Part shown: positions 1 through 38,067 of the stretch, piece after piece | Numbering within the stretch: position 1 is the stretch's first letter | Layout of the letters: each line of letters starts with the position of its first letter | Virus record (IMG/VR): IMGVR_UViG_3300011013_000038 | Span: 1-38,067 of that record | DNA length: 38,067 nt | DNA from: a virus | Strand: one strand, 5' to 3' | Translations under genes and position numbers: made by a program | The notes under the pieces: generated by a model | What the model was told of the DNA's origin: nothing | Databases searched by the model: none | Seen by the model: only the letters and a program-made list of their open reading frames with translations

Positions 1-75
1 CTAGCTAAACAACTCGAAGAAAAATACGGCAGAGGAACAGTGAATTTAGAGAGTGGTGAATTTGTTAAAGCTTAA
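1..75 (+). CDS. C-terminal end of a small coiled-coil protein (partial)
   Basis: Only the last 24 codons and the stop are inside the window. The readable tail, with LEEKYGRGTVNLESGEF, closely matches the end of the protein at 1223-1498 (LKEKYGDGQINIEQGTF), so the two are paralogues. Both copies sit directly upstream of a late-promoter-like box and a gene that starts with the tail-sheath N-terminus, so the pair looks like a duplicated cassette. The function is unknown; in the intact paralogue the rest is a short charged coiled coil. Confidence 0.8.
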   Translation, partial: LAKQLEEKYGRGTVNLESGEFVKA

Positions 76-99
76 ATGCATTTTCAGGGGATTTTATAG

Positions 100-109
100 T
101 ATTTATAAT
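100..109 (+). promoter_or_regulatory. Late-promoter-like box TATTTATAAT
   Basis: TATTTATAAT, ending 20 bp before the chimaera ATG at 130. The last six bases read TATAAT, and no -35 sequence is evident. The same box recurs before other virion genes. Confidence 0.55.
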
Positions 110-129
110 CAAAATTAATTTATTAGACA

Positions 130-642
130 ATGGCAGAAGTACTTATATCCCCGGGCGTATTAGCTAGAGAAAACGATCAATCTTTTTTACAGGCGCAACC
201 CGTTCAAGCAGGAGCAGCTATAGTAGGACCAACAGTTAAAGGACCAGTTGGTATCCCAACATTAGTTACTACTTACAGTGATTATCAAAATGTATTTGGA
301 GCAACTCAACAAGCAGGAGTACGATATACGACAACTACCGGAGGTCGAGCTACATACAACGGCACAAAGCAAGTTTACGTATCATTACATGCATCCATTG
401 CCTATGAAAAGCAAGGTGGTGGTACAGATTCGTATAACTTTTATTTTTATAAAAATGGCTCTCAATTACCTGGATCGCAAACACAAATAGTAGGAGGATC
501 AGGAGCATCAGGTGAAGGTGCATTATCGTTAATATATGGAACCCTTATGGAACAAAATGATTACATAGAAATATATGCTGAAAATCCTTCAAGTAATGAT
601 GATATATTAATTAAAGATTTTCAATTAGTAATAAGAGAATAA
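130..642 (+). CDS. Chimaeric structural protein: tail-sheath N-terminal segment joined to a beta-sandwich domain
   Basis: 170 residues. By my hand alignment, the first 57 residues match the start of the full sheath at 1551 in about 31 positions, sharing SPGV, DQSFLQ, IVGPT, KGP and IPT. From about residue 60 the similarity stops. A Gly/Thr/Ser/Tyr-rich stretch follows, with features usual in C1q/TNF-like or phage decoration beta-sandwiches: YFYKNGSQLPGS, a 'NDYIEIYAEN' turn and alternating hydrophobic residues to the end. In contractile tails the sheath N-terminal arm links neighbouring subunits, so this protein may hook into the sheath or baseplate and display a binding domain; that is inference. 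A TATTTATAAT box lies 20 bp upstream, and no strong Shine-Dalgarno is visible. Confidence 0.75.
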   Translation: MAEVLISPGVLARENDQSFLQAQPVQAGAAIVGPTVKGPVGIPTLVTTYSDYQNVFGATQQAGVRYTTTTGGRATYNGTKQVYVSLHASIAYEKQGGGTDSYNFYFYKNGSQLPGSQTQIVGGSGASGEGALSLIYGTLMEQNDYIEIYAENPSSNDDILIKDFQLVIRE

Positions 643-661
643 AAGTAGTTTATTTTTTTTT
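638..661 (+). terminator. Weak candidate terminator after the chimaera gene
   Basis: AATAAA and TTTATT pair across AGTAG, followed by a run of T at 655-661. The stem is all A-T, so this is weak; the left arm overlaps the stop codon. Confidence 0.3.
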
Positions 662-667
662 ATTCGA

Positions 668-677
668 TATTTATAAT
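668..677 (+). promoter_or_regulatory. Late-promoter-like box TATTTATAAT
   Basis: Exact copy of the box, ending 18 bp before the ATG at 696. Confidence 0.55.
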
Positions 678-695
678 AGAAAGATATAATCAATT

Positions 696-1166
696 ATGGC
701 AAATTCAATTTCTAGTTCGGGAATAACAAATGGTAGCAAAATTGTTGCCTCACATATTACACAAATAACTGATGCATTATCAAAAGCATCAGCATATGAT
801 ATTAAAATATCCGGATCATTAGTTATTACTGGATCTACTGATGTAGTAGGTACCTTAACTGCAACTTCAATGTCTGCAGAAGGAAGTGGTATTACAGGAA
901 TTATATCTAGTTCATATGCAGTAACATCTAGTCATTCATTAACAGGCGTATCTGCATCATATGCAACAACATCAAGTCATGCAACTTCTGGAACAGGAAG
1001 CTTTGCAGGATCATTAGCTGGAACATTAAATGGCACAGGATATATAACATTAACGCAAGTATCTGAAAGCTTAAATTATGCAAGTGATAGTGCAGCTGCT
1101 GTAGGAGGCGTTCCATTAGGTGGATTATATAGAAGTGGAAGCTACATAAAGATTAGGATAACCTAG
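696..1166 (+). CDS. Ser/Thr-rich fibre-like virion protein
   Basis: 156 residues of low complexity, rich in Ser, Thr, Ala and Gly. Degenerate repeats such as SSYAVTSSHSLTG and ASYATTSSHATSG (residues about 71-98) alternate small and beta-forming residues, as in trimeric beta-helical phage fibres and collar/whisker proteins. The C-terminus GGVPLGGLYRSGSYIKIRI resembles the compact end domain seen on marine T4-like virion proteins. A TATTTATAAT box lies 18 bp upstream. The gene is inserted between the chimaera and the second coiled-coil/sheath pair. Probably a small fibre or decoration protein; the exact location in the virion is unknown. Confidence 0.65.
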   Translation: MANSISSSGITNGSKIVASHITQITDALSKASAYDIKISGSLVITGSTDVVGTLTATSMSAEGSGITGIISSSYAVTSSHSLTGVSASYATTSSHATSGTGSFAGSLAGTLNGTGYITLTQVSESLNYASDSAAAVGGVPLGGLYRSGSYIKIRIT

Positions 1167-1222
1167 GAAGTTACAAAAATTTTCATTATATTATTATATT
1201 ATAAACTAAAAGGAGTTACAAT

Positions 1223-1498
1223 ATGGCAACGACAAAAAAGATTGATAAAACTGATTTAGAATCAATCAATAAATTAAGAGAAGAATACTCTCAAAATAGT
1301 ATGCAAGTAGGAATGGTATCTGTTGATGAATATAATGTAAATCAACAATTACAACAGATAGTTTCAGCAAAAGAAGAATTATTTTCTGGATTAGAAAAAC
1401 TAAAAAAACAGGAATTTGAATTAATAGAAAACTTAAAAGAAAAATATGGAGATGGGCAAATTAACATCGAGCAAGGAACTTTTACTTCGATTGAGTAA
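1223..1498 (+). CDS. Small coiled-coil protein upstream of the sheath gene
   Basis: 91 residues, charged, and predicted by eye to be largely helical from about residue 10 to 75 with heptad-like spacing (QQLQQIVSAKEELFSGLEKL). It ends in EKYGDGQINIEQGTF, the segment shared with the partial protein at 1-75. A good Shine-Dalgarno, AAAAGGAG, lies just upstream of the ATG. Its place between virion genes suggests a structural or assembly role. No family was recognised. Confidence 0.7.
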   Translation: MATTKKIDKTDLESINKLREEYSQNSMQVGMVSVDEYNVNQQLQQIVSAKEELFSGLEKLKKQEFELIENLKEKYGDGQINIEQGTFTSIE

Positions 1499-1517
1499 GT
1501 TTGGCTGTATTAATCCA

Positions 1518-1527
1518 TATTTATAAT
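1518..1527 (+). promoter_or_regulatory. Late-promoter-like box TATTTATAAT (sheath)
   Basis: Exact copy, ending 23 bp before the sheath ATG at 1551, with a separate AGGAGA ribosome site between. Confidence 0.6.
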
Positions 1528-1550
1528 AAAAAAATTATAGGAGAAATTGA

Positions 1551-4010
1551 ATGGCCGAAAGAATAGTATCGCCAGGTGTATTTACCAATGAAAAAGACCA
1601 AAGCTTTTTACAGCGAGGTGTTAGTGAAATAGGAGCCTCGATAGTAGGTCCGACAATTAAAGGCCCGGCCTTAATTCCAACTAAAGTAAATTCATTTTCA
1701 GAATTTGAAGAAATATTTGGTTCATATACAGATGAATCATATGTTCCATTTACAGTACAAGAGTATTTAAAAAATGCTGGAGTAATGACAATTACAAGAT
1801 TGTTATACGAAGATGGATATAAATTAACAAATGGAGCATTGGCAGTTATAGCAGAATCAGCAAGTGTACAATACGTAACCCATTTATTACATCCAACAAT
1901 TCCAGTATCAACTGTTGGTAGTGACAATGTATTCGAATCTTCGTTATTATCAGATGGCGGTTCAGGAAGCTTCGCAATAAAAATATCAGGCTCATATGCT
2001 ACAGACACAAGCATACCAGGATATTCAGCATATTTATCAACAGGCTTTATTTCAGCCTCACTTATTAATACAGAAAATAACTACTTAAGTAAAGTATTTG
2101 GAAATAGCCCAAAAAGCGTAGATTATCCAGTATATGTACAATATGAAAATCAAAATGTATCTGGGTTGTTTAATAATCTAGGAGATGTCACTACAACGTT
2201 GGCAATAGTTGATAATTATGAATTTTTACAAGACTATCAATCTGCATCTACACCATGGATTACATCACAAAAAATAGGATCTACTCCAGTTAACTTGTTT
2301 AAATTCCATACATTATCACACGGTGATGTTGAAAATTATGATGTTAAAGTTGGTATTAGAGATATAAGAATAGATTCAGAAGTAGCAGACCCAAATGGAT
2401 ATGGTACATTTACAGTAGAAATACGAAGAGTTAATAATACAAATTTACCTAATTCACCATTTGATTCAGATGACACAGACAGAACCCCAGATATAGTAGA
2501 ATCATTTGTAGGATGTAATTTAGACCCAGATTCTCAGAACTATGTTGCAAGAAGAATAGGAGATCAATACAGAACTATCGATTCAACAGGTAAAATCTTT
2601 GATAATGGTGATTATCCAAATATATCTAAATATATAAGGATAGAAGTAACAGAAGGTGTTGGTGCTAAGACAGTTAATAAAACATTAGTACCATTTGGAT
2701 TTAGATCTTTAAATTCACCAATACCAGATGCATCAGGATCTGCAGGAAATTTAAATTTACAAGCAGTATCTTATAATACATCTCAGGTTATTAGTAGTGC
2801 ATATAATAGTAAAAATTATTTTGGATTTGATTATACAAATATACAAAATTTACAGTATTTAACCTCACTACCAACATCAGGATCTAATACAGGAAGTAAT
2901 GCTGATTTTTATTTAGGAGATATGGATCAAGATTCTGAAGCAAATTTCCCTTCAATTGCCGCACCATATTCTGCGTCATTGCAAGGAGCGTTAACAGGAT
3001 CAACGTTTACTGCCGATGTAGCATTAGCAACTAGAAAGTTTATGGTACCGGCTCAAGGTGGATTTGATGGAGCAAGACCAAATTTACCTAAATTAAGTGG
3101 TGCTAATATAAAGTCGACTAATACATTTGGATTTGATTGTAGTTCAGCAACATCAACTGGTACTAAAGCATATCAAAAAGCATTTGCAGCACTAAGCAAT
3201 ACAGATTATTATGATATGAACATGTTAATCACTCCTGGTATTGTACATAGATTACATAGTGCAGTTACTGCAGATGCTAGACAATTAGCAGAAGATAGAC
3301 AAGATACTTTCTATGTAATGGATACAAATGCATTAGCAGATAATATTGCAACCACTGTTTCAGAAGTAAATAGTTTAGACTCAAATTATACAGCAACATA
3401 TTTTCCATGGGTAAGAATTATAGACCCAGCAAAAAACAAACCAATGTGGGTACCACCATCAGTAGTAGTTCCAGGAGCATTATCATTTAATGATGCAAAT
3501 GCCGCACCTTGGTATGCACCTGCAGGTTTAAATAGAGGTGGGTTAACATCGGTAATTAATACATATGAAAAATTAACTCAATCAGATAGAGATGATTTAT
3601 ATGAAGCTAGAATTAATCCAATAGCAAACTTCCCTAATGAAGGAGTTGTAATTTGGGGACAAAAAACACTTCAAGCAAGGCCGTCTGCATTAGATAGAGT
3701 TAATGTCAGAAGATTATTAATTACGGTTAAGAAATTTATTGCATCATCTACGAGATATTTAGTGTTCGAACAAAATACAGATGCAACTAGAAATAGATTC
3801 TTAAACATAGTTAATCCATATTTAGAAAGTGTTAGAGCACAACAAGGACTAACTGCATTTAGAGTAGTAATGGATAGCACAAATAATACACCAGATTTAA
3901 TTGATCAAAATATATTGTATGGACAAGTATTTTTACAACCGACTAGAACTGCGGAATTTATTGTGTTAGATTTTAATATTCAACCAACGGGTGCATCATT
4001 CCCTGAATAA
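1551..4010 (+). CDS. 18: Contractile tail sheath protein (gp18-like)
   Basis: 819 residues; T4 gp18 is 659, so this sheath carries extra insertions in its middle. The N-terminus MAERIVSPGVFTNEKDQSFL is the usual sheath start. The C-terminal third has the conserved sheath core: RRLLITVKKFIASSTRYLVFEQN, a 'NPYLESVRAQQGL' helix, 'NNTPDLID' and the final strand EFIVLDFNIQPTGASFPE. In contractile tails the N- and C-terminal arms link subunits and the C-terminal core contracts around the tube. A TATTTATAAT box and a strong Shine-Dalgarno (ATAGGAGA) precede the ATG. The tube gene follows immediately, the classic sheath-tube order. The central region (about residues 100-450) is Ser/Gly/Asn-rich and probably surface-exposed. 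Confidence 0.95.
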   Translation: MAERIVSPGVFTNEKDQSFLQRGVSEIGASIVGPTIKGPALIPTKVNSFSEFEEIFGSYTDESYVPFTVQEYLKNAGVMTITRLLYEDGYKLTNGALAVIAESASVQYVTHLLHPTIPVSTVGSDNVFESSLLSDGGSGSFAIKISGSYATDTSIPGYSAYLSTGFISASLINTENNYLSKVFGNSPKSVDYPVYVQYENQNVSGLFNNLGDVTTTLAIVDNYEFLQDYQSASTPWITSQKIGSTPVNLFKFHTLSHGDVENYDVKVGIRDIRIDSEVADPNGYGTFTVEIRRVNNTNLPNSPFDSDDTDRTPDIVESFVGCNLDPDSQNYVARRIGDQYRTIDSTGKIFDNGDYPNISKYIRIEVTEGVGAKTVNKTLVPFGFRSLNSPIPDASGSAGNLNLQAVSYNTSQVISSAYNSKNYFGFDYTNIQNLQYLTSLPTSGSNTGSNADFYLGDMDQDSEANFPSIAAPYSASLQGALTGSTFTADVALATRKFMVPAQGGFDGARPNLPKLSGANIKSTNTFGFDCSSATSTGTKAYQKAFAALSNTDYYDMNMLITPGIVHRLHSAVTADARQLAEDRQDTFYVMDTNALADNIATTVSEVNSLDSNYTATYFPWVRIIDPAKNKPMWVPPSVVVPGALSFNDANAAPWYAPAGLNRGGLTSVINTYEKLTQSDRDDLYEARINPIANFPNEGVVIWGQKTLQARPSALDRVNVRRLLITVKKFIASSTRYLVFEQNTDATRNRFLNIVNPYLESVRAQQGLTAFRVVMDSTNNTPDLIDQNILYGQVFLQPTRTAEFIVLDFNIQPTGASFPE

Positions 4011-4026
4011 AATTTCAAAGTTGTGA

Positions 4027-4036
4027 TATTTATATA
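4027..4036 (+). promoter_or_regulatory. Late-promoter-like box, variant TATTTATATA (tube)
   Basis: Variant of the box 14 bp before the tail tube ATG at 4051. Confidence 0.5.
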
Positions 4037-4050
4037 AAAAGGAATAGAAA

Positions 4051-4560
4051 ATGGCATTAGAACAAGAATTACCAGGAATTAATCAAAATGATTTATTTTT
4101 AAATGCATTTGATTGGGAACCTAAATATACTAATAGATTTATTATGTATATTGATGGCATTCCTTCCTATATCATTAAATCTGCCGCAAGACCAAGTATG
4201 ACTAATGGAGAGATTGTATTAGATCATATTAACATTGATAGAAAAGTTAAAGGAAAAACAAGATGGAATGATGTTTCCTTAACATTATATGATCCAATTG
4301 TACCATCCGGAGCACAATCTGTAATGGAATGGGTAAGATTACATCATGAGTCATTGACAGGTAGAGATGGATATAGCTCACAATATAAAAAAGATATAAC
4401 ATTTCACTCATTATCACCGACAGGAGAAAAAATTGAAGAGTGGACATTGAAAGGTGCGTTTATATTAGATTCGAATTTTGGTCAAATGGATTGGGGTACA
4501 GAAGATGCAGTAATGATTGAAATGACATTGAAATATGATTATGCAGTATTAGAATACTAA
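4051..4560 (+). CDS. 19: Tail tube protein (gp19-like)
   Basis: 169 residues, close to T4 gp19 (163). It shows the T4-type tube pattern: an N-terminal FDWEPKYTNRFIMYIDGIPS strand, KGKTRWNDVSLTLYDPI, then EWTLKGAFILDSNFGQMDWG and a C-terminal EMTLKYDYAVLEY strand. These proteins stack as hexameric rings to form the inner tube. The gene lies directly behind the sheath, has an AAAAGGAATAG ribosome site, and is followed by an intrinsic terminator. Confidence 0.93.
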   Translation: MALEQELPGINQNDLFLNAFDWEPKYTNRFIMYIDGIPSYIIKSAARPSMTNGEIVLDHINIDRKVKGKTRWNDVSLTLYDPIVPSGAQSVMEWVRLHHESLTGRDGYSSQYKKDITFHSLSPTGEKIEEWTLKGAFILDSNFGQMDWGTEDAVMIEMTLKYDYAVLEY

Positions 4561-4612
4561 AAATACAAGGTGATGACCATGGCAATTGAAGAGGCCTAAT
4601 ACATAAGTAAAG

Positions 4613-4636
4613 AGTTAGCGGATGGCTAACTTTTTT
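4613..4636 (+). terminator. Intrinsic terminator after the tail tube gene
   Basis: AGTTAGC (4613-4619), loop GGATG, GCTAACT (4625-4631), then TTTTTT. Perfect 7-bp stem with a T tract. The next gene has its own late box. Confidence 0.85.
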
Positions 4637-4646
4637 ACTGTTTATA

Positions 4647-4656
4647 TATTTATAAT
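4647..4656 (+). promoter_or_regulatory. Late-promoter-like box TATTTATAAT
   Basis: Exact copy after the terminator at 4613-4636, ending 21 bp before the ATG at 4678, so it restarts transcription for the chaperone and tape-measure genes. Confidence 0.6.
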
Positions 4657-4677
4657 AAAGTTATAAAAGGACATAAA

Positions 4678-5439
4678 ATGGCAAAGCACACAGATCGTTA
4701 TGATACTCAAAACATTGTTGATTTAGCAAAAAAAGATTATGAATCAAAACAAAAAAATACTATTCCATCTGAAATAGTTACATTAACAAGTCGTGGAAAT
4801 GTATATCCAAAAGATCATCCATTAAGATCAGGTAAACTTGAAATGCGTTATATGACAGCATATGATGAAGATATATTAACTAATGCTTCATATATACAAG
4901 AAGGAATTGTTTTAGATCGATTATTGCAAGAATTAGTTGTGTCGGATATAGATTTCAATGAGTTAGCACAAGTAGATAAAGACGGTCTAGTAATAAATGC
5001 TAGAATATTAAGTTATGGCGCCGAATACCCAGTATCTGTAACAGACCCAAAATCTAGAAAATCATTAGACAGGGTTGTAGATTTATCAAAACTATCAACT
5101 AAAACGATGGATATTGCGTGTGATGATTTAGGAGAATTTACATATTCCATCGGAGATAGTATAATTAAATTTGGATATCCAAACAATGCCGCATACCGAC
5201 AAGATATAAAAATTTCAGAATTTCTAATGTTAATTATTCGAGAAATAAATGGTTCTAGAAAAGATTCTGATATAGAACATTTTATACAATATGAATTTCT
5301 AGTAAAAGACAGTAAAAAATTTCAAAAATATGTTTTAGAAAATAGTCCATCTATATTGTTAGAATATGAGTTCGAAGGTGAAGATGGGAGCACCTTCACA
5401 GCCGGGTTTCAACTTGGGGCTGACCTTTTTTGGTTTTAA
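4678..5439 (+). CDS. Tail assembly chaperone / baseplate hub assembly protein, gp26/gp51-like, frame-0 part
   Basis: 253 residues. The sequence resembles the T4 baseplate-assembly family (gp26/gp51 group, typically about 210-255 residues): an N-terminal section with TLTSRGNVYPKDHPL, a central domain with LSKLSTKTMD and a C-terminal GSTFTAGFQLGADLFWF. It sits just before the tape-measure gene, the position held by tail-assembly chaperones in many tailed phages. Its last 74 nucleotides overlap an open frame that continues in the +1 frame to 5653, and a run of six T lies two codons before the stop. A programmed frameshift making a longer product is likely. A TATTTATAAT box and an AAAAGGACAT ribosome site precede the ATG. 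Confidence 0.75.
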   Translation: MAKHTDRYDTQNIVDLAKKDYESKQKNTIPSEIVTLTSRGNVYPKDHPLRSGKLEMRYMTAYDEDILTNASYIQEGIVLDRLLQELVVSDIDFNELAQVDKDGLVINARILSYGAEYPVSVTDPKSRKSLDRVVDLSKLSTKTMDIACDDLGEFTYSIGDSIIKFGYPNNAAYRQDIKISEFLMLIIREINGSRKDSDIEHFIQYEFLVKDSKKFQKYVLENSPSILLEYEFEGEDGSTFTAGFQLGADLFWF

Positions 5440-5653
5440 ACCAGAAGACCGACCAAAATTACACGACAATTTATTTGAATTACTTTGGGCTGGCGAAGGC
5501 CGGTGGGATTGGACTACGTTGTATCATATGCCAATATGGCAAAGAAACTTTTGGATTAAAAAATTAAATAAAATGACTGATATCAAAAAACAAGCAATGG
5601 TTAAAGCAAATCAACCCACAAAAAAATCTAAAGTCATAAAACCTCCGATGTAA
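5366..5653 (+). CDS. Frameshift extension of the tail assembly chaperone (second-frame ORF)
   Basis: An open frame shifted +1 (equivalently -2) from the preceding gene. Its unique part starts near 5432 with FGFKPEDRPKL and contains a compact Trp-rich domain (WAGEGRWDWTTLYHMPIWQR, about residues 41-60) and a lysine-rich tail. The ATG at 5366 lies deep inside the upstream gene with no ribosome site, so independent initiation is doubtful. Shifting on the CTTTTTT run at 5428-5434 would join GADLF directly to FGFKPEDRP. Tail-chaperone pairs of this layout (short form, frameshifted long form, tape measure) are well known in other tailed phages. Here the mechanism is inferred from sequence only. Confidence 0.7.
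   Translation: MSSKVKMGAPSQPGFNLGLTFFGFKPEDRPKLHDNLFELLWAGEGRWDWTTLYHMPIWQRNFWIKKLNKMTDIKKQAMVKANQPTKKSKVIKPPM
5428..5439 (+). other. Candidate programmed frameshift site
   Basis: CTT TTT TGG TTT TAA: six T allow tRNA-Phe slippage from the upstream frame into the downstream frame (+1 or -2), two codons before the stop. The joined product reads ...GADLF-FGFKPEDRP... Inferred from sequence. Confidence 0.55.
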
Positions 5654-5654
5654 A

Positions 5655-5664
5655 TATTTATAAT
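5655..5664 (+). promoter_or_regulatory. Late-promoter-like box TATTTATAAT (tape measure)
   Basis: Exact copy immediately after the stop of the frameshift ORF, ending 13 bp before the ATG at 5678. Confidence 0.55.
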
Positions 5665-5677
5665 AAAAGATATTTGC

Positions 5678-7498
5678 ATGAAATATAAAAATCAAATACA
5701 ACATATTGAAAAACTTCGTAAATTGCCGAAGCATGGCCAAGACGCTGGTAAAGAGGCTGGATGGAACATTGACGAGATAATAAAAACAATCAAAGGCAGC
5801 AACAAAGATGCTAAAAACTTTGTAACAACATTAAGTGACATGGCCTTTAATGCAGATGCAGCACAAAGTGGCTTAGCTGGACTAATTGCATTACAACAAA
5901 AAATGAATAATGTAACTGTTAATTTAGTTAAGTCCATGACGCAAATAGAAGATAAATTTAAAAATGTTTTTAAACAGTATAAAGTAGGAGCGAATAATGC
6001 TAATTTAATTGCAAAAAATCAAGCAAAGTTAGCTAAACATTTAGGTACTACAGTAGTAAATACAGATAAATATATAAAAACACTAACTAGATTATTGCCA
6101 TTACAAGCAAAAAATCTTAATATAAACAATGAAGCATTTAAACAAGATTCAAAAACATTAGATGTATTACAAAAACGACTTGGGGTATCTGAAGAATTAG
6201 CCGCAGGTTATATTTCATTTGCTGCAGTACAAGGAAAAAGTTCTGAAGAAGTATTAGCAAACGGAATAAAGTTATCTGAATTTCTAGAAAGTAAAGGACT
6301 AGTAGGAGTATTACCAGAAATAACAGAACAAATCGGTTCTTTAGGTTCTGATTTAAGATTACAATATGGTAGGCTTGGTGGAAATCTAGAAGTAGCTGTG
6401 TTAAAAGCTAGGCAATTAGGTATATCAGTAAAAGACTTAGCAAAAACAGGAGAAAACTTTTTAAGTATAGAACAGTCAGTTGGTAAAGAATTAGAATATC
6501 AATTATTGACAGGTAATCGATTATTAACACAAGACGGAAAAAGTTTAACAGCAGAATATCGAAAAGCCACTATGATGGGCGATTCAAATAAACAAGCAGA
6601 GTTAATGCAAAAATTAATACAAGATGAAGGTGCTAATCTCGAGAAGAATTTATTTGCTAGAAAACAAATGGCTGACTTGTTAGGAATGAATGAAGCTCAA
6701 TTAGGAGCAATGCTTGAAAAACAAAAATTGATGAGCAAATATGGAATAGGAGAAGAAGCGTTTGAATTAGATCCATCGGAATTAGAAAAAGCATTAAAAG
6801 CTAGCACAGAAATGTCAGCCAAGGAAATTGAAGACACAATAGATAAAATGGATACAAGAACAACTCAAGAAATTGCATTAGAACAGTTACAAGCTACAGA
6901 AGACTTAACGTTATTATTATCAGATGCATTTACAGGAGGCACAATGTTTCAAACAACAAGAGACTCAATTCTAGGCGATAAGGGATTTCTTACAAAAATA
7001 ACAGATGTTACAGAAAATTTAGCAAAGAATTTTGAAGGTACTACTACAGCAATTGGTAAATTAGGAAACCTTGCAACAGTTACAGGAACAGTAACAGAAA
7101 AATTAGGAAAGCTAGAAAAATTTATACCATTCGTTGAAGGCACTCTAGGAAAGTTTACTGGCCAAGTAAAAAAATATTCAGATGCAATAGGCACTACCTT
7201 AACAATGACAAATCGATCGTCTACTACTACCGACGCAACAGGAAATCCTAAAAGTCAGGACATGATATGGAGACCAGGCGCACCACCACAACGATTTAGT
7301 AGCGGAGATTTAGCATTCCTAGTTGATGGCAATGCAGCAAGACCAGCCGGAGCAGGCGCAGCTGCATCAGGCGCCGGATTAGGTGGAGGAGGATCTATAG
7401 ACTATAATAAATTAGCCGCAGCCATGGCAAATGTACAAATAACAATAGATCCATTATATTCATCAACTACAATGAACAACGGAACATTTACTGCATAA
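5678..7498 (+). CDS. Tape-measure / baseplate hub protein (gp29-like)
   Basis: 606 residues, close to T4 gp29 (590), which is both hub protein and tail-length ruler. It is mainly helical and rich in Ala, Lys, Leu and Glu, with long stretches free of Pro. Examples are ALQQKMNNVTVNLVKSMTQI and the 'AELMQKLIQDEGANLEKNLF' region, where bacteriophage tape-measure-like helices alternate with short Gly turns. The last 60 residues are Gly/Ala-rich. It follows the chaperone pair, as tape measures do. A TATTTATAAT box lies 13 bp upstream of the ATG. The assignment rests on context, length and composition more than on a motif. Confidence 0.7.
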   Translation: MKYKNQIQHIEKLRKLPKHGQDAGKEAGWNIDEIIKTIKGSNKDAKNFVTTLSDMAFNADAAQSGLAGLIALQQKMNNVTVNLVKSMTQIEDKFKNVFKQYKVGANNANLIAKNQAKLAKHLGTTVVNTDKYIKTLTRLLPLQAKNLNINNEAFKQDSKTLDVLQKRLGVSEELAAGYISFAAVQGKSSEEVLANGIKLSEFLESKGLVGVLPEITEQIGSLGSDLRLQYGRLGGNLEVAVLKARQLGISVKDLAKTGENFLSIEQSVGKELEYQLLTGNRLLTQDGKSLTAEYRKATMMGDSNKQAELMQKLIQDEGANLEKNLFARKQMADLLGMNEAQLGAMLEKQKLMSKYGIGEEAFELDPSELEKALKASTEMSAKEIEDTIDKMDTRTTQEIALEQLQATEDLTLLLSDAFTGGTMFQTTRDSILGDKGFLTKITDVTENLAKNFEGTTTAIGKLGNLATVTGTVTEKLGKLEKFIPFVEGTLGKFTGQVKKYSDAIGTTLTMTNRSSTTTDATGNPKSQDMIWRPGAPPQRFSSGDLAFLVDGNAARPAGAGAAASGAGLGGGGSIDYNKLAAAMANVQITIDPLYSSTTMNNGTFTA

Positions 7499-7508
7499 GG
7501 AGAAAACA

Positions 7509-9338
7509 ATGCCAATAACACCACCACCAGCACCAAATAGTTTTCAAATTTCAAACAAATGGACACCTGGCTCAACATATTCCAGTTGGGTAAATAATTC
7601 ATTGTTTCCACACATACAAAATGGAGCAAATCACCCTCCATATTATCAAGGAAGTACCACAGTATTTACAACACAAAACAATAAAATAGATTCAAGCAAT
7701 TTATTTCCAGATCACCCTAAACGAGCTAAAGTAGCATCAGTATATCCATTTCCGTCAATAGGTACTCAAGGATATGTTAAATTGTCTGAATTGACACAAG
7801 CTGAGCTAATGCAAGTTACTATAAAAAAATTCAATCAGCCTGAAACTAAACTGGGTGCTAATAACATTGTAGGAAGTTCAAAATTAAGTAAAATAGATGT
7901 TGATCCATCAGATCCAATAAATAGAGTTATATCTAAAGATACAAATATTACTAAAGAAGATGCAACCCAAAGAACTATCACAGCATTGGCATTAGGTGCC
8001 GCAGCAAATCTTGGAAATCCTAGAGTAACACAATTAGGATCATCTGTAGCTGGAGAAGTTGGAGAAACAAATACATCATTATATAATACTACGCCATTTT
8101 TAAATTTAAAGCCAATACCATATTTGCCATATCAAGATTTTAGATCTAGAAGAGGAACCCAACCAGGAGATCTAATTGGAAAACGATTGGACGGAGCGGC
8201 TACAGTAGCTAGAAATGCATTACAAGGATTATCAGACGGACTTGCTAGATCTACAGCGTACGCTGCAGCAAGTGCCACGGTAGGAGCATATAGTGCGTTT
8301 AATCGAGAAGCTACTTATGGCTGGGGAGAACATGGAAATAAATATGCATTAAGAAATGACTTCACAGCAAAAAGCCATGTAGCTACAATATGGGATAATG
8401 AAAAAAATGAATGGAAAACTCCAGGCATAAAAGATCCAGTTGCAAAATTAACTCCGTTTCGTGGAGACAAAGTAACAGTTATTGATTTTAAAACATCTAC
8501 ATTAGCCGGAGTATATAATTGGGATCCGCTAGTATCAAAAGATTTTACTAGCGGCGACAAAACAAAATTAGGTTCTGCAATAGGAGCAAAATTAAATTCA
8601 ATTGGAACTACCCAAGACTTTATAAAATTCTTTTTTACCGGTCCAAAATTAATACCCGGCGATGCTAATAAAGATGAATCTGACGACGTAATGGTATTTC
8701 GAGCTGTTATAACTAGTTTAACAGATTCATTTAATCCACAATGGAATCCTATACAATTTATAGGAAGAGCAGACCCAAATTACCATTATGGAGGATATGC
8801 AAGAGATATCAATTTAGATTTTACAGTTTACGCAACAGACAGAGACGAATTAAAACCAATTTGGAGAAAATTAAATGCATTAGCAAGTTATACCGCTCCA
8901 GAATATGATGGTTCAACCATTGGATTAAAAGGTCCGTGGATGCGTATGACAGTTGGAGATTTAATTTATCAACAACCAATGTTTATTAGCAGTTTATATT
9001 ATACATTAGTTGATTCAGATACAACCTGGGAAATTAATATAGAAAAAGACCCAGCTAATATGGAAGTACCTAAAAAAATACAAGTATCTTTGGGAGCTAC
9101 ATTAGTAACAGATAACTTGCCACAAAAAGGCGGAAAAATGTATACATTAGCAAAACAATTTGGAGCTAATGCAGTACCTAAAGAAGGAACAGATAATTGG
9201 TTGAGTGATATGGAAACTAATGAACAAATAATACAAAAAACTATTGAATCTTTCGATAATAAAAGAGAAAATCAAGAAGAAACCTTTAATAATAACAGAG
9301 AATTGTCCAAAAAATTATCGCAATTTTTTGGTCTATAG
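7509..9338 (+). CDS. Baseplate/tail-tube cap protein (gp48/gp54-like)
   Basis: 609 residues. A proline-rich start (MPITPPPAPNSFQ) leads to a long N-terminal region without recognised motifs. Residues about 395-540 look like a tube-like beta domain. It has VFRAVITSLTDSFNPQW, then PIQFIGRADPNYHYGGYARD, LDFTVYATDRDELKPIWRKL, and a last strand DSDTTWEINIEKDPA. This pattern is typical of tube-initiator/cap proteins that join the T4 tube to the baseplate. The C-terminus is a charged helix. A strong ribosome site (TAAGGAGA) overlaps the end of the preceding gene's stop codon. Whether it corresponds to gp48 or gp54 cannot be decided by eye. Confidence 0.65.
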   Translation: MPITPPPAPNSFQISNKWTPGSTYSSWVNNSLFPHIQNGANHPPYYQGSTTVFTTQNNKIDSSNLFPDHPKRAKVASVYPFPSIGTQGYVKLSELTQAELMQVTIKKFNQPETKLGANNIVGSSKLSKIDVDPSDPINRVISKDTNITKEDATQRTITALALGAAANLGNPRVTQLGSSVAGEVGETNTSLYNTTPFLNLKPIPYLPYQDFRSRRGTQPGDLIGKRLDGAATVARNALQGLSDGLARSTAYAAASATVGAYSAFNREATYGWGEHGNKYALRNDFTAKSHVATIWDNEKNEWKTPGIKDPVAKLTPFRGDKVTVIDFKTSTLAGVYNWDPLVSKDFTSGDKTKLGSAIGAKLNSIGTTQDFIKFFFTGPKLIPGDANKDESDDVMVFRAVITSLTDSFNPQWNPIQFIGRADPNYHYGGYARDINLDFTVYATDRDELKPIWRKLNALASYTAPEYDGSTIGLKGPWMRMTVGDLIYQQPMFISSLYYTLVDSDTTWEINIEKDPANMEVPKKIQVSLGATLVTDNLPQKGGKMYTLAKQFGANAVPKEGTDNWLSDMETNEQIIQKTIESFDNKRENQEETFNNNRELSKKLSQFFGL

Positions 9339-9365
9339 ACATTACAAATATTTTAGGATAAACTA

Positions 9366-9665
9366 ATGAGTAGATATTCAACATCAAAACAAATAAAAGA
9401 TAAAGATGGACCTAGAAGAGTAAATACTACTATAGTTCCACCAGTACCAAAGTCTGATTTAGATACATATATACAAGTTACTAGTCCAGAACGATTAGAC
9501 AAATTAGCATATGAATTTTATAACGACGCAAGTCAATGGTGGATAATTGCTGCAGCAAATGGATTAGGAAAAGGAACATTAGCAGTCCCAGAAGGTAGCA
9601 GAATTCGAATACCATCAAAAACTGCAATACAAGATTTAATATCAAATACAAATAAAGAACGATAA
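9366..9665 (+). CDS. LysM-like baseplate wedge protein (gp53-like)
   Basis: 99 residues. The core 'SPERLDKLAYEFYNDASQWW' followed by IIAAANGLGKGTLAVPEGSRIRIPS has the LysM-like layout (start-up helix, Trp-Trp pair, Asn-Gly turn, Pro-Gly-x-x-Ile-x-Ile-Pro end) found in T4 gp53 and in small baseplate proteins such as P2 gpX. These bridge wedge or hub subunits. It sits between the tube-cap and hub genes, which fits a baseplate role. A TTAGGATA site precedes the ATG. Confidence 0.7.
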   Translation: MSRYSTSKQIKDKDGPRRVNTTIVPPVPKSDLDTYIQVTSPERLDKLAYEFYNDASQWWIIAAANGLGKGTLAVPEGSRIRIPSKTAIQDLISNTNKER

Positions 9666-9674
9666 GGTTATATA

Positions 9675-11726
9675 ATGGCATCTGGCGATATATTTTATTC
9701 AAGCGTAGATCCTAATTTACAAAAAGAATTAAACGCACGTGCAAACGCAGGGTTTACTAGTAGAACTAACAAAGATCTAGATTTTATGTTAGGTAAAATT
9801 GGCAATGTAGAAATACGAGCCTATACAGGAAATTCTCCAGATACACGTACAGTTATACCAATTGACGAATTTGGAGTATTAGGAGGAAGAGTTCCTATAA
9901 CAGCATCTTATTTGCCTACCGGTACAGGTGGATATCTAAGAGATGGATCTAGTTATAGAATACCACCGATAATAACATTAGCAGAAATTAATATTGGTGA
10001 CCATACAATGGGTTTGTTAAATAAAGCTACTGTTAATATAATAATTCCAGATCCAACAAGAGATTTTGATAACTTTGAAAAAATATGGTTTAGGCCTGGT
10101 CGACACGCTACTATTATTTTCGAATATCCGGATTCAGCAGTAATTACTAGTCCTGGATTATTGTCAGATGATACAATTCCAAGTGAAGAAAAATTAAAAG
10201 AACAATTTCCAAATGATACTATTGAAATTAGATCAACATTAAAAAAGATAAATCGTGTTAGGTTTGATGGATTAATAACATCATTTCAATTTTCATATCA
10301 ACAAGACGGAAGTGTTGAGTCTACTATATCATTAACTGGTACTAGTAATGTATATACAGATGTTTCTATGTTAATGCAAACTAATACAGAAGAAACTGGA
10401 TCTGCTAATACAGATAAAGACAAAAATACAGGAACTAAAACATTTTACAATGTATTAAAAAACAATGTTAATGATATAATCAACAAGAATAGTAATGACA
10501 ATAATATTACATATGGCGAAGTATTAGTTAATAATAAATCAGATCATGGAATAATATGGGGACCTAGATATAATGAAAAAGGATTTGGATTTGCAAGTTA
10601 TAATGAAAATGACAAACAAAATGAACTTAAGTATGTAACATTAGGATATTTAATTGATCAGTTAAATAAAAATATAACAAAAAAATTAAACTCTACCGTA
10701 CAGAATCCAGCAGTTATATGTAATGATGAAATATGTTTTAGTAATGTATATCCAGAATTAGTTTCTGCAGATCCTACTAAAATATTATTATGGCCTGGAA
10801 CAAATAATACTTCTGTTAACGAGTATAAATCATTGAATCCTAATGTTCTGAGTACTATAATTTGGTTAGGACAAGTTAATCCTATTTCGCAAGGATTCAT
10901 AAATAATTCTTTAGCATTTCCAAGTAGAATATATATTGAAATGCAAGTTATAAAACAAATCAATGAAAATACAAAAACATTGAATGACTTTTTAAAATCA
11001 ATTAGTGCAACAATATATGAATATACTGGAGGAGCTATTAATATGAACTTAATAACTCATCCTAAAGAACCAGATAAATTATTATATTATGATGCAAAAT
11101 ATCAAGGAAATAATAAATCAGCAGTACAAGAATTTGTAGTACCAATGTTTGTACAAACCAAAGTAGAAAAAAATCGAACACAAACTGTATTAGGTACAAT
11201 TGTTACTGATGTAAAAGTATCTTCGAAATTACCTGATAATATGAAAAATTTATCATATGTTTTAAATGAAGGCACAGAAATTTCTGAATCAGATATTGCT
11301 CCATTTGTTGCATATATGTATGCAGATGATGATCAAAAACAAAAGATTCTAGAACGATATAAACAAGATAATGAAAAATATTTGCGAGAGCTACAGGAAA
11401 CTAAATTTGAATTTTCAAAAGATCCAGAATCAGAACAAAATATAAATCGATTAAAAGGAGCATTAGTTAAATATATTCAATATCCAACTGATGATATTGA
11501 AAAATCAAATTTATTAAGTGCTCCCGTATATCCATTCGATGTAGAATTTACTATTGACGGAATTAACGGATTTAAATATGGTGATGTACTTGAAATTCCA
11601 ATATTACCAACTAGATATTCTGAACAAACAATATTTAGTGTTATTAACGTAGTTCATACTATTGACAGTACTGGGTTATGGAGTACTAAAATAAAATGTA
11701 TAATGAGACCTAGGATAACAAAATGA
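9675..11726 (+). CDS. Baseplate hub protein (gp27/GpD-type)
   Basis: 683 residues. The N-terminal 240 residues form a beta-rich domain (IRAYTGNSPDTRTVIPIDEF, then NIGDHTMGLLNKATVNIIIP, PGRHATIIFEYP, FDGLITSFQFSYQQDG). The last 70 residues (VEFTIDGINGFKYGDVLEIP and VINVVHTIDSTGLWSTKIKC) match the closing strand pattern of hub proteins of the gp27/GpD type, where a hydrophobic-x-His-x-Ile segment is followed by a Trp and a short tail. The middle is a long Asn/Lys-rich insertion. It is larger than T4 gp27 (391 residues). The stop overlaps the next start by 4 bases (ATGA). Confidence 0.6.
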   Translation: MASGDIFYSSVDPNLQKELNARANAGFTSRTNKDLDFMLGKIGNVEIRAYTGNSPDTRTVIPIDEFGVLGGRVPITASYLPTGTGGYLRDGSSYRIPPIITLAEINIGDHTMGLLNKATVNIIIPDPTRDFDNFEKIWFRPGRHATIIFEYPDSAVITSPGLLSDDTIPSEEKLKEQFPNDTIEIRSTLKKINRVRFDGLITSFQFSYQQDGSVESTISLTGTSNVYTDVSMLMQTNTEETGSANTDKDKNTGTKTFYNVLKNNVNDIINKNSNDNNITYGEVLVNNKSDHGIIWGPRYNEKGFGFASYNENDKQNELKYVTLGYLIDQLNKNITKKLNSTVQNPAVICNDEICFSNVYPELVSADPTKILLWPGTNNTSVNEYKSLNPNVLSTIIWLGQVNPISQGFINNSLAFPSRIYIEMQVIKQINENTKTLNDFLKSISATIYEYTGGAINMNLITHPKEPDKLLYYDAKYQGNNKSAVQEFVVPMFVQTKVEKNRTQTVLGTIVTDVKVSSKLPDNMKNLSYVLNEGTEISESDIAPFVAYMYADDDQKQKILERYKQDNEKYLRELQETKFEFSKDPESEQNINRLKGALVKYIQYPTDDIEKSNLLSAPVYPFDVEFTIDGINGFKYGDVLEIPILPTRYSEQTIFSVINVVHTIDSTGLWSTKIKCIMRPRITK

Positions 11727-12343
11727 TATTTCGGCAAAAAGTATATTACACCCTAGATGAAATTTCTGAAAATTTATATACAAGTGGGTCAGAATGGATG
11801 TTAACTGATAGTACTGAATATATCGGATTATATCACAAATATACTACTGGTGAAATTTATACACAACCTACATGGGACTTTTTTAAATCACAAGTTTTAA
11901 TTCCATACAAAGAACTAAATGTTGATAATAATGTATATAATGATTTAAAACCTGATATTAAAACCGAGTATAATTCAATACAAACATATTATCCAGAAAT
12001 TGGAATTCAAGAAAGATCTATTGGTTCGATAACAAGATATTTTATTAAGCGAGTAAACAGTAATTCAATTATTGAAATTAATAAACAGCAATTTGAAGAT
12101 TATAATTCTAAGAAAATAGACCCAAATATAAATGTAGCTGTTAGTTTAATGTGGTCAATTTCTGGTAAAGTAGATGATGTATTTCAAGGAAATGTATTAG
12201 AAAAAGGCGTTAAAACAAAAAATATAGAATCTATAAAACAAGCAGAAACAAAAATTCTAGGACTTTCTGCCAAATTAACAAATCTATTAGAATTTTACAC
12301 AGATACAGAATTTATAGTTCCCACTGACATCAATCCAAAATAA
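11723..12343 (+). CDS. Probable virion/baseplate protein of unknown function
   Basis: 206 residues, translationally coupled to the hub gene by a 4-base overlap. Visible features are an N-terminal aromatic-rich segment (VYYTLDEISENLYTSGSEWM), a TQPTWDFFKSQVLIPYKEL stretch and a helical C-terminal part (IKQAETKILGLSAKLTNLLE). No enzyme motif was found. As the last gene of the tail block it is probably a baseplate or tail-completion protein. Its 3' end runs into an inverted repeat and the promoter of the next gene. Confidence 0.6.
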   Translation: MIFRQKVYYTLDEISENLYTSGSEWMLTDSTEYIGLYHKYTTGEIYTQPTWDFFKSQVLIPYKELNVDNNVYNDLKPDIKTEYNSIQTYYPEIGIQERSIGSITRYFIKRVNSNSIIEINKQQFEDYNSKKIDPNINVAVSLMWSISGKVDDVFQGNVLEKGVKTKNIESIKQAETKILGLSAKLTNLLEFYTDTEFIVPTDINPK

Positions 12344-12353
12344 TTCTTGGATT
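12332..12353 (+). repeat. Inverted repeat overlapping the PolA-like promoter
   Basis: AATCCAA and TTGGATT, 7-bp perfect arms with an 8-base loop. The left arm is in the last codons of the preceding gene, the right arm is the -35 box. No T tract follows, so it is not a typical terminator. Confidence 0.55.
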
Positions 12354-12375
12354 TCTGAAAATTATTAATTATTAT
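12347..12375 (+). promoter_or_regulatory. TTGGAT-17-TATTAT promoter of the PolA-like gene
   Basis: TTGGAT at 12347-12352, 17-bp spacer, TATTAT at 12370-12375. Only 8 bp separate it from the ATG at 12384. The -35 box is the right arm of an inverted repeat with 12332-12338. Confidence 0.6.
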
Positions 12376-12383
12376 ATTATTGT

Positions 12384-13706
12384 ATGATAGTTGATGATAA
12401 AGAAGAACTAGATGTAATATTCGATTACATGAAAGATAAAACGGTATTATTAGTACCAATACTTTCCGACCATAAATTACACCCAATCATAAATAATATA
12501 TCGTGTATATACATATATACAGAAGACGGCGTAGAGCGCATCATTCCCATGCAACATACCGAACAAATACGGGGCTTTAAAGACCAGTTAGCCCGCTTTC
12601 TCAACTTAGAATCTATCTTTGTCCATGACAAAAAGGTATGGTTACAAATGGGCGGTAATGATGCCGTATACGATGTCAAATCTTTGTGGTGGTATACGTA
12701 TAATGAGGCATATGATGAGAATTATTATTATACAAGTGCACATCATTTTTATTGGAGAAGACATACCAATTTAAATCATATTAATGCAGTAGTTCCATTA
12801 ATGCAACATTTAGAGATGTGTCAGAAAATTCGCAAGTATGCTTGGCCAATGATTATCAATTCAAAATTAACTACATCATACAATCAATTTAATTCTATAT
12901 ATCCAAAACTTTTTGCTGAAATTGAATCTAACGGGATGCAAGTTACTAGGTCGTTCAAAATGAATGATTTAATAACGGATGGTCGAGTTTATTCTCAATA
13001 TCACTATCATACAACAACAGGGAGGCCATCCAATGCATTCCGAGGATTCAACTTTGCAGCAATGAATAAAGAAGATGGTACAAGAGATGCATTTTGTAGC
13101 AGATTTGAAAATGGTGCATTAATTGAAATGGATTTTGATGCTTATCATATTAGACTGATAGCTAGGTTAATTGGATATGATTTACCAACCACATCAGTTC
13201 ATCAATATTTTGGTAAGCAATATTTTGGGAAAGAAGAATTGACAGATGAAGAATATGAAAAAAGTAAACAAATAACATTTAGATTGTTATATGGAGGAAT
13301 TGACAAAGAATTTTTAGGTATTCCATTTTTCGGAGAAGTAAATAAATATATAAGTGAACTTTGGGCTGAATGGAAAAAACAAGGAGTTATATATACTCCC
13401 GTTGAAAGAAGACCTATTAATTCAAGCACATTTCCAGATATGACAAAAAATAAATTGTTTAATTATTATTTACAAGCATTAGAAACTGAGTTTTCGGTTA
13501 GAAGAATGATGCAAGTACAAAACACATTAAAAGATTATAAAACCAAATTAATATTATATACTTATGACTCATTGTTATTTGATGTTCCAGTTACTGAGGC
13601 AAAAGAAGTATTAATTAAGGTTAAAAACATTCTCCAAGGCGGAGAATTTCCGGTTAAATGTAAAGTCGGAAATATTTATAGTAAAATGAATAATATATCG
13701 TTATGA
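12384..13706 (+). CDS. Compact family A DNA polymerase-like protein
   Basis: 440 residues with the palm/fingers motifs of DNA polymerase I. HTTTGRPSN is at 209-217. Motif A is MDFDAYHIRL with the catalytic Asp at 250. Motif B is KQITFRLLYG (Lys295, Phe299, Tyr303, Gly304). Motif C is LYTYDSLLF with Asp395. The Glu after the motif C Asp is replaced by Ser, and the motif B Arg is absent. The first 150 residues look like a reduced 3'-5' exonuclease domain: HDKKVWLQMGG and AVYDVKSLWW echo its helices, but the acidic metal ligands are not evident. Families of this size are far smaller than Pol I. The genome also has a complete family B polymerase at 27760, so this is probably an accessory or repair polymerase. 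A TTGGAT-17-TATTAT promoter ends 8 bp before the ATG and there is no Shine-Dalgarno. Confidence 0.8.
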   Translation: MIVDDKEELDVIFDYMKDKTVLLVPILSDHKLHPIINNISCIYIYTEDGVERIIPMQHTEQIRGFKDQLARFLNLESIFVHDKKVWLQMGGNDAVYDVKSLWWYTYNEAYDENYYYTSAHHFYWRRHTNLNHINAVVPLMQHLEMCQKIRKYAWPMIINSKLTTSYNQFNSIYPKLFAEIESNGMQVTRSFKMNDLITDGRVYSQYHYHTTTGRPSNAFRGFNFAAMNKEDGTRDAFCSRFENGALIEMDFDAYHIRLIARLIGYDLPTTSVHQYFGKQYFGKEELTDEEYEKSKQITFRLLYGGIDKEFLGIPFFGEVNKYISELWAEWKKQGVIYTPVERRPINSSTFPDMTKNKLFNYYLQALETEFSVRRMMQVQNTLKDYKTKLILYTYDSLLFDVPVTEAKEVLIKVKNILQGGEFPVKCKVGNIYSKMNNISL

Positions 13707-14782
13707 ATAAAGTAAACGAAATTTTAACAGAGTGGACATATCAGTTAGAATCAGGATACCCCAAAAAAGATGAAGATTATATAGTGTTGCAAAATATATT
13801 GCAAGAATCCACTGATTTTGATCAATCCAAAATACACCGAATAGTTGATAGAGCTAGAGGGTTACAGGAGGATGAAGTACCAAATGAAGTCATTAATGAT
13901 GATACTCCAGAAAATATACCAGACAGTGAAGTAAATGTTGTCGTAACCGAATTGATGTCTGTTTTTAGAAATATAGCTAACAAATATGCAGAATACATAA
14001 GAGTAATTAATTCATTTGCGCCAGGATCGGTAGGATCAATGTCTGAATCAATATTGGCAGGCCTGATAAATAAATATACAAACGCAACTGCAGAAGCAGT
14101 TGGAATGAAAAATGAATTAACTGATATAACTGTAGGTACACATCATATATCTTTGAAGGCGTCATTAGGATCTAAAGTAATACCATTGTCTGTAGATACA
14201 AAAAATTGGCCCATTGGGCAATCAGCAGAAAGTAAAACTAAATGGTATGAAAAATATCAAAAATATGCAGCTGGATCTGAAGGCGACAAAACAGAACCAT
14301 ATGGTGATAAGTCTATTAAATTTCTTCAAACAATCAACCAAATGAAAAACAGTGAAGAGTCAGAAATATATAATATAATTATAAACAGACTAATAGCTAT
14401 AGCAAAAAAATTATCCGACGTCAATTTTATTTGGATAGAAAAAGAAATTCCACAATCAAGTAAAATATTGAAAAGTTTAACTATACACGTACGAGAATAT
14501 GAATATGAAAATATCATGAAAGAATTTTTAAATTCATATTTATATTTAAGTCCAAAATCTTGGGGATTGGTTGGAGAGGATGGTACTATAATTATAGGTG
14601 CCGAAACAGGTAAAGAATTAAATATACACCCTAGGTTTATTAAAAAAACAGGTACGGAAGAAAATACACAAAGAATTGAATTTCCAATACCAACTTTTGA
14701 TCGAATCGAAAAACAAAAAGAAGTTACTGACGCAATGTTAAATTCATTAGAACAAATATCTCAGACTTTATATGGAAAGTAA
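13703..14782 (+). CDS. Unknown protein with a possible restriction-nuclease-like core
   Basis: 359 residues, coupled to the polymerase-like gene by a 4-base overlap. The N-terminus (NEILTEWTYQLESGYPKKDE) resembles a short lead domain common on marine T4-like phage proteins and contains a Leu-x-Glu that could be a prohead-protease site. The segment from Glu115 through LTDITV (Asp141) to HISLKAS (Lys152) has the Glu, Asp and x-Lys spacing of a PD-(D/E)xK nuclease variant with Ser in place of the usual acidic residue. That reading is weak. The C-terminal half is helical then beta, with no known motif. Confidence 0.6.
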   Translation: MNKVNEILTEWTYQLESGYPKKDEDYIVLQNILQESTDFDQSKIHRIVDRARGLQEDEVPNEVINDDTPENIPDSEVNVVVTELMSVFRNIANKYAEYIRVINSFAPGSVGSMSESILAGLINKYTNATAEAVGMKNELTDITVGTHHISLKASLGSKVIPLSVDTKNWPIGQSAESKTKWYEKYQKYAAGSEGDKTEPYGDKSIKFLQTINQMKNSEESEIYNIIINRLIAIAKKLSDVNFIWIEKEIPQSSKILKSLTIHVREYEYENIMKEFLNSYLYLSPKSWGLVGEDGTIIIGAETGKELNIHPRFIKKTGTEENTQRIEFPIPTFDRIEKQKEVTDAMLNSLEQISQTLYGK

Positions 14783-14785
14783 ATA

Positions 14786-15169
14786 GTGAAAACACAACTT
14801 CTTTGCACCTTCGCTCATAGAAATAATTTAGATATAGTAACAGAATATATCAAACAAAATTTTACAATACCAGAGCATAGAATATTTGTATTTTCAAATG
14901 ATGAAATAAGAAGTGAATTGTATTGTACATTTAATGCCGAGGATAATGGATTTCGAGGAAAAAACACAATTAGTATACACCGAAAGAAAGAGACAAATAC
15001 ACTTTATACGGTTAATGCATTAAACGAAGTAATAATGAATTTAAACAATGGAATACTAGATAAAAGCATGTTATTGCCCTGGGAGAATTTTGAAAATTCA
15101 TTCTTGTTAACTACCGAGAATGGGTATAAACGAGTTGAACTAGTATTTGTGAAAAGAATTAGTTTTTAA
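14786..15169 (+). CDS. Conserved phage-type protein of unknown function (GTG start)
   Basis: 127 residues beginning at GTG, 3 bases after the preceding stop. The pattern is QLLCTFAHRNNLDIVTEYI, then IFVFSNDEIRSELYCTFN, NTISIHRKKETNTLYTVNAL, NEVIMNLNNGILD, and a final YKRVELVFVKRI strand. It is a compact alpha/beta protein of a type I associate with T4-like phages, without a known role. No catalytic motif was seen. The close spacing suggests expression with the two genes before it. Confidence 0.65.
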   Translation: MKTQLLCTFAHRNNLDIVTEYIKQNFTIPEHRIFVFSNDEIRSELYCTFNAEDNGFRGKNTISIHRKKETNTLYTVNALNEVIMNLNNGILDKSMLLPWENFENSFLLTTENGYKRVELVFVKRISF

Positions 15170-15173
15170 GTTA

Positions 15174-15183
15174 TATTTATATT
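15174..15183 (+). promoter_or_regulatory. Late-promoter-like box, variant TATTTATATT
   Basis: Variant of the box 23 bp before the ATG at 15207, in front of the proteins with capsid-targeting-like leaders. Confidence 0.45.
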
Positions 15184-15206
15184 ATATAATGGAGTAAAAT
15201 AACATC

Positions 15207-15509
15207 ATGAAAAAAAATATTCTAGCAGAAAATATGAGAAGGTTCAATACTAAGAATTTGAATGAATATGAAAAGAAACAAGGACCAGGACAAAACCCAG
15301 ATAGGCATAAAGTCAACATTGACGATATTGATGTACATTCAATTGAATTTGAAGACGTATTCCATTGGGACCGCCCGGATTATGTAGATGCATTTATTTC
15401 ATATGCAGAGTTTAATGACGGCACACCATTGAATGATGATCAAATGGATTGGATAATGGATAACGAAGGTGATTGGGTGCATGACCGACTTCAAGCACAT
15501 TTACACTAA
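15207..15509 (+). CDS. Small acidic protein with a possible capsid-targeting N-terminus
   Basis: 100 residues with many Asp and Glu (DDIDVHSIEFEDVFHWDRPD, then PLNDDQMDWIMDNEGDW). The start MKKNILAENM contains Leu-Ala-Glu, which fits the Leu/Ile-x-Glu cleavage rule of T4 prohead protease. It has a late-type box (TATTTATATT at 15174) 23 bp upstream and a GGAG ribosome site, unlike its early-type neighbours, so late expression is likely. This would suit a packaged internal protein. Function unknown. Confidence 0.6.
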   Translation: MKKNILAENMRRFNTKNLNEYEKKQGPGQNPDRHKVNIDDIDVHSIEFEDVFHWDRPDYVDAFISYAEFNDGTPLNDDQMDWIMDNEGDWVHDRLQAHLH

Positions 15510-15524
15510 AGATAAAAGAAAATT

Positions 15525-16187
15525 ATGATTAAATTAAAAAAATTATTAGCAGAAGCAGAAGAGCAAAGATCCAATGATCCAGTTGCTGTACTATCTCATG
15601 AAATACATAATTATTTAACTAAAAAGCATCCCAATTTCCAAAAATTAGAAATGCCATTTTTTAATGGTGGTGGAGAAAAACTCAACCAATATGCTAAAAC
15701 AGCCAATGATGCAGCTTTAAACAAATTAATATTACAATGGTGGGAGTTATATAAACAAAAATATAATGAACCAAATTCGCCATCATGGGCGTTAACAGCA
15801 TCAAGTGATTCAAATGATGGTTCAATGAATATATATGCAAATTATTATAATTATGATACAAATCAGAGTAGTGTAGGACCAGTTAATATAAATAAGACAT
15901 TAGATAAAGATCTTTTAGATTCCATATTAAATGATATTAATGTTGAGATTGAAATTAACAATCAAGATAATGATTGGGAAGGAACTGGTGAAGGTTTAGA
16001 AAGAGTCGATTCTCTTATAAGATTTGATTGTGAAATTAAAATAGGAAATGACGAAATTGATTTGGATATTGAATTCGATGAAAATGGAGATGTAGAAAAT
16101 ATTAATATTAAAGATCCGGATCTAGCAAAAAGACATGGAATTACTTCTGATTCAGTTATGAAGTACTTATTAAACCAAGGAATATGA
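15525..16187 (+). CDS. Unknown acidic protein with a possible capsid-targeting N-terminus
   Basis: 220 residues. The start MIKLKKLLAEAEEQ is a basic amphipathic helix ending in Leu-Ala-Glu, like the cleavable targeting leader of T4 internal head proteins. The middle (LNKLILQWWELYKQKYNEP) is helical. The C-terminal half is very acidic and beta-rich (IEIEINNQDNDWEG... , IGNDEIDLDIEFDENGDV). No family was recognised. It lies between two other proteins with similar leaders. Confidence 0.55.
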   Translation: MIKLKKLLAEAEEQRSNDPVAVLSHEIHNYLTKKHPNFQKLEMPFFNGGGEKLNQYAKTANDAALNKLILQWWELYKQKYNEPNSPSWALTASSDSNDGSMNIYANYYNYDTNQSSVGPVNINKTLDKDLLDSILNDINVEIEINNQDNDWEGTGEGLERVDSLIRFDCEIKIGNDEIDLDIEFDENGDVENINIKDPDLAKRHGITSDSVMKYLLNQGI

Positions 16188-16501
16188 TGAAATTAAAATC
16201 ATTATTAAACGAAAAATATTTAGGCTTTGGAAATCAAGGTAAAAAACCCATCGTCCAGGAAGATCAACAAATAGACGACGCTGTTAAACAAATAGTAAAT
16301 AAATTAATTAGCATTAATATAATAAACCCAAATGATAGAAGAAGAGCAGAGCAAGCATTAGATATAGAATTAAGTGGAATTAGATTTGGTGGAGGATTAG
16401 AAGATACAAAATTTGATAGTACCGGCATAGAAGATACAGAACTTATGCCAGGAGAACCAGACCAATATAAAGACTTAACTAAAGGCTACGGCCAATTTTA
16501 A
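16184..16501 (+). CDS. Small protein with a possible capsid-targeting N-terminus
   Basis: 105 residues; a second ATG immediately follows the first, so the start could be 16187. It is coupled to the previous gene by a 4-base overlap. MKLKSLLNEKYLGFG has the basic leader and Leu-Asn-Glu site described for its neighbours. The body has a short helix (DDAVKQIVNKLISINIINPN) and an acidic, Gly-rich C-terminus ending in KDLTKGYGQF. Function unknown. Confidence 0.6.
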   Translation: MMKLKSLLNEKYLGFGNQGKKPIVQEDQQIDDAVKQIVNKLISINIINPNDRRRAEQALDIELSGIRFGGGLEDTKFDSTGIEDTELMPGEPDQYKDLTKGYGQF

Positions 16502-16516
16502 AATAAAATTTAAGTT

Positions 16517-16681
16517 ATGAAACACGAACAACTAGTTAGTTATATACAAGGCGTTTTAGATGCCAATAAAAAGATAAAAATTGAAATTAATAAGGTTACT
16601 AAAATTGAAACCTTAGAGAATGGAGAAATTGTAGAAAGGCTGATTGAAAAAGCCATTGAAAAGTATAACAAACAAACTTAA
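16517..16681 (+). CDS. Small lysine/glutamate-rich protein
   Basis: 54 residues (MKHEQLVSYIQGVLDANKKI...EKYNKQT). It is probably two or three short helices, strongly charged, with no recognised family. The open frame fills the space before gp32 and reads in the same direction as its neighbours; codon use looks like theirs. No Shine-Dalgarno stands out. Moderately likely to be real. Confidence 0.55.
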   Translation: MKHEQLVSYIQGVLDANKKIKIEINKVTKIETLENGEIVERLIEKAIEKYNKQT

Positions 16682-16695
16682 CGAATAACTTTGAA

Positions 16696-16723
16696 TTAAC
16701 AAATTAATTACATATATTATAAT
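16696..16723 (+). promoter_or_regulatory. Candidate promoter of gp32
   Basis: TTAACA (16696-16701), 16 bp, TATAAT (16718-16723). The leader of about 40 bases carries an AAAGGAG ribosome site before the ATG at 16769. Less clear than the TTGGAT set. Confidence 0.4.
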
Positions 16724-16768
16724 TAATAACTAAACAATATAAACAATTAACTAATAAAGGAGTAAAAA

Positions 16769-17542
16769 ATGAGTTTAGATTTAGACGCCATTAAGGCAAA
16801 ACTTACACAATTAAACAAGACAGACGACAGAAGAAATAATCTTTGGAAACCTGAACCAGGTAAGCAAACGATTCGAATTGTACCTTATGTACATCGCAAA
16901 GAAAACCCTTTCCTAGAAATGTATTTTCATTATGATATCGCAAAGCGTAGTATGCTTTCGCCTATCACATTTGGCAATGCAGATCCTGTAGTAGAATTTG
17001 CTGAAAAGCTTAAGAAAACAGGTGATAAAGACGAATGGATAATGGGTAGAAAAATCGAGCCAAAGATGAGAACTTATGTTCCTGTTATTGTTAGAGGTAA
17101 AGAATCTGAAGGAGTTAAATTTTGGGGGTTTGGAAAAACCGTATACTCAGAATTGCTTTCAATAATTTCAGACCCAGACTACGGTGATATTACCGACCTA
17201 ATGAATGGTAGAGATATTACAGTAGAATTTACACCAGCAGAAGGCTCTGAGAGGTTTCCAAAAACTTCAATCAGAGTGAAGCCAAATACTTCGGCAGCAA
17301 CTGAAGATAAAGGCATTGCTGAAAAAGTCATGAATCAATTAAAGATTACAGACTTATTTCCCGAGCCAACTTATGAAGAACTAGAACAGGCACTAGCAGA
17401 TTGGATGAATCCAGAAAATGCTGATTCAGATACTACGACACCTTCAACAAATGGTGAAGCAAAATCTGAAACTACTACTAAAACTGAACCTAAAAAGTCA
17501 GCTGATGTAGCAACTGCATTTAATGATTTATTTAATAAATAG
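16769..17542 (+). CDS. 32: Single-stranded DNA-binding protein (gp32-like)
   Basis: 257 residues, somewhat shorter than T4 gp32 (301). The N-terminal basic segment (KAKLTQLNKTDDRRNNLWKP) corresponds to the self-association domain. The core has the gp32 pattern QTIRIVPYVHRKENPFLEMY, KPEPGK, and KFWGFGKTVYSELLSIISDP. The C-terminus is Ser/Thr/acidic and ends in AFNDLFNK, the protein-contact tail. The protein contains no cysteine, so the zinc site of T4 gp32 is missing. It coats single-stranded DNA and recruits UvsX, helicase loader and polymerase. A strong AAAGGAG ribosome site and a plausible promoter (TTAACA-16-TATAAT) lie upstream. Confidence 0.9.
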   Translation: MSLDLDAIKAKLTQLNKTDDRRNNLWKPEPGKQTIRIVPYVHRKENPFLEMYFHYDIAKRSMLSPITFGNADPVVEFAEKLKKTGDKDEWIMGRKIEPKMRTYVPVIVRGKESEGVKFWGFGKTVYSELLSIISDPDYGDITDLMNGRDITVEFTPAEGSERFPKTSIRVKPNTSAATEDKGIAEKVMNQLKITDLFPEPTYEELEQALADWMNPENADSDTTTPSTNGEAKSETTTKTEPKKSADVATAFNDLFNK

Positions 17543-17551
17543 GAGTCTACT

Positions 17552-18709
17552 ATGGCAAAGAAAAAGAGTGAACTGGAAGACTCGTTGGCCGCAACATTGG
17601 CCGAGAGTATCAATAAACAGTTCAAGGGTCAAAATTACAAAACTGCGTTCTTTCTAGATGGAGATGAAGATGCACCTACAAATGTGCATGAATGGATTTC
17701 ATCTGGGTGTTCAATGCTAGATTTGGCTATTTCAAATAAACCAAATGGAGGTTTTCCTGTTGGTAGAATTACCGAAATAACAGGACTAGAAGCTTCAGGT
17801 AAATCATTACTTGCAGCCCACACCTTAGCAGAAACACAAAAGAGAGGCGGATTAGCAGTTTATATTGACACTGAATCTGCAACTAGCTCTGAATTCTTAA
17901 CAGCAATAGGAGTTGATTTAAAATCAATGCTATATGTTCCAATGGAAACAGTTGAGGAGATATTTGAAACTATCGAAACAATTGTAGACAATGTAAGACA
18001 ATCAGACAAAGATCGATTGGTAACAATCGTGGTAGATTCAATAATGGGAGCATCAACAAAAATCGAAATGGATGCTGAATATGATAAAGATGGTTATGCA
18101 ACATCAAAATCTATTATTCTATCAAAAGCTATGCGTAAGGTAACTAACTGGATAGCAAGAGAAAGAATATGTTTAATATTCACAAATCAATTGAGAACAA
18201 AGTTAGGTGTTAGCTTTGGAGACCCATGGACGACAGCGGGAGGTAAGGCATTACCATTCCACTCATCAGTAAGATTAAGGCTGAAGTCGTTAGGACAAAT
18301 CAAAGCAAAAGTAAATGGTGTAGAACAAGTGGTAGGAATAAAAACCAAGGTCACAATCGTGAAAAACAGAATGGGACCTCCACATCGTTCTATTAATTAT
18401 GATATATATTTCGATTCAGGAATTGATAATTATGGAGGGTGGTTAAATATCATGAAAGACTTCAAACTAGTAAAACAAGGCGGAGCCTGGTATACTTATG
18501 AAGACGTAGATGTTAACACCGGAGAGGTTTTAGAAGAAATAAAATTTCAATCTAAAGACTTCGCTGAAAAAATAATTAACAAACCAGATATCCATGATCG
18601 ATTATACAATCGAATTTGCGAAGCATATATCTTCAAATATGTAGCCGGTATAGACGGTGGCATTGATGATGTAGTCGTAGATGAAGAAATAATAAATGAA
18701 GAAGGATAA
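17552..18709 (+). CDS. uvsX: RecA/UvsX recombinase
   Basis: 385 residues. Walker A GLEASGKS is at 78-85. Walker B is in VTIVVDSIMG. TNQLRTKLGVSFGDPWTTAGG is the RecA-type L2/ATP-sensing region, followed by GGKALPFHSSVRLRL. The C-terminus is acidic (DDVVVDEEIINEEG). It forms filaments on gp32-coated single strands for strand exchange and recombination-dependent replication. It lies 9 bp after gp32 with a GGAG site, and its stop overlaps the next start (TAATG). Confidence 0.95.
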   Translation: MAKKKSELEDSLAATLAESINKQFKGQNYKTAFFLDGDEDAPTNVHEWISSGCSMLDLAISNKPNGGFPVGRITEITGLEASGKSLLAAHTLAETQKRGGLAVYIDTESATSSEFLTAIGVDLKSMLYVPMETVEEIFETIETIVDNVRQSDKDRLVTIVVDSIMGASTKIEMDAEYDKDGYATSKSIILSKAMRKVTNWIARERICLIFTNQLRTKLGVSFGDPWTTAGGKALPFHSSVRLRLKSLGQIKAKVNGVEQVVGIKTKVTIVKNRMGPPHRSINYDIYFDSGIDNYGGWLNIMKDFKLVKQGGAWYTYEDVDVNTGEVLEEIKFQSKDFAEKIINKPDIHDRLYNRICEAYIFKYVAGIDGGIDDVVVDEEIINEEG

Positions 18710-19782
18710 TGAGTAAGTATCAAGAATTATTTAACCAGTTACAAAAAGAAAAGGCAAATAGGCCATCAGGCGTCAATGATCACATCATGATATTTGATGG
18801 TCTAAACACCTTTATTAGAGCATTCTCAGCAACTCCTTCATCAAATGAAGATGGCGATCACGTAGGAGGAATTACCGGATTTTTATATAGTATAGGAAAA
18901 TGTGTAAGAGACTTCAAACCAAGTCGTTGCATTGTAGTATTTGATGGAGTTGGTGGCTCTAGGAGAAGAAGAAAGATAAATAAAGATTATAAAGCAAATC
19001 GAATTAATAAAACAAAATTAAGAAGACACGACCATTACGATATAACCGTCGAACAAGAACAACAAGAAATGCGCCGTCAATTTAGCAGAGTGGTTTCATA
19101 TTTAGATTGTTTGCCTGTTACATTTTTAGCGATGGACGGAATTGAGGCAGACGATACTATATCATATATAGTTGGGATGTTTGACGAAGATATATTAAAG
19201 CCAAAAGAAGAACAAAGTAAATTTACAATTGTTTCAACAGACAGAGATTTTTATCAATTAATAGATAATAGAATACGAGTATGGTCTCCTATCAAAAAGA
19301 AAATGTATACCACAGAAACGGTACTAGAAGAATTTGGAGTACATCCAGCAAATTATGTAATGTATAGAACATTTACAGGCGACAAATCGGATAATATACA
19401 AGGTGTTAAAGGAATAGGACCAAAGACATTATTAAAACACATTCCTGATTTAGCATTATCATTGGATTATACGCCGGCAGATCTTCGGGGAGATTGTATA
19501 GAAAAATTAGATGAATCTAAAACATATCAAAAGATGTTAGACAATATAGATTTAATTGAAGAAAATTGGGACTTAATGAATTTAAATATTTTAAATTTTC
19601 CAGCACAAACAAAATCAAATATTCGCAACATTATAAATGCTCCAATAACCACATTAAATAAAGTCGAATTTCGCAGATTATTTATGGAAGATAAAATGTG
19701 GTCGATTATGAAAAATATGCCAGATTGGTTGAACAATACGTGGCTTTCTTTAAGTGCCTTCGCACAACAAACACATAAATAG
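18709..19782 (+). CDS. rnh: 5'-3' exonuclease / flap endonuclease (T4 RNase H-like)
   Basis: 357 residues, a size similar to T4 RNase H (305). It has the PIN/FEN signatures: MIFDGLNTFIRAF near the N-terminus, GITGFLYSIGK, VVFDGVGGSRRRRKINKDYK, DGIEADDTISY, STDRDFYQL, and the helix-hairpin motif TGDKSDNIQGVKGIGPKTLL. The conserved Asp residues of the two-metal site are present. It removes RNA primers and flaps during lagging-strand synthesis. It overlaps uvsX by one base. Confidence 0.92.
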   Translation: MSKYQELFNQLQKEKANRPSGVNDHIMIFDGLNTFIRAFSATPSSNEDGDHVGGITGFLYSIGKCVRDFKPSRCIVVFDGVGGSRRRRKINKDYKANRINKTKLRRHDHYDITVEQEQQEMRRQFSRVVSYLDCLPVTFLAMDGIEADDTISYIVGMFDEDILKPKEEQSKFTIVSTDRDFYQLIDNRIRVWSPIKKKMYTTETVLEEFGVHPANYVMYRTFTGDKSDNIQGVKGIGPKTLLKHIPDLALSLDYTPADLRGDCIEKLDESKTYQKMLDNIDLIEENWDLMNLNILNFPAQTKSNIRNIINAPITTLNKVEFRRLFMEDKMWSIMKNMPDWLNNTWLSLSAFAQQTHK

Positions 19783-19784
19783 TA

Positions 19785-19813
19785 TTGGATTACTGTTTTT
19801 ATTTTAATATAAT
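19785..19813 (+). promoter_or_regulatory. TTGGAT-17-TATAAT promoter of the helicase gene
   Basis: TTGGAT 19785-19790, exact 17-bp spacer, TATAAT 19808-19813. The ATG at 19819 begins 6 bases after the box, so the transcript should start at or within a base or two of it. Confidence 0.7.
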
Positions 19814-19818
19814 AAGTT

Positions 19819-21174
19819 ATGACAGATAAATTAAGTGAGTATGGTTGGTCGTTTCAAGTAAAAGTGCTTGCGGCTATGTTTATTGACCGCTCATTTTTAC
19901 AACAAATTGCAGATATTATACAACCCGAATATTTTGAGTCAGATGCAAATAATTGGGTATTAGATGTTATATTAGATCATTTCAGAGAATATAAAACTCC
20001 ACCAAGTAAAGACGTATTAAAAGTAAAAGTAACAGAAATTACTGATGATGTATTTAAAACAGCAGTTTTAGAACAATTAAAGGATATATTTCGGTATATG
20101 GAGTCAGATGACTTAACGTTTGTAAAAGACGAAATATTAAAATTCTGTAAAAATCAAGAAATTAAGCGAGCAATTATGGATTCTGTTAATTTATTGCAAA
20201 TGGGCAATTATGATGAAATAAAAAGCAAAATTGATTCTGCTATGAAGGCAGGTGCTGATACTGATATTGGACATGAATATAAAAAAGAGGTAGTAGCAAG
20301 ATATACAGACTCTGCACGGGATACTATTAGTACCGGATGGGATGTAATTGACGATTTAATGGATGGTGGATTAGGAAAAGGAGAATTAGGTGTAGTAATG
20401 GCACCAGCAGGAATTGGTAAATCTTGGTTGCTTATTAATATTGGAGCAAATGCAGTAAAACAAGGAAAAACAGTTATACATTATACATTAGAATTAAATG
20501 ACAATTATGTAGGACAGAGATATGATAGTGTAATAACAGGAATTGCAGCACAAAATTTAAAAAATTACACAGATGACATTGAAGAAAAATTAGAAACATT
20601 ACCTGGGGAATTAATCATAAAATATTACCCAACAAAATCTACAGGAGTAATGGGAATTAAAGCCCATATTGAAAAAACTGTAATGTTAGGAAATAATCCA
20701 GATTTAGTAATAGTAGATTATGGTGATTTATTAAAAGTAAATAATAAAAAAGATAAACACGAAGCATTAGAAGAATTATATGAAGAAATGCGGGGAATGG
20801 CAGGAGAATATGAAATACCAGTATGGACTGCGTCCCAAGCAGGAAGAGCGGCACTAGAAATGGATATAATTGAAGCAGACAAAATTGCATCATCATATGG
20901 TAAAGTAATGGTTGCTGATTTCTTAATGTCACTTGCAAGAAAAGTAGAAGACAAATTATCTGGAACAGGTAGAGGCCATGTTATAAAAAATAGATTTGGG
21001 CCTGATGGAATTACATTGCCAAGCAAGATAAATACCAATAATGGACAATTTCAATTTTTCGAACCACAAACATCTCAAGGAAAACAAACGACACAAACAA
21101 TGAAGAGTGGTGAGAATATTTTAAAACAAAGTTTAGCACAAAAATTTAAAGATCTGGGCGGAAGTTTGGGTTGA
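19819..21174 (+). CDS. 41: Replicative DnaB-type helicase (gp41-like)
   Basis: 451 residues; T4 gp41 is 475. An N-terminal helical domain is followed by a RecA-like motor with Walker A APAGIGKS (195-202) and Walker B LVIVDYGDLL (about 296-305). Then come VWTASQAGRAALE and KNRFGPDGITLP, the latter with the Arg finger region. It would unwind the fork as a hexamer with a primase that is not in this window. A TTGGAT-17-TATAAT promoter ends only 5 bp before the ATG and no Shine-Dalgarno is present. A terminator follows the gene. Confidence 0.93.
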   Translation: MTDKLSEYGWSFQVKVLAAMFIDRSFLQQIADIIQPEYFESDANNWVLDVILDHFREYKTPPSKDVLKVKVTEITDDVFKTAVLEQLKDIFRYMESDDLTFVKDEILKFCKNQEIKRAIMDSVNLLQMGNYDEIKSKIDSAMKAGADTDIGHEYKKEVVARYTDSARDTISTGWDVIDDLMDGGLGKGELGVVMAPAGIGKSWLLINIGANAVKQGKTVIHYTLELNDNYVGQRYDSVITGIAAQNLKNYTDDIEEKLETLPGELIIKYYPTKSTGVMGIKAHIEKTVMLGNNPDLVIVDYGDLLKVNNKKDKHEALEELYEEMRGMAGEYEIPVWTASQAGRAALEMDIIEADKIASSYGKVMVADFLMSLARKVEDKLSGTGRGHVIKNRFGPDGITLPSKINTNNGQFQFFEPQTSQGKQTTQTMKSGENILKQSLAQKFKDLGGSLG

Positions 21175-21197
21175 TAATTATATTTATAATTGACAAA

Positions 21198-21224
21198 GGC
21201 TCAAATTGAATTGGGCCGTTTTTT
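21198..21224 (+). terminator. Intrinsic terminator after the helicase gene
   Basis: GGCTCAA (21198-21204), loop ATTGAA, TTGGGCC (21211-21217) with one G-U pair, then GTTTTTT. Closes the replication operon before nrdJ. Confidence 0.85.
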
Positions 21225-21254
21225 ATCTAATATCATTAACAAAAGGAGTCATAA

Positions 21255-23120
21255 ATGAACATATCGAACAAAATATTATCAGACATCACCGTATATATGA
21301 AATACGCAAAATACATTCCGGAGTGGAATAGAAGAGAAACATGGGAAGAGCTAGTAACAAGGAATAAAAATATGCATATTAAGAAATATCCTACGTTAAA
21401 AGACCAAATTGATAATGTTTATGAGTTTGTTTATGATAAAAAAGTTTTACCATCAATGCGGAGTATGCAATTTGGCGGTAAGCCAATTGAAATGTCTCCA
21501 AATAGGGTTTATAATTGTGCGTATTTACCAATTGACCACATTGACTCGTTTAGTGAAACAATGTTTTTGTTATTAGGCGGCACAGGAGTAGGATATTCAG
21601 TTCAAAAACACCATGTAGCAAAACTTCCTCCAATTAATAAACCATATGCTAAAAGAAAAAAGAGATTTTTAATTGGAGATTCAATCGAAGGGTGGGCAGA
21701 CGCAATTAAAGTATTAATGAAATCATATTTAAATGGAAGAAGTTCTAAAATTGAATTTGACTTTTGTGATATTAGGCAAAAGGGAGCACAATTAGTAACA
21801 TCAGGAGGAAAAGCCCCAGGACCACAACCATTAAAAGAATGTATTTTAAAAATAACAGGACTTTTAGAAAATAAAGAAGATGGAGAACAATTAAATACAT
21901 TAGAGGTACACGATATTATTTGTTATATAGCAGATGCAGTATTAGCAGGTGGCATTCGTAGAGCAGCCCTTATATCTTTATTTTCGGCTGATGACAATGA
22001 AATGATTAGTTGTAAATCAGGTAAGTGGTGGGAATTGAATTCACAAAGAGGTCGTGCTAATAATTCCGCAGTTTTAATGAGACACAAAATTAGTAAAGAA
22101 TTTTTCTTTTCGTTATGGAAAAGAATGGAATTAACCAAATCAGGAGATCCTGGTATATATTTAAGCAATGATAAAGACTGGGGAACAAATCCATGTTGCG
22201 AAATAGCATTAAGACCATATCAATTTTGTAATTTATGTGAAGTTAACGTAAGCAATATTGAATCACAACAAGATTTGAATGAAAGAGTCAAAGCCGCAGC
22301 ATTTATAGGTACACTTCAAGCAGGATATACTAATTTCCATTATTTAAGAGAAATTTGGCAAGAAACCACAGAAAAAGAAGCATTAATTGGTGTTTCAATG
22401 ACCGGTATTGCAAGTGGTAGAGTTCTTGGATATGATATGAAAAAAGCAGCTGATGTAGTAAAAAGAGAAAATTCAAGAGTTGCAAAATTAATTGGAATTA
22501 ATAAAGCCGCAAGATGTACGACAGTAAAACCTGCGGGAACAACATCATTAACATTAGGAACATCATCAGGAATACACGCATGGCATAATGATTATTTCTT
22601 AAGAAGAGTTAAAGTGGGAAAAAATGAAGCTATTTATAGGTATTTAGCTGAAAACCACCCTAACCTATTAGAAGATGACTTAGAAAGACCACATGATACT
22701 GCTTGGATATGTTCACCACAAAAAGCACCAAAAGGATCTATTTTTAGAACAGAGTCTTGTTTTGATATGCTAGAAAGAGTAAAAAAAGTAGCCAATGAAT
22801 GGGTAAAATCTGGACACAGAACCGGGTCAAATACTCATAATGTATCTGCAACAGTTTCTTTAAGAAATGAAGATTGGGATCTTGCAGGAGAATGGATGTG
22901 GGAAAACAGAAATCACTATAATGGTTTAGCTATATTTCCTTTCTGGGGTGGAGATACAACCCATCCACAATTACCACTCGAAGATATTACTAAAGAAAAA
23001 TATGAGTCATTAATTGCAGATTTAATAGAAGTAGACCTTTCTGAAATTGAAGAAATAACAGACGAAACTAACCTAGCAGGCGAATTAGCTTGTGCCGGCG
23101 GAGCTTGCGAGATAATATAA
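21255..23120 (+). CDS. nrdJ: Class II (adenosylcobalamin-dependent) ribonucleotide reductase, monomeric type
   Basis: 621 residues, slightly short of the Lactobacillus leichmannii enzyme. Recognisable parts are LPSMRSMQFGGKPIEMSPNR near residue 65, GGTGVGYSVQ, the active-site loop NPCCEIAL (about 311-318) with the thiyl-radical Cys, FCNLCEVNVSN, VKPAGTTSLTLGTSSGIHAW, and a C-terminal CAGGAC that supplies the reducing thiols. It makes deoxyribonucleotides without oxygen or a separate radical subunit, but needs B12. It has a strong AAAAGGAG site after the terminator of the helicase operon. The C-terminal TAA overlaps an ATG. Confidence 0.92.
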   Translation: MNISNKILSDITVYMKYAKYIPEWNRRETWEELVTRNKNMHIKKYPTLKDQIDNVYEFVYDKKVLPSMRSMQFGGKPIEMSPNRVYNCAYLPIDHIDSFSETMFLLLGGTGVGYSVQKHHVAKLPPINKPYAKRKKRFLIGDSIEGWADAIKVLMKSYLNGRSSKIEFDFCDIRQKGAQLVTSGGKAPGPQPLKECILKITGLLENKEDGEQLNTLEVHDIICYIADAVLAGGIRRAALISLFSADDNEMISCKSGKWWELNSQRGRANNSAVLMRHKISKEFFFSLWKRMELTKSGDPGIYLSNDKDWGTNPCCEIALRPYQFCNLCEVNVSNIESQQDLNERVKAAAFIGTLQAGYTNFHYLREIWQETTEKEALIGVSMTGIASGRVLGYDMKKAADVVKRENSRVAKLIGINKAARCTTVKPAGTTSLTLGTSSGIHAWHNDYFLRRVKVGKNEAIYRYLAENHPNLLEDDLERPHDTAWICSPQKAPKGSIFRTESCFDMLERVKKVANEWVKSGHRTGSNTHNVSATVSLRNEDWDLAGEWMWENRNHYNGLAIFPFWGGDTTHPQLPLEDITKEKYESLIADLIEVDLSEIEEITDETNLAGELACAGGACEII

Positions 23121-23209
23121 TGAGAGCAGACGATTGGATAACAAGATTATATTATGGTTTGGATATTTCCGATAATTTTATTATATTAAATAAAAGAAAT
23201 GAAATTTGA
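23120..23209 (+). CDS. Possible 29-residue peptide coupled to nrdJ
   Basis: An ATG overlapping the nrdJ stop (TAATG) opens a 29-residue frame (MRADDWITRLYYGLDISDNF...). It runs through the promoter of the next gene and overlaps that gene's first 11 bases. Coupling favours translation, but the sequence may simply be promoter DNA. Low certainty. Confidence 0.25.
   Translation: MRADDWITRLYYGLDISDNFIILNKRNEI
23159..23187 (+). promoter_or_regulatory. TTGGAT-17-TATATT promoter upstream of the folE operon
   Basis: TTGGAT 23159-23164, 17 bp, TATATT 23182-23187; the ATG at 23199 follows after 11 bp with no Shine-Dalgarno. Drives the unknown gene, folE, queD and queE in order. Confidence 0.65.
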
Positions 23210-23528
23210 ATTTTTAGAACCAGAGAACGTAGACAGTAAAATGTTTCGCCGATGTGTTAAAGTTATATTAAAACAATCACCACTACAACTTCATATGACT
23301 AATGATTTATGTCTAAAACGATATAAAAAAAATATCGTGGACTTTATATCTTATTTAATTAAAATAGGAGAAAAATTAGAAGAATATGAAGATTGTAGTA
23401 AATTGATTATACAACAAAAAGATTATAAAACGTGGGTACGAATTAATTTAGATACTATTAATAGCATTTCGAAATTAATAAAAAATACCGAAGAAAATAT
23501 AAAAAATGACAATAGAAAAAAGCATTGA
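23199..23528 (+). CDS. Small unknown protein ahead of folE
   Basis: 109 residues, mostly helical and lysine-rich (FRRCVKVILKQSPLQLHM, KNIVDFISYLIKIGEKLEEY, LDTINSISKLIKNTEENI). No family was recognised. It is the first gene after a TTGGAT-17-TATATT promoter, has no strong ribosome site, and overlaps folE by 23 bases, so it is probably the leader gene of the folE operon. Confidence 0.6.
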   Translation: MKFEFLEPENVDSKMFRRCVKVILKQSPLQLHMTNDLCLKRYKKNIVDFISYLIKIGEKLEEYEDCSKLIIQQKDYKTWVRINLDTINSISKLIKNTEENIKNDNRKKH

Positions 23529-24168
23529 ATTAGTTAGAGAAGGATTTGCTAATGGAGTAGTTCCAGGAGGTCCTTTATCAGATCAAGAAAGACAACAAAT
23601 GATACAAAATGCAGCGTATGCATTTGGTAATTTTTTAGATGCACTAGGATGTCATTGGCAAGATGATCCAAATTCGGATAATACTCCAATGCGTGTTGCT
23701 AAAGCATATGTAAATGATTTATGGGCAGGTAGATACGAAGGAGCTCCAGATATTACAGCATTTCCATCTGATGGTTATGATGGTATGGTATTTGAAGGCG
23801 GCATTCCTTTAACATCGATGTGTTCACACCACCACCAAACTATATTAGGCAAAGTTCATGTAGCTTATATCCCAGGGGAAGATAGCAAAGTAATTGGATT
23901 GAGCAAATTAAATAGATTAGTAGAACATTTTGCTAGAAGAGGAGCAATACAAGAACAATTAACAGTTGCAATACATAATGCTATTGATACTATTATATGT
24001 AATAATAAAGGAGTAGCAGTTATGGTAGAAGCTACTCATAATTGTGTACAATGTAGAGGAGTTAAACATGGCGGAGCATCAATGAAAACTTCAAAGCTAA
24101 CAGGAGCATTTAAAGATGATAGTGCAACTAGAGCAGAGTTTTACGAATTTATAAGAGGTTATAATTAA
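23506..24168 (+). CDS. folE: GTP cyclohydrolase I
   Basis: 220 residues, standard FolE length. Zinc ligands are visible as CSHH (Cys106, His109) and Cys180 in THNCVQCRG. The active-site signature GKVHVAYIPG is followed by KVIGLSKLNRLVEHFARRG. It converts GTP to dihydroneopterin triphosphate, the first step of 7-deazaguanine (and of folate) synthesis. QueD and QueE follow, so here it most likely feeds base modification of phage DNA. The start overlaps the previous gene; MTIEKSIELVREGF is the first sensible start. Confidence 0.95.
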   Translation: MTIEKSIELVREGFANGVVPGGPLSDQERQQMIQNAAYAFGNFLDALGCHWQDDPNSDNTPMRVAKAYVNDLWAGRYEGAPDITAFPSDGYDGMVFEGGIPLTSMCSHHHQTILGKVHVAYIPGEDSKVIGLSKLNRLVEHFARRGAIQEQLTVAIHNAIDTIICNNKGVAVMVEATHNCVQCRGVKHGGASMKTSKLTGAFKDDSATRAEFYEFIRGYN

Positions 24169-24179
24169 AATTTAAATAT

Positions 24180-24335
24180 ATGAAACAACCAGACGCAAAA
24201 AAACACCAAACAATAAGTTTTATTAAATCAGGAATAAGAATATTAGGTTATATATTAATTCCTTTTGATTTACCTTTAGCAGCAGGTATTCTAGTATTTA
24301 GTGAATTTATAGGAATAGTAGAAGAATTAGTATAA
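24180..24335 (+). CDS. Small membrane protein
   Basis: 51 residues. After a polar start (MKQPDAKKHQ) nearly the whole protein is hydrophobic (IRILGYILIPFDLPLAAGIL and VFSEFIGIVEEL), with a possible re-entrant or double membrane segment. Small proteins with this LGY-x-LIPF / SE-x-IGI-x-EEL pattern are familiar in marine phages, but their role is unknown. The stop overlaps the start of queD (TAATG). Confidence 0.7.
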   Translation: MKQPDAKKHQTISFIKSGIRILGYILIPFDLPLAAGILVFSEFIGIVEELV

Positions 24336-24814
24336 TGGGAAAATTTCAATCAACAAAAATATTTGACAACTACTCAGTTGCAATAAGACAATGGAAAGCA
24401 CAACATTCACATTGTCAGTTATTACATGGGTATGCTTTAAAATTTAAAGTATGGTTTGAATCTAATACTCCATTTGATGAAAATATGGGGTTAGATGATA
24501 TGAATTGGATTGTAGACTATGGTGGATTTAAAGATAAGCCAATTGGAAATGGTTTAAAATCATGGATGAATGATATGTGGGACCATACCTTATTAATTCA
24601 AAAAGATGATCCTTATTATGATATATTCGAACAAATGGGACAAATGGGATTGGCTAAAGTACATTTTTTAGATAAAATGGGAGCTGAATCTTGTGCTAAA
24701 TTAGTTTATGATCATTTTAATGATGTTTTATCTAAAACTGATGCTGGAAGATGCAAAGTAGTAAAGGTAGAATGTTTTGAAAATGATAAAAATTCATCAA
24801 TATATTATGGGTAG
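24335..24814 (+). CDS. queD: 6-carboxytetrahydropterin synthase
   Basis: 159 residues. The PTPS-fold signature is WKAQHSHCQLLHGYALKF: His24/His26, catalytic Cys27 and His31, with Tyr33 where most homologues have the third zinc His. WDHTLL supplies the catalytic Asp83-His84 pair and GAESCAKLVYDHF the substrate-anchoring Glu. It converts dihydroneopterin triphosphate to 6-carboxytetrahydropterin, the second step of 7-deazaguanine synthesis. One-base overlap with the upstream small gene. Confidence 0.88.
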   Translation: MGKFQSTKIFDNYSVAIRQWKAQHSHCQLLHGYALKFKVWFESNTPFDENMGLDDMNWIVDYGGFKDKPIGNGLKSWMNDMWDHTLLIQKDDPYYDIFEQMGQMGLAKVHFLDKMGAESCAKLVYDHFNDVLSKTDAGRCKVVKVECFENDKNSSIYYG

Positions 24815-25034
24815 AAAAGAAAAATGGATAGCCGAAGCTAAGGGGAAAGTTAGACCTGGCTCTACTATAGATAGATTTCACCAATTGGTAGATTGGGATG
24901 AGTCTTATAGAACTCGTAACCATCTTAAGAGAAAAATGAGGAGAAGAAAATGGTTTGGATGGATAGATGATATTATGTTTAATATTAAATTAAAAATATT
25001 ATCACGACAAAGACAAAGAAAAAATAAAAAATGA
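24807..25034 (+). CDS. Small strongly basic protein
   Basis: 75 residues from the ATG at 24807, which overlaps queD by 8 bases; an ATG at 24783 and a TTG at 24777 are also in frame. It is rich in Arg, Lys and Trp (KRKMRRRKWFGWIDDIM, ILSRQRQRKNKK). It could bind nucleic acid or membrane, but nothing specific is visible. It is coupled to the next gene by a 4-base ATGA overlap. Confidence 0.55.
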   Translation: MGRKEKWIAEAKGKVRPGSTIDRFHQLVDWDESYRTRNHLKRKMRRRKWFGWIDDIMFNIKLKILSRQRQRKNKK

Positions 25035-25318
25035 AAACACTATTTACAGTAATAATTTCATCAGTGTCAGGATTTTTTCTAGGAAGACATTTGAAGTTTA
25101 GATCTAAAAACTACGGAGTTACAAGAAAAATGTTTTTAACACTCGAACGGGGTGAAATAGACAGAAAAATAGAAATTGCCTTAGATTTAGAAGACTATGG
25201 TGCAGCAATGACATTACACAGAAAAAGAGAAAAATTAGATAATAAGTTAAAACGAGTTAAAAAAAGAGAAGAAAAAAGAAATGCACGACAAAAATCTAAT
25301 AGAAGAACCAAATCTTAG
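25031..25318 (+). CDS. Small N-terminally membrane-anchored basic protein
   Basis: 95 residues. An N-terminal hydrophobic segment (LFTVIISSVSGFFLGRHL, residues 3-20) is followed by a charged helical region and a very basic tail (KRVKKREEKRNARQKSNRRT). The likely topology is one membrane anchor with the basic tail in the cytoplasm. No family was recognised. Its 3' end overlaps queE by 38 bases in another frame. Confidence 0.6.
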   Translation: MKTLFTVIISSVSGFFLGRHLKFRSKNYGVTRKMFLTLERGEIDRKIEIALDLEDYGAAMTLHRKREKLDNKLKRVKKREEKRNARQKSNRRTKS

Positions 25319-26117
25319 TAAAATAATGGGAAGGAAAATGGGGGCCTTAAAACGAATAGAAGATTACAATAAAGTATTACCCATTTGTGAAGTATACCGA
25401 TGTGTTCAGTCAGAGGGCAGTAGATTTGGAAGACCAACTATTGCTGTTAGAACAACAGGATGTACCCATCGGTGTTATTTTGGAGAAGGCGGTTGGTGCG
25501 ATTCTTGGTATACAAGTATCCACCCAGAAAAAGGAACATTTTGTTTCAATGACATTGTAAAAATATATGATGAAAATCCTCATGTAAAAGAAATGATGTT
25601 AACTGGTGGTTCGCCTACAATGCACAAAACATTAGTAAATGAAATAACACATTTTGCTAAAAAGAGAGGAATATTTGTTACAATTGAAACAGAGGGTAGT
25701 CATTTTCTAGAAACAGATTATCCAATTGATTTAATATCACTTTCGCCCAAGTTTTCAAATTCAATTCCTAAATTAGGAACCAAAACACCTAAGGGAGTTG
25801 ATGTAGATGAAAGAATGATCAAACAACATAATAAATTTAGATTAAACACTACTACAGCATTTAAGACCCTTCAATATCATAAAGATTATCATTTCAAGCC
25901 AGTATGGGATGGTACGGAAGAAAATTTACAAGAAATTGAAGAATATAGGCAACTTATGTTTATTCCAAAAAATAAAACATATATAATGCCGGCAGGAGAT
26001 ACAAGAGAAGAATTAATACGAATGTATCCTATAGTATTCGAGATGGTAGCAGAACACGGATATAATATGACAGGAAGAGACCATATTATAGCATATAACA
26101 CAGAAAGAGGAGTATGA
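25281..26117 (+). CDS. queE: 7-carboxy-7-deazaguanine synthase (radical SAM)
   Basis: 278 residues from 25281; the ATGs at 25326 and 25338 are in frame and could be the true start. Signatures are CVQSEGSRFGRPT (the Gln-x-Glu-Gly loop of QueE) and GCTHRCYFGEGGWCDSW, the cluster loop, which reads Cys61-x3-Cys65-x7-Cys73 instead of the common spacing. MLTGGSPTMH is the SAM-binding GGxP motif. It contracts carboxytetrahydropterin to 7-carboxy-7-deazaguanine. The stop overlaps the next start (GTATGATG). FolE, QueD and QueE together are a complete route from GTP to this base. Confidence 0.9.
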   Translation: MHDKNLIEEPNLSKIMGRKMGALKRIEDYNKVLPICEVYRCVQSEGSRFGRPTIAVRTTGCTHRCYFGEGGWCDSWYTSIHPEKGTFCFNDIVKIYDENPHVKEMMLTGGSPTMHKTLVNEITHFAKKRGIFVTIETEGSHFLETDYPIDLISLSPKFSNSIPKLGTKTPKGVDVDERMIKQHNKFRLNTTTAFKTLQYHKDYHFKPVWDGTEENLQEIEEYRQLMFIPKNKTYIMPAGDTREELIRMYPIVFEMVAEHGYNMTGRDHIIAYNTERGV

Positions 26118-26272
26118 TGGAAAATTTTGCAGAGGCATTTGAAATAATAGATGAAATTGAAGATTCGGCAGGAGAGTGTTGTGCAATAACATTAGACCCA
26201 GATGAAATTATAGAAAAATGTGGTAAATTACGAAATATATTACAAATTATTATAGAGGAAAATAAGTTATGA
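26114..26272 (+). CDS. Small acidic protein
   Basis: 52 residues (or 51 from the second ATG at 26117). It is mostly helical and acidic (FAEAFEIIDEIEDSAGECCA, DEIIEKCGKLRNILQIIIEE), with three Cys including a Cys-Cys pair. It is joined to queE and to the GroES-like gene by 4-base overlaps on both sides, which supports it being real. Function unknown. Confidence 0.55.
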   Translation: MMENFAEAFEIIDEIEDSAGECCAITLDPDEIIEKCGKLRNILQIIIEENKL

Positions 26273-26574
26273 AAATGAAACCAATCGGAGATCAAGTACT
26301 TTTAAAAGAACATGAAAAAGCTGATAAAACAGAAGGCGGTATTATATTAGTTGATGGTGCATATGATGAAGAATTTGTATATGCAGATGTAATATCAGTT
26401 GGAGCCGGATTGTTTACACAAACAGGAAATAGAATACCAATGACTGTAAAAGTTGGAGATCGTATTTTAATTAGCAAGAACAATTTAGGTGGACAAAAGA
26501 AAGTTAAATTAGATGGGGAAGAATATATTTTAGTGAGGGAAATGGAAATATCAATGGTATCGGTAGAACAATGA
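26269..26574 (+). CDS. GroES-like co-chaperonin (gp31-type role)
   Basis: 101 residues, GroES/Cpn10 size. The order is KPIGDQVLLKEHEKADKTEG, then the mobile-loop region GGIILVDG, YADVISVGAGLFTQTG, VKVGDRILISKNNLGG and a final EYILVREMEISMV. It would cap the host GroEL, as T4 gp31 does for capsid folding. By sequence it is nearer cellular GroES than gp31. Coupled on both sides by short overlaps. Confidence 0.88.
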   Translation: MKMKPIGDQVLLKEHEKADKTEGGIILVDGAYDEEFVYADVISVGAGLFTQTGNRIPMTVKVGDRILISKNNLGGQKKVKLDGEEYILVREMEISMVSVEQ

Positions 26575-27083
26575 AAAAATTAATAGACGAACACGATTTA
26601 AGTATTAAGATAAAAATACTTGCTAAACAACTTTCTGATGATCACAGAGATAGTAAAACTCCAGTAGTGGCAGTTTGCATCTTAAATGGAGGATTCATGT
26701 TTTTTGCAGACTTTGTTAGAGCAATGCCAATTGATTTAGAATGTGATTTTATGCGTGTTAAATCATATGTTAAAAAACGAAAACAAGGAGATATTGAGAT
26801 TACAAAAGATTTAGAAGTTCCTATCAAAGGAAAACATGTTTATATAATCGATGATATATTTGATACAGGCAATACAATGCGAGCAGTTATTGATTATTTG
26901 CGAGTTAAGAAACCCAAATCATTGAATATTGTCACTTTATTAAAAAGAGAAGATTCTCCAATCTATGATATAGAATGTCCAGTATATACTGTTATGGATC
27001 TTAAAGATGAGTGGGTAGTAGGTTATGGATTAGATGATGACAAAGGACATTGTAGAAATTATAAGAATATATACGAAGTTTAA
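26571..27083 (+). CDS. hpt: Hypoxanthine/guanine phosphoribosyltransferase-like protein
   Basis: 170 residues, standard length for bacterial Hpt. The PRPP loop IIDDIFDTGNT is at 92-102. VVAVCILNGGFMFFADFVR is the loop I region, and DEWVVGYGLDDDKGHCRNYK the base-binding end (usually VVGYGLD-x-x-x-x-x-RN). It would join hypoxanthine or guanine to PRPP. Salvage of purines to GMP/GTP would feed FolE, an inference from the neighbouring que genes. The symbol is by function. Confidence 0.85.
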   Translation: MKKLIDEHDLSIKIKILAKQLSDDHRDSKTPVVAVCILNGGFMFFADFVRAMPIDLECDFMRVKSYVKKRKQGDIEITKDLEVPIKGKHVYIIDDIFDTGNTMRAVIDYLRVKKPKSLNIVTLLKREDSPIYDIECPVYTVMDLKDEWVVGYGLDDDKGHCRNYKNIYEV

Positions 27084-27084
27084 T

Positions 27085-27113
27085 TTTGATTTTTAAAAAG
27101 TATTTCTTATTTT
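27085..27113 (+). promoter_or_regulatory. Weak candidate promoter of denV
   Basis: TTTGAT 27085-27090, 17 bp, TATTTT 27108-27113, with 8 bp to the denV ATG. It keeps the geometry of the TTGGAT set but both boxes deviate. Confidence 0.35.
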
Positions 27114-27121
27114 AAAGAAAA

Positions 27122-27538
27122 ATGACTAGAATTAATATTATATCACCGAGTGAATTAACAGATCAGCATTTAATAGCTGAGTATAGAGAAATAACGATGG
27201 TACCTGCTGCACTTAAAAGAACGTTAGCAAGTAAAGCAGGTTTATGTATGAATAAAATTAGTAAAAAATTTACTCTTAATACTGGCCATGTTTATTTCTT
27301 TTATGATAAAGGATTATATTTAAATAAACGATATAATGAAATAATCGATGAAATGAAATTACGAGGCTTTAATCCAGACCCTAACAGAAAATTCCCAAAA
27401 GAAATTTTTCCGGATTTTTTATATAATGATTGGATTCCTTCATATCAAGAGCAACAACTTGTTAGACAACGCATAGAAGAAAAAATAGCAATGAAACCAA
27501 ATTGGTATCGTCGTACAAAAATAAAAAAATACTTATGA
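27122..27538 (+). CDS. denV: Pyrimidine-dimer DNA glycosylase/AP lyase (T4 endonuclease V)
   Basis: 138 residues; T4 DenV has the same length. The start TRINIISPSELTDQHLIAEY matches DenV, including Thr2 (the catalytic N-terminus once Met is removed), Arg22 and Glu23 in EYREI. GHVYFFYDK, a 'RGFNPDP' segment and a C-terminal PNWYRR also align. It removes ultraviolet-induced cyclobutane dimers. A weak TTTGAT-17-TATTTT promoter ends 8 bp before the ATG. Confidence 0.95.
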   Translation: MTRINIISPSELTDQHLIAEYREITMVPAALKRTLASKAGLCMNKISKKFTLNTGHVYFFYDKGLYLNKRYNEIIDEMKLRGFNPDPNRKFPKEIFPDFLYNDWIPSYQEQQLVRQRIEEKIAMKPNWYRRTKIKKYL

Positions 27539-27759
27539 TTGAATTATTAGGATGGATAAGCACAGGATTAGTATTAGCAGGATACATTTTCAATTCGAGA
27601 GGTCGTACAAGTAATGCAATGATTGCTTGGATAGTTGGAGATACTGGCTGGATAGCTTATGATTTTTTTATTGACAATTATAGTCACTTAGTACTAAGTT
27701 TAATAATTATATCTATTAATGTTTATGGTATGTATCGAATATATACAGCGAAAGGATAA
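27535..27759 (+). CDS. Small multi-pass membrane protein (PnuC/YgjV-like fragment)
   Basis: 74 residues starting at the ATG that overlaps the denV stop by 4 bases; a longer reading from GTG at 27502 is less likely. It has two or three membrane segments (IELLGWISTGLVLAGYIF, IAWIVGDTGWIAYDFFI, LVLSLIIISINVYGMYRI). The internal pattern resembles half of a PnuC-type or YgjV-like protein, but it is too short to be a known transporter. The DNA polymerase gene starts at the next base. Confidence 0.65.
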   Translation: MIELLGWISTGLVLAGYIFNSRGRTSNAMIAWIVGDTGWIAYDFFIDNYSHLVLSLIIISINVYGMYRIYTAKG

Positions 27760-30270
27760 ATGTATCAAAATATAGCATTTCACAAAAAGACAAACACAAT
27801 GCACGTGTGGGATGACGAATTAGGTCATCAAACAATAAATTTCCAACCATATGGATACATTCCAGACGAAAATGGAAAATATGTTTCATTAAATGGACAA
27901 AAATTAAGTAAAGTTTCTGGAAATCACAAGGATAATAGGAATGCATATGAATCTGACTTAAATGAAGAAGTTAGAACATTAATAGACTTATATTATGATT
28001 CGGATAAAGTATCAACCGGACATTCTGATTTCTTTTTTGACATAGAAACAGCAAAAGACGAATATGGATATTCAACTCCAGAAGATGTTCGAACCCAAAT
28101 AACTTCCATAGCATATTATGATAAAACAGGTAAAGACCGAAGAGTTCTAGTTTTAGATGAACGTAAACGACTATCTGATGATATTATTTATGGAGATAAT
28201 GTAACTATTGAATCTTTTGGTACTGAAGCTGATATGTTAATTAAATTTATTAATTACTTTTCAGCAATACAGCCAACAGTAATTACAGGGTGGAACACAG
28301 ATGGATATGATATTCCATATTTAATAAATCGCATTAAAAAAGTATTAGGTCCAAAGTCAGTAAAAAAATTATCTCCAGTAGGAATTGTAGAATGGAATAA
28401 ACATCGTGAAAAATATAAAATATTTGGGGTATCAAGTTTAGATTACTTGCCACTCTATAAAGCACAGCCAGGAAATGAAAGACCAAATTACCGATTAGAC
28501 ACAATAGCTAAGTTTGAGCTAGGCAAAGGTAAAATTGAATATGATGGAGATTTAGATTTATTATTTGAAACAGATATTAATAAATTTATAGAATATAATA
28601 TGACTGATGTCGATCTTGTTTATGAATTAGACGAAAAGTTACAGTTAATTAATTTAGCAAGAACAATATGCCACAAAGGACATGTTCCTTATGAAGATGT
28701 ATACTATTCATCGAAATACCTAGATGGCGCAGCAATAGTAGATTTAAAAAGAAATGGATTGGTAGCTCCAAATAAACAATTTAGGTTTGTCGAAGAAGAA
28801 CGACAAGATAAATTAGCAGGAGCATATGTAATGCCACCAACACCAGGATTATATAAATGGATCTATGACTTAGATTTAACTTCACTATATCCTAGTATAA
28901 TAATGAGTCTTAATATTTCGCCAGAAACAAAAGTAGGCGTAATTTCCAATTGGAAACAAGAATCATTATTAAGCAAAGACCCAGTTAGTGTAAAAATTAA
29001 TGGACAGCCAATTAATGATGTAAAATCATGGTTAATTGAGAATAAATTTACAGTTGCAAGTAATGGGGTAGTATATGATACTAGAGGTGTTGGATTTTTA
29101 CCTAGAATATTAAAAAAGTGGTTTGCCGAACGTGTTGAGTTTAAAACTGAAAGAGATAAACACAAAGTAGGATCTGAAAAATATAAATTTTACGATGCAG
29201 AGCAATTAGCACAAAAAACACTACTTAATAAGTTTTATGGTGTATTAGGATTAAAAACATTTAGGTTTCATGACTTAGACAATGCAGGAGCAATAACAGC
29301 CACCGGCCAGAGTGTAATTAAGTTTTCTGCAAAGGTCATTAATGCTTATTATAAAAAAGAAACAGGAAAAAACAATTTTAGAAATGCAACAGGCAAAAGA
29401 GTAGATTTTTCATTCTATACAGATACAGATTCAACATTTGTTTCTAGTTTGCCAATTATAGAAAAGCGATATCCTAATTTTGATGAAAATAATGAACAAT
29501 TTATGATTGAGAAAACAAATGAAGTTGCATCAGAGATACAAAATCATGTAAATGAAATGTATGATCAATATGCATTATATTTTCACAACACAAAAGAACA
29601 TCGGTTTCAGATTAAACAAGAATATGTAGCAAAATCAGGAGTGTGGATAGCAAAAAAGAGGTATGCCCAATGGGTAATATTCAAAGAAGGAAAATCCACC
29701 GATAAATTAGATATAAAGGGCTTAGATGTAGTAAGATCATCTTTCCCTGTTGATTTCAAAGAAATAATGGAAGAGACTCTTTGGTATATACTAAAAGAAA
29801 GATCAAAATTAGATACAACTGATATGATAATGGAATTTAAGGATAAAATACAAACATCTGATATTTTAAATGTAATGAACAACACCGGTGTAAAAGAGAT
29901 TAGCAAATACACTAAAAAAAGGAAGCCGTTTTCTGGTTACCTTAAGGGAACACCAGTTCATGTTAAATCTTCTATTAATTATAATGATATGTTACATCAT
30001 TTAGGCATTGATAAAAAATTCGCAGCTATTAATGATGGAGATAAAATTAAATGGGCATATCTTAAGACAAATGCAATGGGGTTTGATAGTATTGCATTGA
30101 GGGGATATGAAGACCCAAGACAATTAACAGAATTTGTTGAAAGATATATCGATAGAAATAAAATATTTGATAGTGCACTGAGAGGCAAAATAGATGATTT
30201 TTATTTAGCAATGAATTGGGATAACTTACCAGAAAATAATAATGTAAATAAGTTCTTTTCATTTGGATAA
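27760..30270 (+). CDS. 43: Family B replicative DNA polymerase (gp43-like)
   Basis: 836 residues; T4 gp43 is 898. Exonuclease motif FFFDIETA is near residue 91, followed by TVITGWNTDGYDIPYL (Exo II) and YNMTDVDLVYELD (Exo III). Palm motifs are DLTSLYPSIIMSLN near 372, KTLLNKFYGVLG, and YTDTDST near 553. Proofreading and polymerase sites both look intact. It copies the phage genome with the clamp at 33697. The start abuts the preceding stop. The last codons and stop (TTTGGATAA) carry the -35 box of the next promoter. Confidence 0.96.
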   Translation: MYQNIAFHKKTNTMHVWDDELGHQTINFQPYGYIPDENGKYVSLNGQKLSKVSGNHKDNRNAYESDLNEEVRTLIDLYYDSDKVSTGHSDFFFDIETAKDEYGYSTPEDVRTQITSIAYYDKTGKDRRVLVLDERKRLSDDIIYGDNVTIESFGTEADMLIKFINYFSAIQPTVITGWNTDGYDIPYLINRIKKVLGPKSVKKLSPVGIVEWNKHREKYKIFGVSSLDYLPLYKAQPGNERPNYRLDTIAKFELGKGKIEYDGDLDLLFETDINKFIEYNMTDVDLVYELDEKLQLINLARTICHKGHVPYEDVYYSSKYLDGAAIVDLKRNGLVAPNKQFRFVEEERQDKLAGAYVMPPTPGLYKWIYDLDLTSLYPSIIMSLNISPETKVGVISNWKQESLLSKDPVSVKINGQPINDVKSWLIENKFTVASNGVVYDTRGVGFLPRILKKWFAERVEFKTERDKHKVGSEKYKFYDAEQLAQKTLLNKFYGVLGLKTFRFHDLDNAGAITATGQSVIKFSAKVINAYYKKETGKNNFRNATGKRVDFSFYTDTDSTFVSSLPIIEKRYPNFDENNEQFMIEKTNEVASEIQNHVNEMYDQYALYFHNTKEHRFQIKQEYVAKSGVWIAKKRYAQWVIFKEGKSTDKLDIKGLDVVRSSFPVDFKEIMEETLWYILKERSKLDTTDMIMEFKDKIQTSDILNVMNNTGVKEISKYTKKRKPFSGYLKGTPVHVKSSINYNDMLHHLGIDKKFAAINDGDKIKWAYLKTNAMGFDSIALRGYEDPRQLTEFVERYIDRNKIFDSALRGKIDDFYLAMNWDNLPENNNVNKFFSFG

Positions 30271-30291
30271 TACAAATAAATTTATTATAAT
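30263..30291 (+). promoter_or_regulatory. TTGGAT-17-TATAAT promoter of the DNA-modification operon
   Basis: TTGGAT 30263-30268 overlaps the last two codons and stop of the polymerase gene (TTTGGATAA). Spacer 17 bp, TATAAT 30286-30291, and 11 bp to the ATG at 30303. Confidence 0.7.
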
Positions 30292-30302
30292 ATATAAAAA
30301 TT

Positions 30303-30743
30303 ATGTACGGAAAAGATCAATGGATAGGCAGAGAAGTAGAAGGTCGTTACTCAGATATGATGACTTTCTTTATTAGAGCATTAGGCGACGGAATCAATGT
30401 CGACGACCTATCCCAATACCCACATTATTATTTTACAATTGAATATATGAAAAATTGGATATCCAATCCTAGCCCAAATGGCCTTAATGCAATTCGTGAA
30501 ATATTAGATACTACTAATAGTGTAGTGACATTAGAAGCAAATGATCATTTATTTGAATCTATACCACCTGATTTATTTAATAGGTGTCATATTATATATC
30601 GAATAGTAGACGATGCAGTACAAAAATTAAAAGAAACAGATACATTGAGTATTGACGCTGGGTGGTATAGAGTACACCAAGTAACCAAATGTAATATGAT
30701 GGAAATTAATCCAGACAATTATAAATTTGATCAAGAAATATGA
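30303..30743 (+). CDS. Unknown protein leading the DNA-modification operon
   Basis: 146 residues. It contains WIGREVEGRYSDMMTFFIR near the N-terminus, a YPHYYFTIEYMKNWI segment, and an IIYRIVDDAVQKLKETDT helix followed by AGWYRVHQVTKCNMME. No known family. It is the first gene after a TTGGAT-17-TATAAT promoter (gap to ATG 11 bp, no Shine-Dalgarno) and overlaps the next gene by 4 bases. Its linkage to PTPS-like, glycosyltransferase and DpdA genes suggests a role in DNA modification; that is inference. Confidence 0.6.
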   Translation: MYGKDQWIGREVEGRYSDMMTFFIRALGDGINVDDLSQYPHYYFTIEYMKNWISNPSPNGLNAIREILDTTNSVVTLEANDHLFESIPPDLFNRCHIIYRIVDDAVQKLKETDTLSIDAGWYRVHQVTKCNMMEINPDNYKFDQEI

Positions 30744-31084
30744 AATATTCAATAGTAGTATCATTTAGCGTAGAAGGATTTCATAATTGGCCAGAAGCAA
30801 AGGAAATATTTCCAGAAGTAGGATTTTTATCTGATAGGCATAGGCATATGTTTGGATTTCGATGTTATGCAAAAGTAAGTCATACAGATAGAGATGAAGA
30901 ATTTATTTTAATGCAAAGAAGATTAAAAAAACAACTAAGAACAAATTTTGGTGGTAATATATTAGAATTTGGAAGAATGAGTTGTGAGGACATTGGAGAA
31001 TGGATATTAAATAATAACCCTGGTTACCTATATAAAGTTGAAGTATGGGAAGATTGGGAAAATGGAGCAATAATAGAAAGATGA
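30740..31084 (+). CDS. PTPS/QueD-fold-like protein
   Basis: 114 residues. The layout echoes the PTPS fold: SFSVEGFHNWPEAKEI at the N-terminus, FLSDRHRHMFGFRCYAKV (compare H-x-H after the first strands in QueD), MSCEDIGEWIL (compare the TAENLA segment) and VEVWEDWENGAII (compare the closing strand with Glu). It lacks the catalytic Cys and the DH pair of the true QueD at 24335. It may therefore bind a pterin or deazaguanine rather than catalyse the QueD reaction. Coupled by 4-base overlaps to both neighbours. Confidence 0.6.
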   Translation: MKYSIVVSFSVEGFHNWPEAKEIFPEVGFLSDRHRHMFGFRCYAKVSHTDRDEEFILMQRRLKKQLRTNFGGNILEFGRMSCEDIGEWILNNNPGYLYKVEVWEDWENGAIIER

Positions 31085-32253
31085 AAAAAGTATTTTATTT
31101 TGGACTAGAGCCATTAAAGGCTAGATATACATATCAATTATCAAAAGAATGGATGCCAGCAACTTTTCAACCATATGTTGATGCTGGTAAAATTGAATTT
31201 ATTGATATAAAAGGAGAATTTGACCCAAATCAACAAATAAAGGTTGGCGCGGTATTAGATGCTATAGGCAGAGGTAAATTTGCTATGAGTCAATGTAGTA
31301 ATTTTCTTCATGCTTTAAATATTGGAGCAGTTAGTGATGGAGATGCTATATTTCTTCAAGATTATTGGCATCCAGGAATTGAATCTATATTATATGCATT
31401 AGATTTATATGGCATAAAAGTAGAAATATATGCAATGCTTCATGCACAAAGTGTAGATGAATATGATTTTACATATCCAATGCGAGAATGGATGCGAGGA
31501 TTTGAATTAGGTTTAGATAAAAGAATGACAGGGATATTTGTAGGAAGTACAATTCATAAAGACCAATTAAGACAGGCAGGATTTGAAGCCCCAATACATG
31601 TTGTTTCATTACCACTACATTTAGAAATGACTCGAGATAAATATCCTGACTATGATCCACACAAAAGAAAAAAACAAGTTGTTGTTTATTCTAGTAGGTT
31701 AGACAAAGAAAAAAACCCATTTTTTATGATGGCAGTTGCTGAGCAATATCTAGAACAATTTACTGGAGCCGAATGGCACGTAACAACATCAGGAGAAATA
31801 TTTAAATCAATGCTACCTGGCGTAATAGATGCATTATATGAATTAGCAGAAAGACAACCTAGATTTAAATTATTAAATAATCTTACAAAGCAAGAATATT
31901 ATAAAGAATTAGCAGAAGCAAAAATACAATTCAATTGCTCATTACAAGATTATGTATCATGGACAGTATTAGAATCAACTACATTTGGGTGTGATATGGT
32001 ATTTCCAAATTTCAGGTCATTTCCAGAATTTATACCACCAAGTAGATTATATACACCATTCAATGTGAATTCGGCAGTTATTAGATTGCACGAAGTGATG
32101 CAACAAAGTCAACCAAATTATAATATAGCACATTTAGCAGATTTAGGTAGACAAATGGAAGGTTACATTGTAGTGAATGGAATTGATCAAGAAATTAATA
32201 TTTGGCACGAAGCTGAATATTGCAAACATTTATTAAATAAAAACGAGGAATAA
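31081..32253 (+). CDS. GT-B fold glycosyltransferase
   Basis: 390 residues from the ATG at 31081, which overlaps the previous stop (ATGA); an in-frame start at 31045 exists but lies inside the upstream gene. The N-terminal half has VFYFGLEPLKAR, DAIFLQDYWHPG and GIFVGSTIHKDQL. The C-terminal nucleotide-sugar domain begins with VVVYSSRLDKEKNPFFMM (about 199-216), continues with NLTKQEYYKELAEAKIQF and ends near VLESTTFGCDMVFPNF, a GT1/GT4-like Glu-rich donor site. It is not related by eye to the T4 alpha- or beta-glucosyltransferases. Its position between a PTPS-like gene and DpdA makes a role in DNA base glycosylation worth testing; surface glycan modification is the alternative. Confidence 0.8.
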   Translation: MKKVFYFGLEPLKARYTYQLSKEWMPATFQPYVDAGKIEFIDIKGEFDPNQQIKVGAVLDAIGRGKFAMSQCSNFLHALNIGAVSDGDAIFLQDYWHPGIESILYALDLYGIKVEIYAMLHAQSVDEYDFTYPMREWMRGFELGLDKRMTGIFVGSTIHKDQLRQAGFEAPIHVVSLPLHLEMTRDKYPDYDPHKRKKQVVVYSSRLDKEKNPFFMMAVAEQYLEQFTGAEWHVTTSGEIFKSMLPGVIDALYELAERQPRFKLLNNLTKQEYYKELAEAKIQFNCSLQDYVSWTVLESTTFGCDMVFPNFRSFPEFIPPSRLYTPFNVNSAVIRLHEVMQQSQPNYNIAHLADLGRQMEGYIVVNGIDQEINIWHEAEYCKHLLNKNEE

Positions 32254-32255
32254 TT

Positions 32256-32435
32256 ATGAAAATTGATGCAAATGGTATTGAAGAAATACGAAATACAATT
32301 GAAACACCACTTACTGCATTGGCTGAAAAAATGAGTGATAAAGGTGTATTAGATCATCAACTAGCAGAAATCGTAACCTTTGTGTTAGGAAATTTGCAAA
32401 AGGTAGGATCTGAACCGTGGGAGGTAGTGGACTAA
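32256..32435 (+). CDS. Small protein between glycosyltransferase and DpdA
   Basis: 59 residues (MKIDANGIEEIRNTIETPLT ...), probably two helices with an acidic end (GSEPWEVVD). A good GAGGAA ribosome site precedes the ATG, and the TAA overlaps the ATG of the next gene. No family recognised. Tight packing supports a real gene that works with its neighbours. Confidence 0.65.
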   Translation: MKIDANGIEEIRNTIETPLTALAEKMSDKGVLDHQLAEIVTFVLGNLQKVGSEPWEVVD

Positions 32436-33685
32436 TGGATAAGAATTTTATATATTATCCATCGCTATCTGCAGGAAGTATGGTATCTGCATTTAAAAAG
32501 AATACAAAATTTGAAGACGGAACTACATGTAGATTCTTTTCAAAAGAGTATCCTGAACAATGGAGGCATCCATACTTTCTAATTACTGCGGGACACCATT
32601 TCAAAAAAATGGATTTTCGTGATCAGTTAGGATTAGACGATGGTGTATTAGTATTTGGAGATTCAGGAGGATTCCAGATAGCAACAGGTGCACTTAAATG
32701 GGATAAAACTATAAGAGAGCGAATATTTCATTGGTTAGAAGCCAATTCAGATGTGGCCGCAAATTTAGATATACCACCCAGAGCAAAATATGAAAATAGG
32801 TTTGCAGAATCCATGGAAATTAGTTTTGATAACTTTAAATGGTTTGAAAAACATCAAAGTGGAAAAACGAAATTTTTAAATGTTATACAAGGTACATATA
32901 ATGAAGAATATTCAGAATGGTATCATAAATTTAAAGACTTTGACTTTAATGGGTGGTGTATTGGCGGTCCTAAGAAATTAGTGGATTTTATGTATGTAAT
33001 TGCATTGATGTTACATAATAGGGAATTTGAAAAAGCACATGTACAATATGTACACTTGTTAGGGATATCAAAAATATCAGATTTCTTTATATTAGCAACA
33101 TTACAAAAATTGATGAATGAATTAACTGATAATAGGATACTATTTTCTACAGATTCATCATCGCCAGGACAATATCCGGTATTTGGAACATATTTGCATT
33201 CTAGTAATTATAAAACACAAACATTCACAGAATTATATTTTCCAAAAAATAATGAATATAGAAGAAAATCACACGCAAATAGGACGAATAAAACAGTTGC
33301 AATTGACACTACTAAACACGTGCCTTGTTCTTTGGATTGTCCTGCTTGTAAAGATTTTACTTATGATTATCTCGGGGGACAAACTACTACGGGATTAGAT
33401 AGGTATAGTCAAGAAGGAATGCCTAGGATGGTTATTCACAATACACATCTTTATGTTGAAATGGCTAAAGATGTAAGTAAATTAGTAAACAATCACGTAG
33501 AGCTTTTAGAAACAGCAATACCGAAGGATTTGTTTGATGTTATTTCATCATTACATGAAATGTTTGATGATCCTGACAAAGCATTACAAGTTTATGCAAC
33601 ATATAAAAAGACATATAAGAAATTCGGTGGAGATAGTATATCAACCACTGATGCAATTAAATTTAACGAATTTTTTAAATTTTAA
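32435..33685 (+). CDS. dpdA: DNA 7-deazaguanine transglycosylase (DpdA / TGT-like)
   Basis: 416 residues from the ATG at 32435; a GGGAGG ribosome site lies 10 bp upstream, so the in-frame GTG at 32417 is unlikely. TGT-type residues are DSGGFQ (76-81, with Asp76), LDIPP (111-115), IGGPK (176-180) and STDSSSPG with Asp240 at the nucleophile position. A zinc site is visible as Cys298, Cys302, Cys305 and His335. In phages DpdA exchanges guanine in DNA for a 7-deazaguanine made by FolE/QueD/QueE, protecting against restriction. It shares the window with these enzymes but sits in a separate operon. Confidence 0.88.
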   Translation: MDKNFIYYPSLSAGSMVSAFKKNTKFEDGTTCRFFSKEYPEQWRHPYFLITAGHHFKKMDFRDQLGLDDGVLVFGDSGGFQIATGALKWDKTIRERIFHWLEANSDVAANLDIPPRAKYENRFAESMEISFDNFKWFEKHQSGKTKFLNVIQGTYNEEYSEWYHKFKDFDFNGWCIGGPKKLVDFMYVIALMLHNREFEKAHVQYVHLLGISKISDFFILATLQKLMNELTDNRILFSTDSSSPGQYPVFGTYLHSSNYKTQTFTELYFPKNNEYRRKSHANRTNKTVAIDTTKHVPCSLDCPACKDFTYDYLGGQTTTGLDRYSQEGMPRMVIHNTHLYVEMAKDVSKLVNNHVELLETAIPKDLFDVISSLHEMFDDPDKALQVYATYKKTYKKFGGDSISTTDAIKFNEFFKF

Positions 33686-33696
33686 AAAGATAAAAC

Positions 33697-34404
33697 ATGG
33701 AAAAAAGTAAATTACAATCATTTATTAACAGATATTACCTCGCAGGGAATTGTGAGGCAGTAACTGTAAAATCAAATGGTCAATCAGTTAATTGTGAATT
33801 AATTGATGCAGACCAAACAGTAGTAGGAAAGATAAAGTGGAAAACAAATCCATTTATGTCTGGAGAATTAGGAATCAATCATACAGGAGCGTTAACAAGA
33901 ATGTTATCAGCTGTTGGAGAAAATATTGATATTGAAGTTCAAGAATCTGCTGGTAAGAATTATGCAATGCGAATTCAAGAAGGAAGTACTACGATGACAT
34001 TTATGTTAGCAGATACAACCGTTATACCAGCAGTGCCTACTATTAATGCAGAGCCAGAATATACTGTTACAATTGACATTGATAATGAATTTATAGATAA
34101 ATTTATTAAAGCAAAAAATGCTTTGCCAGATGCAAAGAATTTTGCAGTACAAGTACAAAATGGTAAAATTAAATTTATTATTAATTATACAACTATTAAT
34201 GCAGATAATGTAACATTTGATTTAGACGGAGGAACTACTCCAATGGAACCAATTTGTTTTTCTGCAGATAAATTAAAAGAAGTATTAACTGCGAATAAAG
34301 GAGATGATGGGAAAATGTATATTTCAGCTGATGGATTAGCGAGAATTGATTTTACTGGAACTGATTTTGATTCAAATTATTGGTTAGTACAATTACAAAA
34401 TTAA
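33697..34404 (+). CDS. 45: Sliding clamp (gp45-like)
   Basis: 235 residues; T4 gp45 is 228. The N-terminal half ([40 protein letters not shown]) and the C-terminal half ([50 protein letters not shown]) form the two pseudo-symmetric clamp domains. It tethers the family B polymerase and, in T4, activates late promoters with gp33/gp55. The TATTTATAAT boxes could respond to it. The gene follows DpdA by 11 bp. Confidence 0.9.
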
Positions 34405-34405
34405 T

Positions 34406-34840
34406 ATGAAAATAAAAGTAATAAACAAGTCTAACAACGATTTGCCTAAATATGAAACCGAAGCAAGTGCTGGTGTTGATATAAGGGCGTATATAGACGA
34501 ACCAACGGTTATATATCCCGGGCAAAGTATAATTGTTAAAACGGGATTACATGTTGAAATTCCAATTGGCTATGAAATACAATTGCGCCCTAGGAGTGGG
34601 TTAGCAGCAAAACATGGAATTACTGTGCTAAATACTCCTGGCACCATTGATGCAGATTATAGAGGCGAAATATGTGCAATTCTTATTAATCATGGGGATA
34701 CTCCATTTGATGTTGTTAGTGGAGAACGGATAGGGCAGCTGGTATTGAATAAAGTAAGACAAATACAATGGGAAGTAGTATCTGAATTAAGTGATACAAA
34801 AAGAGGTGTTGGTGGATTCGGAAGTACAGGAAAAAATTAA
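34406..34840 (+). CDS. dut: Deoxyuridine triphosphatase
   Basis: 144 residues, with the five trimeric dUTPase motifs: [39 protein letters not shown] and [10 protein letters not shown]. It hydrolyses dUTP to dUMP, keeping uracil out of DNA and supplying dUMP. The gene begins one base after the clamp stop and ends two bases before the clamp loader. Confidence 0.96.
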
Positions 34841-34842
34841 AT

Positions 34843-35769
34843 ATGTTTGGAGTAACTGAAAATACATTGTGGGTCGAATCATTTAGGCCGGGAACCTTAG
34901 ACGGATATATTGGAAATGAACATGTTATACAAAAAGTAAAGATATTTATTGAAAATGGAGATATTCCACACCTATTATTCTATGGTACTGCTGGTACAGG
35001 CAAAACTACATTAGCAAAAATAATTGCTAATTCAGTAGATGCAGATTTAATGTATGTTAATGCATCTGATGAAAATTCAGTAGATGCTGTAAGAGATAAG
35101 ATTAAAAGATATGCTAGCACTGTAGGATTTAAAAGATGGAAGATAGTAATATTAGATGAAGCAGACTATTTAACACCAAATGCCCAAGCAGCATTACGGA
35201 ATTTGATGGAAACATATAGTAAGACAACTAGGTTTATATTAACATGTAATTATGTGGAAAAAATTATAGACCCGATACAAAGTAGATGTCAGACATTTGG
35301 TATAACGCCACCAGATAAATCTGTAGTAGCTCAGCGGTTAGTTGATGTTTTAAATGAAAAACAAGTTGAATACGATGTTAATGATATTGTAGCAATTATT
35401 AATTCTAGTTATCCAGATATACGAAGAGCAATTAATAGCGCACAAAGTCACGTAGTAAAAGGAAAGTTAGTTTTAGACAAACAAAGTGTTGTACAATCTA
35501 ATTATATGACAGAAGTATTGGAGATATTAAAAAACAAAAAAGATAAAAAACAAGCATTTCAAAAAATAAGACAAATAATTGCAGATAGTAAAGTAAAAGA
35601 CTTTACACCATTATATACATTTTTATATGACAATTTAGATGAATTTGCAACAGGCAAAATTGCATCAGTAATATTAATTATTGCAGAATCACAATATACT
35701 GATTCACACGTTGTAGATAAAGAAATTAATATAATGGCAATGTTTGTAAAATTAATGAACGAAATATAA
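34843..35769 (+). CDS. 44: Clamp loader large subunit (gp44-like)
   Basis: 308 residues; T4 gp44 is 319. AAA+ motifs are Walker A GTAGTGKTT (48-56), Walker B ILDEADYL with Asp105/Glu106, and SRCQTF (the Arg-finger motif). An N-terminal ESFRPGTLDGYIGNEH leads, and a helical collar domain closes. It loads gp45 on DNA together with the gp62-like protein downstream. It has no strong ribosome site and probably relies on coupling to dut. Confidence 0.95.
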   Translation: MFGVTENTLWVESFRPGTLDGYIGNEHVIQKVKIFIENGDIPHLLFYGTAGTGKTTLAKIIANSVDADLMYVNASDENSVDAVRDKIKRYASTVGFKRWKIVILDEADYLTPNAQAALRNLMETYSKTTRFILTCNYVEKIIDPIQSRCQTFGITPPDKSVVAQRLVDVLNEKQVEYDVNDIVAIINSSYPDIRRAINSAQSHVVKGKLVLDKQSVVQSNYMTEVLEILKNKKDKKQAFQKIRQIIADSKVKDFTPLYTFLYDNLDEFATGKIASVILIIAESQYTDSHVVDKEINIMAMFVKLMNEI

Positions 35770-35778
35770 AGGAAAAGT

Positions 35779-36000
35779 ATGTCAATGAAACAAAACATCA
35801 AACAATCAGATTTGAAACCAATGGTTTGTGAAGAATGTAATGGTATGTATTTTAGACAAGTAATGTCAATAAACAAAGTATCTAGATTCCTAACAGGACA
35901 AGACAAAGACACAATAGTACCAGTGCCTGTATTTAGGTGTGATGATTGTGGAGCAGTACCAGAAGAATTTCAACCAGTCATCAACGAAACACCTGAATAA
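35779..36000 (+). CDS. Small zinc-ribbon protein
   Basis: 73 residues with two CxxC pairs, CEEC (17-20) and CDDC (54-57), the hallmark of a zinc ribbon. The segment between them is a beta-rich loop. It might be a transcription or replication accessory; small ribbons of this type are frequent in T4-like replication clusters. The TAATG overlap couples it to the next gene. Confidence 0.65.
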   Translation: MSMKQNIKQSDLKPMVCEECNGMYFRQVMSINKVSRFLTGQDKDTIVPVPVFRCDDCGAVPEEFQPVINETPE

Positions 36001-36212
36001 TGGGAGTACCATACCCAAAAGTACCGGTAGTATTAGTATTTAAAACATCTAATAGGTCTAATGCAAAAACTAAAATGAAAGTTTTTAAAAATAAAAATAT
36101 AGATGTTGTCAATGAGAAGAAAATGCCAGGAGTGCCAGAAAAGTCAATAATATTGGAACTAGGTGTTGGAACTAAATTTGAAGAATTATGGAGAAAGAAA
36201 TATAATATATAA
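36000..36212 (+). CDS. Small basic protein between clamp loader subunits
   Basis: 70 residues (MGVPYPKVPVVLVFKTSNRS ...), with a hydrophobic strand at 8-14, a lysine-rich middle and an ELGVGTKFEELWRKKY helix at the end. It is coupled at both ends by one-base overlaps (TAATG). No family was recognised. Its place in the replication operon suggests a supporting role, nothing more. Confidence 0.6.
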   Translation: MGVPYPKVPVVLVFKTSNRSNAKTKMKVFKNKNIDVVNEKKMPGVPEKSIILELGVGTKFEELWRKKYNI

Positions 36213-36655
36213 TGGCAAAAAAAGGCGCAACTATATTTGATTTTATCAATGGCATAACACATCAAAAGAAAGAGTGGCATTCTTATACAGAATCAGACCA
36301 AAAACGATTTGCACCGTACATAGTTAATCGTTGGCTTTCAATGAGAGTGGAATTAATTGATTTAATCAATGAGTTACAGAAGTATACAATAGGAGTATTA
36401 TCTCCTAGAGAAACTTATCGTTTATATCATGGTTTTTTACCAACAAATAAAACCTTCGCTAAGTACGTAAAAGGAAAGAAGGAAGATAAGTTTGACAAAC
36501 AATTGATTTCACAAGTTGCTGATCATTACAAAATAAGTAAAAGTGAAGCAATCGATTATGTTGAATTGATGGATAAAAATAGTTGTGCCAACTTGCTTAC
36601 AATGTACGGATATAAAGATTCAGATAAAAAGAAAATGTTAAAAGGAAAGAAATAA
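36212..36655 (+). CDS. 62: Clamp loader small subunit (gp62-like)
   Basis: 147 residues; T4 gp62 is 187. The central pattern is FAPYIVNRWLSMRVELIDLI, LSPRETYRLYHGFLP, TFAKYVKGKK and 'DHYKISKSEAIDYVEL'. This is the same order as in gp62 proteins of marine T4-like phages: a 'VNR-x-LS' helix, a basic R/K-FxK segment and a C-terminal 'Y-x-x-S-x-x-(K/E)A' helix. It lies three genes after gp44, where gp62 is expected. Similarity is moderate and recognised by pattern only. Confidence 0.65.
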   Translation: MAKKGATIFDFINGITHQKKEWHSYTESDQKRFAPYIVNRWLSMRVELIDLINELQKYTIGVLSPRETYRLYHGFLPTNKTFAKYVKGKKEDKFDKQLISQVADHYKISKSEAIDYVELMDKNSCANLLTMYGYKDSDKKKMLKGKK

Positions 36656-36658
36656 TAT

Positions 36659-36687
36659 TTGGATTTTCCGAATTAATTTCTTATAAT
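36659..36687 (+). promoter_or_regulatory. TTGGAT-17-TATAAT promoter of the small-gene array
   Basis: TTGGAT 36659-36664, 17 bp, TATAAT 36682-36687; the ATG at 36700 follows after 12 bp without a Shine-Dalgarno. The bases after TTGGAT (TTTCCGA) match those in the promoter at 23159. Confidence 0.7.
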
Positions 36688-36699
36688 ATAAATAAAAAA

Positions 36700-36804
36700 A
36701 TGGATGAAACAGGAATAGCAATAGCCGCAGTAAGTTGGTTAGCAATGATTGTATTGTTAATTATTTATAGAAAAGAAAACCAAAACAAAGATGAAAAAAA
36801 TTAA
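36700..36804 (+). CDS. Small single-pass membrane protein
   Basis: 34 residues. A hydrophobic segment (IAIAAVSWLAMIVLLIIY, residues 6-23) is followed by RKENQNKDEKN, the last part encoded by the 16-bp repeat. It is first after a TTGGAT-17-TATAAT promoter and has no Shine-Dalgarno. Its 3' end overlaps the next small gene. Confidence 0.55.
   Translation: MDETGIAIAAVSWLAMIVLLIIYRKENQNKDEKN
36778..36793 (+). repeat. Junction repeat copy 1
   Basis: AACCAAAACAAAGATG; ends in the ATG of the gene at 36791. Confidence 0.9.
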
Positions 36805-36892
36805 ACACCTATGGAGATACTTAACTAACCCAGATTATAGATTTAAGGTTTATTTAAAACGACTTAATGGAAAATATTTAAAACAAAAATGA
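36791..36892 (+). CDS. Small basic protein
   Basis: 33 residues (MKKIKHLWRYLTNPDYRFKV...), very basic. Its ATG lies inside repeat copy 1 and its stop overlaps the next gene (ATGA). No family known. Codon use and tight overlap suggest it is translated. Confidence 0.5.
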   Translation: MKKIKHLWRYLTNPDYRFKVYLKRLNGKYLKQK

Positions 36893-37098
36893 GAGATGAA
36901 TATGATATCTTTATGGGGAAGTATGAAGAAGACCACGAATGCTGTCCTAAGTGTGGAAGTGAATCATATGCAACAACATATATGGGTTACATTTTAGATA
37001 TGAATAACAAAGAGTCGTATAAAGATGAGAATAGATGTACTTGCAGTGATTGTGGGAATGTTCATATAACCCATAATAGAAAACCAAAACAAAGATGA
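36889..37098 (+). CDS. Small zinc-ribbon protein
   Basis: 69 residues with CPKC (19-22) and CTCSDC (about 50-55), a typical two-knuckle zinc ribbon. An Ile/Tyr-rich loop lies between. The end, KPKQR, is encoded by repeat copy 2. It is coupled to both neighbours by ATGA overlaps. Function unknown. Confidence 0.6.
   Translation: MRDEYDIFMGKYEEDHECCPKCGSESYATTYMGYILDMNNKESYKDENRCTCSDCGNVHITHNRKPKQR
37082..37097 (+). repeat. Junction repeat copy 2
   Basis: Exact copy; ends in the ATG at 37095 and encodes the KPKQR tail of the gene before. Confidence 0.9.
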
Positions 37099-37193
37099 TT
37101 GAATATATTGTAAATAACACTTGGGCTATGGCTTTAGTTTGTGGAATATGTGTTGCCACTATCATAGCAATTAATAAACCAAAACAAAGATGA
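37095..37193 (+). CDS. Small single-pass membrane protein
   Basis: 32 residues. A hydrophobic core (AMALVCGICVATIIAI) is followed by NKPKQR, the last codons coming from repeat copy 3. The ATG is within repeat copy 2. Too short for a family assignment; the same membrane-segment plus repeat-encoded tail plan recurs in this array. Confidence 0.5.
   Translation: MIEYIVNNTWAMALVCGICVATIIAINKPKQR
37177..37192 (+). repeat. Junction repeat copy 3
   Basis: Exact copy; ends in the ATG at 37190 and encodes the KPKQR tail of the gene before. Confidence 0.9.
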
Positions 37194-37471
37194 AAACTAG
37201 AGAAAAAGAATATGATTATTTGGACAAAGGCAACAAACTAGTTGATAAGTTGGTGTATGAGTTTTCCAATGGTAAAAAATATAGTAACATAGAATTGATT
37301 GAACAACTTAAATTTGATGGTGATGATGAATATTATGCTAGAAAATATTATCGTCATTTATCGGCATTGTTTTTAAATGTATTGTTAAACAGAACTGATG
37401 AGGTTAATTTTCATACTGGAAGGGATTATTTTGCTCATTGTTATAGATTTGTTAATCTCTTAAAGAATTAA
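37190..37471 (+). CDS. Unknown small protein
   Basis: 93 residues with a charged N-terminus (MKTREKEYDYLDKGNKLVDK), a 'NGKKYSNIELIEQLKF' segment and a helical, aromatic C-terminal half (YYARKYYRHLSALFLNVLL). No family. Its ATG lies in repeat copy 3; after its stop, repeat copy 4 begins at once. Confidence 0.6.
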   Translation: MKTREKEYDYLDKGNKLVDKLVYEFSNGKKYSNIELIEQLKFDGDDEYYARKYYRHLSALFLNVLLNRTDEVNFHTGRDYFAHCYRFVNLLKN

Positions 37472-37486
37472 ACCAAAACAAAGATG
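37471..37486 (+). repeat. Junction repeat copy 4
   Basis: Exact copy directly after the stop of the gene before; ends in the ATG at 37484. Confidence 0.9.
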
Positions 37487-37645
37487 AGAGAAATATTAAA
37501 CAGTAGAATTGTATATTACGTTGGTTTTGGTTTAAGCTATGTAGTAATTTCTAAGCTCATAGGATTTGAAGATACCGCATTGATATGTATGGGGGTTATA
37601 ATAGGAGAACAAACATATTTACAATACTTAAATGAAAAAAGATGA
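37484..37645 (+). CDS. Small membrane protein
   Basis: 53 residues with two hydrophobic stretches (IVYYVGFGLSYVVISKLIG and ALICMGVIIG) and a short charged end (LNEKR). The ATG is within repeat copy 4. The stop TGA overlaps the next ATG. A two-pass membrane protein is likely; role unknown. Confidence 0.5.
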   Translation: MREILNSRIVYYVGFGLSYVVISKLIGFEDTALICMGVIIGEQTYLQYLNEKR

Positions 37646-37803
37646 ATTGGATTAGAAACATATTATTGCTTTACATTCAATGTATGACAATTGTAGCCAT
37701 AATAAGTATGAAACCTAATAATATAGGAGGATGGATTTTATCTGTGTTATGGATAGCATCTATAGTAGGATTGTATTATATAAAACCAAAAGAAGATGAG
37801 TAA
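37642..37803 (+). CDS. Small membrane protein
   Basis: 53 residues, two hydrophobic segments (ILLLYIQCMTIVAIIS and WILSVLWIASIVGLYYI) and a KPKEDE tail encoded by repeat copy 5. The start is coupled to the preceding stop (ATGA). Role unknown. Confidence 0.5.
   Translation: MNWIRNILLLYIQCMTIVAIISMKPNNIGGWILSVLWIASIVGLYYIKPKEDE
37784..37798 (+). repeat. Junction repeat copy 5 (variant)
   Basis: AACCAAAAGAAGATG, one base shorter than the others; ends in the ATG at 37796. Confidence 0.8.
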
Positions 37804-37966
37804 AGAAGAAATTATCAAATCTATAGATGACAGAATAACTTATTATTCTAGTGGCGAAGAAATGAAGAGTATTAGTGAACTCACAAGAGACTCACATATC
37901 GTTAAAGTGCTAGAGAGTCTCAAATCCGAAGTTAGTATCATATTAAACCAAAACGAAGATGAATAA
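37796..37966 (+). CDS. Small acidic helical protein
   Basis: 56 residues (MSKEEIIKSIDDRITYYSSG ...), soluble, charged and mainly helical. The ATG lies in repeat copy 5, and the NQNEDE tail is encoded by repeat copy 6. It resembles the start of the next protein (both begin M-x-K-E-E), so the two may be related. Confidence 0.5.
   Translation: MSKEEIIKSIDDRITYYSSGEEMKSISELTRDSHIVKVLESLKSEVSIILNQNEDE
37946..37961 (+). repeat. Junction repeat copy 6
   Basis: AACCAAAACGAAGATG, one substitution; ends in the ATG at 37959. Confidence 0.85.
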
Positions 37967-38067
37967 AGAAGAAAAATTAGATAAGTTATTAAAACTTGAG
38001 AAAGAGTTAACTATAATGTTCGACTCTGACGTAAGGGTTGCATTAGCTTTATTAGAAGAGGTTAGAA
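37959..38067 (+). CDS. Small charged protein, truncated by the window end
   Basis: 36 codons are visible (MNKEEKLDKLLKLEKELTIM ...), predicted helical. Its ATG is inside repeat copy 6. The C-terminus lies outside the window, so length and function are unknown. Confidence 0.5.
   Translation, partial: MNKEEKLDKLLKLEKELTIMFDSDVRVALALLEEVR

Follow-up and report, generated by a model that had tools for sequence, protein, structure and literature searches.

A divPolA1-type family A DNA polymerase, predicted to lack a thumb and a proofreading site, beside the recombination and replication genes of a T4-like phage

The window (the whole linear IMG/VR record IMGVR_UViG_3300011013_000038, 38,067 nucleotides) belongs to a T4-like myophage. 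Its left part carries the genes for tail sheath and baseplate. The tail block is followed by a divPolA1 gene and then by genes for a gp32-like single-strand DNA-binding protein, UvsX, a FEN-type exonuclease and a DnaB/gp41 helicase. A 7-deazaguanine gene set comes next, and a family B polymerase and clamp-loader genes lie at the right. The place of divPolA1 is constant, between the tail block and the block of ssb, recombinase, exonuclease and helicase. The genes relevant here are:

11723-12343, + strand: p206, constant upstream neighbour and final gene of the tail block (locus comparison)
12384-13706, + strand: divPolA1-type family A DNA polymerase, 440 aa (Pfam DNA_pol_A, AlphaFold2 model, Bst Pol I fold, homology to immuto divPolA1)
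13703-14782, + strand: p359, fast-evolving, overlapping the polymerase stop codon, present in the window-like group only (locus and dN/dS comparison)
14786-15169, + strand: p127, small conserved protein of no known family, candidate partner (locus co-occurrence, AlphaFold2)
16769-17542, + strand: single-strand DNA-binding protein (gp32-like)
17552-18709, + strand: UvsX-like recombinase
18709-19782, + strand: 5'-3' exonuclease (FEN / T4 RNase H type)
19819-21174, + strand: DnaB-like replicative helicase (gp41-like)
27760-30270, + strand: gp43-like family B replicase (DNA_pol_B match at 5.2e-38; an exonuclease domain was matched as well)
34843-35769, + strand: clamp-loader AAA ATPase (gp44-like)
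36212-36655, + strand: clamp-loader small subunit (gp62-like)

Among relatives, p359 proteins are 24-79% identical, against 63-98% for the neighbouring proteins, and no match to p359 was found in 50,697 phage records.

The polymerase gene starts with ATG and has the same coordinates as in the initial annotation, which had proposed a second, family A polymerase in a phage with a family B replicase and had named a profile search and structure prediction as checks. The proposal was borne out by the reading frame, the profile match and the fold, together with the replicase gene at 27760-30270. The Pfam DNA_pol_A model matched the protein above its cut-off (E = 4.6e-13; 49.3 bits, cut-off 34.3), and PHROG_17 'DNA polymerase' also matched (7.8e-12). 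Scores against the bacterial DNA polymerase I equivalogs NCBIfam polA and PRK05755 were far below their thresholds (33.7 bits vs 720 and 24.5 vs 600, respectively). The gene is under purifying selection, with dN lower than dS in every pair compared (for example, dN 0.014 vs dS 0.093 in the pair with L002).

A described relative is encoded by the first gene of record MW353176, of the cultured Flavobacterium phage immuto (33% identity over 92% of the query, E 6e-59). The window protein is a member of divPolA1, a kind already known from Yutin et al. 2024 (Virol J 21:200; PMC11348598), who named it in 14 phages including immuto. According to the available text of that paper, the thumb of divPolA1 is truncated, its exonuclease aspartates are replaced and its palm residues conserved; replication genes lie downstream, and the phages also encode a regular polymerase, which may be of family A, B or C. 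All of these features were found again in the window protein or its relatives. In the literature searched, the name occurs only in Yutin et al. 2024 and its preprint, and a search on 'thumbless' polymerases returned no papers. Beyond what the available text of PMC11348598 reports, three features are new: a far wider occurrence, an invariant His at the steric gate, and the constant neighbour p127; neither the His gate nor a partner gene is mentioned in that text.

In IMG/VR, relatives were found in 251 stretches with the window protein as query, in 312 with the immuto protein and in at least 588 with an alignment. The polymerase is far commoner than the 14 phages in the available text of PMC11348598 indicate. 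Among named phages, matches spanning most of the protein were confined to six records: four of immuto, one of Microcystis phage Mel-JY01 (190 kb, described as complete) and the 484-kb LR756508. A scan seeded with the LR756508 protein found no relatives.

The main replicase of these phages varies. Among 25 records with divPolA1, 14 encode a family B polymerase, 10 encode a family A polymerase of about 777 aa, none encodes both, and one (a 114-kb fragment) shows neither. A role of divPolA1 as the main replicase was rejected, as one of the two other polymerases is present in 24 of 25 records. The gene is kept with either type of replicase and is therefore accessory, surviving replicase swapping.

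The long enzyme of Immutovirus (QQO91989, 777 aa; MW353176.1 37854-40187) adjoins groES/groEL and replaces the family B enzyme, a swap within the clade. It too is a family A enzyme from a phage with divPolA1, but it is a standard replicase, in which the exonuclease motif (YDTET) is present and the thumb interval is far longer. In LR756508.1 (260623-266900) the family B polymerase lies in separate frames of 1022 and 625 aa, several kb apart, possibly owing to an intein, an intron or a split gene.

The AlphaFold2 model of the 440-aa protein, built with 61 aligned relatives, is a confident Pol I fold (mean pLDDT 93.4), on which the polymerase motifs superpose. Klenow ranked first in Foldseek (2.8e-21), and VIA-align superposed the model on Bst Pol I with a Z of 28.6 and an rmsd of 3.3 over 410 of 440 residues (span 1-436). 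All fold matches listed were DNA polymerases; the single-subunit RNA polymerases of T7 and mitochondria were not among the matches listed. Within the gene the following parts were placed:

12384-12863, + strand: N-terminal domain (about aa 1-160) with a degenerate 3'-5' exonuclease fold from which the DEDD carboxylates are missing (alignment to the Pol I large fragment from residue 1; no conserved carboxylate set)
12945-12989, + strand: thumb deletion point (about aa 188-202; E181-Y206 interval, family vs Klenow)
13131-13154, + strand: motif A, DFDAYHIR (aa 250-257), with catalytic D250 and with H255 at the Glu710 steric-gate position (Klenow and family alignments)
13266-13295, + strand: motif B, KQITFRLLYG (aa 295-304), with Y291 at the Arg754 position (Klenow and family alignments)
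13563-13571, + strand: motif C, Tyr-Asp-Ser (aa 394-396), with catalytic D395 (Klenow and family alignments)

The alignment to Pol I begins at residue 1, so the N-terminal exonuclease-fold domain is still present. Its catalytic site appears to be gone. In 203 full-length relatives the acid-rich N-terminal columns are 4, 60, 67, 82, 97 and 111, and none of these falls at exonuclease motif 1 (DxE, at the end of the strand aa 21-27) or motif 3 (in the helix from about aa 139), as placed by eye from the alignment. The DEDD site therefore cannot form and proofreading is lost, in agreement with the initial annotation, which had noted an apparent lack of the metal ligands, and with the exonuclease inactivation reported for the family in the available text of PMC11348598. 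An hhalign comparison with the long immuto Pol A family gave a weak alignment of the palm only, too shallow for mapping the exonuclease domain.

The part that has shrunk most is the thumb. A profile of the family aligns with Klenow in two pieces, one covering the IERNG segment before the thumb and the other everything from just before the TGR motif. The interval from E181 to Y206 is 15-33 residues in the 203 relatives vs about 118 in Klenow, and a thumb of roughly 85-100 residues is therefore absent from the whole family. The initial annotation overlooked this predicted loss and described the N-terminal domain as reduced. The protein is indeed compact, through the missing thumb and not mainly through its N-terminal domain.

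In spite of these losses, the residues of motifs A, B and C of Pol I are recognisable, and the catalytic residues of palm and fingers are invariant or nearly so in the 203 relatives, down to 27% identity (D250, D395, K295, F299, Y303, Q364, R214 and H273). Both D250 and D395 occur in 203/203. The positions equivalent to Klenow D705, D882, F762, R668 and Q849 do not vary, and K758, Y766 and H734 each have their equivalent in 202 (the lone exception at K758 is an undetermined residue in the sequence).

The large fragments of E. coli, Bst and Taq Pol I thus share with the window protein the fold and the three motifs, while the window protein differs in the missing thumb and exonuclease ligands and at four active-site positions. 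The first is Glu710, where His stands in all 203 relatives, a replacement apparent from the alignments and overlooked in the initial annotation. The Arg754 position is Tyr in 180 relatives, Arg in 22 and Met in one; Tyr291 of the window protein accounts for the loss of the motif B Arg that had been noticed earlier. His881 is replaced by Tyr throughout, and Glu883 by Ser or Ala. The Ser after the motif C Asp was read correctly in the initial annotation, and is common among phage Pol A enzymes (HDS in Alsa_1, CRP-212, CaptainRex and Troll). Since the changes at the sugar gate and at Arg754 are conserved, the enzyme may use something other than an ordinary dNTP as its substrate.

Another divergent second family A polymerase, divPolA2 (barbavirus type, AUR84708), also lacks a standard thumb and occurs in phages with PolB. 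It differs in having Glu at the gate (DFKAFE) and another N-terminal domain, described as unrelated in the available text of PMC11348598. The divPolA1 profile did not match AUR84708 (E 0.23).

Taken together, the sequence and model suggest that divPolA1 is probably a non-proofreading family A polymerase with an intact catalytic site, extra to the main replicase, and used for distributive gap filling or repair within the replication and recombination module. The Pol I thumb grips the duplex, and thumb loss should therefore give short, distributive synthesis. Without it, the enzyme would hold DNA weakly and make only short stretches, to fill gaps or to extend the recombination intermediates that UvsX, gp32 and the FEN-type exonuclease, whose genes lie just downstream, would produce. 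A partner might help it to engage DNA, p127 being the best guess. With a catalytic site but neither a proofreading site nor a thumb, such an enzyme would show the minimum for family A synthesis. The family, present in hundreds of phage contigs, would offer a natural test of the roles of the steric gate and the thumb, with p127 as a concrete partner candidate.

Repair or translesion use, both raised in the initial annotation, is possible. The nearest rival to gap filling is a damage-tolerance polymerase: an open, low-grip, non-proofreading enzyme which copies damaged templates that the replicase cannot pass. The lack of an exonuclease site and a thumb, the altered nucleotide pocket and the position beside UvsX and gp32 would all suit such an enzyme. 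However, no sequence feature favours lesions over gaps, and we regard this explanation as rather unlikely.

The His gate raises a further alternative. In Pol I, Glu710 acts as the gate against rNTPs (PMC13228545), and Glu is retained at this position in Klenow and in six phage family A enzymes with which the family was compared, among them divPolA2 and the long polymerase of immuto. Its loss might admit rNTPs, making divPolA1 a second primer-maker or a transcriptase-like enzyme that synthesises RNA or mixed RNA/DNA. This is improbable: a DnaG-type primase is encoded separately in 15/19 records, including those of Mel-JY01, immuto and LR756508, while the Phe at the 762 position and the equivalents of His734 and Lys758 are still DNA polymerase-like. 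On account of this separate primase, a role of divPolA1 as a primase substitute was also rejected.

The unusual active-site changes and the loss of both thumb and exonuclease site could also be expected of a catalytically retired or non-polymerase protein in which the fold serves as a scaffold. That is very unlikely, as the metal-binding Asp residues and the dNTP-binding Lys, Phe, Tyr and Gln remain invariant or nearly so at 27% identity.

The initial annotation had also suggested the copying of modified, deazaguanine-containing bases. QueD was used as the marker of this pathway (the TGT model, which misses the DpdA annotated in immuto, is not sensitive enough for phage DpdA) and was found in 16/19 records. 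A polymerase dedicated to copying or repairing 7-deazaguanine-modified DNA would fit the pathway's presence in the window and most relatives, but it is the least credible explanation, as Mel-JY01 and LR756508 keep the gene with no QueD match in their records and co-occurrence elsewhere follows from common descent. With a separate primase present and queD missing from two relatives, divPolA1 is neither a primase nor tied to deazaguanine.

The neighbour considered as a partner is p127. It lies downstream of divPolA1 and before gp32 in 86/86 loci with at least 6 kb of downstream sequence (37/37, 31/31 and 18/18 in three groups). In a scan seeded with p127 only, divPolA1 was present in 27/27 loci with at least 4.8 kb upstream. 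The other genes between the polymerase and gp32 are variable, which favours p127 as a partner without proving it. The control p206 was found in the same six named-phage records only, as was p127, and the linkage may therefore be mere synteny of one clade. For this reason p127 was rejected as a proven partner.

The AlphaFold2 model of p127 has a pLDDT of 96. Foldseek detected no fold match in the PDB at E <= 0.001, the best Z (6.0) being within the range of chance arrangements. No match was found in Pfam, NCBIfam or PADLOC, and PHROG matches were weak (best E 0.014). An HRK-rich stretch (HRKKETNTLYTVNALN) is strongly conserved, and p127 could be a nucleic-acid-binding protein. More speculatively, divPolA1 and p127 might form a split polymerase in which p127 acts as a thumb in trans and the His gate gives a substrate choice unlike that of known family A polymerases, for example rNTPs at gaps or recombination intermediates; we consider this unlikely.

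The window also contains a candidate late promoter, TATTTATA, found 23-33 nt before the start codons of eight genes on the + strand, six of them in the tail block (positions 100, 668, 1518, 4027, 4647, 5655, 13673 and 15174). Eight of the 12 window copies are so placed, vs 0.22 expected from a shifted control. In the structural region of phage immuto (L087) the figure is 9/14. T4-type TATAAATA late promoters are not enriched in the window. No copy of TATTTATA stands before the polymerase gene, and transcripts of the late tail operon could extend into it; this suits early replication less well. A 170-aa reading frame (130-642) opens with the N-terminal ~50 residues of the tail sheath protein (1551-4010) and has a different sequence thereafter. 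The shared start reads MAE..SPGV....DQSFLQ....GA.IVGPT.KGP; the N-terminal arm of the sheath is here joined to another domain.

What the first reader, a model, noticed from the sequence alone, without database searches (positions are those of the whole stretch)
30303..33685. Operon pairing a glycosyltransferase and a PTPS-like protein with DpdA: possible glycosylated 7-deazaguanine DNA
Seen: five tightly coupled genes (unknown, PTPS-like, GT-B glycosyltransferase, 59-residue protein, DpdA) behind one strong promoter. Known: DpdA inserts 7-deazaguanines into phage DNA, and T4 glycosylates its own modified cytosine. Inference: the glycosyltransferase decorates the inserted deazaguanine or a linked group, giving a hypermodified base. 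I know of no described system that joins a GT-B enzyme to DpdA in this way. The alternative is that the enzyme acts on a cell-surface or virion glycan.
Basis: partly seen in the sequence, partly recalled or inferred. Interest (0 to 1): 0.88.

Follow-up and report, generated by a model that had tools for sequence, protein, structure and literature searches.

The report
Sugar enzyme in phage deazaguanine cluster
Many unrelated phages, including this one, keep a sugar-transferring enzyme and a small altered copy of a queuosine-pathway enzyme beside the genes that make 7-deazaguanine and swap it into DNA, which predicts a sugar-decorated DNA base that I found in no paper I could read, though no chemistry has been done.

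Summary
The genes are real. 30303-33685 holds five tightly coupled genes between phage DNA polymerase and sliding clamp: unknown, PTPS-like, GT-B glycosyltransferase (GT), 59-aa, DpdA. The promoter claim does not exceed chance. QueC was not found in 20 records of this clade.

The GT link is strong. With the GT alone as bait, 36 of 36 distant loci (50% identity or less) carry PTPS-like, DpdA or CDG genes nearby: 34 PTPS-like, 29 DpdA, 29 CDG genes. Six lineages of isolated phages agree. Predicted structures place the GT with GT4 enzymes (BshA, Z 25.8) and the PTPS-like protein with QueD (Z 12.9); the latter keeps the zinc histidines but lacks QueD's catalytic residues.

Best reading: CDG is processed by the PTPS-like protein (perhaps decarboxylated), DpdA inserts the base, the GT adds a sugar. 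Shown: genes, folds, catalytic residues, linkage. Inferred: reaction, acceptor, donor, timing, modified DNA. Only three of the five genes belong to the recurring module. I found no description in the papers held; Cui 2023 and the 2024 review were unavailable. New variant of a known kind.

The parts
23506..24168 (+). FolE, GTP cyclohydrolase I
   Evidence: Pfam PF01227 160 bits, E 4e-47
24335..24814 (+). QueD, 6-carboxytetrahydropterin synthase
   Evidence: Pfam PTPS 42.2 bits against 22.4; phrog_2389 QueD-like E 8e-34
25281..26117 (+). QueE, CDG synthase (likely start 25326 or 25338)
   Evidence: phrog_2076 QueE-like E 3e-49; best NCBIfam model is QueE, below its cut-off
26571..27083 (+). hypoxanthine/guanine phosphoribosyltransferase-like; role in the pathway only inferred
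   Evidence: NCBIfam TIGR01203 149.7 bits, cut-off 150; recurs near FolE in this clade
30303..30743 (+). 146-aa protein of unknown function, clade-specific neighbour, probably not part of the module
30740..31084 (+). PTPS-like protein (phrog_17812), QueD fold without QueD catalytic residues; candidate CDG-processing enzyme
   Evidence: (E 7e-22)
31081..32253 (+). GT-B, GT4-like glycosyltransferase
32256..32435 (+). 59-aa protein, present in 49 of 140 near loci, not part of the core module
32435..33685 (+). DpdA-like guanine transglycosylase
   Evidence: Pfam TGT 32.4 bits; catalytic residues; PDB profile hits

Best explanation
The window carries a 7-deazaguanine DNA-modification system with a sugar-adding branch. 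FolE, QueD and QueE turn GTP into 7-carboxy-7-deazaguanine (CDG). QueC, which would make preQ0, was not found; in its place a small QueD-fold protein (the PTPS-like gene) processes CDG, most likely by removing the carboxyl group to give 7-deazaguanine. DpdA swaps the base into phage DNA, and the GT4-like glycosyltransferase attaches a sugar to the deazaguanine, on DNA or on the free base, giving a bulky base that should block host nucleases. Shown here: the genes, folds, conserved catalytic residues, missing QueC in the records searched, and gene linkage across unrelated phages. Inferred: the PTPS-like reaction, the acceptor, the sugar, the order of steps, and modified DNA itself.
For: GT-only bait: 36 of 36 distant loci have a partner gene nearby, 34 PTPS-like, 29 DpdA, 29 FolE/QueD/QueE. 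68 of 68 GT/PTPS-like pairs lie on one strand, median gap 148 nt. PTPS-like-only bait: 41 of 45 loci with CDG genes; 34 with GT, 11 with gp042. DpdA-only bait: 25 of 36 distant loci have the GT. Isolated phages Deifobo, BUCT-ZZ01, ACP17, X1 and Phosso have GT and PTPS-like inside CDG clusters; PhiXhv-15 has the GT beside a GAT-QueC fusion and a PIG-L deacetylase. Catalytic residues kept in GT and DpdA. QueC absent in 20 of 20 clade records, control positive in 14 of 14; records with QueC lack PTPS-like where looked for. One 127-kb record without PTPS-like in the operon has it elsewhere.
Against: No chemical or genetic evidence exists here. Fold and linkage do not fix the acceptor. If the PTPS-like protein decarboxylates CDG, C7 carries no hetero-atom for ordinary O- or N-glycosylation, so C-glycosylation or another acceptor is needed. 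PTPS-like also occurs without the GT (11 of 45 loci; GT absent from the whole phiST, D479 and Bakedbeans records). Some DpdA loci lack the GT. Many IMG/VR contigs are fragments and some are near-duplicates, so the counts are not independent events.
Confidence: 0.68

Rival explanations
1. The system makes only an unsugared 7-deazaguanine or CDG DNA base; the GT uses a sugar nucleotide for another purpose that merely travels with the cluster, such as a small-molecule or protein acceptor.
For: PTPS-like and CDG genes work without the GT in phiST-type phages; GT fold alone does not tell the acceptor.
Against: GT is adjacent to PTPS-like or DpdA across unrelated lineages with rearranged order; no GT locus without a pathway gene among 36.
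Confidence: 0.17
2. The GT modifies a host surface or virion glycan and its place beside DpdA is accidental.
For: Phage GT4-type enzymes often act on surface polysaccharides (general knowledge; cyanophage clusters in PMC7824862).
Against: All 36 distant homologues found by GT alone lie with deazaguanine genes; a single copy of this GT per long record.
Confidence: 0.04
3. The GT decorates another DNA base, for example hydroxymethylcytosine as in T4.
For: T4-like relatives glucosylate hydroxymethylcytosine (general knowledge).
Against: BUCT-ZZ01, ACP17 and X1, complete genomes with this GT, lack the thymidylate synthase/dCMP hydroxymethylase family; linkage is to deazaguanine genes.
Confidence: 0.04
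4. The transglycosylase and GT act on tRNA, giving a glycosylated queuosine-like tRNA base, comparable to mannosyl- and galactosyl-queuosine.
For: TGT family is shared by tRNA and DNA enzymes; glycosylated queuosine is known in animal tRNA (general knowledge).
Against: Genes sit among replication genes; no QueC in the clade records; DpdA homologues of phages act on DNA (PMC6884629).
Confidence: 0.07

Closest known systems
Phage 7-deazaguanine DNA modification (DpdA with FolE/QueD/QueE/QueC; phages 9g, CAjan, nt-1; Hutinet 2019, PMC6884629)
   Same: FolE, QueD, QueE and a TGT-like DpdA with the catalytic aspartates
   Different: QueC not found in 20 clade records; a GT-B enzyme and a second, non-QueD PTPS-fold protein are built into the cluster
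T4-type DNA glucosylation (alpha- and beta-glucosyltransferase on hydroxymethylcytosine) and TET-associated glycosyltransferases
   Same: GT-B enzyme proposed to put sugar on phage DNA
   Different: Linked to 7-deazaguanine, not cytosine; resembles GT4 enzymes; PF20691 (TAGT) was not among its Pfam matches
BshA/MshA (GT4) with BshB/PIG-L deacetylase, bacillithiol and mycothiol pathways
   Same: Among the closest solved folds to the GT (BshA Z 25.8, MshA Z 24.0); PhiXhv-15 pairs the GT with a PIG-L deacetylase
   Different: About 9-14% identity; no thiol pathway seen; 15 other module records lack PIG-L
QueD, 6-carboxytetrahydropterin synthase
   Same: Fold of the PTPS-like protein (Z 12.9, 106 residues) and zinc histidines
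   Different: No counterpart of the catalytic Cys or Asp-His pair; own invariant H48-R51-E54 and S-C-E; a genuine QueD is also in the window
Cellulophaga phage phiST cluster (from memory of Cui 2023: 7-deazaguanine DNA and a predicted CDG decarboxylase, DpdL)
   Same: FolE, QueD, QueE and the same PTPS-like family (gp040), no QueC
   Different: No GT anywhere in the record and no DpdA of these families nearby; instead gp042 and a kinase-like gene

Membership tests
DpdA / TGT superfamily | TGT domain above the curated cut-off | tested here: met
   Pfam PF01702 32.4 bits against 26.3
DpdA / TGT superfamily | Two catalytic aspartates (TGT D102 and D280 equivalents) and guanine-pocket residues | tested here: met
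   D76-S-G-G, D112, G153, H207, D240 invariant over nine divergent homologues and again in A6; equivalence to TGT numbering from own knowledge
DpdA / TGT superfamily | Cysteine zinc site | tested here: inconclusive
   CSLDCPAC present in the window protein and close relatives but not alignable in most distant ones
DpdA / TGT superfamily | Acts on DNA and not tRNA | not testable with these tools
   needs an assay; the solved DNA-guanine transglycosylase 7ui4 matches the profile only at E 0.024
QueD (CPH4 synthase), tested for the PTPS-like protein | PTPS/T-fold | tested here: met
   model to E. coli QueD Z 12.9, rmsd 2.2 over 106 residues
QueD (CPH4 synthase), tested for the PTPS-like protein | Three zinc histidines | tested here: met
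   H15, H34, H36 invariant in 36 sequences
QueD (CPH4 synthase), tested for the PTPS-like protein | Catalytic Cys and Asp-His pair | tested here: not met
   no Cys before HxH and the Asp-His segment is missing in the alignments; so it is not filed as QueD
GT-B fold, GT4-like glycosyltransferase | Two Rossmann-like domains, GT-B fold | tested here: met
   BshA Z 25.8, rmsd 3.4, 315 aligned, over residues 1-368
GT-B fold, GT4-like glycosyltransferase | Phosphate-binding Arg/Lys and E-x7-E type motif | tested here: met
   R206, K211 and D290/E298 (D-x7-E variant) invariant over 34 sequences
GT-B fold, GT4-like glycosyltransferase | Sugar-nucleotide donor and retaining stereochemistry | not testable with these tools
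   needs enzymology
preQ0-type deazaguanine pathway | FolE, QueD, QueE | tested here: met
preQ0-type deazaguanine pathway | QueC present | tested here: not met
   0 of 20 records incl. the window, 173-kb and 169-kb contigs; control 14 of 14. The records are fragments and a host could supply QueC
DpdL (predicted CDG decarboxylase, Cui 2023) | Sequence relation to the named DpdL | not tested
   paper not held; the link through phiST rests on memory
T4 alpha-/beta-glucosyltransferase, TAGT | Family match | tested here: inconclusive
   no such Pfam match and not in the VIA-align list, which does not exclude relatives

The most novel reading that the evidence does not exclude
The PTPS-like protein strips the carboxyl group from CDG so that the electron-rich C7 of 7-deazaguanine becomes free, and the GT4-like enzyme then forms a carbon-carbon (C-glycosidic) bond there, giving a C7-glycosyl-7-deazaguanine in phage DNA: a sugar-bearing deazapurine made by a route unlike the known sugars on hydroxymethyl-pyrimidines.
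Probability: 0.2. Interest if true: 0.92.

Novelty: new variant of a known kind. Interest (0 to 1): 0.77.

Why it matters
Sugar-decorated phage DNA is known to me only on pyrimidines, and the 7-deazaguanines reported in the papers I could read carry small groups. A widespread module joining the two would add a chemical class of DNA base, give a role to a conserved phage protein family of unknown function (phrog_17812) and to a GT family mostly annotated as hypothetical, and predict nuclease resistance in many marine and jumbo phages. Several isolated phages carry it, so the prediction can be tested directly by nucleoside mass spectrometry.

Tried and rejected
Strong promoter: promoter-like sites in 29900-34000 are no more frequent than in shuffles, dropped. 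Five-gene unit: rejected, because the 59-aa gene is in 49 of 140 near loci and the first gene and the 59-aa gene have no convincing match in unrelated module phages. Surface-glycan role: tested by neighbourhood, disfavoured. Hydroxymethylcytosine acceptor: three complete genomes with the GT lack the thymidylate synthase family. PIG-L deacetylase as a general partner: absent in 15 module records, seen only in PhiXhv-15. PTPS-like as ordinary QueD: rejected by missing catalytic residues and by a separate QueD. Apparent GT loci without PTPS-like: one long record has it elsewhere; the others are short fragments. DpdA profile A3 was too divergent for a pattern scan, replaced by A6. AGT, BGT and TAGT structures were not in the VIA-align list, which proves nothing. 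Key papers (Cui 2023; the 2024 MMBR review; Iyer 2013) are not held, so prior mention of a GT partner cannot be excluded; searches in the held library found none. GT and PTPS-like divergence correlate (r 0.50, permutation p 0.0005), but shared phage ancestry alone could give this.
Full report
WHAT IS THERE. The window is a 38-kb fragment of a T4-like phage (one search gives it as a virus record; DNA polymerase, clamp loader, RecA-like and gp32 genes). Between DNA polymerase (27760-30270) and the gene in the sliding-clamp position (33697) lie five + strand genes: 146 aa, 114 aa, glycosyltransferase, 59 aa, DpdA. Starts fit coupled translation: ATGA overlaps at 30740 and 31081, a 2-nt gap before 32256, TAATG at 32435. 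The GT start given by the mechanical ORF list (31045) and the GTG start of DpdA (32417) are probably not used. The promoter statement is not supported beyond chance.

About 4-7 kb upstream the window encodes FolE (23506-24168), QueD (24335-24814) and QueE (25281-26117), followed by a hypoxanthine/guanine phosphoribosyltransferase-like gene (26571-27083). This is the route from GTP to 7-carboxy-7-deazaguanine (CDG). QueC, the next step to preQ0, was not found in any of 20 records of this clade, including contigs of 173 and 169 kb, while the control rang in 14 of 14 genomes. The records are incomplete and a host QueC cannot be excluded.

THE ENZYMES. DpdA passes the Pfam TGT cut-off, and its profile finds TGT structures (E 3e-5) and, weakly, a solved DNA-guanine transglycosylase, 7ui4. 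The positions matching the two catalytic aspartates of TGT (D76, D240, by own reading) are invariant over very divergent homologues. The GT model (pLDDT 91.7) is a GT-B fold nearest GT4-type enzymes: sucrose-phosphate synthase and BshA are tied at Z 25.9 and 25.8, and tetrahydrobiopterin glucosyltransferases are on the list at Z about 22-23. Phosphate-binding R206/K211 and a D-x7-E motif ending at E298 are invariant in 34 sequences. The 114-aa protein (pLDDT 93.8) has the QueD fold (Z 12.9). It keeps three metal histidines but lacks the catalytic cysteine and Asp-His segment of QueD, and has its own invariant set H48, R51, E54, S81-C82-E83, E104-D105. It therefore looks like an active enzyme of different chemistry.

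IS THE LINK REAL? Three separate baits were used. (1) GT alone, distant loci of 50% identity or less: 36 of 36 have at least one partner within the 9-kb flanks; PTPS-like 34, DpdA 29, any of FolE/QueD/QueE 29, gp042 none. (2) PTPS-like alone, distant loci of about 46% or less: 41 of 45 with CDG genes; 34 with the GT, 11 with a different gene (gp042 of phage phiST), none with both, none with neither; the 11 gp042 loci have no DpdA of the families searched. (3) DpdA alone: GT in 25 of 36 distant loci. GT/PTPS-like pairs are on the same strand in 68 of 68 cases, median gap 148 nt. Near relatives keep g1-PTPS-GT-DpdA-gp45-gp44 in 80 of 80 loci with all six genes. Isolated phages of different lineages repeat it with rearranged order: Pseudomonas phage Deifobo (DpdA-GT-PTPS-like-QueE), Synechococcus phage BUCT-ZZ01 (QueE-QueD-FolE-DpdA-PTPS-like-GT), Acidovorax phage ACP17 (QueD-FolE-DpdA-GT-PTPS-like-QueE), Xanthomonas phage X1 (FolE-GT-DpdA-PTPS-like-QueE) and Sinorhizobium phage Phosso (PTPS-like-GT-FolE-QueE, DpdA elsewhere). 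Rearrangement with preserved membership argues for functional coupling. Bacterial and archaeal genome bins also carry it, mostly on short contigs likely to be phage. The loci are not all independent: some contigs are near copies.

EXCEPTIONS. Xanthomonas phage PhiXhv-15 has the GT without PTPS-like nearby, but beside a glutamine-amidotransferase-QueC fusion, a PIG-L deacetylase and a GFO/IDH oxidoreductase, with DpdA elsewhere. Two further DpdA records with QueC also lack PTPS-like. PTPS-like therefore seems to stand where QueC would stand, as the next step on CDG; three records are few. A 127-kb record with GT-DpdA but no PTPS-like in the operon carries PTPS-like elsewhere. The GT is absent from the whole records of phiST, D479 and Bakedbeans, so PTPS-like does something that does not need the GT.

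MECHANISM. Most likely: GTP to CDG by FolE, QueD, QueE (established pathway, PMC13329287); CDG processed by PTPS-like, best guess decarboxylation to 7-deazaguanine; insertion by DpdA; sugar addition by the GT. The decarboxylation guess rests on the QueD fold, the absence of QueC, and memory of Cui 2023 (not held) that Cellulophaga phage phiST DNA contains 7-deazaguanine and that a decarboxylase named DpdL was predicted; phiST gp040 belongs to the PTPS-like family. If the carboxyl is lost, C7 is the reactive carbon and C-glycosylation becomes the natural proposal; if it is kept, a glycosyl ester is possible. Recurrent extra genes fit sugar tailoring: a TagD-like cytidylyltransferase between g1 and PTPS-like in 31 near loci and present in 15 of 36 distant GT loci, a Methyltransf_24 gene between PTPS-like and GT in several loci, and PIG-L in PhiXhv-15. 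None of these is proof; the cytidylyltransferase is not found in the window itself.

RIVALS. Surface glycan: contradicted by neighbourhood. Hydroxymethylcytosine acceptor: BUCT-ZZ01, ACP17 and X1, complete genomes, lack the thymidylate-synthase family. tRNA target: possible in principle, less likely given the replication-gene setting and published DNA action of phage DpdA (PMC6884629). A GT with an unrelated acceptor that merely travels with the cluster remains the most serious rival.

NOVELTY. Full-text searches of the held library found no description of a glycosyltransferase paired with DpdA. A jumbo-phage survey notes the deazaguanine system of PA5oct without a GT role (PMC7824862). The most relevant papers are not held, so this is 'not found', not 'does not exist'. 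Deazaguanine DNA and glycosylated DNA are each known; the combination is a new variant.

Noticed in passing
L166:7801-8580, L167:7695-8552, L169, L170, L172 and 11 IMG/VR loci: A ~260-aa family without a convincing Pfam match (phiST gp042, phrog_20335) takes the place of GT plus DpdA beside the PTPS-like gene and never occurs with the DpdA families searched; it could be another insertion enzyme.
   Followed up: partly
L011:3872-4267 and 75 other loci: TagD-like cytidylyltransferase (PF01467) inserted between g1 and PTPS-like in 31 near-clade loci and present in 15 of 36 distant GT loci; may activate the sugar.
   Followed up: partly
L044:1449-2048, L045, L046, L049, L136, L184, L185: Methyltransf_24-type gene found in seven loci, between PTPS-like and GT where both are held; might methylate the sugar.
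   Followed up: partly
L148:3654-7740 (Xanthomonas phage PhiXhv-15): GT next to a GATase-QueC fusion annotated as an aminotransferase, a PIG-L deacetylase and a GFO/IDH oxidoreductase: possibly an amino-sugar on an archaeosine-type base.
   Followed up: partly
window 26571-27083; L347, L348, L351-L353: Hypoxanthine/guanine phosphoribosyltransferase-like gene recurs near FolE/QueE in DpdA loci of this clade; could salvage the guanine that DpdA releases.
   Followed up: partly
L145:3010-4350 (BUCT-ZZ01); L197:14194, L199:12051: A second GT-type gene close to DpdA or PTPS-like, suggesting a disaccharide or a second sugar.
   Followed up: no
window 26269-26574; L351:3361-3663: GroES-like co-chaperonin gene (Cpn10) directly after QueE in the window, and between QueE and FolE in L351.
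   Followed up: no

Follow-up and report, generated by a model that had tools for sequence, protein, structure and literature searches.

Tiny genes and a repeat at the end of a phage contig

The stretch of DNA analyzed, here called the window, is a 38,067-base linear contig (IMG/VR record IMGVR_UViG_3300011013_000038) of a T4-like myovirus, with genes for tail sheath, UvsX, DnaB, PolB, sliding clamp and clamp loader. Its final 1.3 kb, 3′ of gp62, is a chain of tiny ORFs, all on the + strand, whose junctions mostly carry a 16-mer, AACCAAAACAAAGATG. Directly 3′ of gp62 and 5′ of the array is a sigma-70-like promoter, TTGGAT-17-TATAAT (36659..36687). The first ORF (36700..36804) specifies a 34-aa membrane peptide whose tail, NQNKDEKN, is supplied by the first exact copy of the repeat (36778..36793). 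There follow a 33-aa cassette (36791..36892) with homologues in G004 and L209 beside other neighbors, and a 69-aa zinc-ribbon-like cassette ending in KPKQR (36889..37098), which has a weak match to phrog_10675 and for which no relatives were found in viral contigs. Exact copy 2 (37082..37097) leads into a 32-aa membrane-peptide cassette, also ending in KPKQR (37095..37193), and exact copy 3 (37177..37192) into a 93-aa cassette (37190..37471), the protein of which is 98% identical in three other contigs. Exact copy 4 (37471..37486) abuts a TAA that is the stop codon of the gene upstream, and is followed by two 53-aa membrane-peptide cassettes, the first at 37484..37645 and the second, with the end KPKEDE, at 37642..37803. 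A shortened copy, AACCAAAAGAAGATG (37784..37798), the identical variant of which is at the swapped junction of L213 described below, precedes a 56-aa cassette that begins MSKEE and ends NQNEDE (37796..37966). A copy with a single substitution (37946..37961) comes before the last cassette (37959..38067), which is cut by the contig end, and a close homologue of which, with different sequence upstream, lies in the minus-strand array of G017. The contig thus terminates within the array, which is not extendable in this record. The junctions before 36889 and 37642 have only degenerate, motif-like, A-rich sequence.

The original prediction of six copies within 36778-37961 (four exact, starting at 36778, 37082, 37177 and 37471, one substituted and one shortened) was borne out by motif scan, as was the claim that the ATG of the following ORF forms the end of each copy. 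The protein tails that it listed, KPKQR, NQNKDE, KPKEDE and NQNEDE, are all in the ORF translations, where the repeat-encoded ends read ENQNKDEKN, RKPKQR, NKPKQR, KPKEDE and NQNEDE, and the genes that the copies separate are indeed unrelated to one another. First-order Markov replicas (2000) were generated for the last 2 kb, and none contained a 16-mer more often than twice; AACCAAAACAAAGATG occurs four times, always in the array, and has no copy in the rest of the 38,067-base contig.

The promoter layout after gp62 is also present in L223, L229 and L231, and the same pattern is 5′ of the first repeat in G017, L213, L219 and L076. A general array promoter is not claimed, the pattern being within 400 nt upstream in only 7 of 74 arrays.

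A stop-start joint for three reading frames

The full unit, of approximately 21 bp, is TAA-ACCAAAACAAAG-ATG-AGTAA, i.e. TAA ACC AAA ACA AAG ATG AGT AA. Ribosomes in one frame would meet TAA just 5′ of the ATG, those in another would add KPKQR and terminate at a stop overlapping the start as ATGA, and those in the third would add NQNKDE and terminate just 3′ of it, at GAG TAA. All three frames thus meet a stop around the ATG that follows, so that any upstream gene ends at the unit, a feature absent from the original prediction. Between copies, ORFs start at the motif ATG, and their ends are mostly at +8, +4 or -12 relative to the following ATG. Closure in all three frames within 18 nt characterizes 141 of 191 junctions, versus 8.3% of random ATGs, and stops in the frames not being used are retained (119/150, 139/140 and 74/92). 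The unit would accordingly be a frame-neutral joint: a stop before, over or just after the new ATG would close the upstream gene in whatever frame it is, and the A-rich leader, which is without a Shine-Dalgarno sequence, would with its ATG open the next gene.

There is one small gene per interval, and the median cassette is approximately 60 aa. Cassettes are mostly ORFans, with 11 Pfam families, mostly of one member each, among 100 representatives. Some larger genes also start at the repeat, e.g. those for thymidylate synthase and a DNA methylase; a thymidylate synthase gene follows the last array repeat in four contigs (L142, L143, L058 and L209). By direct reading, the repeat element is A-rich and is without a promoter or a G+C stem, and AACCAAAACAAAGATG has no dyad symmetry.

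Distribution in viral contigs

The repeat is widely distributed beyond the window. A scan of IMG/VR viral contigs for exact AACCAAAACAAAGATG yielded at least 120 loci, as did a shuffled 16-mer ending in ATG that served as control, so that only multi-copy loci are informative and the total match count was dropped as evidence. Two to 16 exact copies are present in 43 of the 120 loci listed for the repeat; all 120 listed for the control are single. An extended, 28-base, form of the repeat was found in 28 stretches. When up to two mismatches are allowed, there are 31 sites in a 242-kb contig, of which 29 within the first 20 kb are junction-like, and two arrays of 13-14 copies in a 380-kb contig. 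Each array in the other viral contigs is confined to one strand. G017 (44.6 kb) has convergent arrays with the same repeat on opposite strands, L126 at 17957-19598 (+) and L127 (-). The same repeat is also in an array in L206 (CAKZOX010000136.1), a GTDB contig of a MAG labelled Campylobacteraceae, which was set aside as host evidence since it is probably a mis-binned phage contig with a different gene set.

Every record involved is a metagenome contig, and single-copy matches are partly chance. It is nevertheless scarcely credible that arrays and swaps are assembly artefacts generated by a short repeat, or chance A-rich matches, as contigs of different datasets share identical arrays (G006/G013/L083, L053/L070 and L213/L219), typical reads are longer than the repeat and the shuffled control gave no multi-copy locus. 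Isolated phages yielded no near DNA match to the array, and a short-motif search of them gave single, weak matches only. The isolates closest to the window by tail sheath are Flavobacterium phage immuto and Microcystis phage Mel-JY01, and the motif is absent from the 150 of 160 kb of the former, and the 26.5 kb of the latter, that were examined.

Exchange of cassettes at the repeat

Cassettes were collected via the motif, so that those moving without it are under-counted. The 340 obtained (74 contig units) gave 228 clusters at the protein level, of which 168 have a single member, and the neighbors of shared families change. Records of 380 kb, the largest of the carriers, and 156 kb have cassettes in common with as much as 99% DNA identity. 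Where cassettes in different contigs have at least 75% DNA identity, the upstream sequence is unrelated in 74 of 110 pairs. The window's 93-aa cassette and its G017 counterpart have greater than 99% DNA identity from repeat to repeat (two mismatches) and no similarity outside. Over the stretch compared, G017 and L213 differ only by one substitution and by the replacement of one cassette between two repeats, a replacement also present in L219; these contigs are from different datasets. A search for the ends of shared DNA that was independent of cassette definitions (131 segments) located 81 left ends and 73 right ends at motifs, where random placement gives approximately 10 and 9.

Crossover positions were mapped in pairs with near-identical bodies and different neighbors, by mismatch rates scaled to those of random motif pairs (48 pairs upstream and 18 downstream, some of them not independent). 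The relative mismatch upstream is approximately 0.1-0.2 in the gene, 0.3-0.6 at most of the variable positions in the repeat and close to 1 beyond -16; downstream it goes from near 0 ahead of the repeat to near 1 from +4. Crossovers are thus scattered across the repeat, from roughly -15 to +6 of the ATG. As they fall in the repeat, the second codon often differs between otherwise near-identical genes. The suggestion that the repeat acts as homology for shuffling is thus supported: order and content of cassettes differ among the phages compared, and exchanged DNA ends at repeats. Neither result named in advance as contradicting it, conserved genes in conserved order or a repeat restricted to this stretch, was obtained.

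That exchange is exact to the repeat, and that a single cassette can be replaced (G017 versus L213), is also what would be expected if the repeat were recognized, in integron-like fashion, by a dedicated phage or host recombinase, or a nicking or homing endonuclease, that has escaped recognition. However, neither the window nor 19 further carriers, many of these records being fragments, have a tyrosine recombinase (PF00589), with one partial match in G034, and serine recombinases are absent from 20 of 21; the repeat lacks a dyad; and crossovers are scattered along it instead of being at one phosphodiester. Such an enzyme is quite unlikely. The scarcity of recombinases and the lack of a dyad favor general phage recombination or strand annealing, which would perform the exchange over the homology of about 21 bp, and a RecA/UvsX-like gene is present in 9 of 21 carriers. 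Twenty-odd bp is short for RecA-type recombination, which counts against this otherwise best explanation.

Our preferred reading, which we regard as probable, is that the window array belongs to a family of tailed-phage arrays, made of single-gene cassettes, in which the linker doubles as exchange homology. One sequence at all joints would provide short homology for cassette gain, loss and replacement during coinfection, and with a crossover anywhere inside the unit the joint would still work. Selection for working stop-start joints would maintain the repeat sequence.

The gp62 site permits a view that does not depend on the motif, as 25 loci there were retrieved by gp62. From gp62 to a PD-(D/E)XK nuclease gene the sequence is hypervariable, even among phages whose gp62 is 93% identical; the insertion site was seen for window 36212-36655 and for loci L223-L247. 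Loci L223-L226 (gp62 93% identical) have one cassette and one repeat at the site, and L227 and L241 (93-94% identical) have other genes without the repeat; relatives further removed have a single unrelated gene or a few. In view of the motif-free genes in L227 and L241, the repeat is one route of turnover there and not the sole route.

Hosts and translation

Carrier capsid proteins, where scorable, share 26-64% identity with their counterpart in Flavobacterium phage immuto. In most carriers, long ORFs are almost devoid of Shine-Dalgarno sequences and have a leader rich in A, as expected from the sequestration of the anti-Shine-Dalgarno by Bacteroidota ribosomes (PMC9976891). Ribosomal protein bS21, reported in Bacteroidetes phages (PMC9723584), is encoded by 7 of 26 array-carrying or related records (G002, G003, G011, G013, G016, G032 and G035). 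Most array phages probably infect Bacteroidota. The host of the window phage is less certain because 41% of its long ORFs have a Shine-Dalgarno-like core, versus 2-4% in the best-sampled array carriers. Those ORFs (1223-30270) are mostly structural and replication genes, and the window's repeat is nonetheless the same as that of the carriers. Elsewhere in the window (23506-33685) are genes for GTP cyclohydrolase, QueD and QueE, together with a transglycosylase-like gene, a set suggestive of 7-deazaguanine DNA modification, for which Flavobacterium phage immuto is also annotated.

The original prediction also gave the repeat a role in translation initiation, and a part of this stands: a Shine-Dalgarno core is lacking from all array genes, whose start codon is in each case the ATG of the repeat. 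Nevertheless core genes are without the motif (present in 2 of 236 in G003, 0 of 161 in G019 and 0 of 108 in G025), and it is therefore not a general initiation signal. The same data bear on a more restrictive proposal, that the repeat is solely a signal for initiation or stop-start coupling of early small genes and is kept by expression, with exchange at gene borders being a by-product of random recombination and selection for intact genes. A start codon does adjoin every copy, and the A-rich leader resembles core-gene leaders of these phages. The near absence of the motif from core genes counts against the proposal, as do crossovers inside the repeat, with the differing second codons in near-identical cassettes, and the conserved C residues at -11, -10 and -5, which are contrary to the general leader preference. 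It is unlikely. (One guess is that these C residues may be kept because they interrupt what would otherwise be an A run and a poly-lysine tail.)

The strictness of the sequence, beyond leader preference, and its overlap with the start codon of many early-type genes also bring to mind a start-codon operator for a trans-acting translational regulator, like RegA of T4. None of 17 carriers has a match to the RegA family, though control genomes are equally without one, and an operator role alone does not predict crossovers in the repeat; this explanation is very improbable. With the linker reading preferred here, translation may be driven by the A-rich leader or by termination-reinitiation.

Relation to known systems

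The array was likened at the outset to a small integron without an integrase, and the likeness holds for behavior and not for identity. As in integron arrays, one-gene cassettes in one orientation are bounded by a repeated recombination sequence, are largely ORFans, are common to several replicons and are exchanged as single-gene units. However, the array has neither an IntI-type tyrosine recombinase nor an imperfect-palindrome attC, the window repeat being without a dyad. Moreover, unlike in integrons, start and stop codons are carried by the repeat and crossovers are spread along it.

In lambdoid phages, modular evolution via linker sequences proceeds by homologous recombination where short conserved sequences join the modules. 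Here too a conserved short sequence is at module borders with recombination inside it, but one identical linker is at every gene, serves any reading frame and occurs in several phage lineages. PeSL (Arbiol 2010, Comeau 2014) are reportedly promoter-stem-loop cassettes of T4-type phages with a proposed role in modular shuffling. The parallel is a short repeated element with a shuffling role amid small variable genes of T4-like phages; PeSL, however, comprise an intergenic promoter and terminator stem-loop (PMC4503421), whereas the window repeat overlaps coding ends and has neither. Repeats with a short core in Campylobacter group II phages, which are T4-related, enclose genes in some cases and are linked to module rearrangement, but they are 72-86 bp and separate large modules, in contrast to a stop-start joint between single tiny genes (PMC4546147).

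The closest sequence type described is the Start-Associated Sequences (SAS) of Cluster K mycobacteriophages, short asymmetric repeats with 11-19 copies per genome in one orientation, directly 5′ of the ATG of non-structural genes of unrelated families, with upstream stops sometimes inside the SAS (PMC3203893). Shortness, single orientation and position just upstream of ATGs of non-structural genes are shared with the window repeat. In contrast to it, SAS have a Shine-Dalgarno core, AGGAG, in an unrelated consensus, GGGATAGGAGCCC, and are confined to one phage cluster; the three-frame stop and the exchange at the site that are found for the window repeat are not among the SAS properties given in the portion of their description used here (PMC3203893). 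Gene borders made by the repeat itself also set the present case apart. No published description of this repeat was found in the open-access literature, which was the scope of the search.

Significance

The proposal that phages evolve in modules by way of linker sequences is an old one, but to our knowledge there are not many clear, repeated cases at base level. In the present arrays, sequence reveals linker, exchange events and crossover interval alike, and the linker accounts for crossovers always yielding working gene joints. We lean toward a broader interpretation, of an integrase-free gene-capture platform of Bacteroidota phages, in which one frame-neutral linker, near-identical across diverged lineages including phages of 156-380 kb, would allow any small gene to be plugged in or swapped from a common pool of hundreds of ORFan cassettes. 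The 16-mer AACCAAAACAAAGATG is a handle for collecting a large hidden pool of small phage genes. On the mechanism proposed, the cassettes would be host-takeover or counter-defense genes, and the pool is likely one of such genes acting early, in hosts that mostly do without Shine-Dalgarno initiation.
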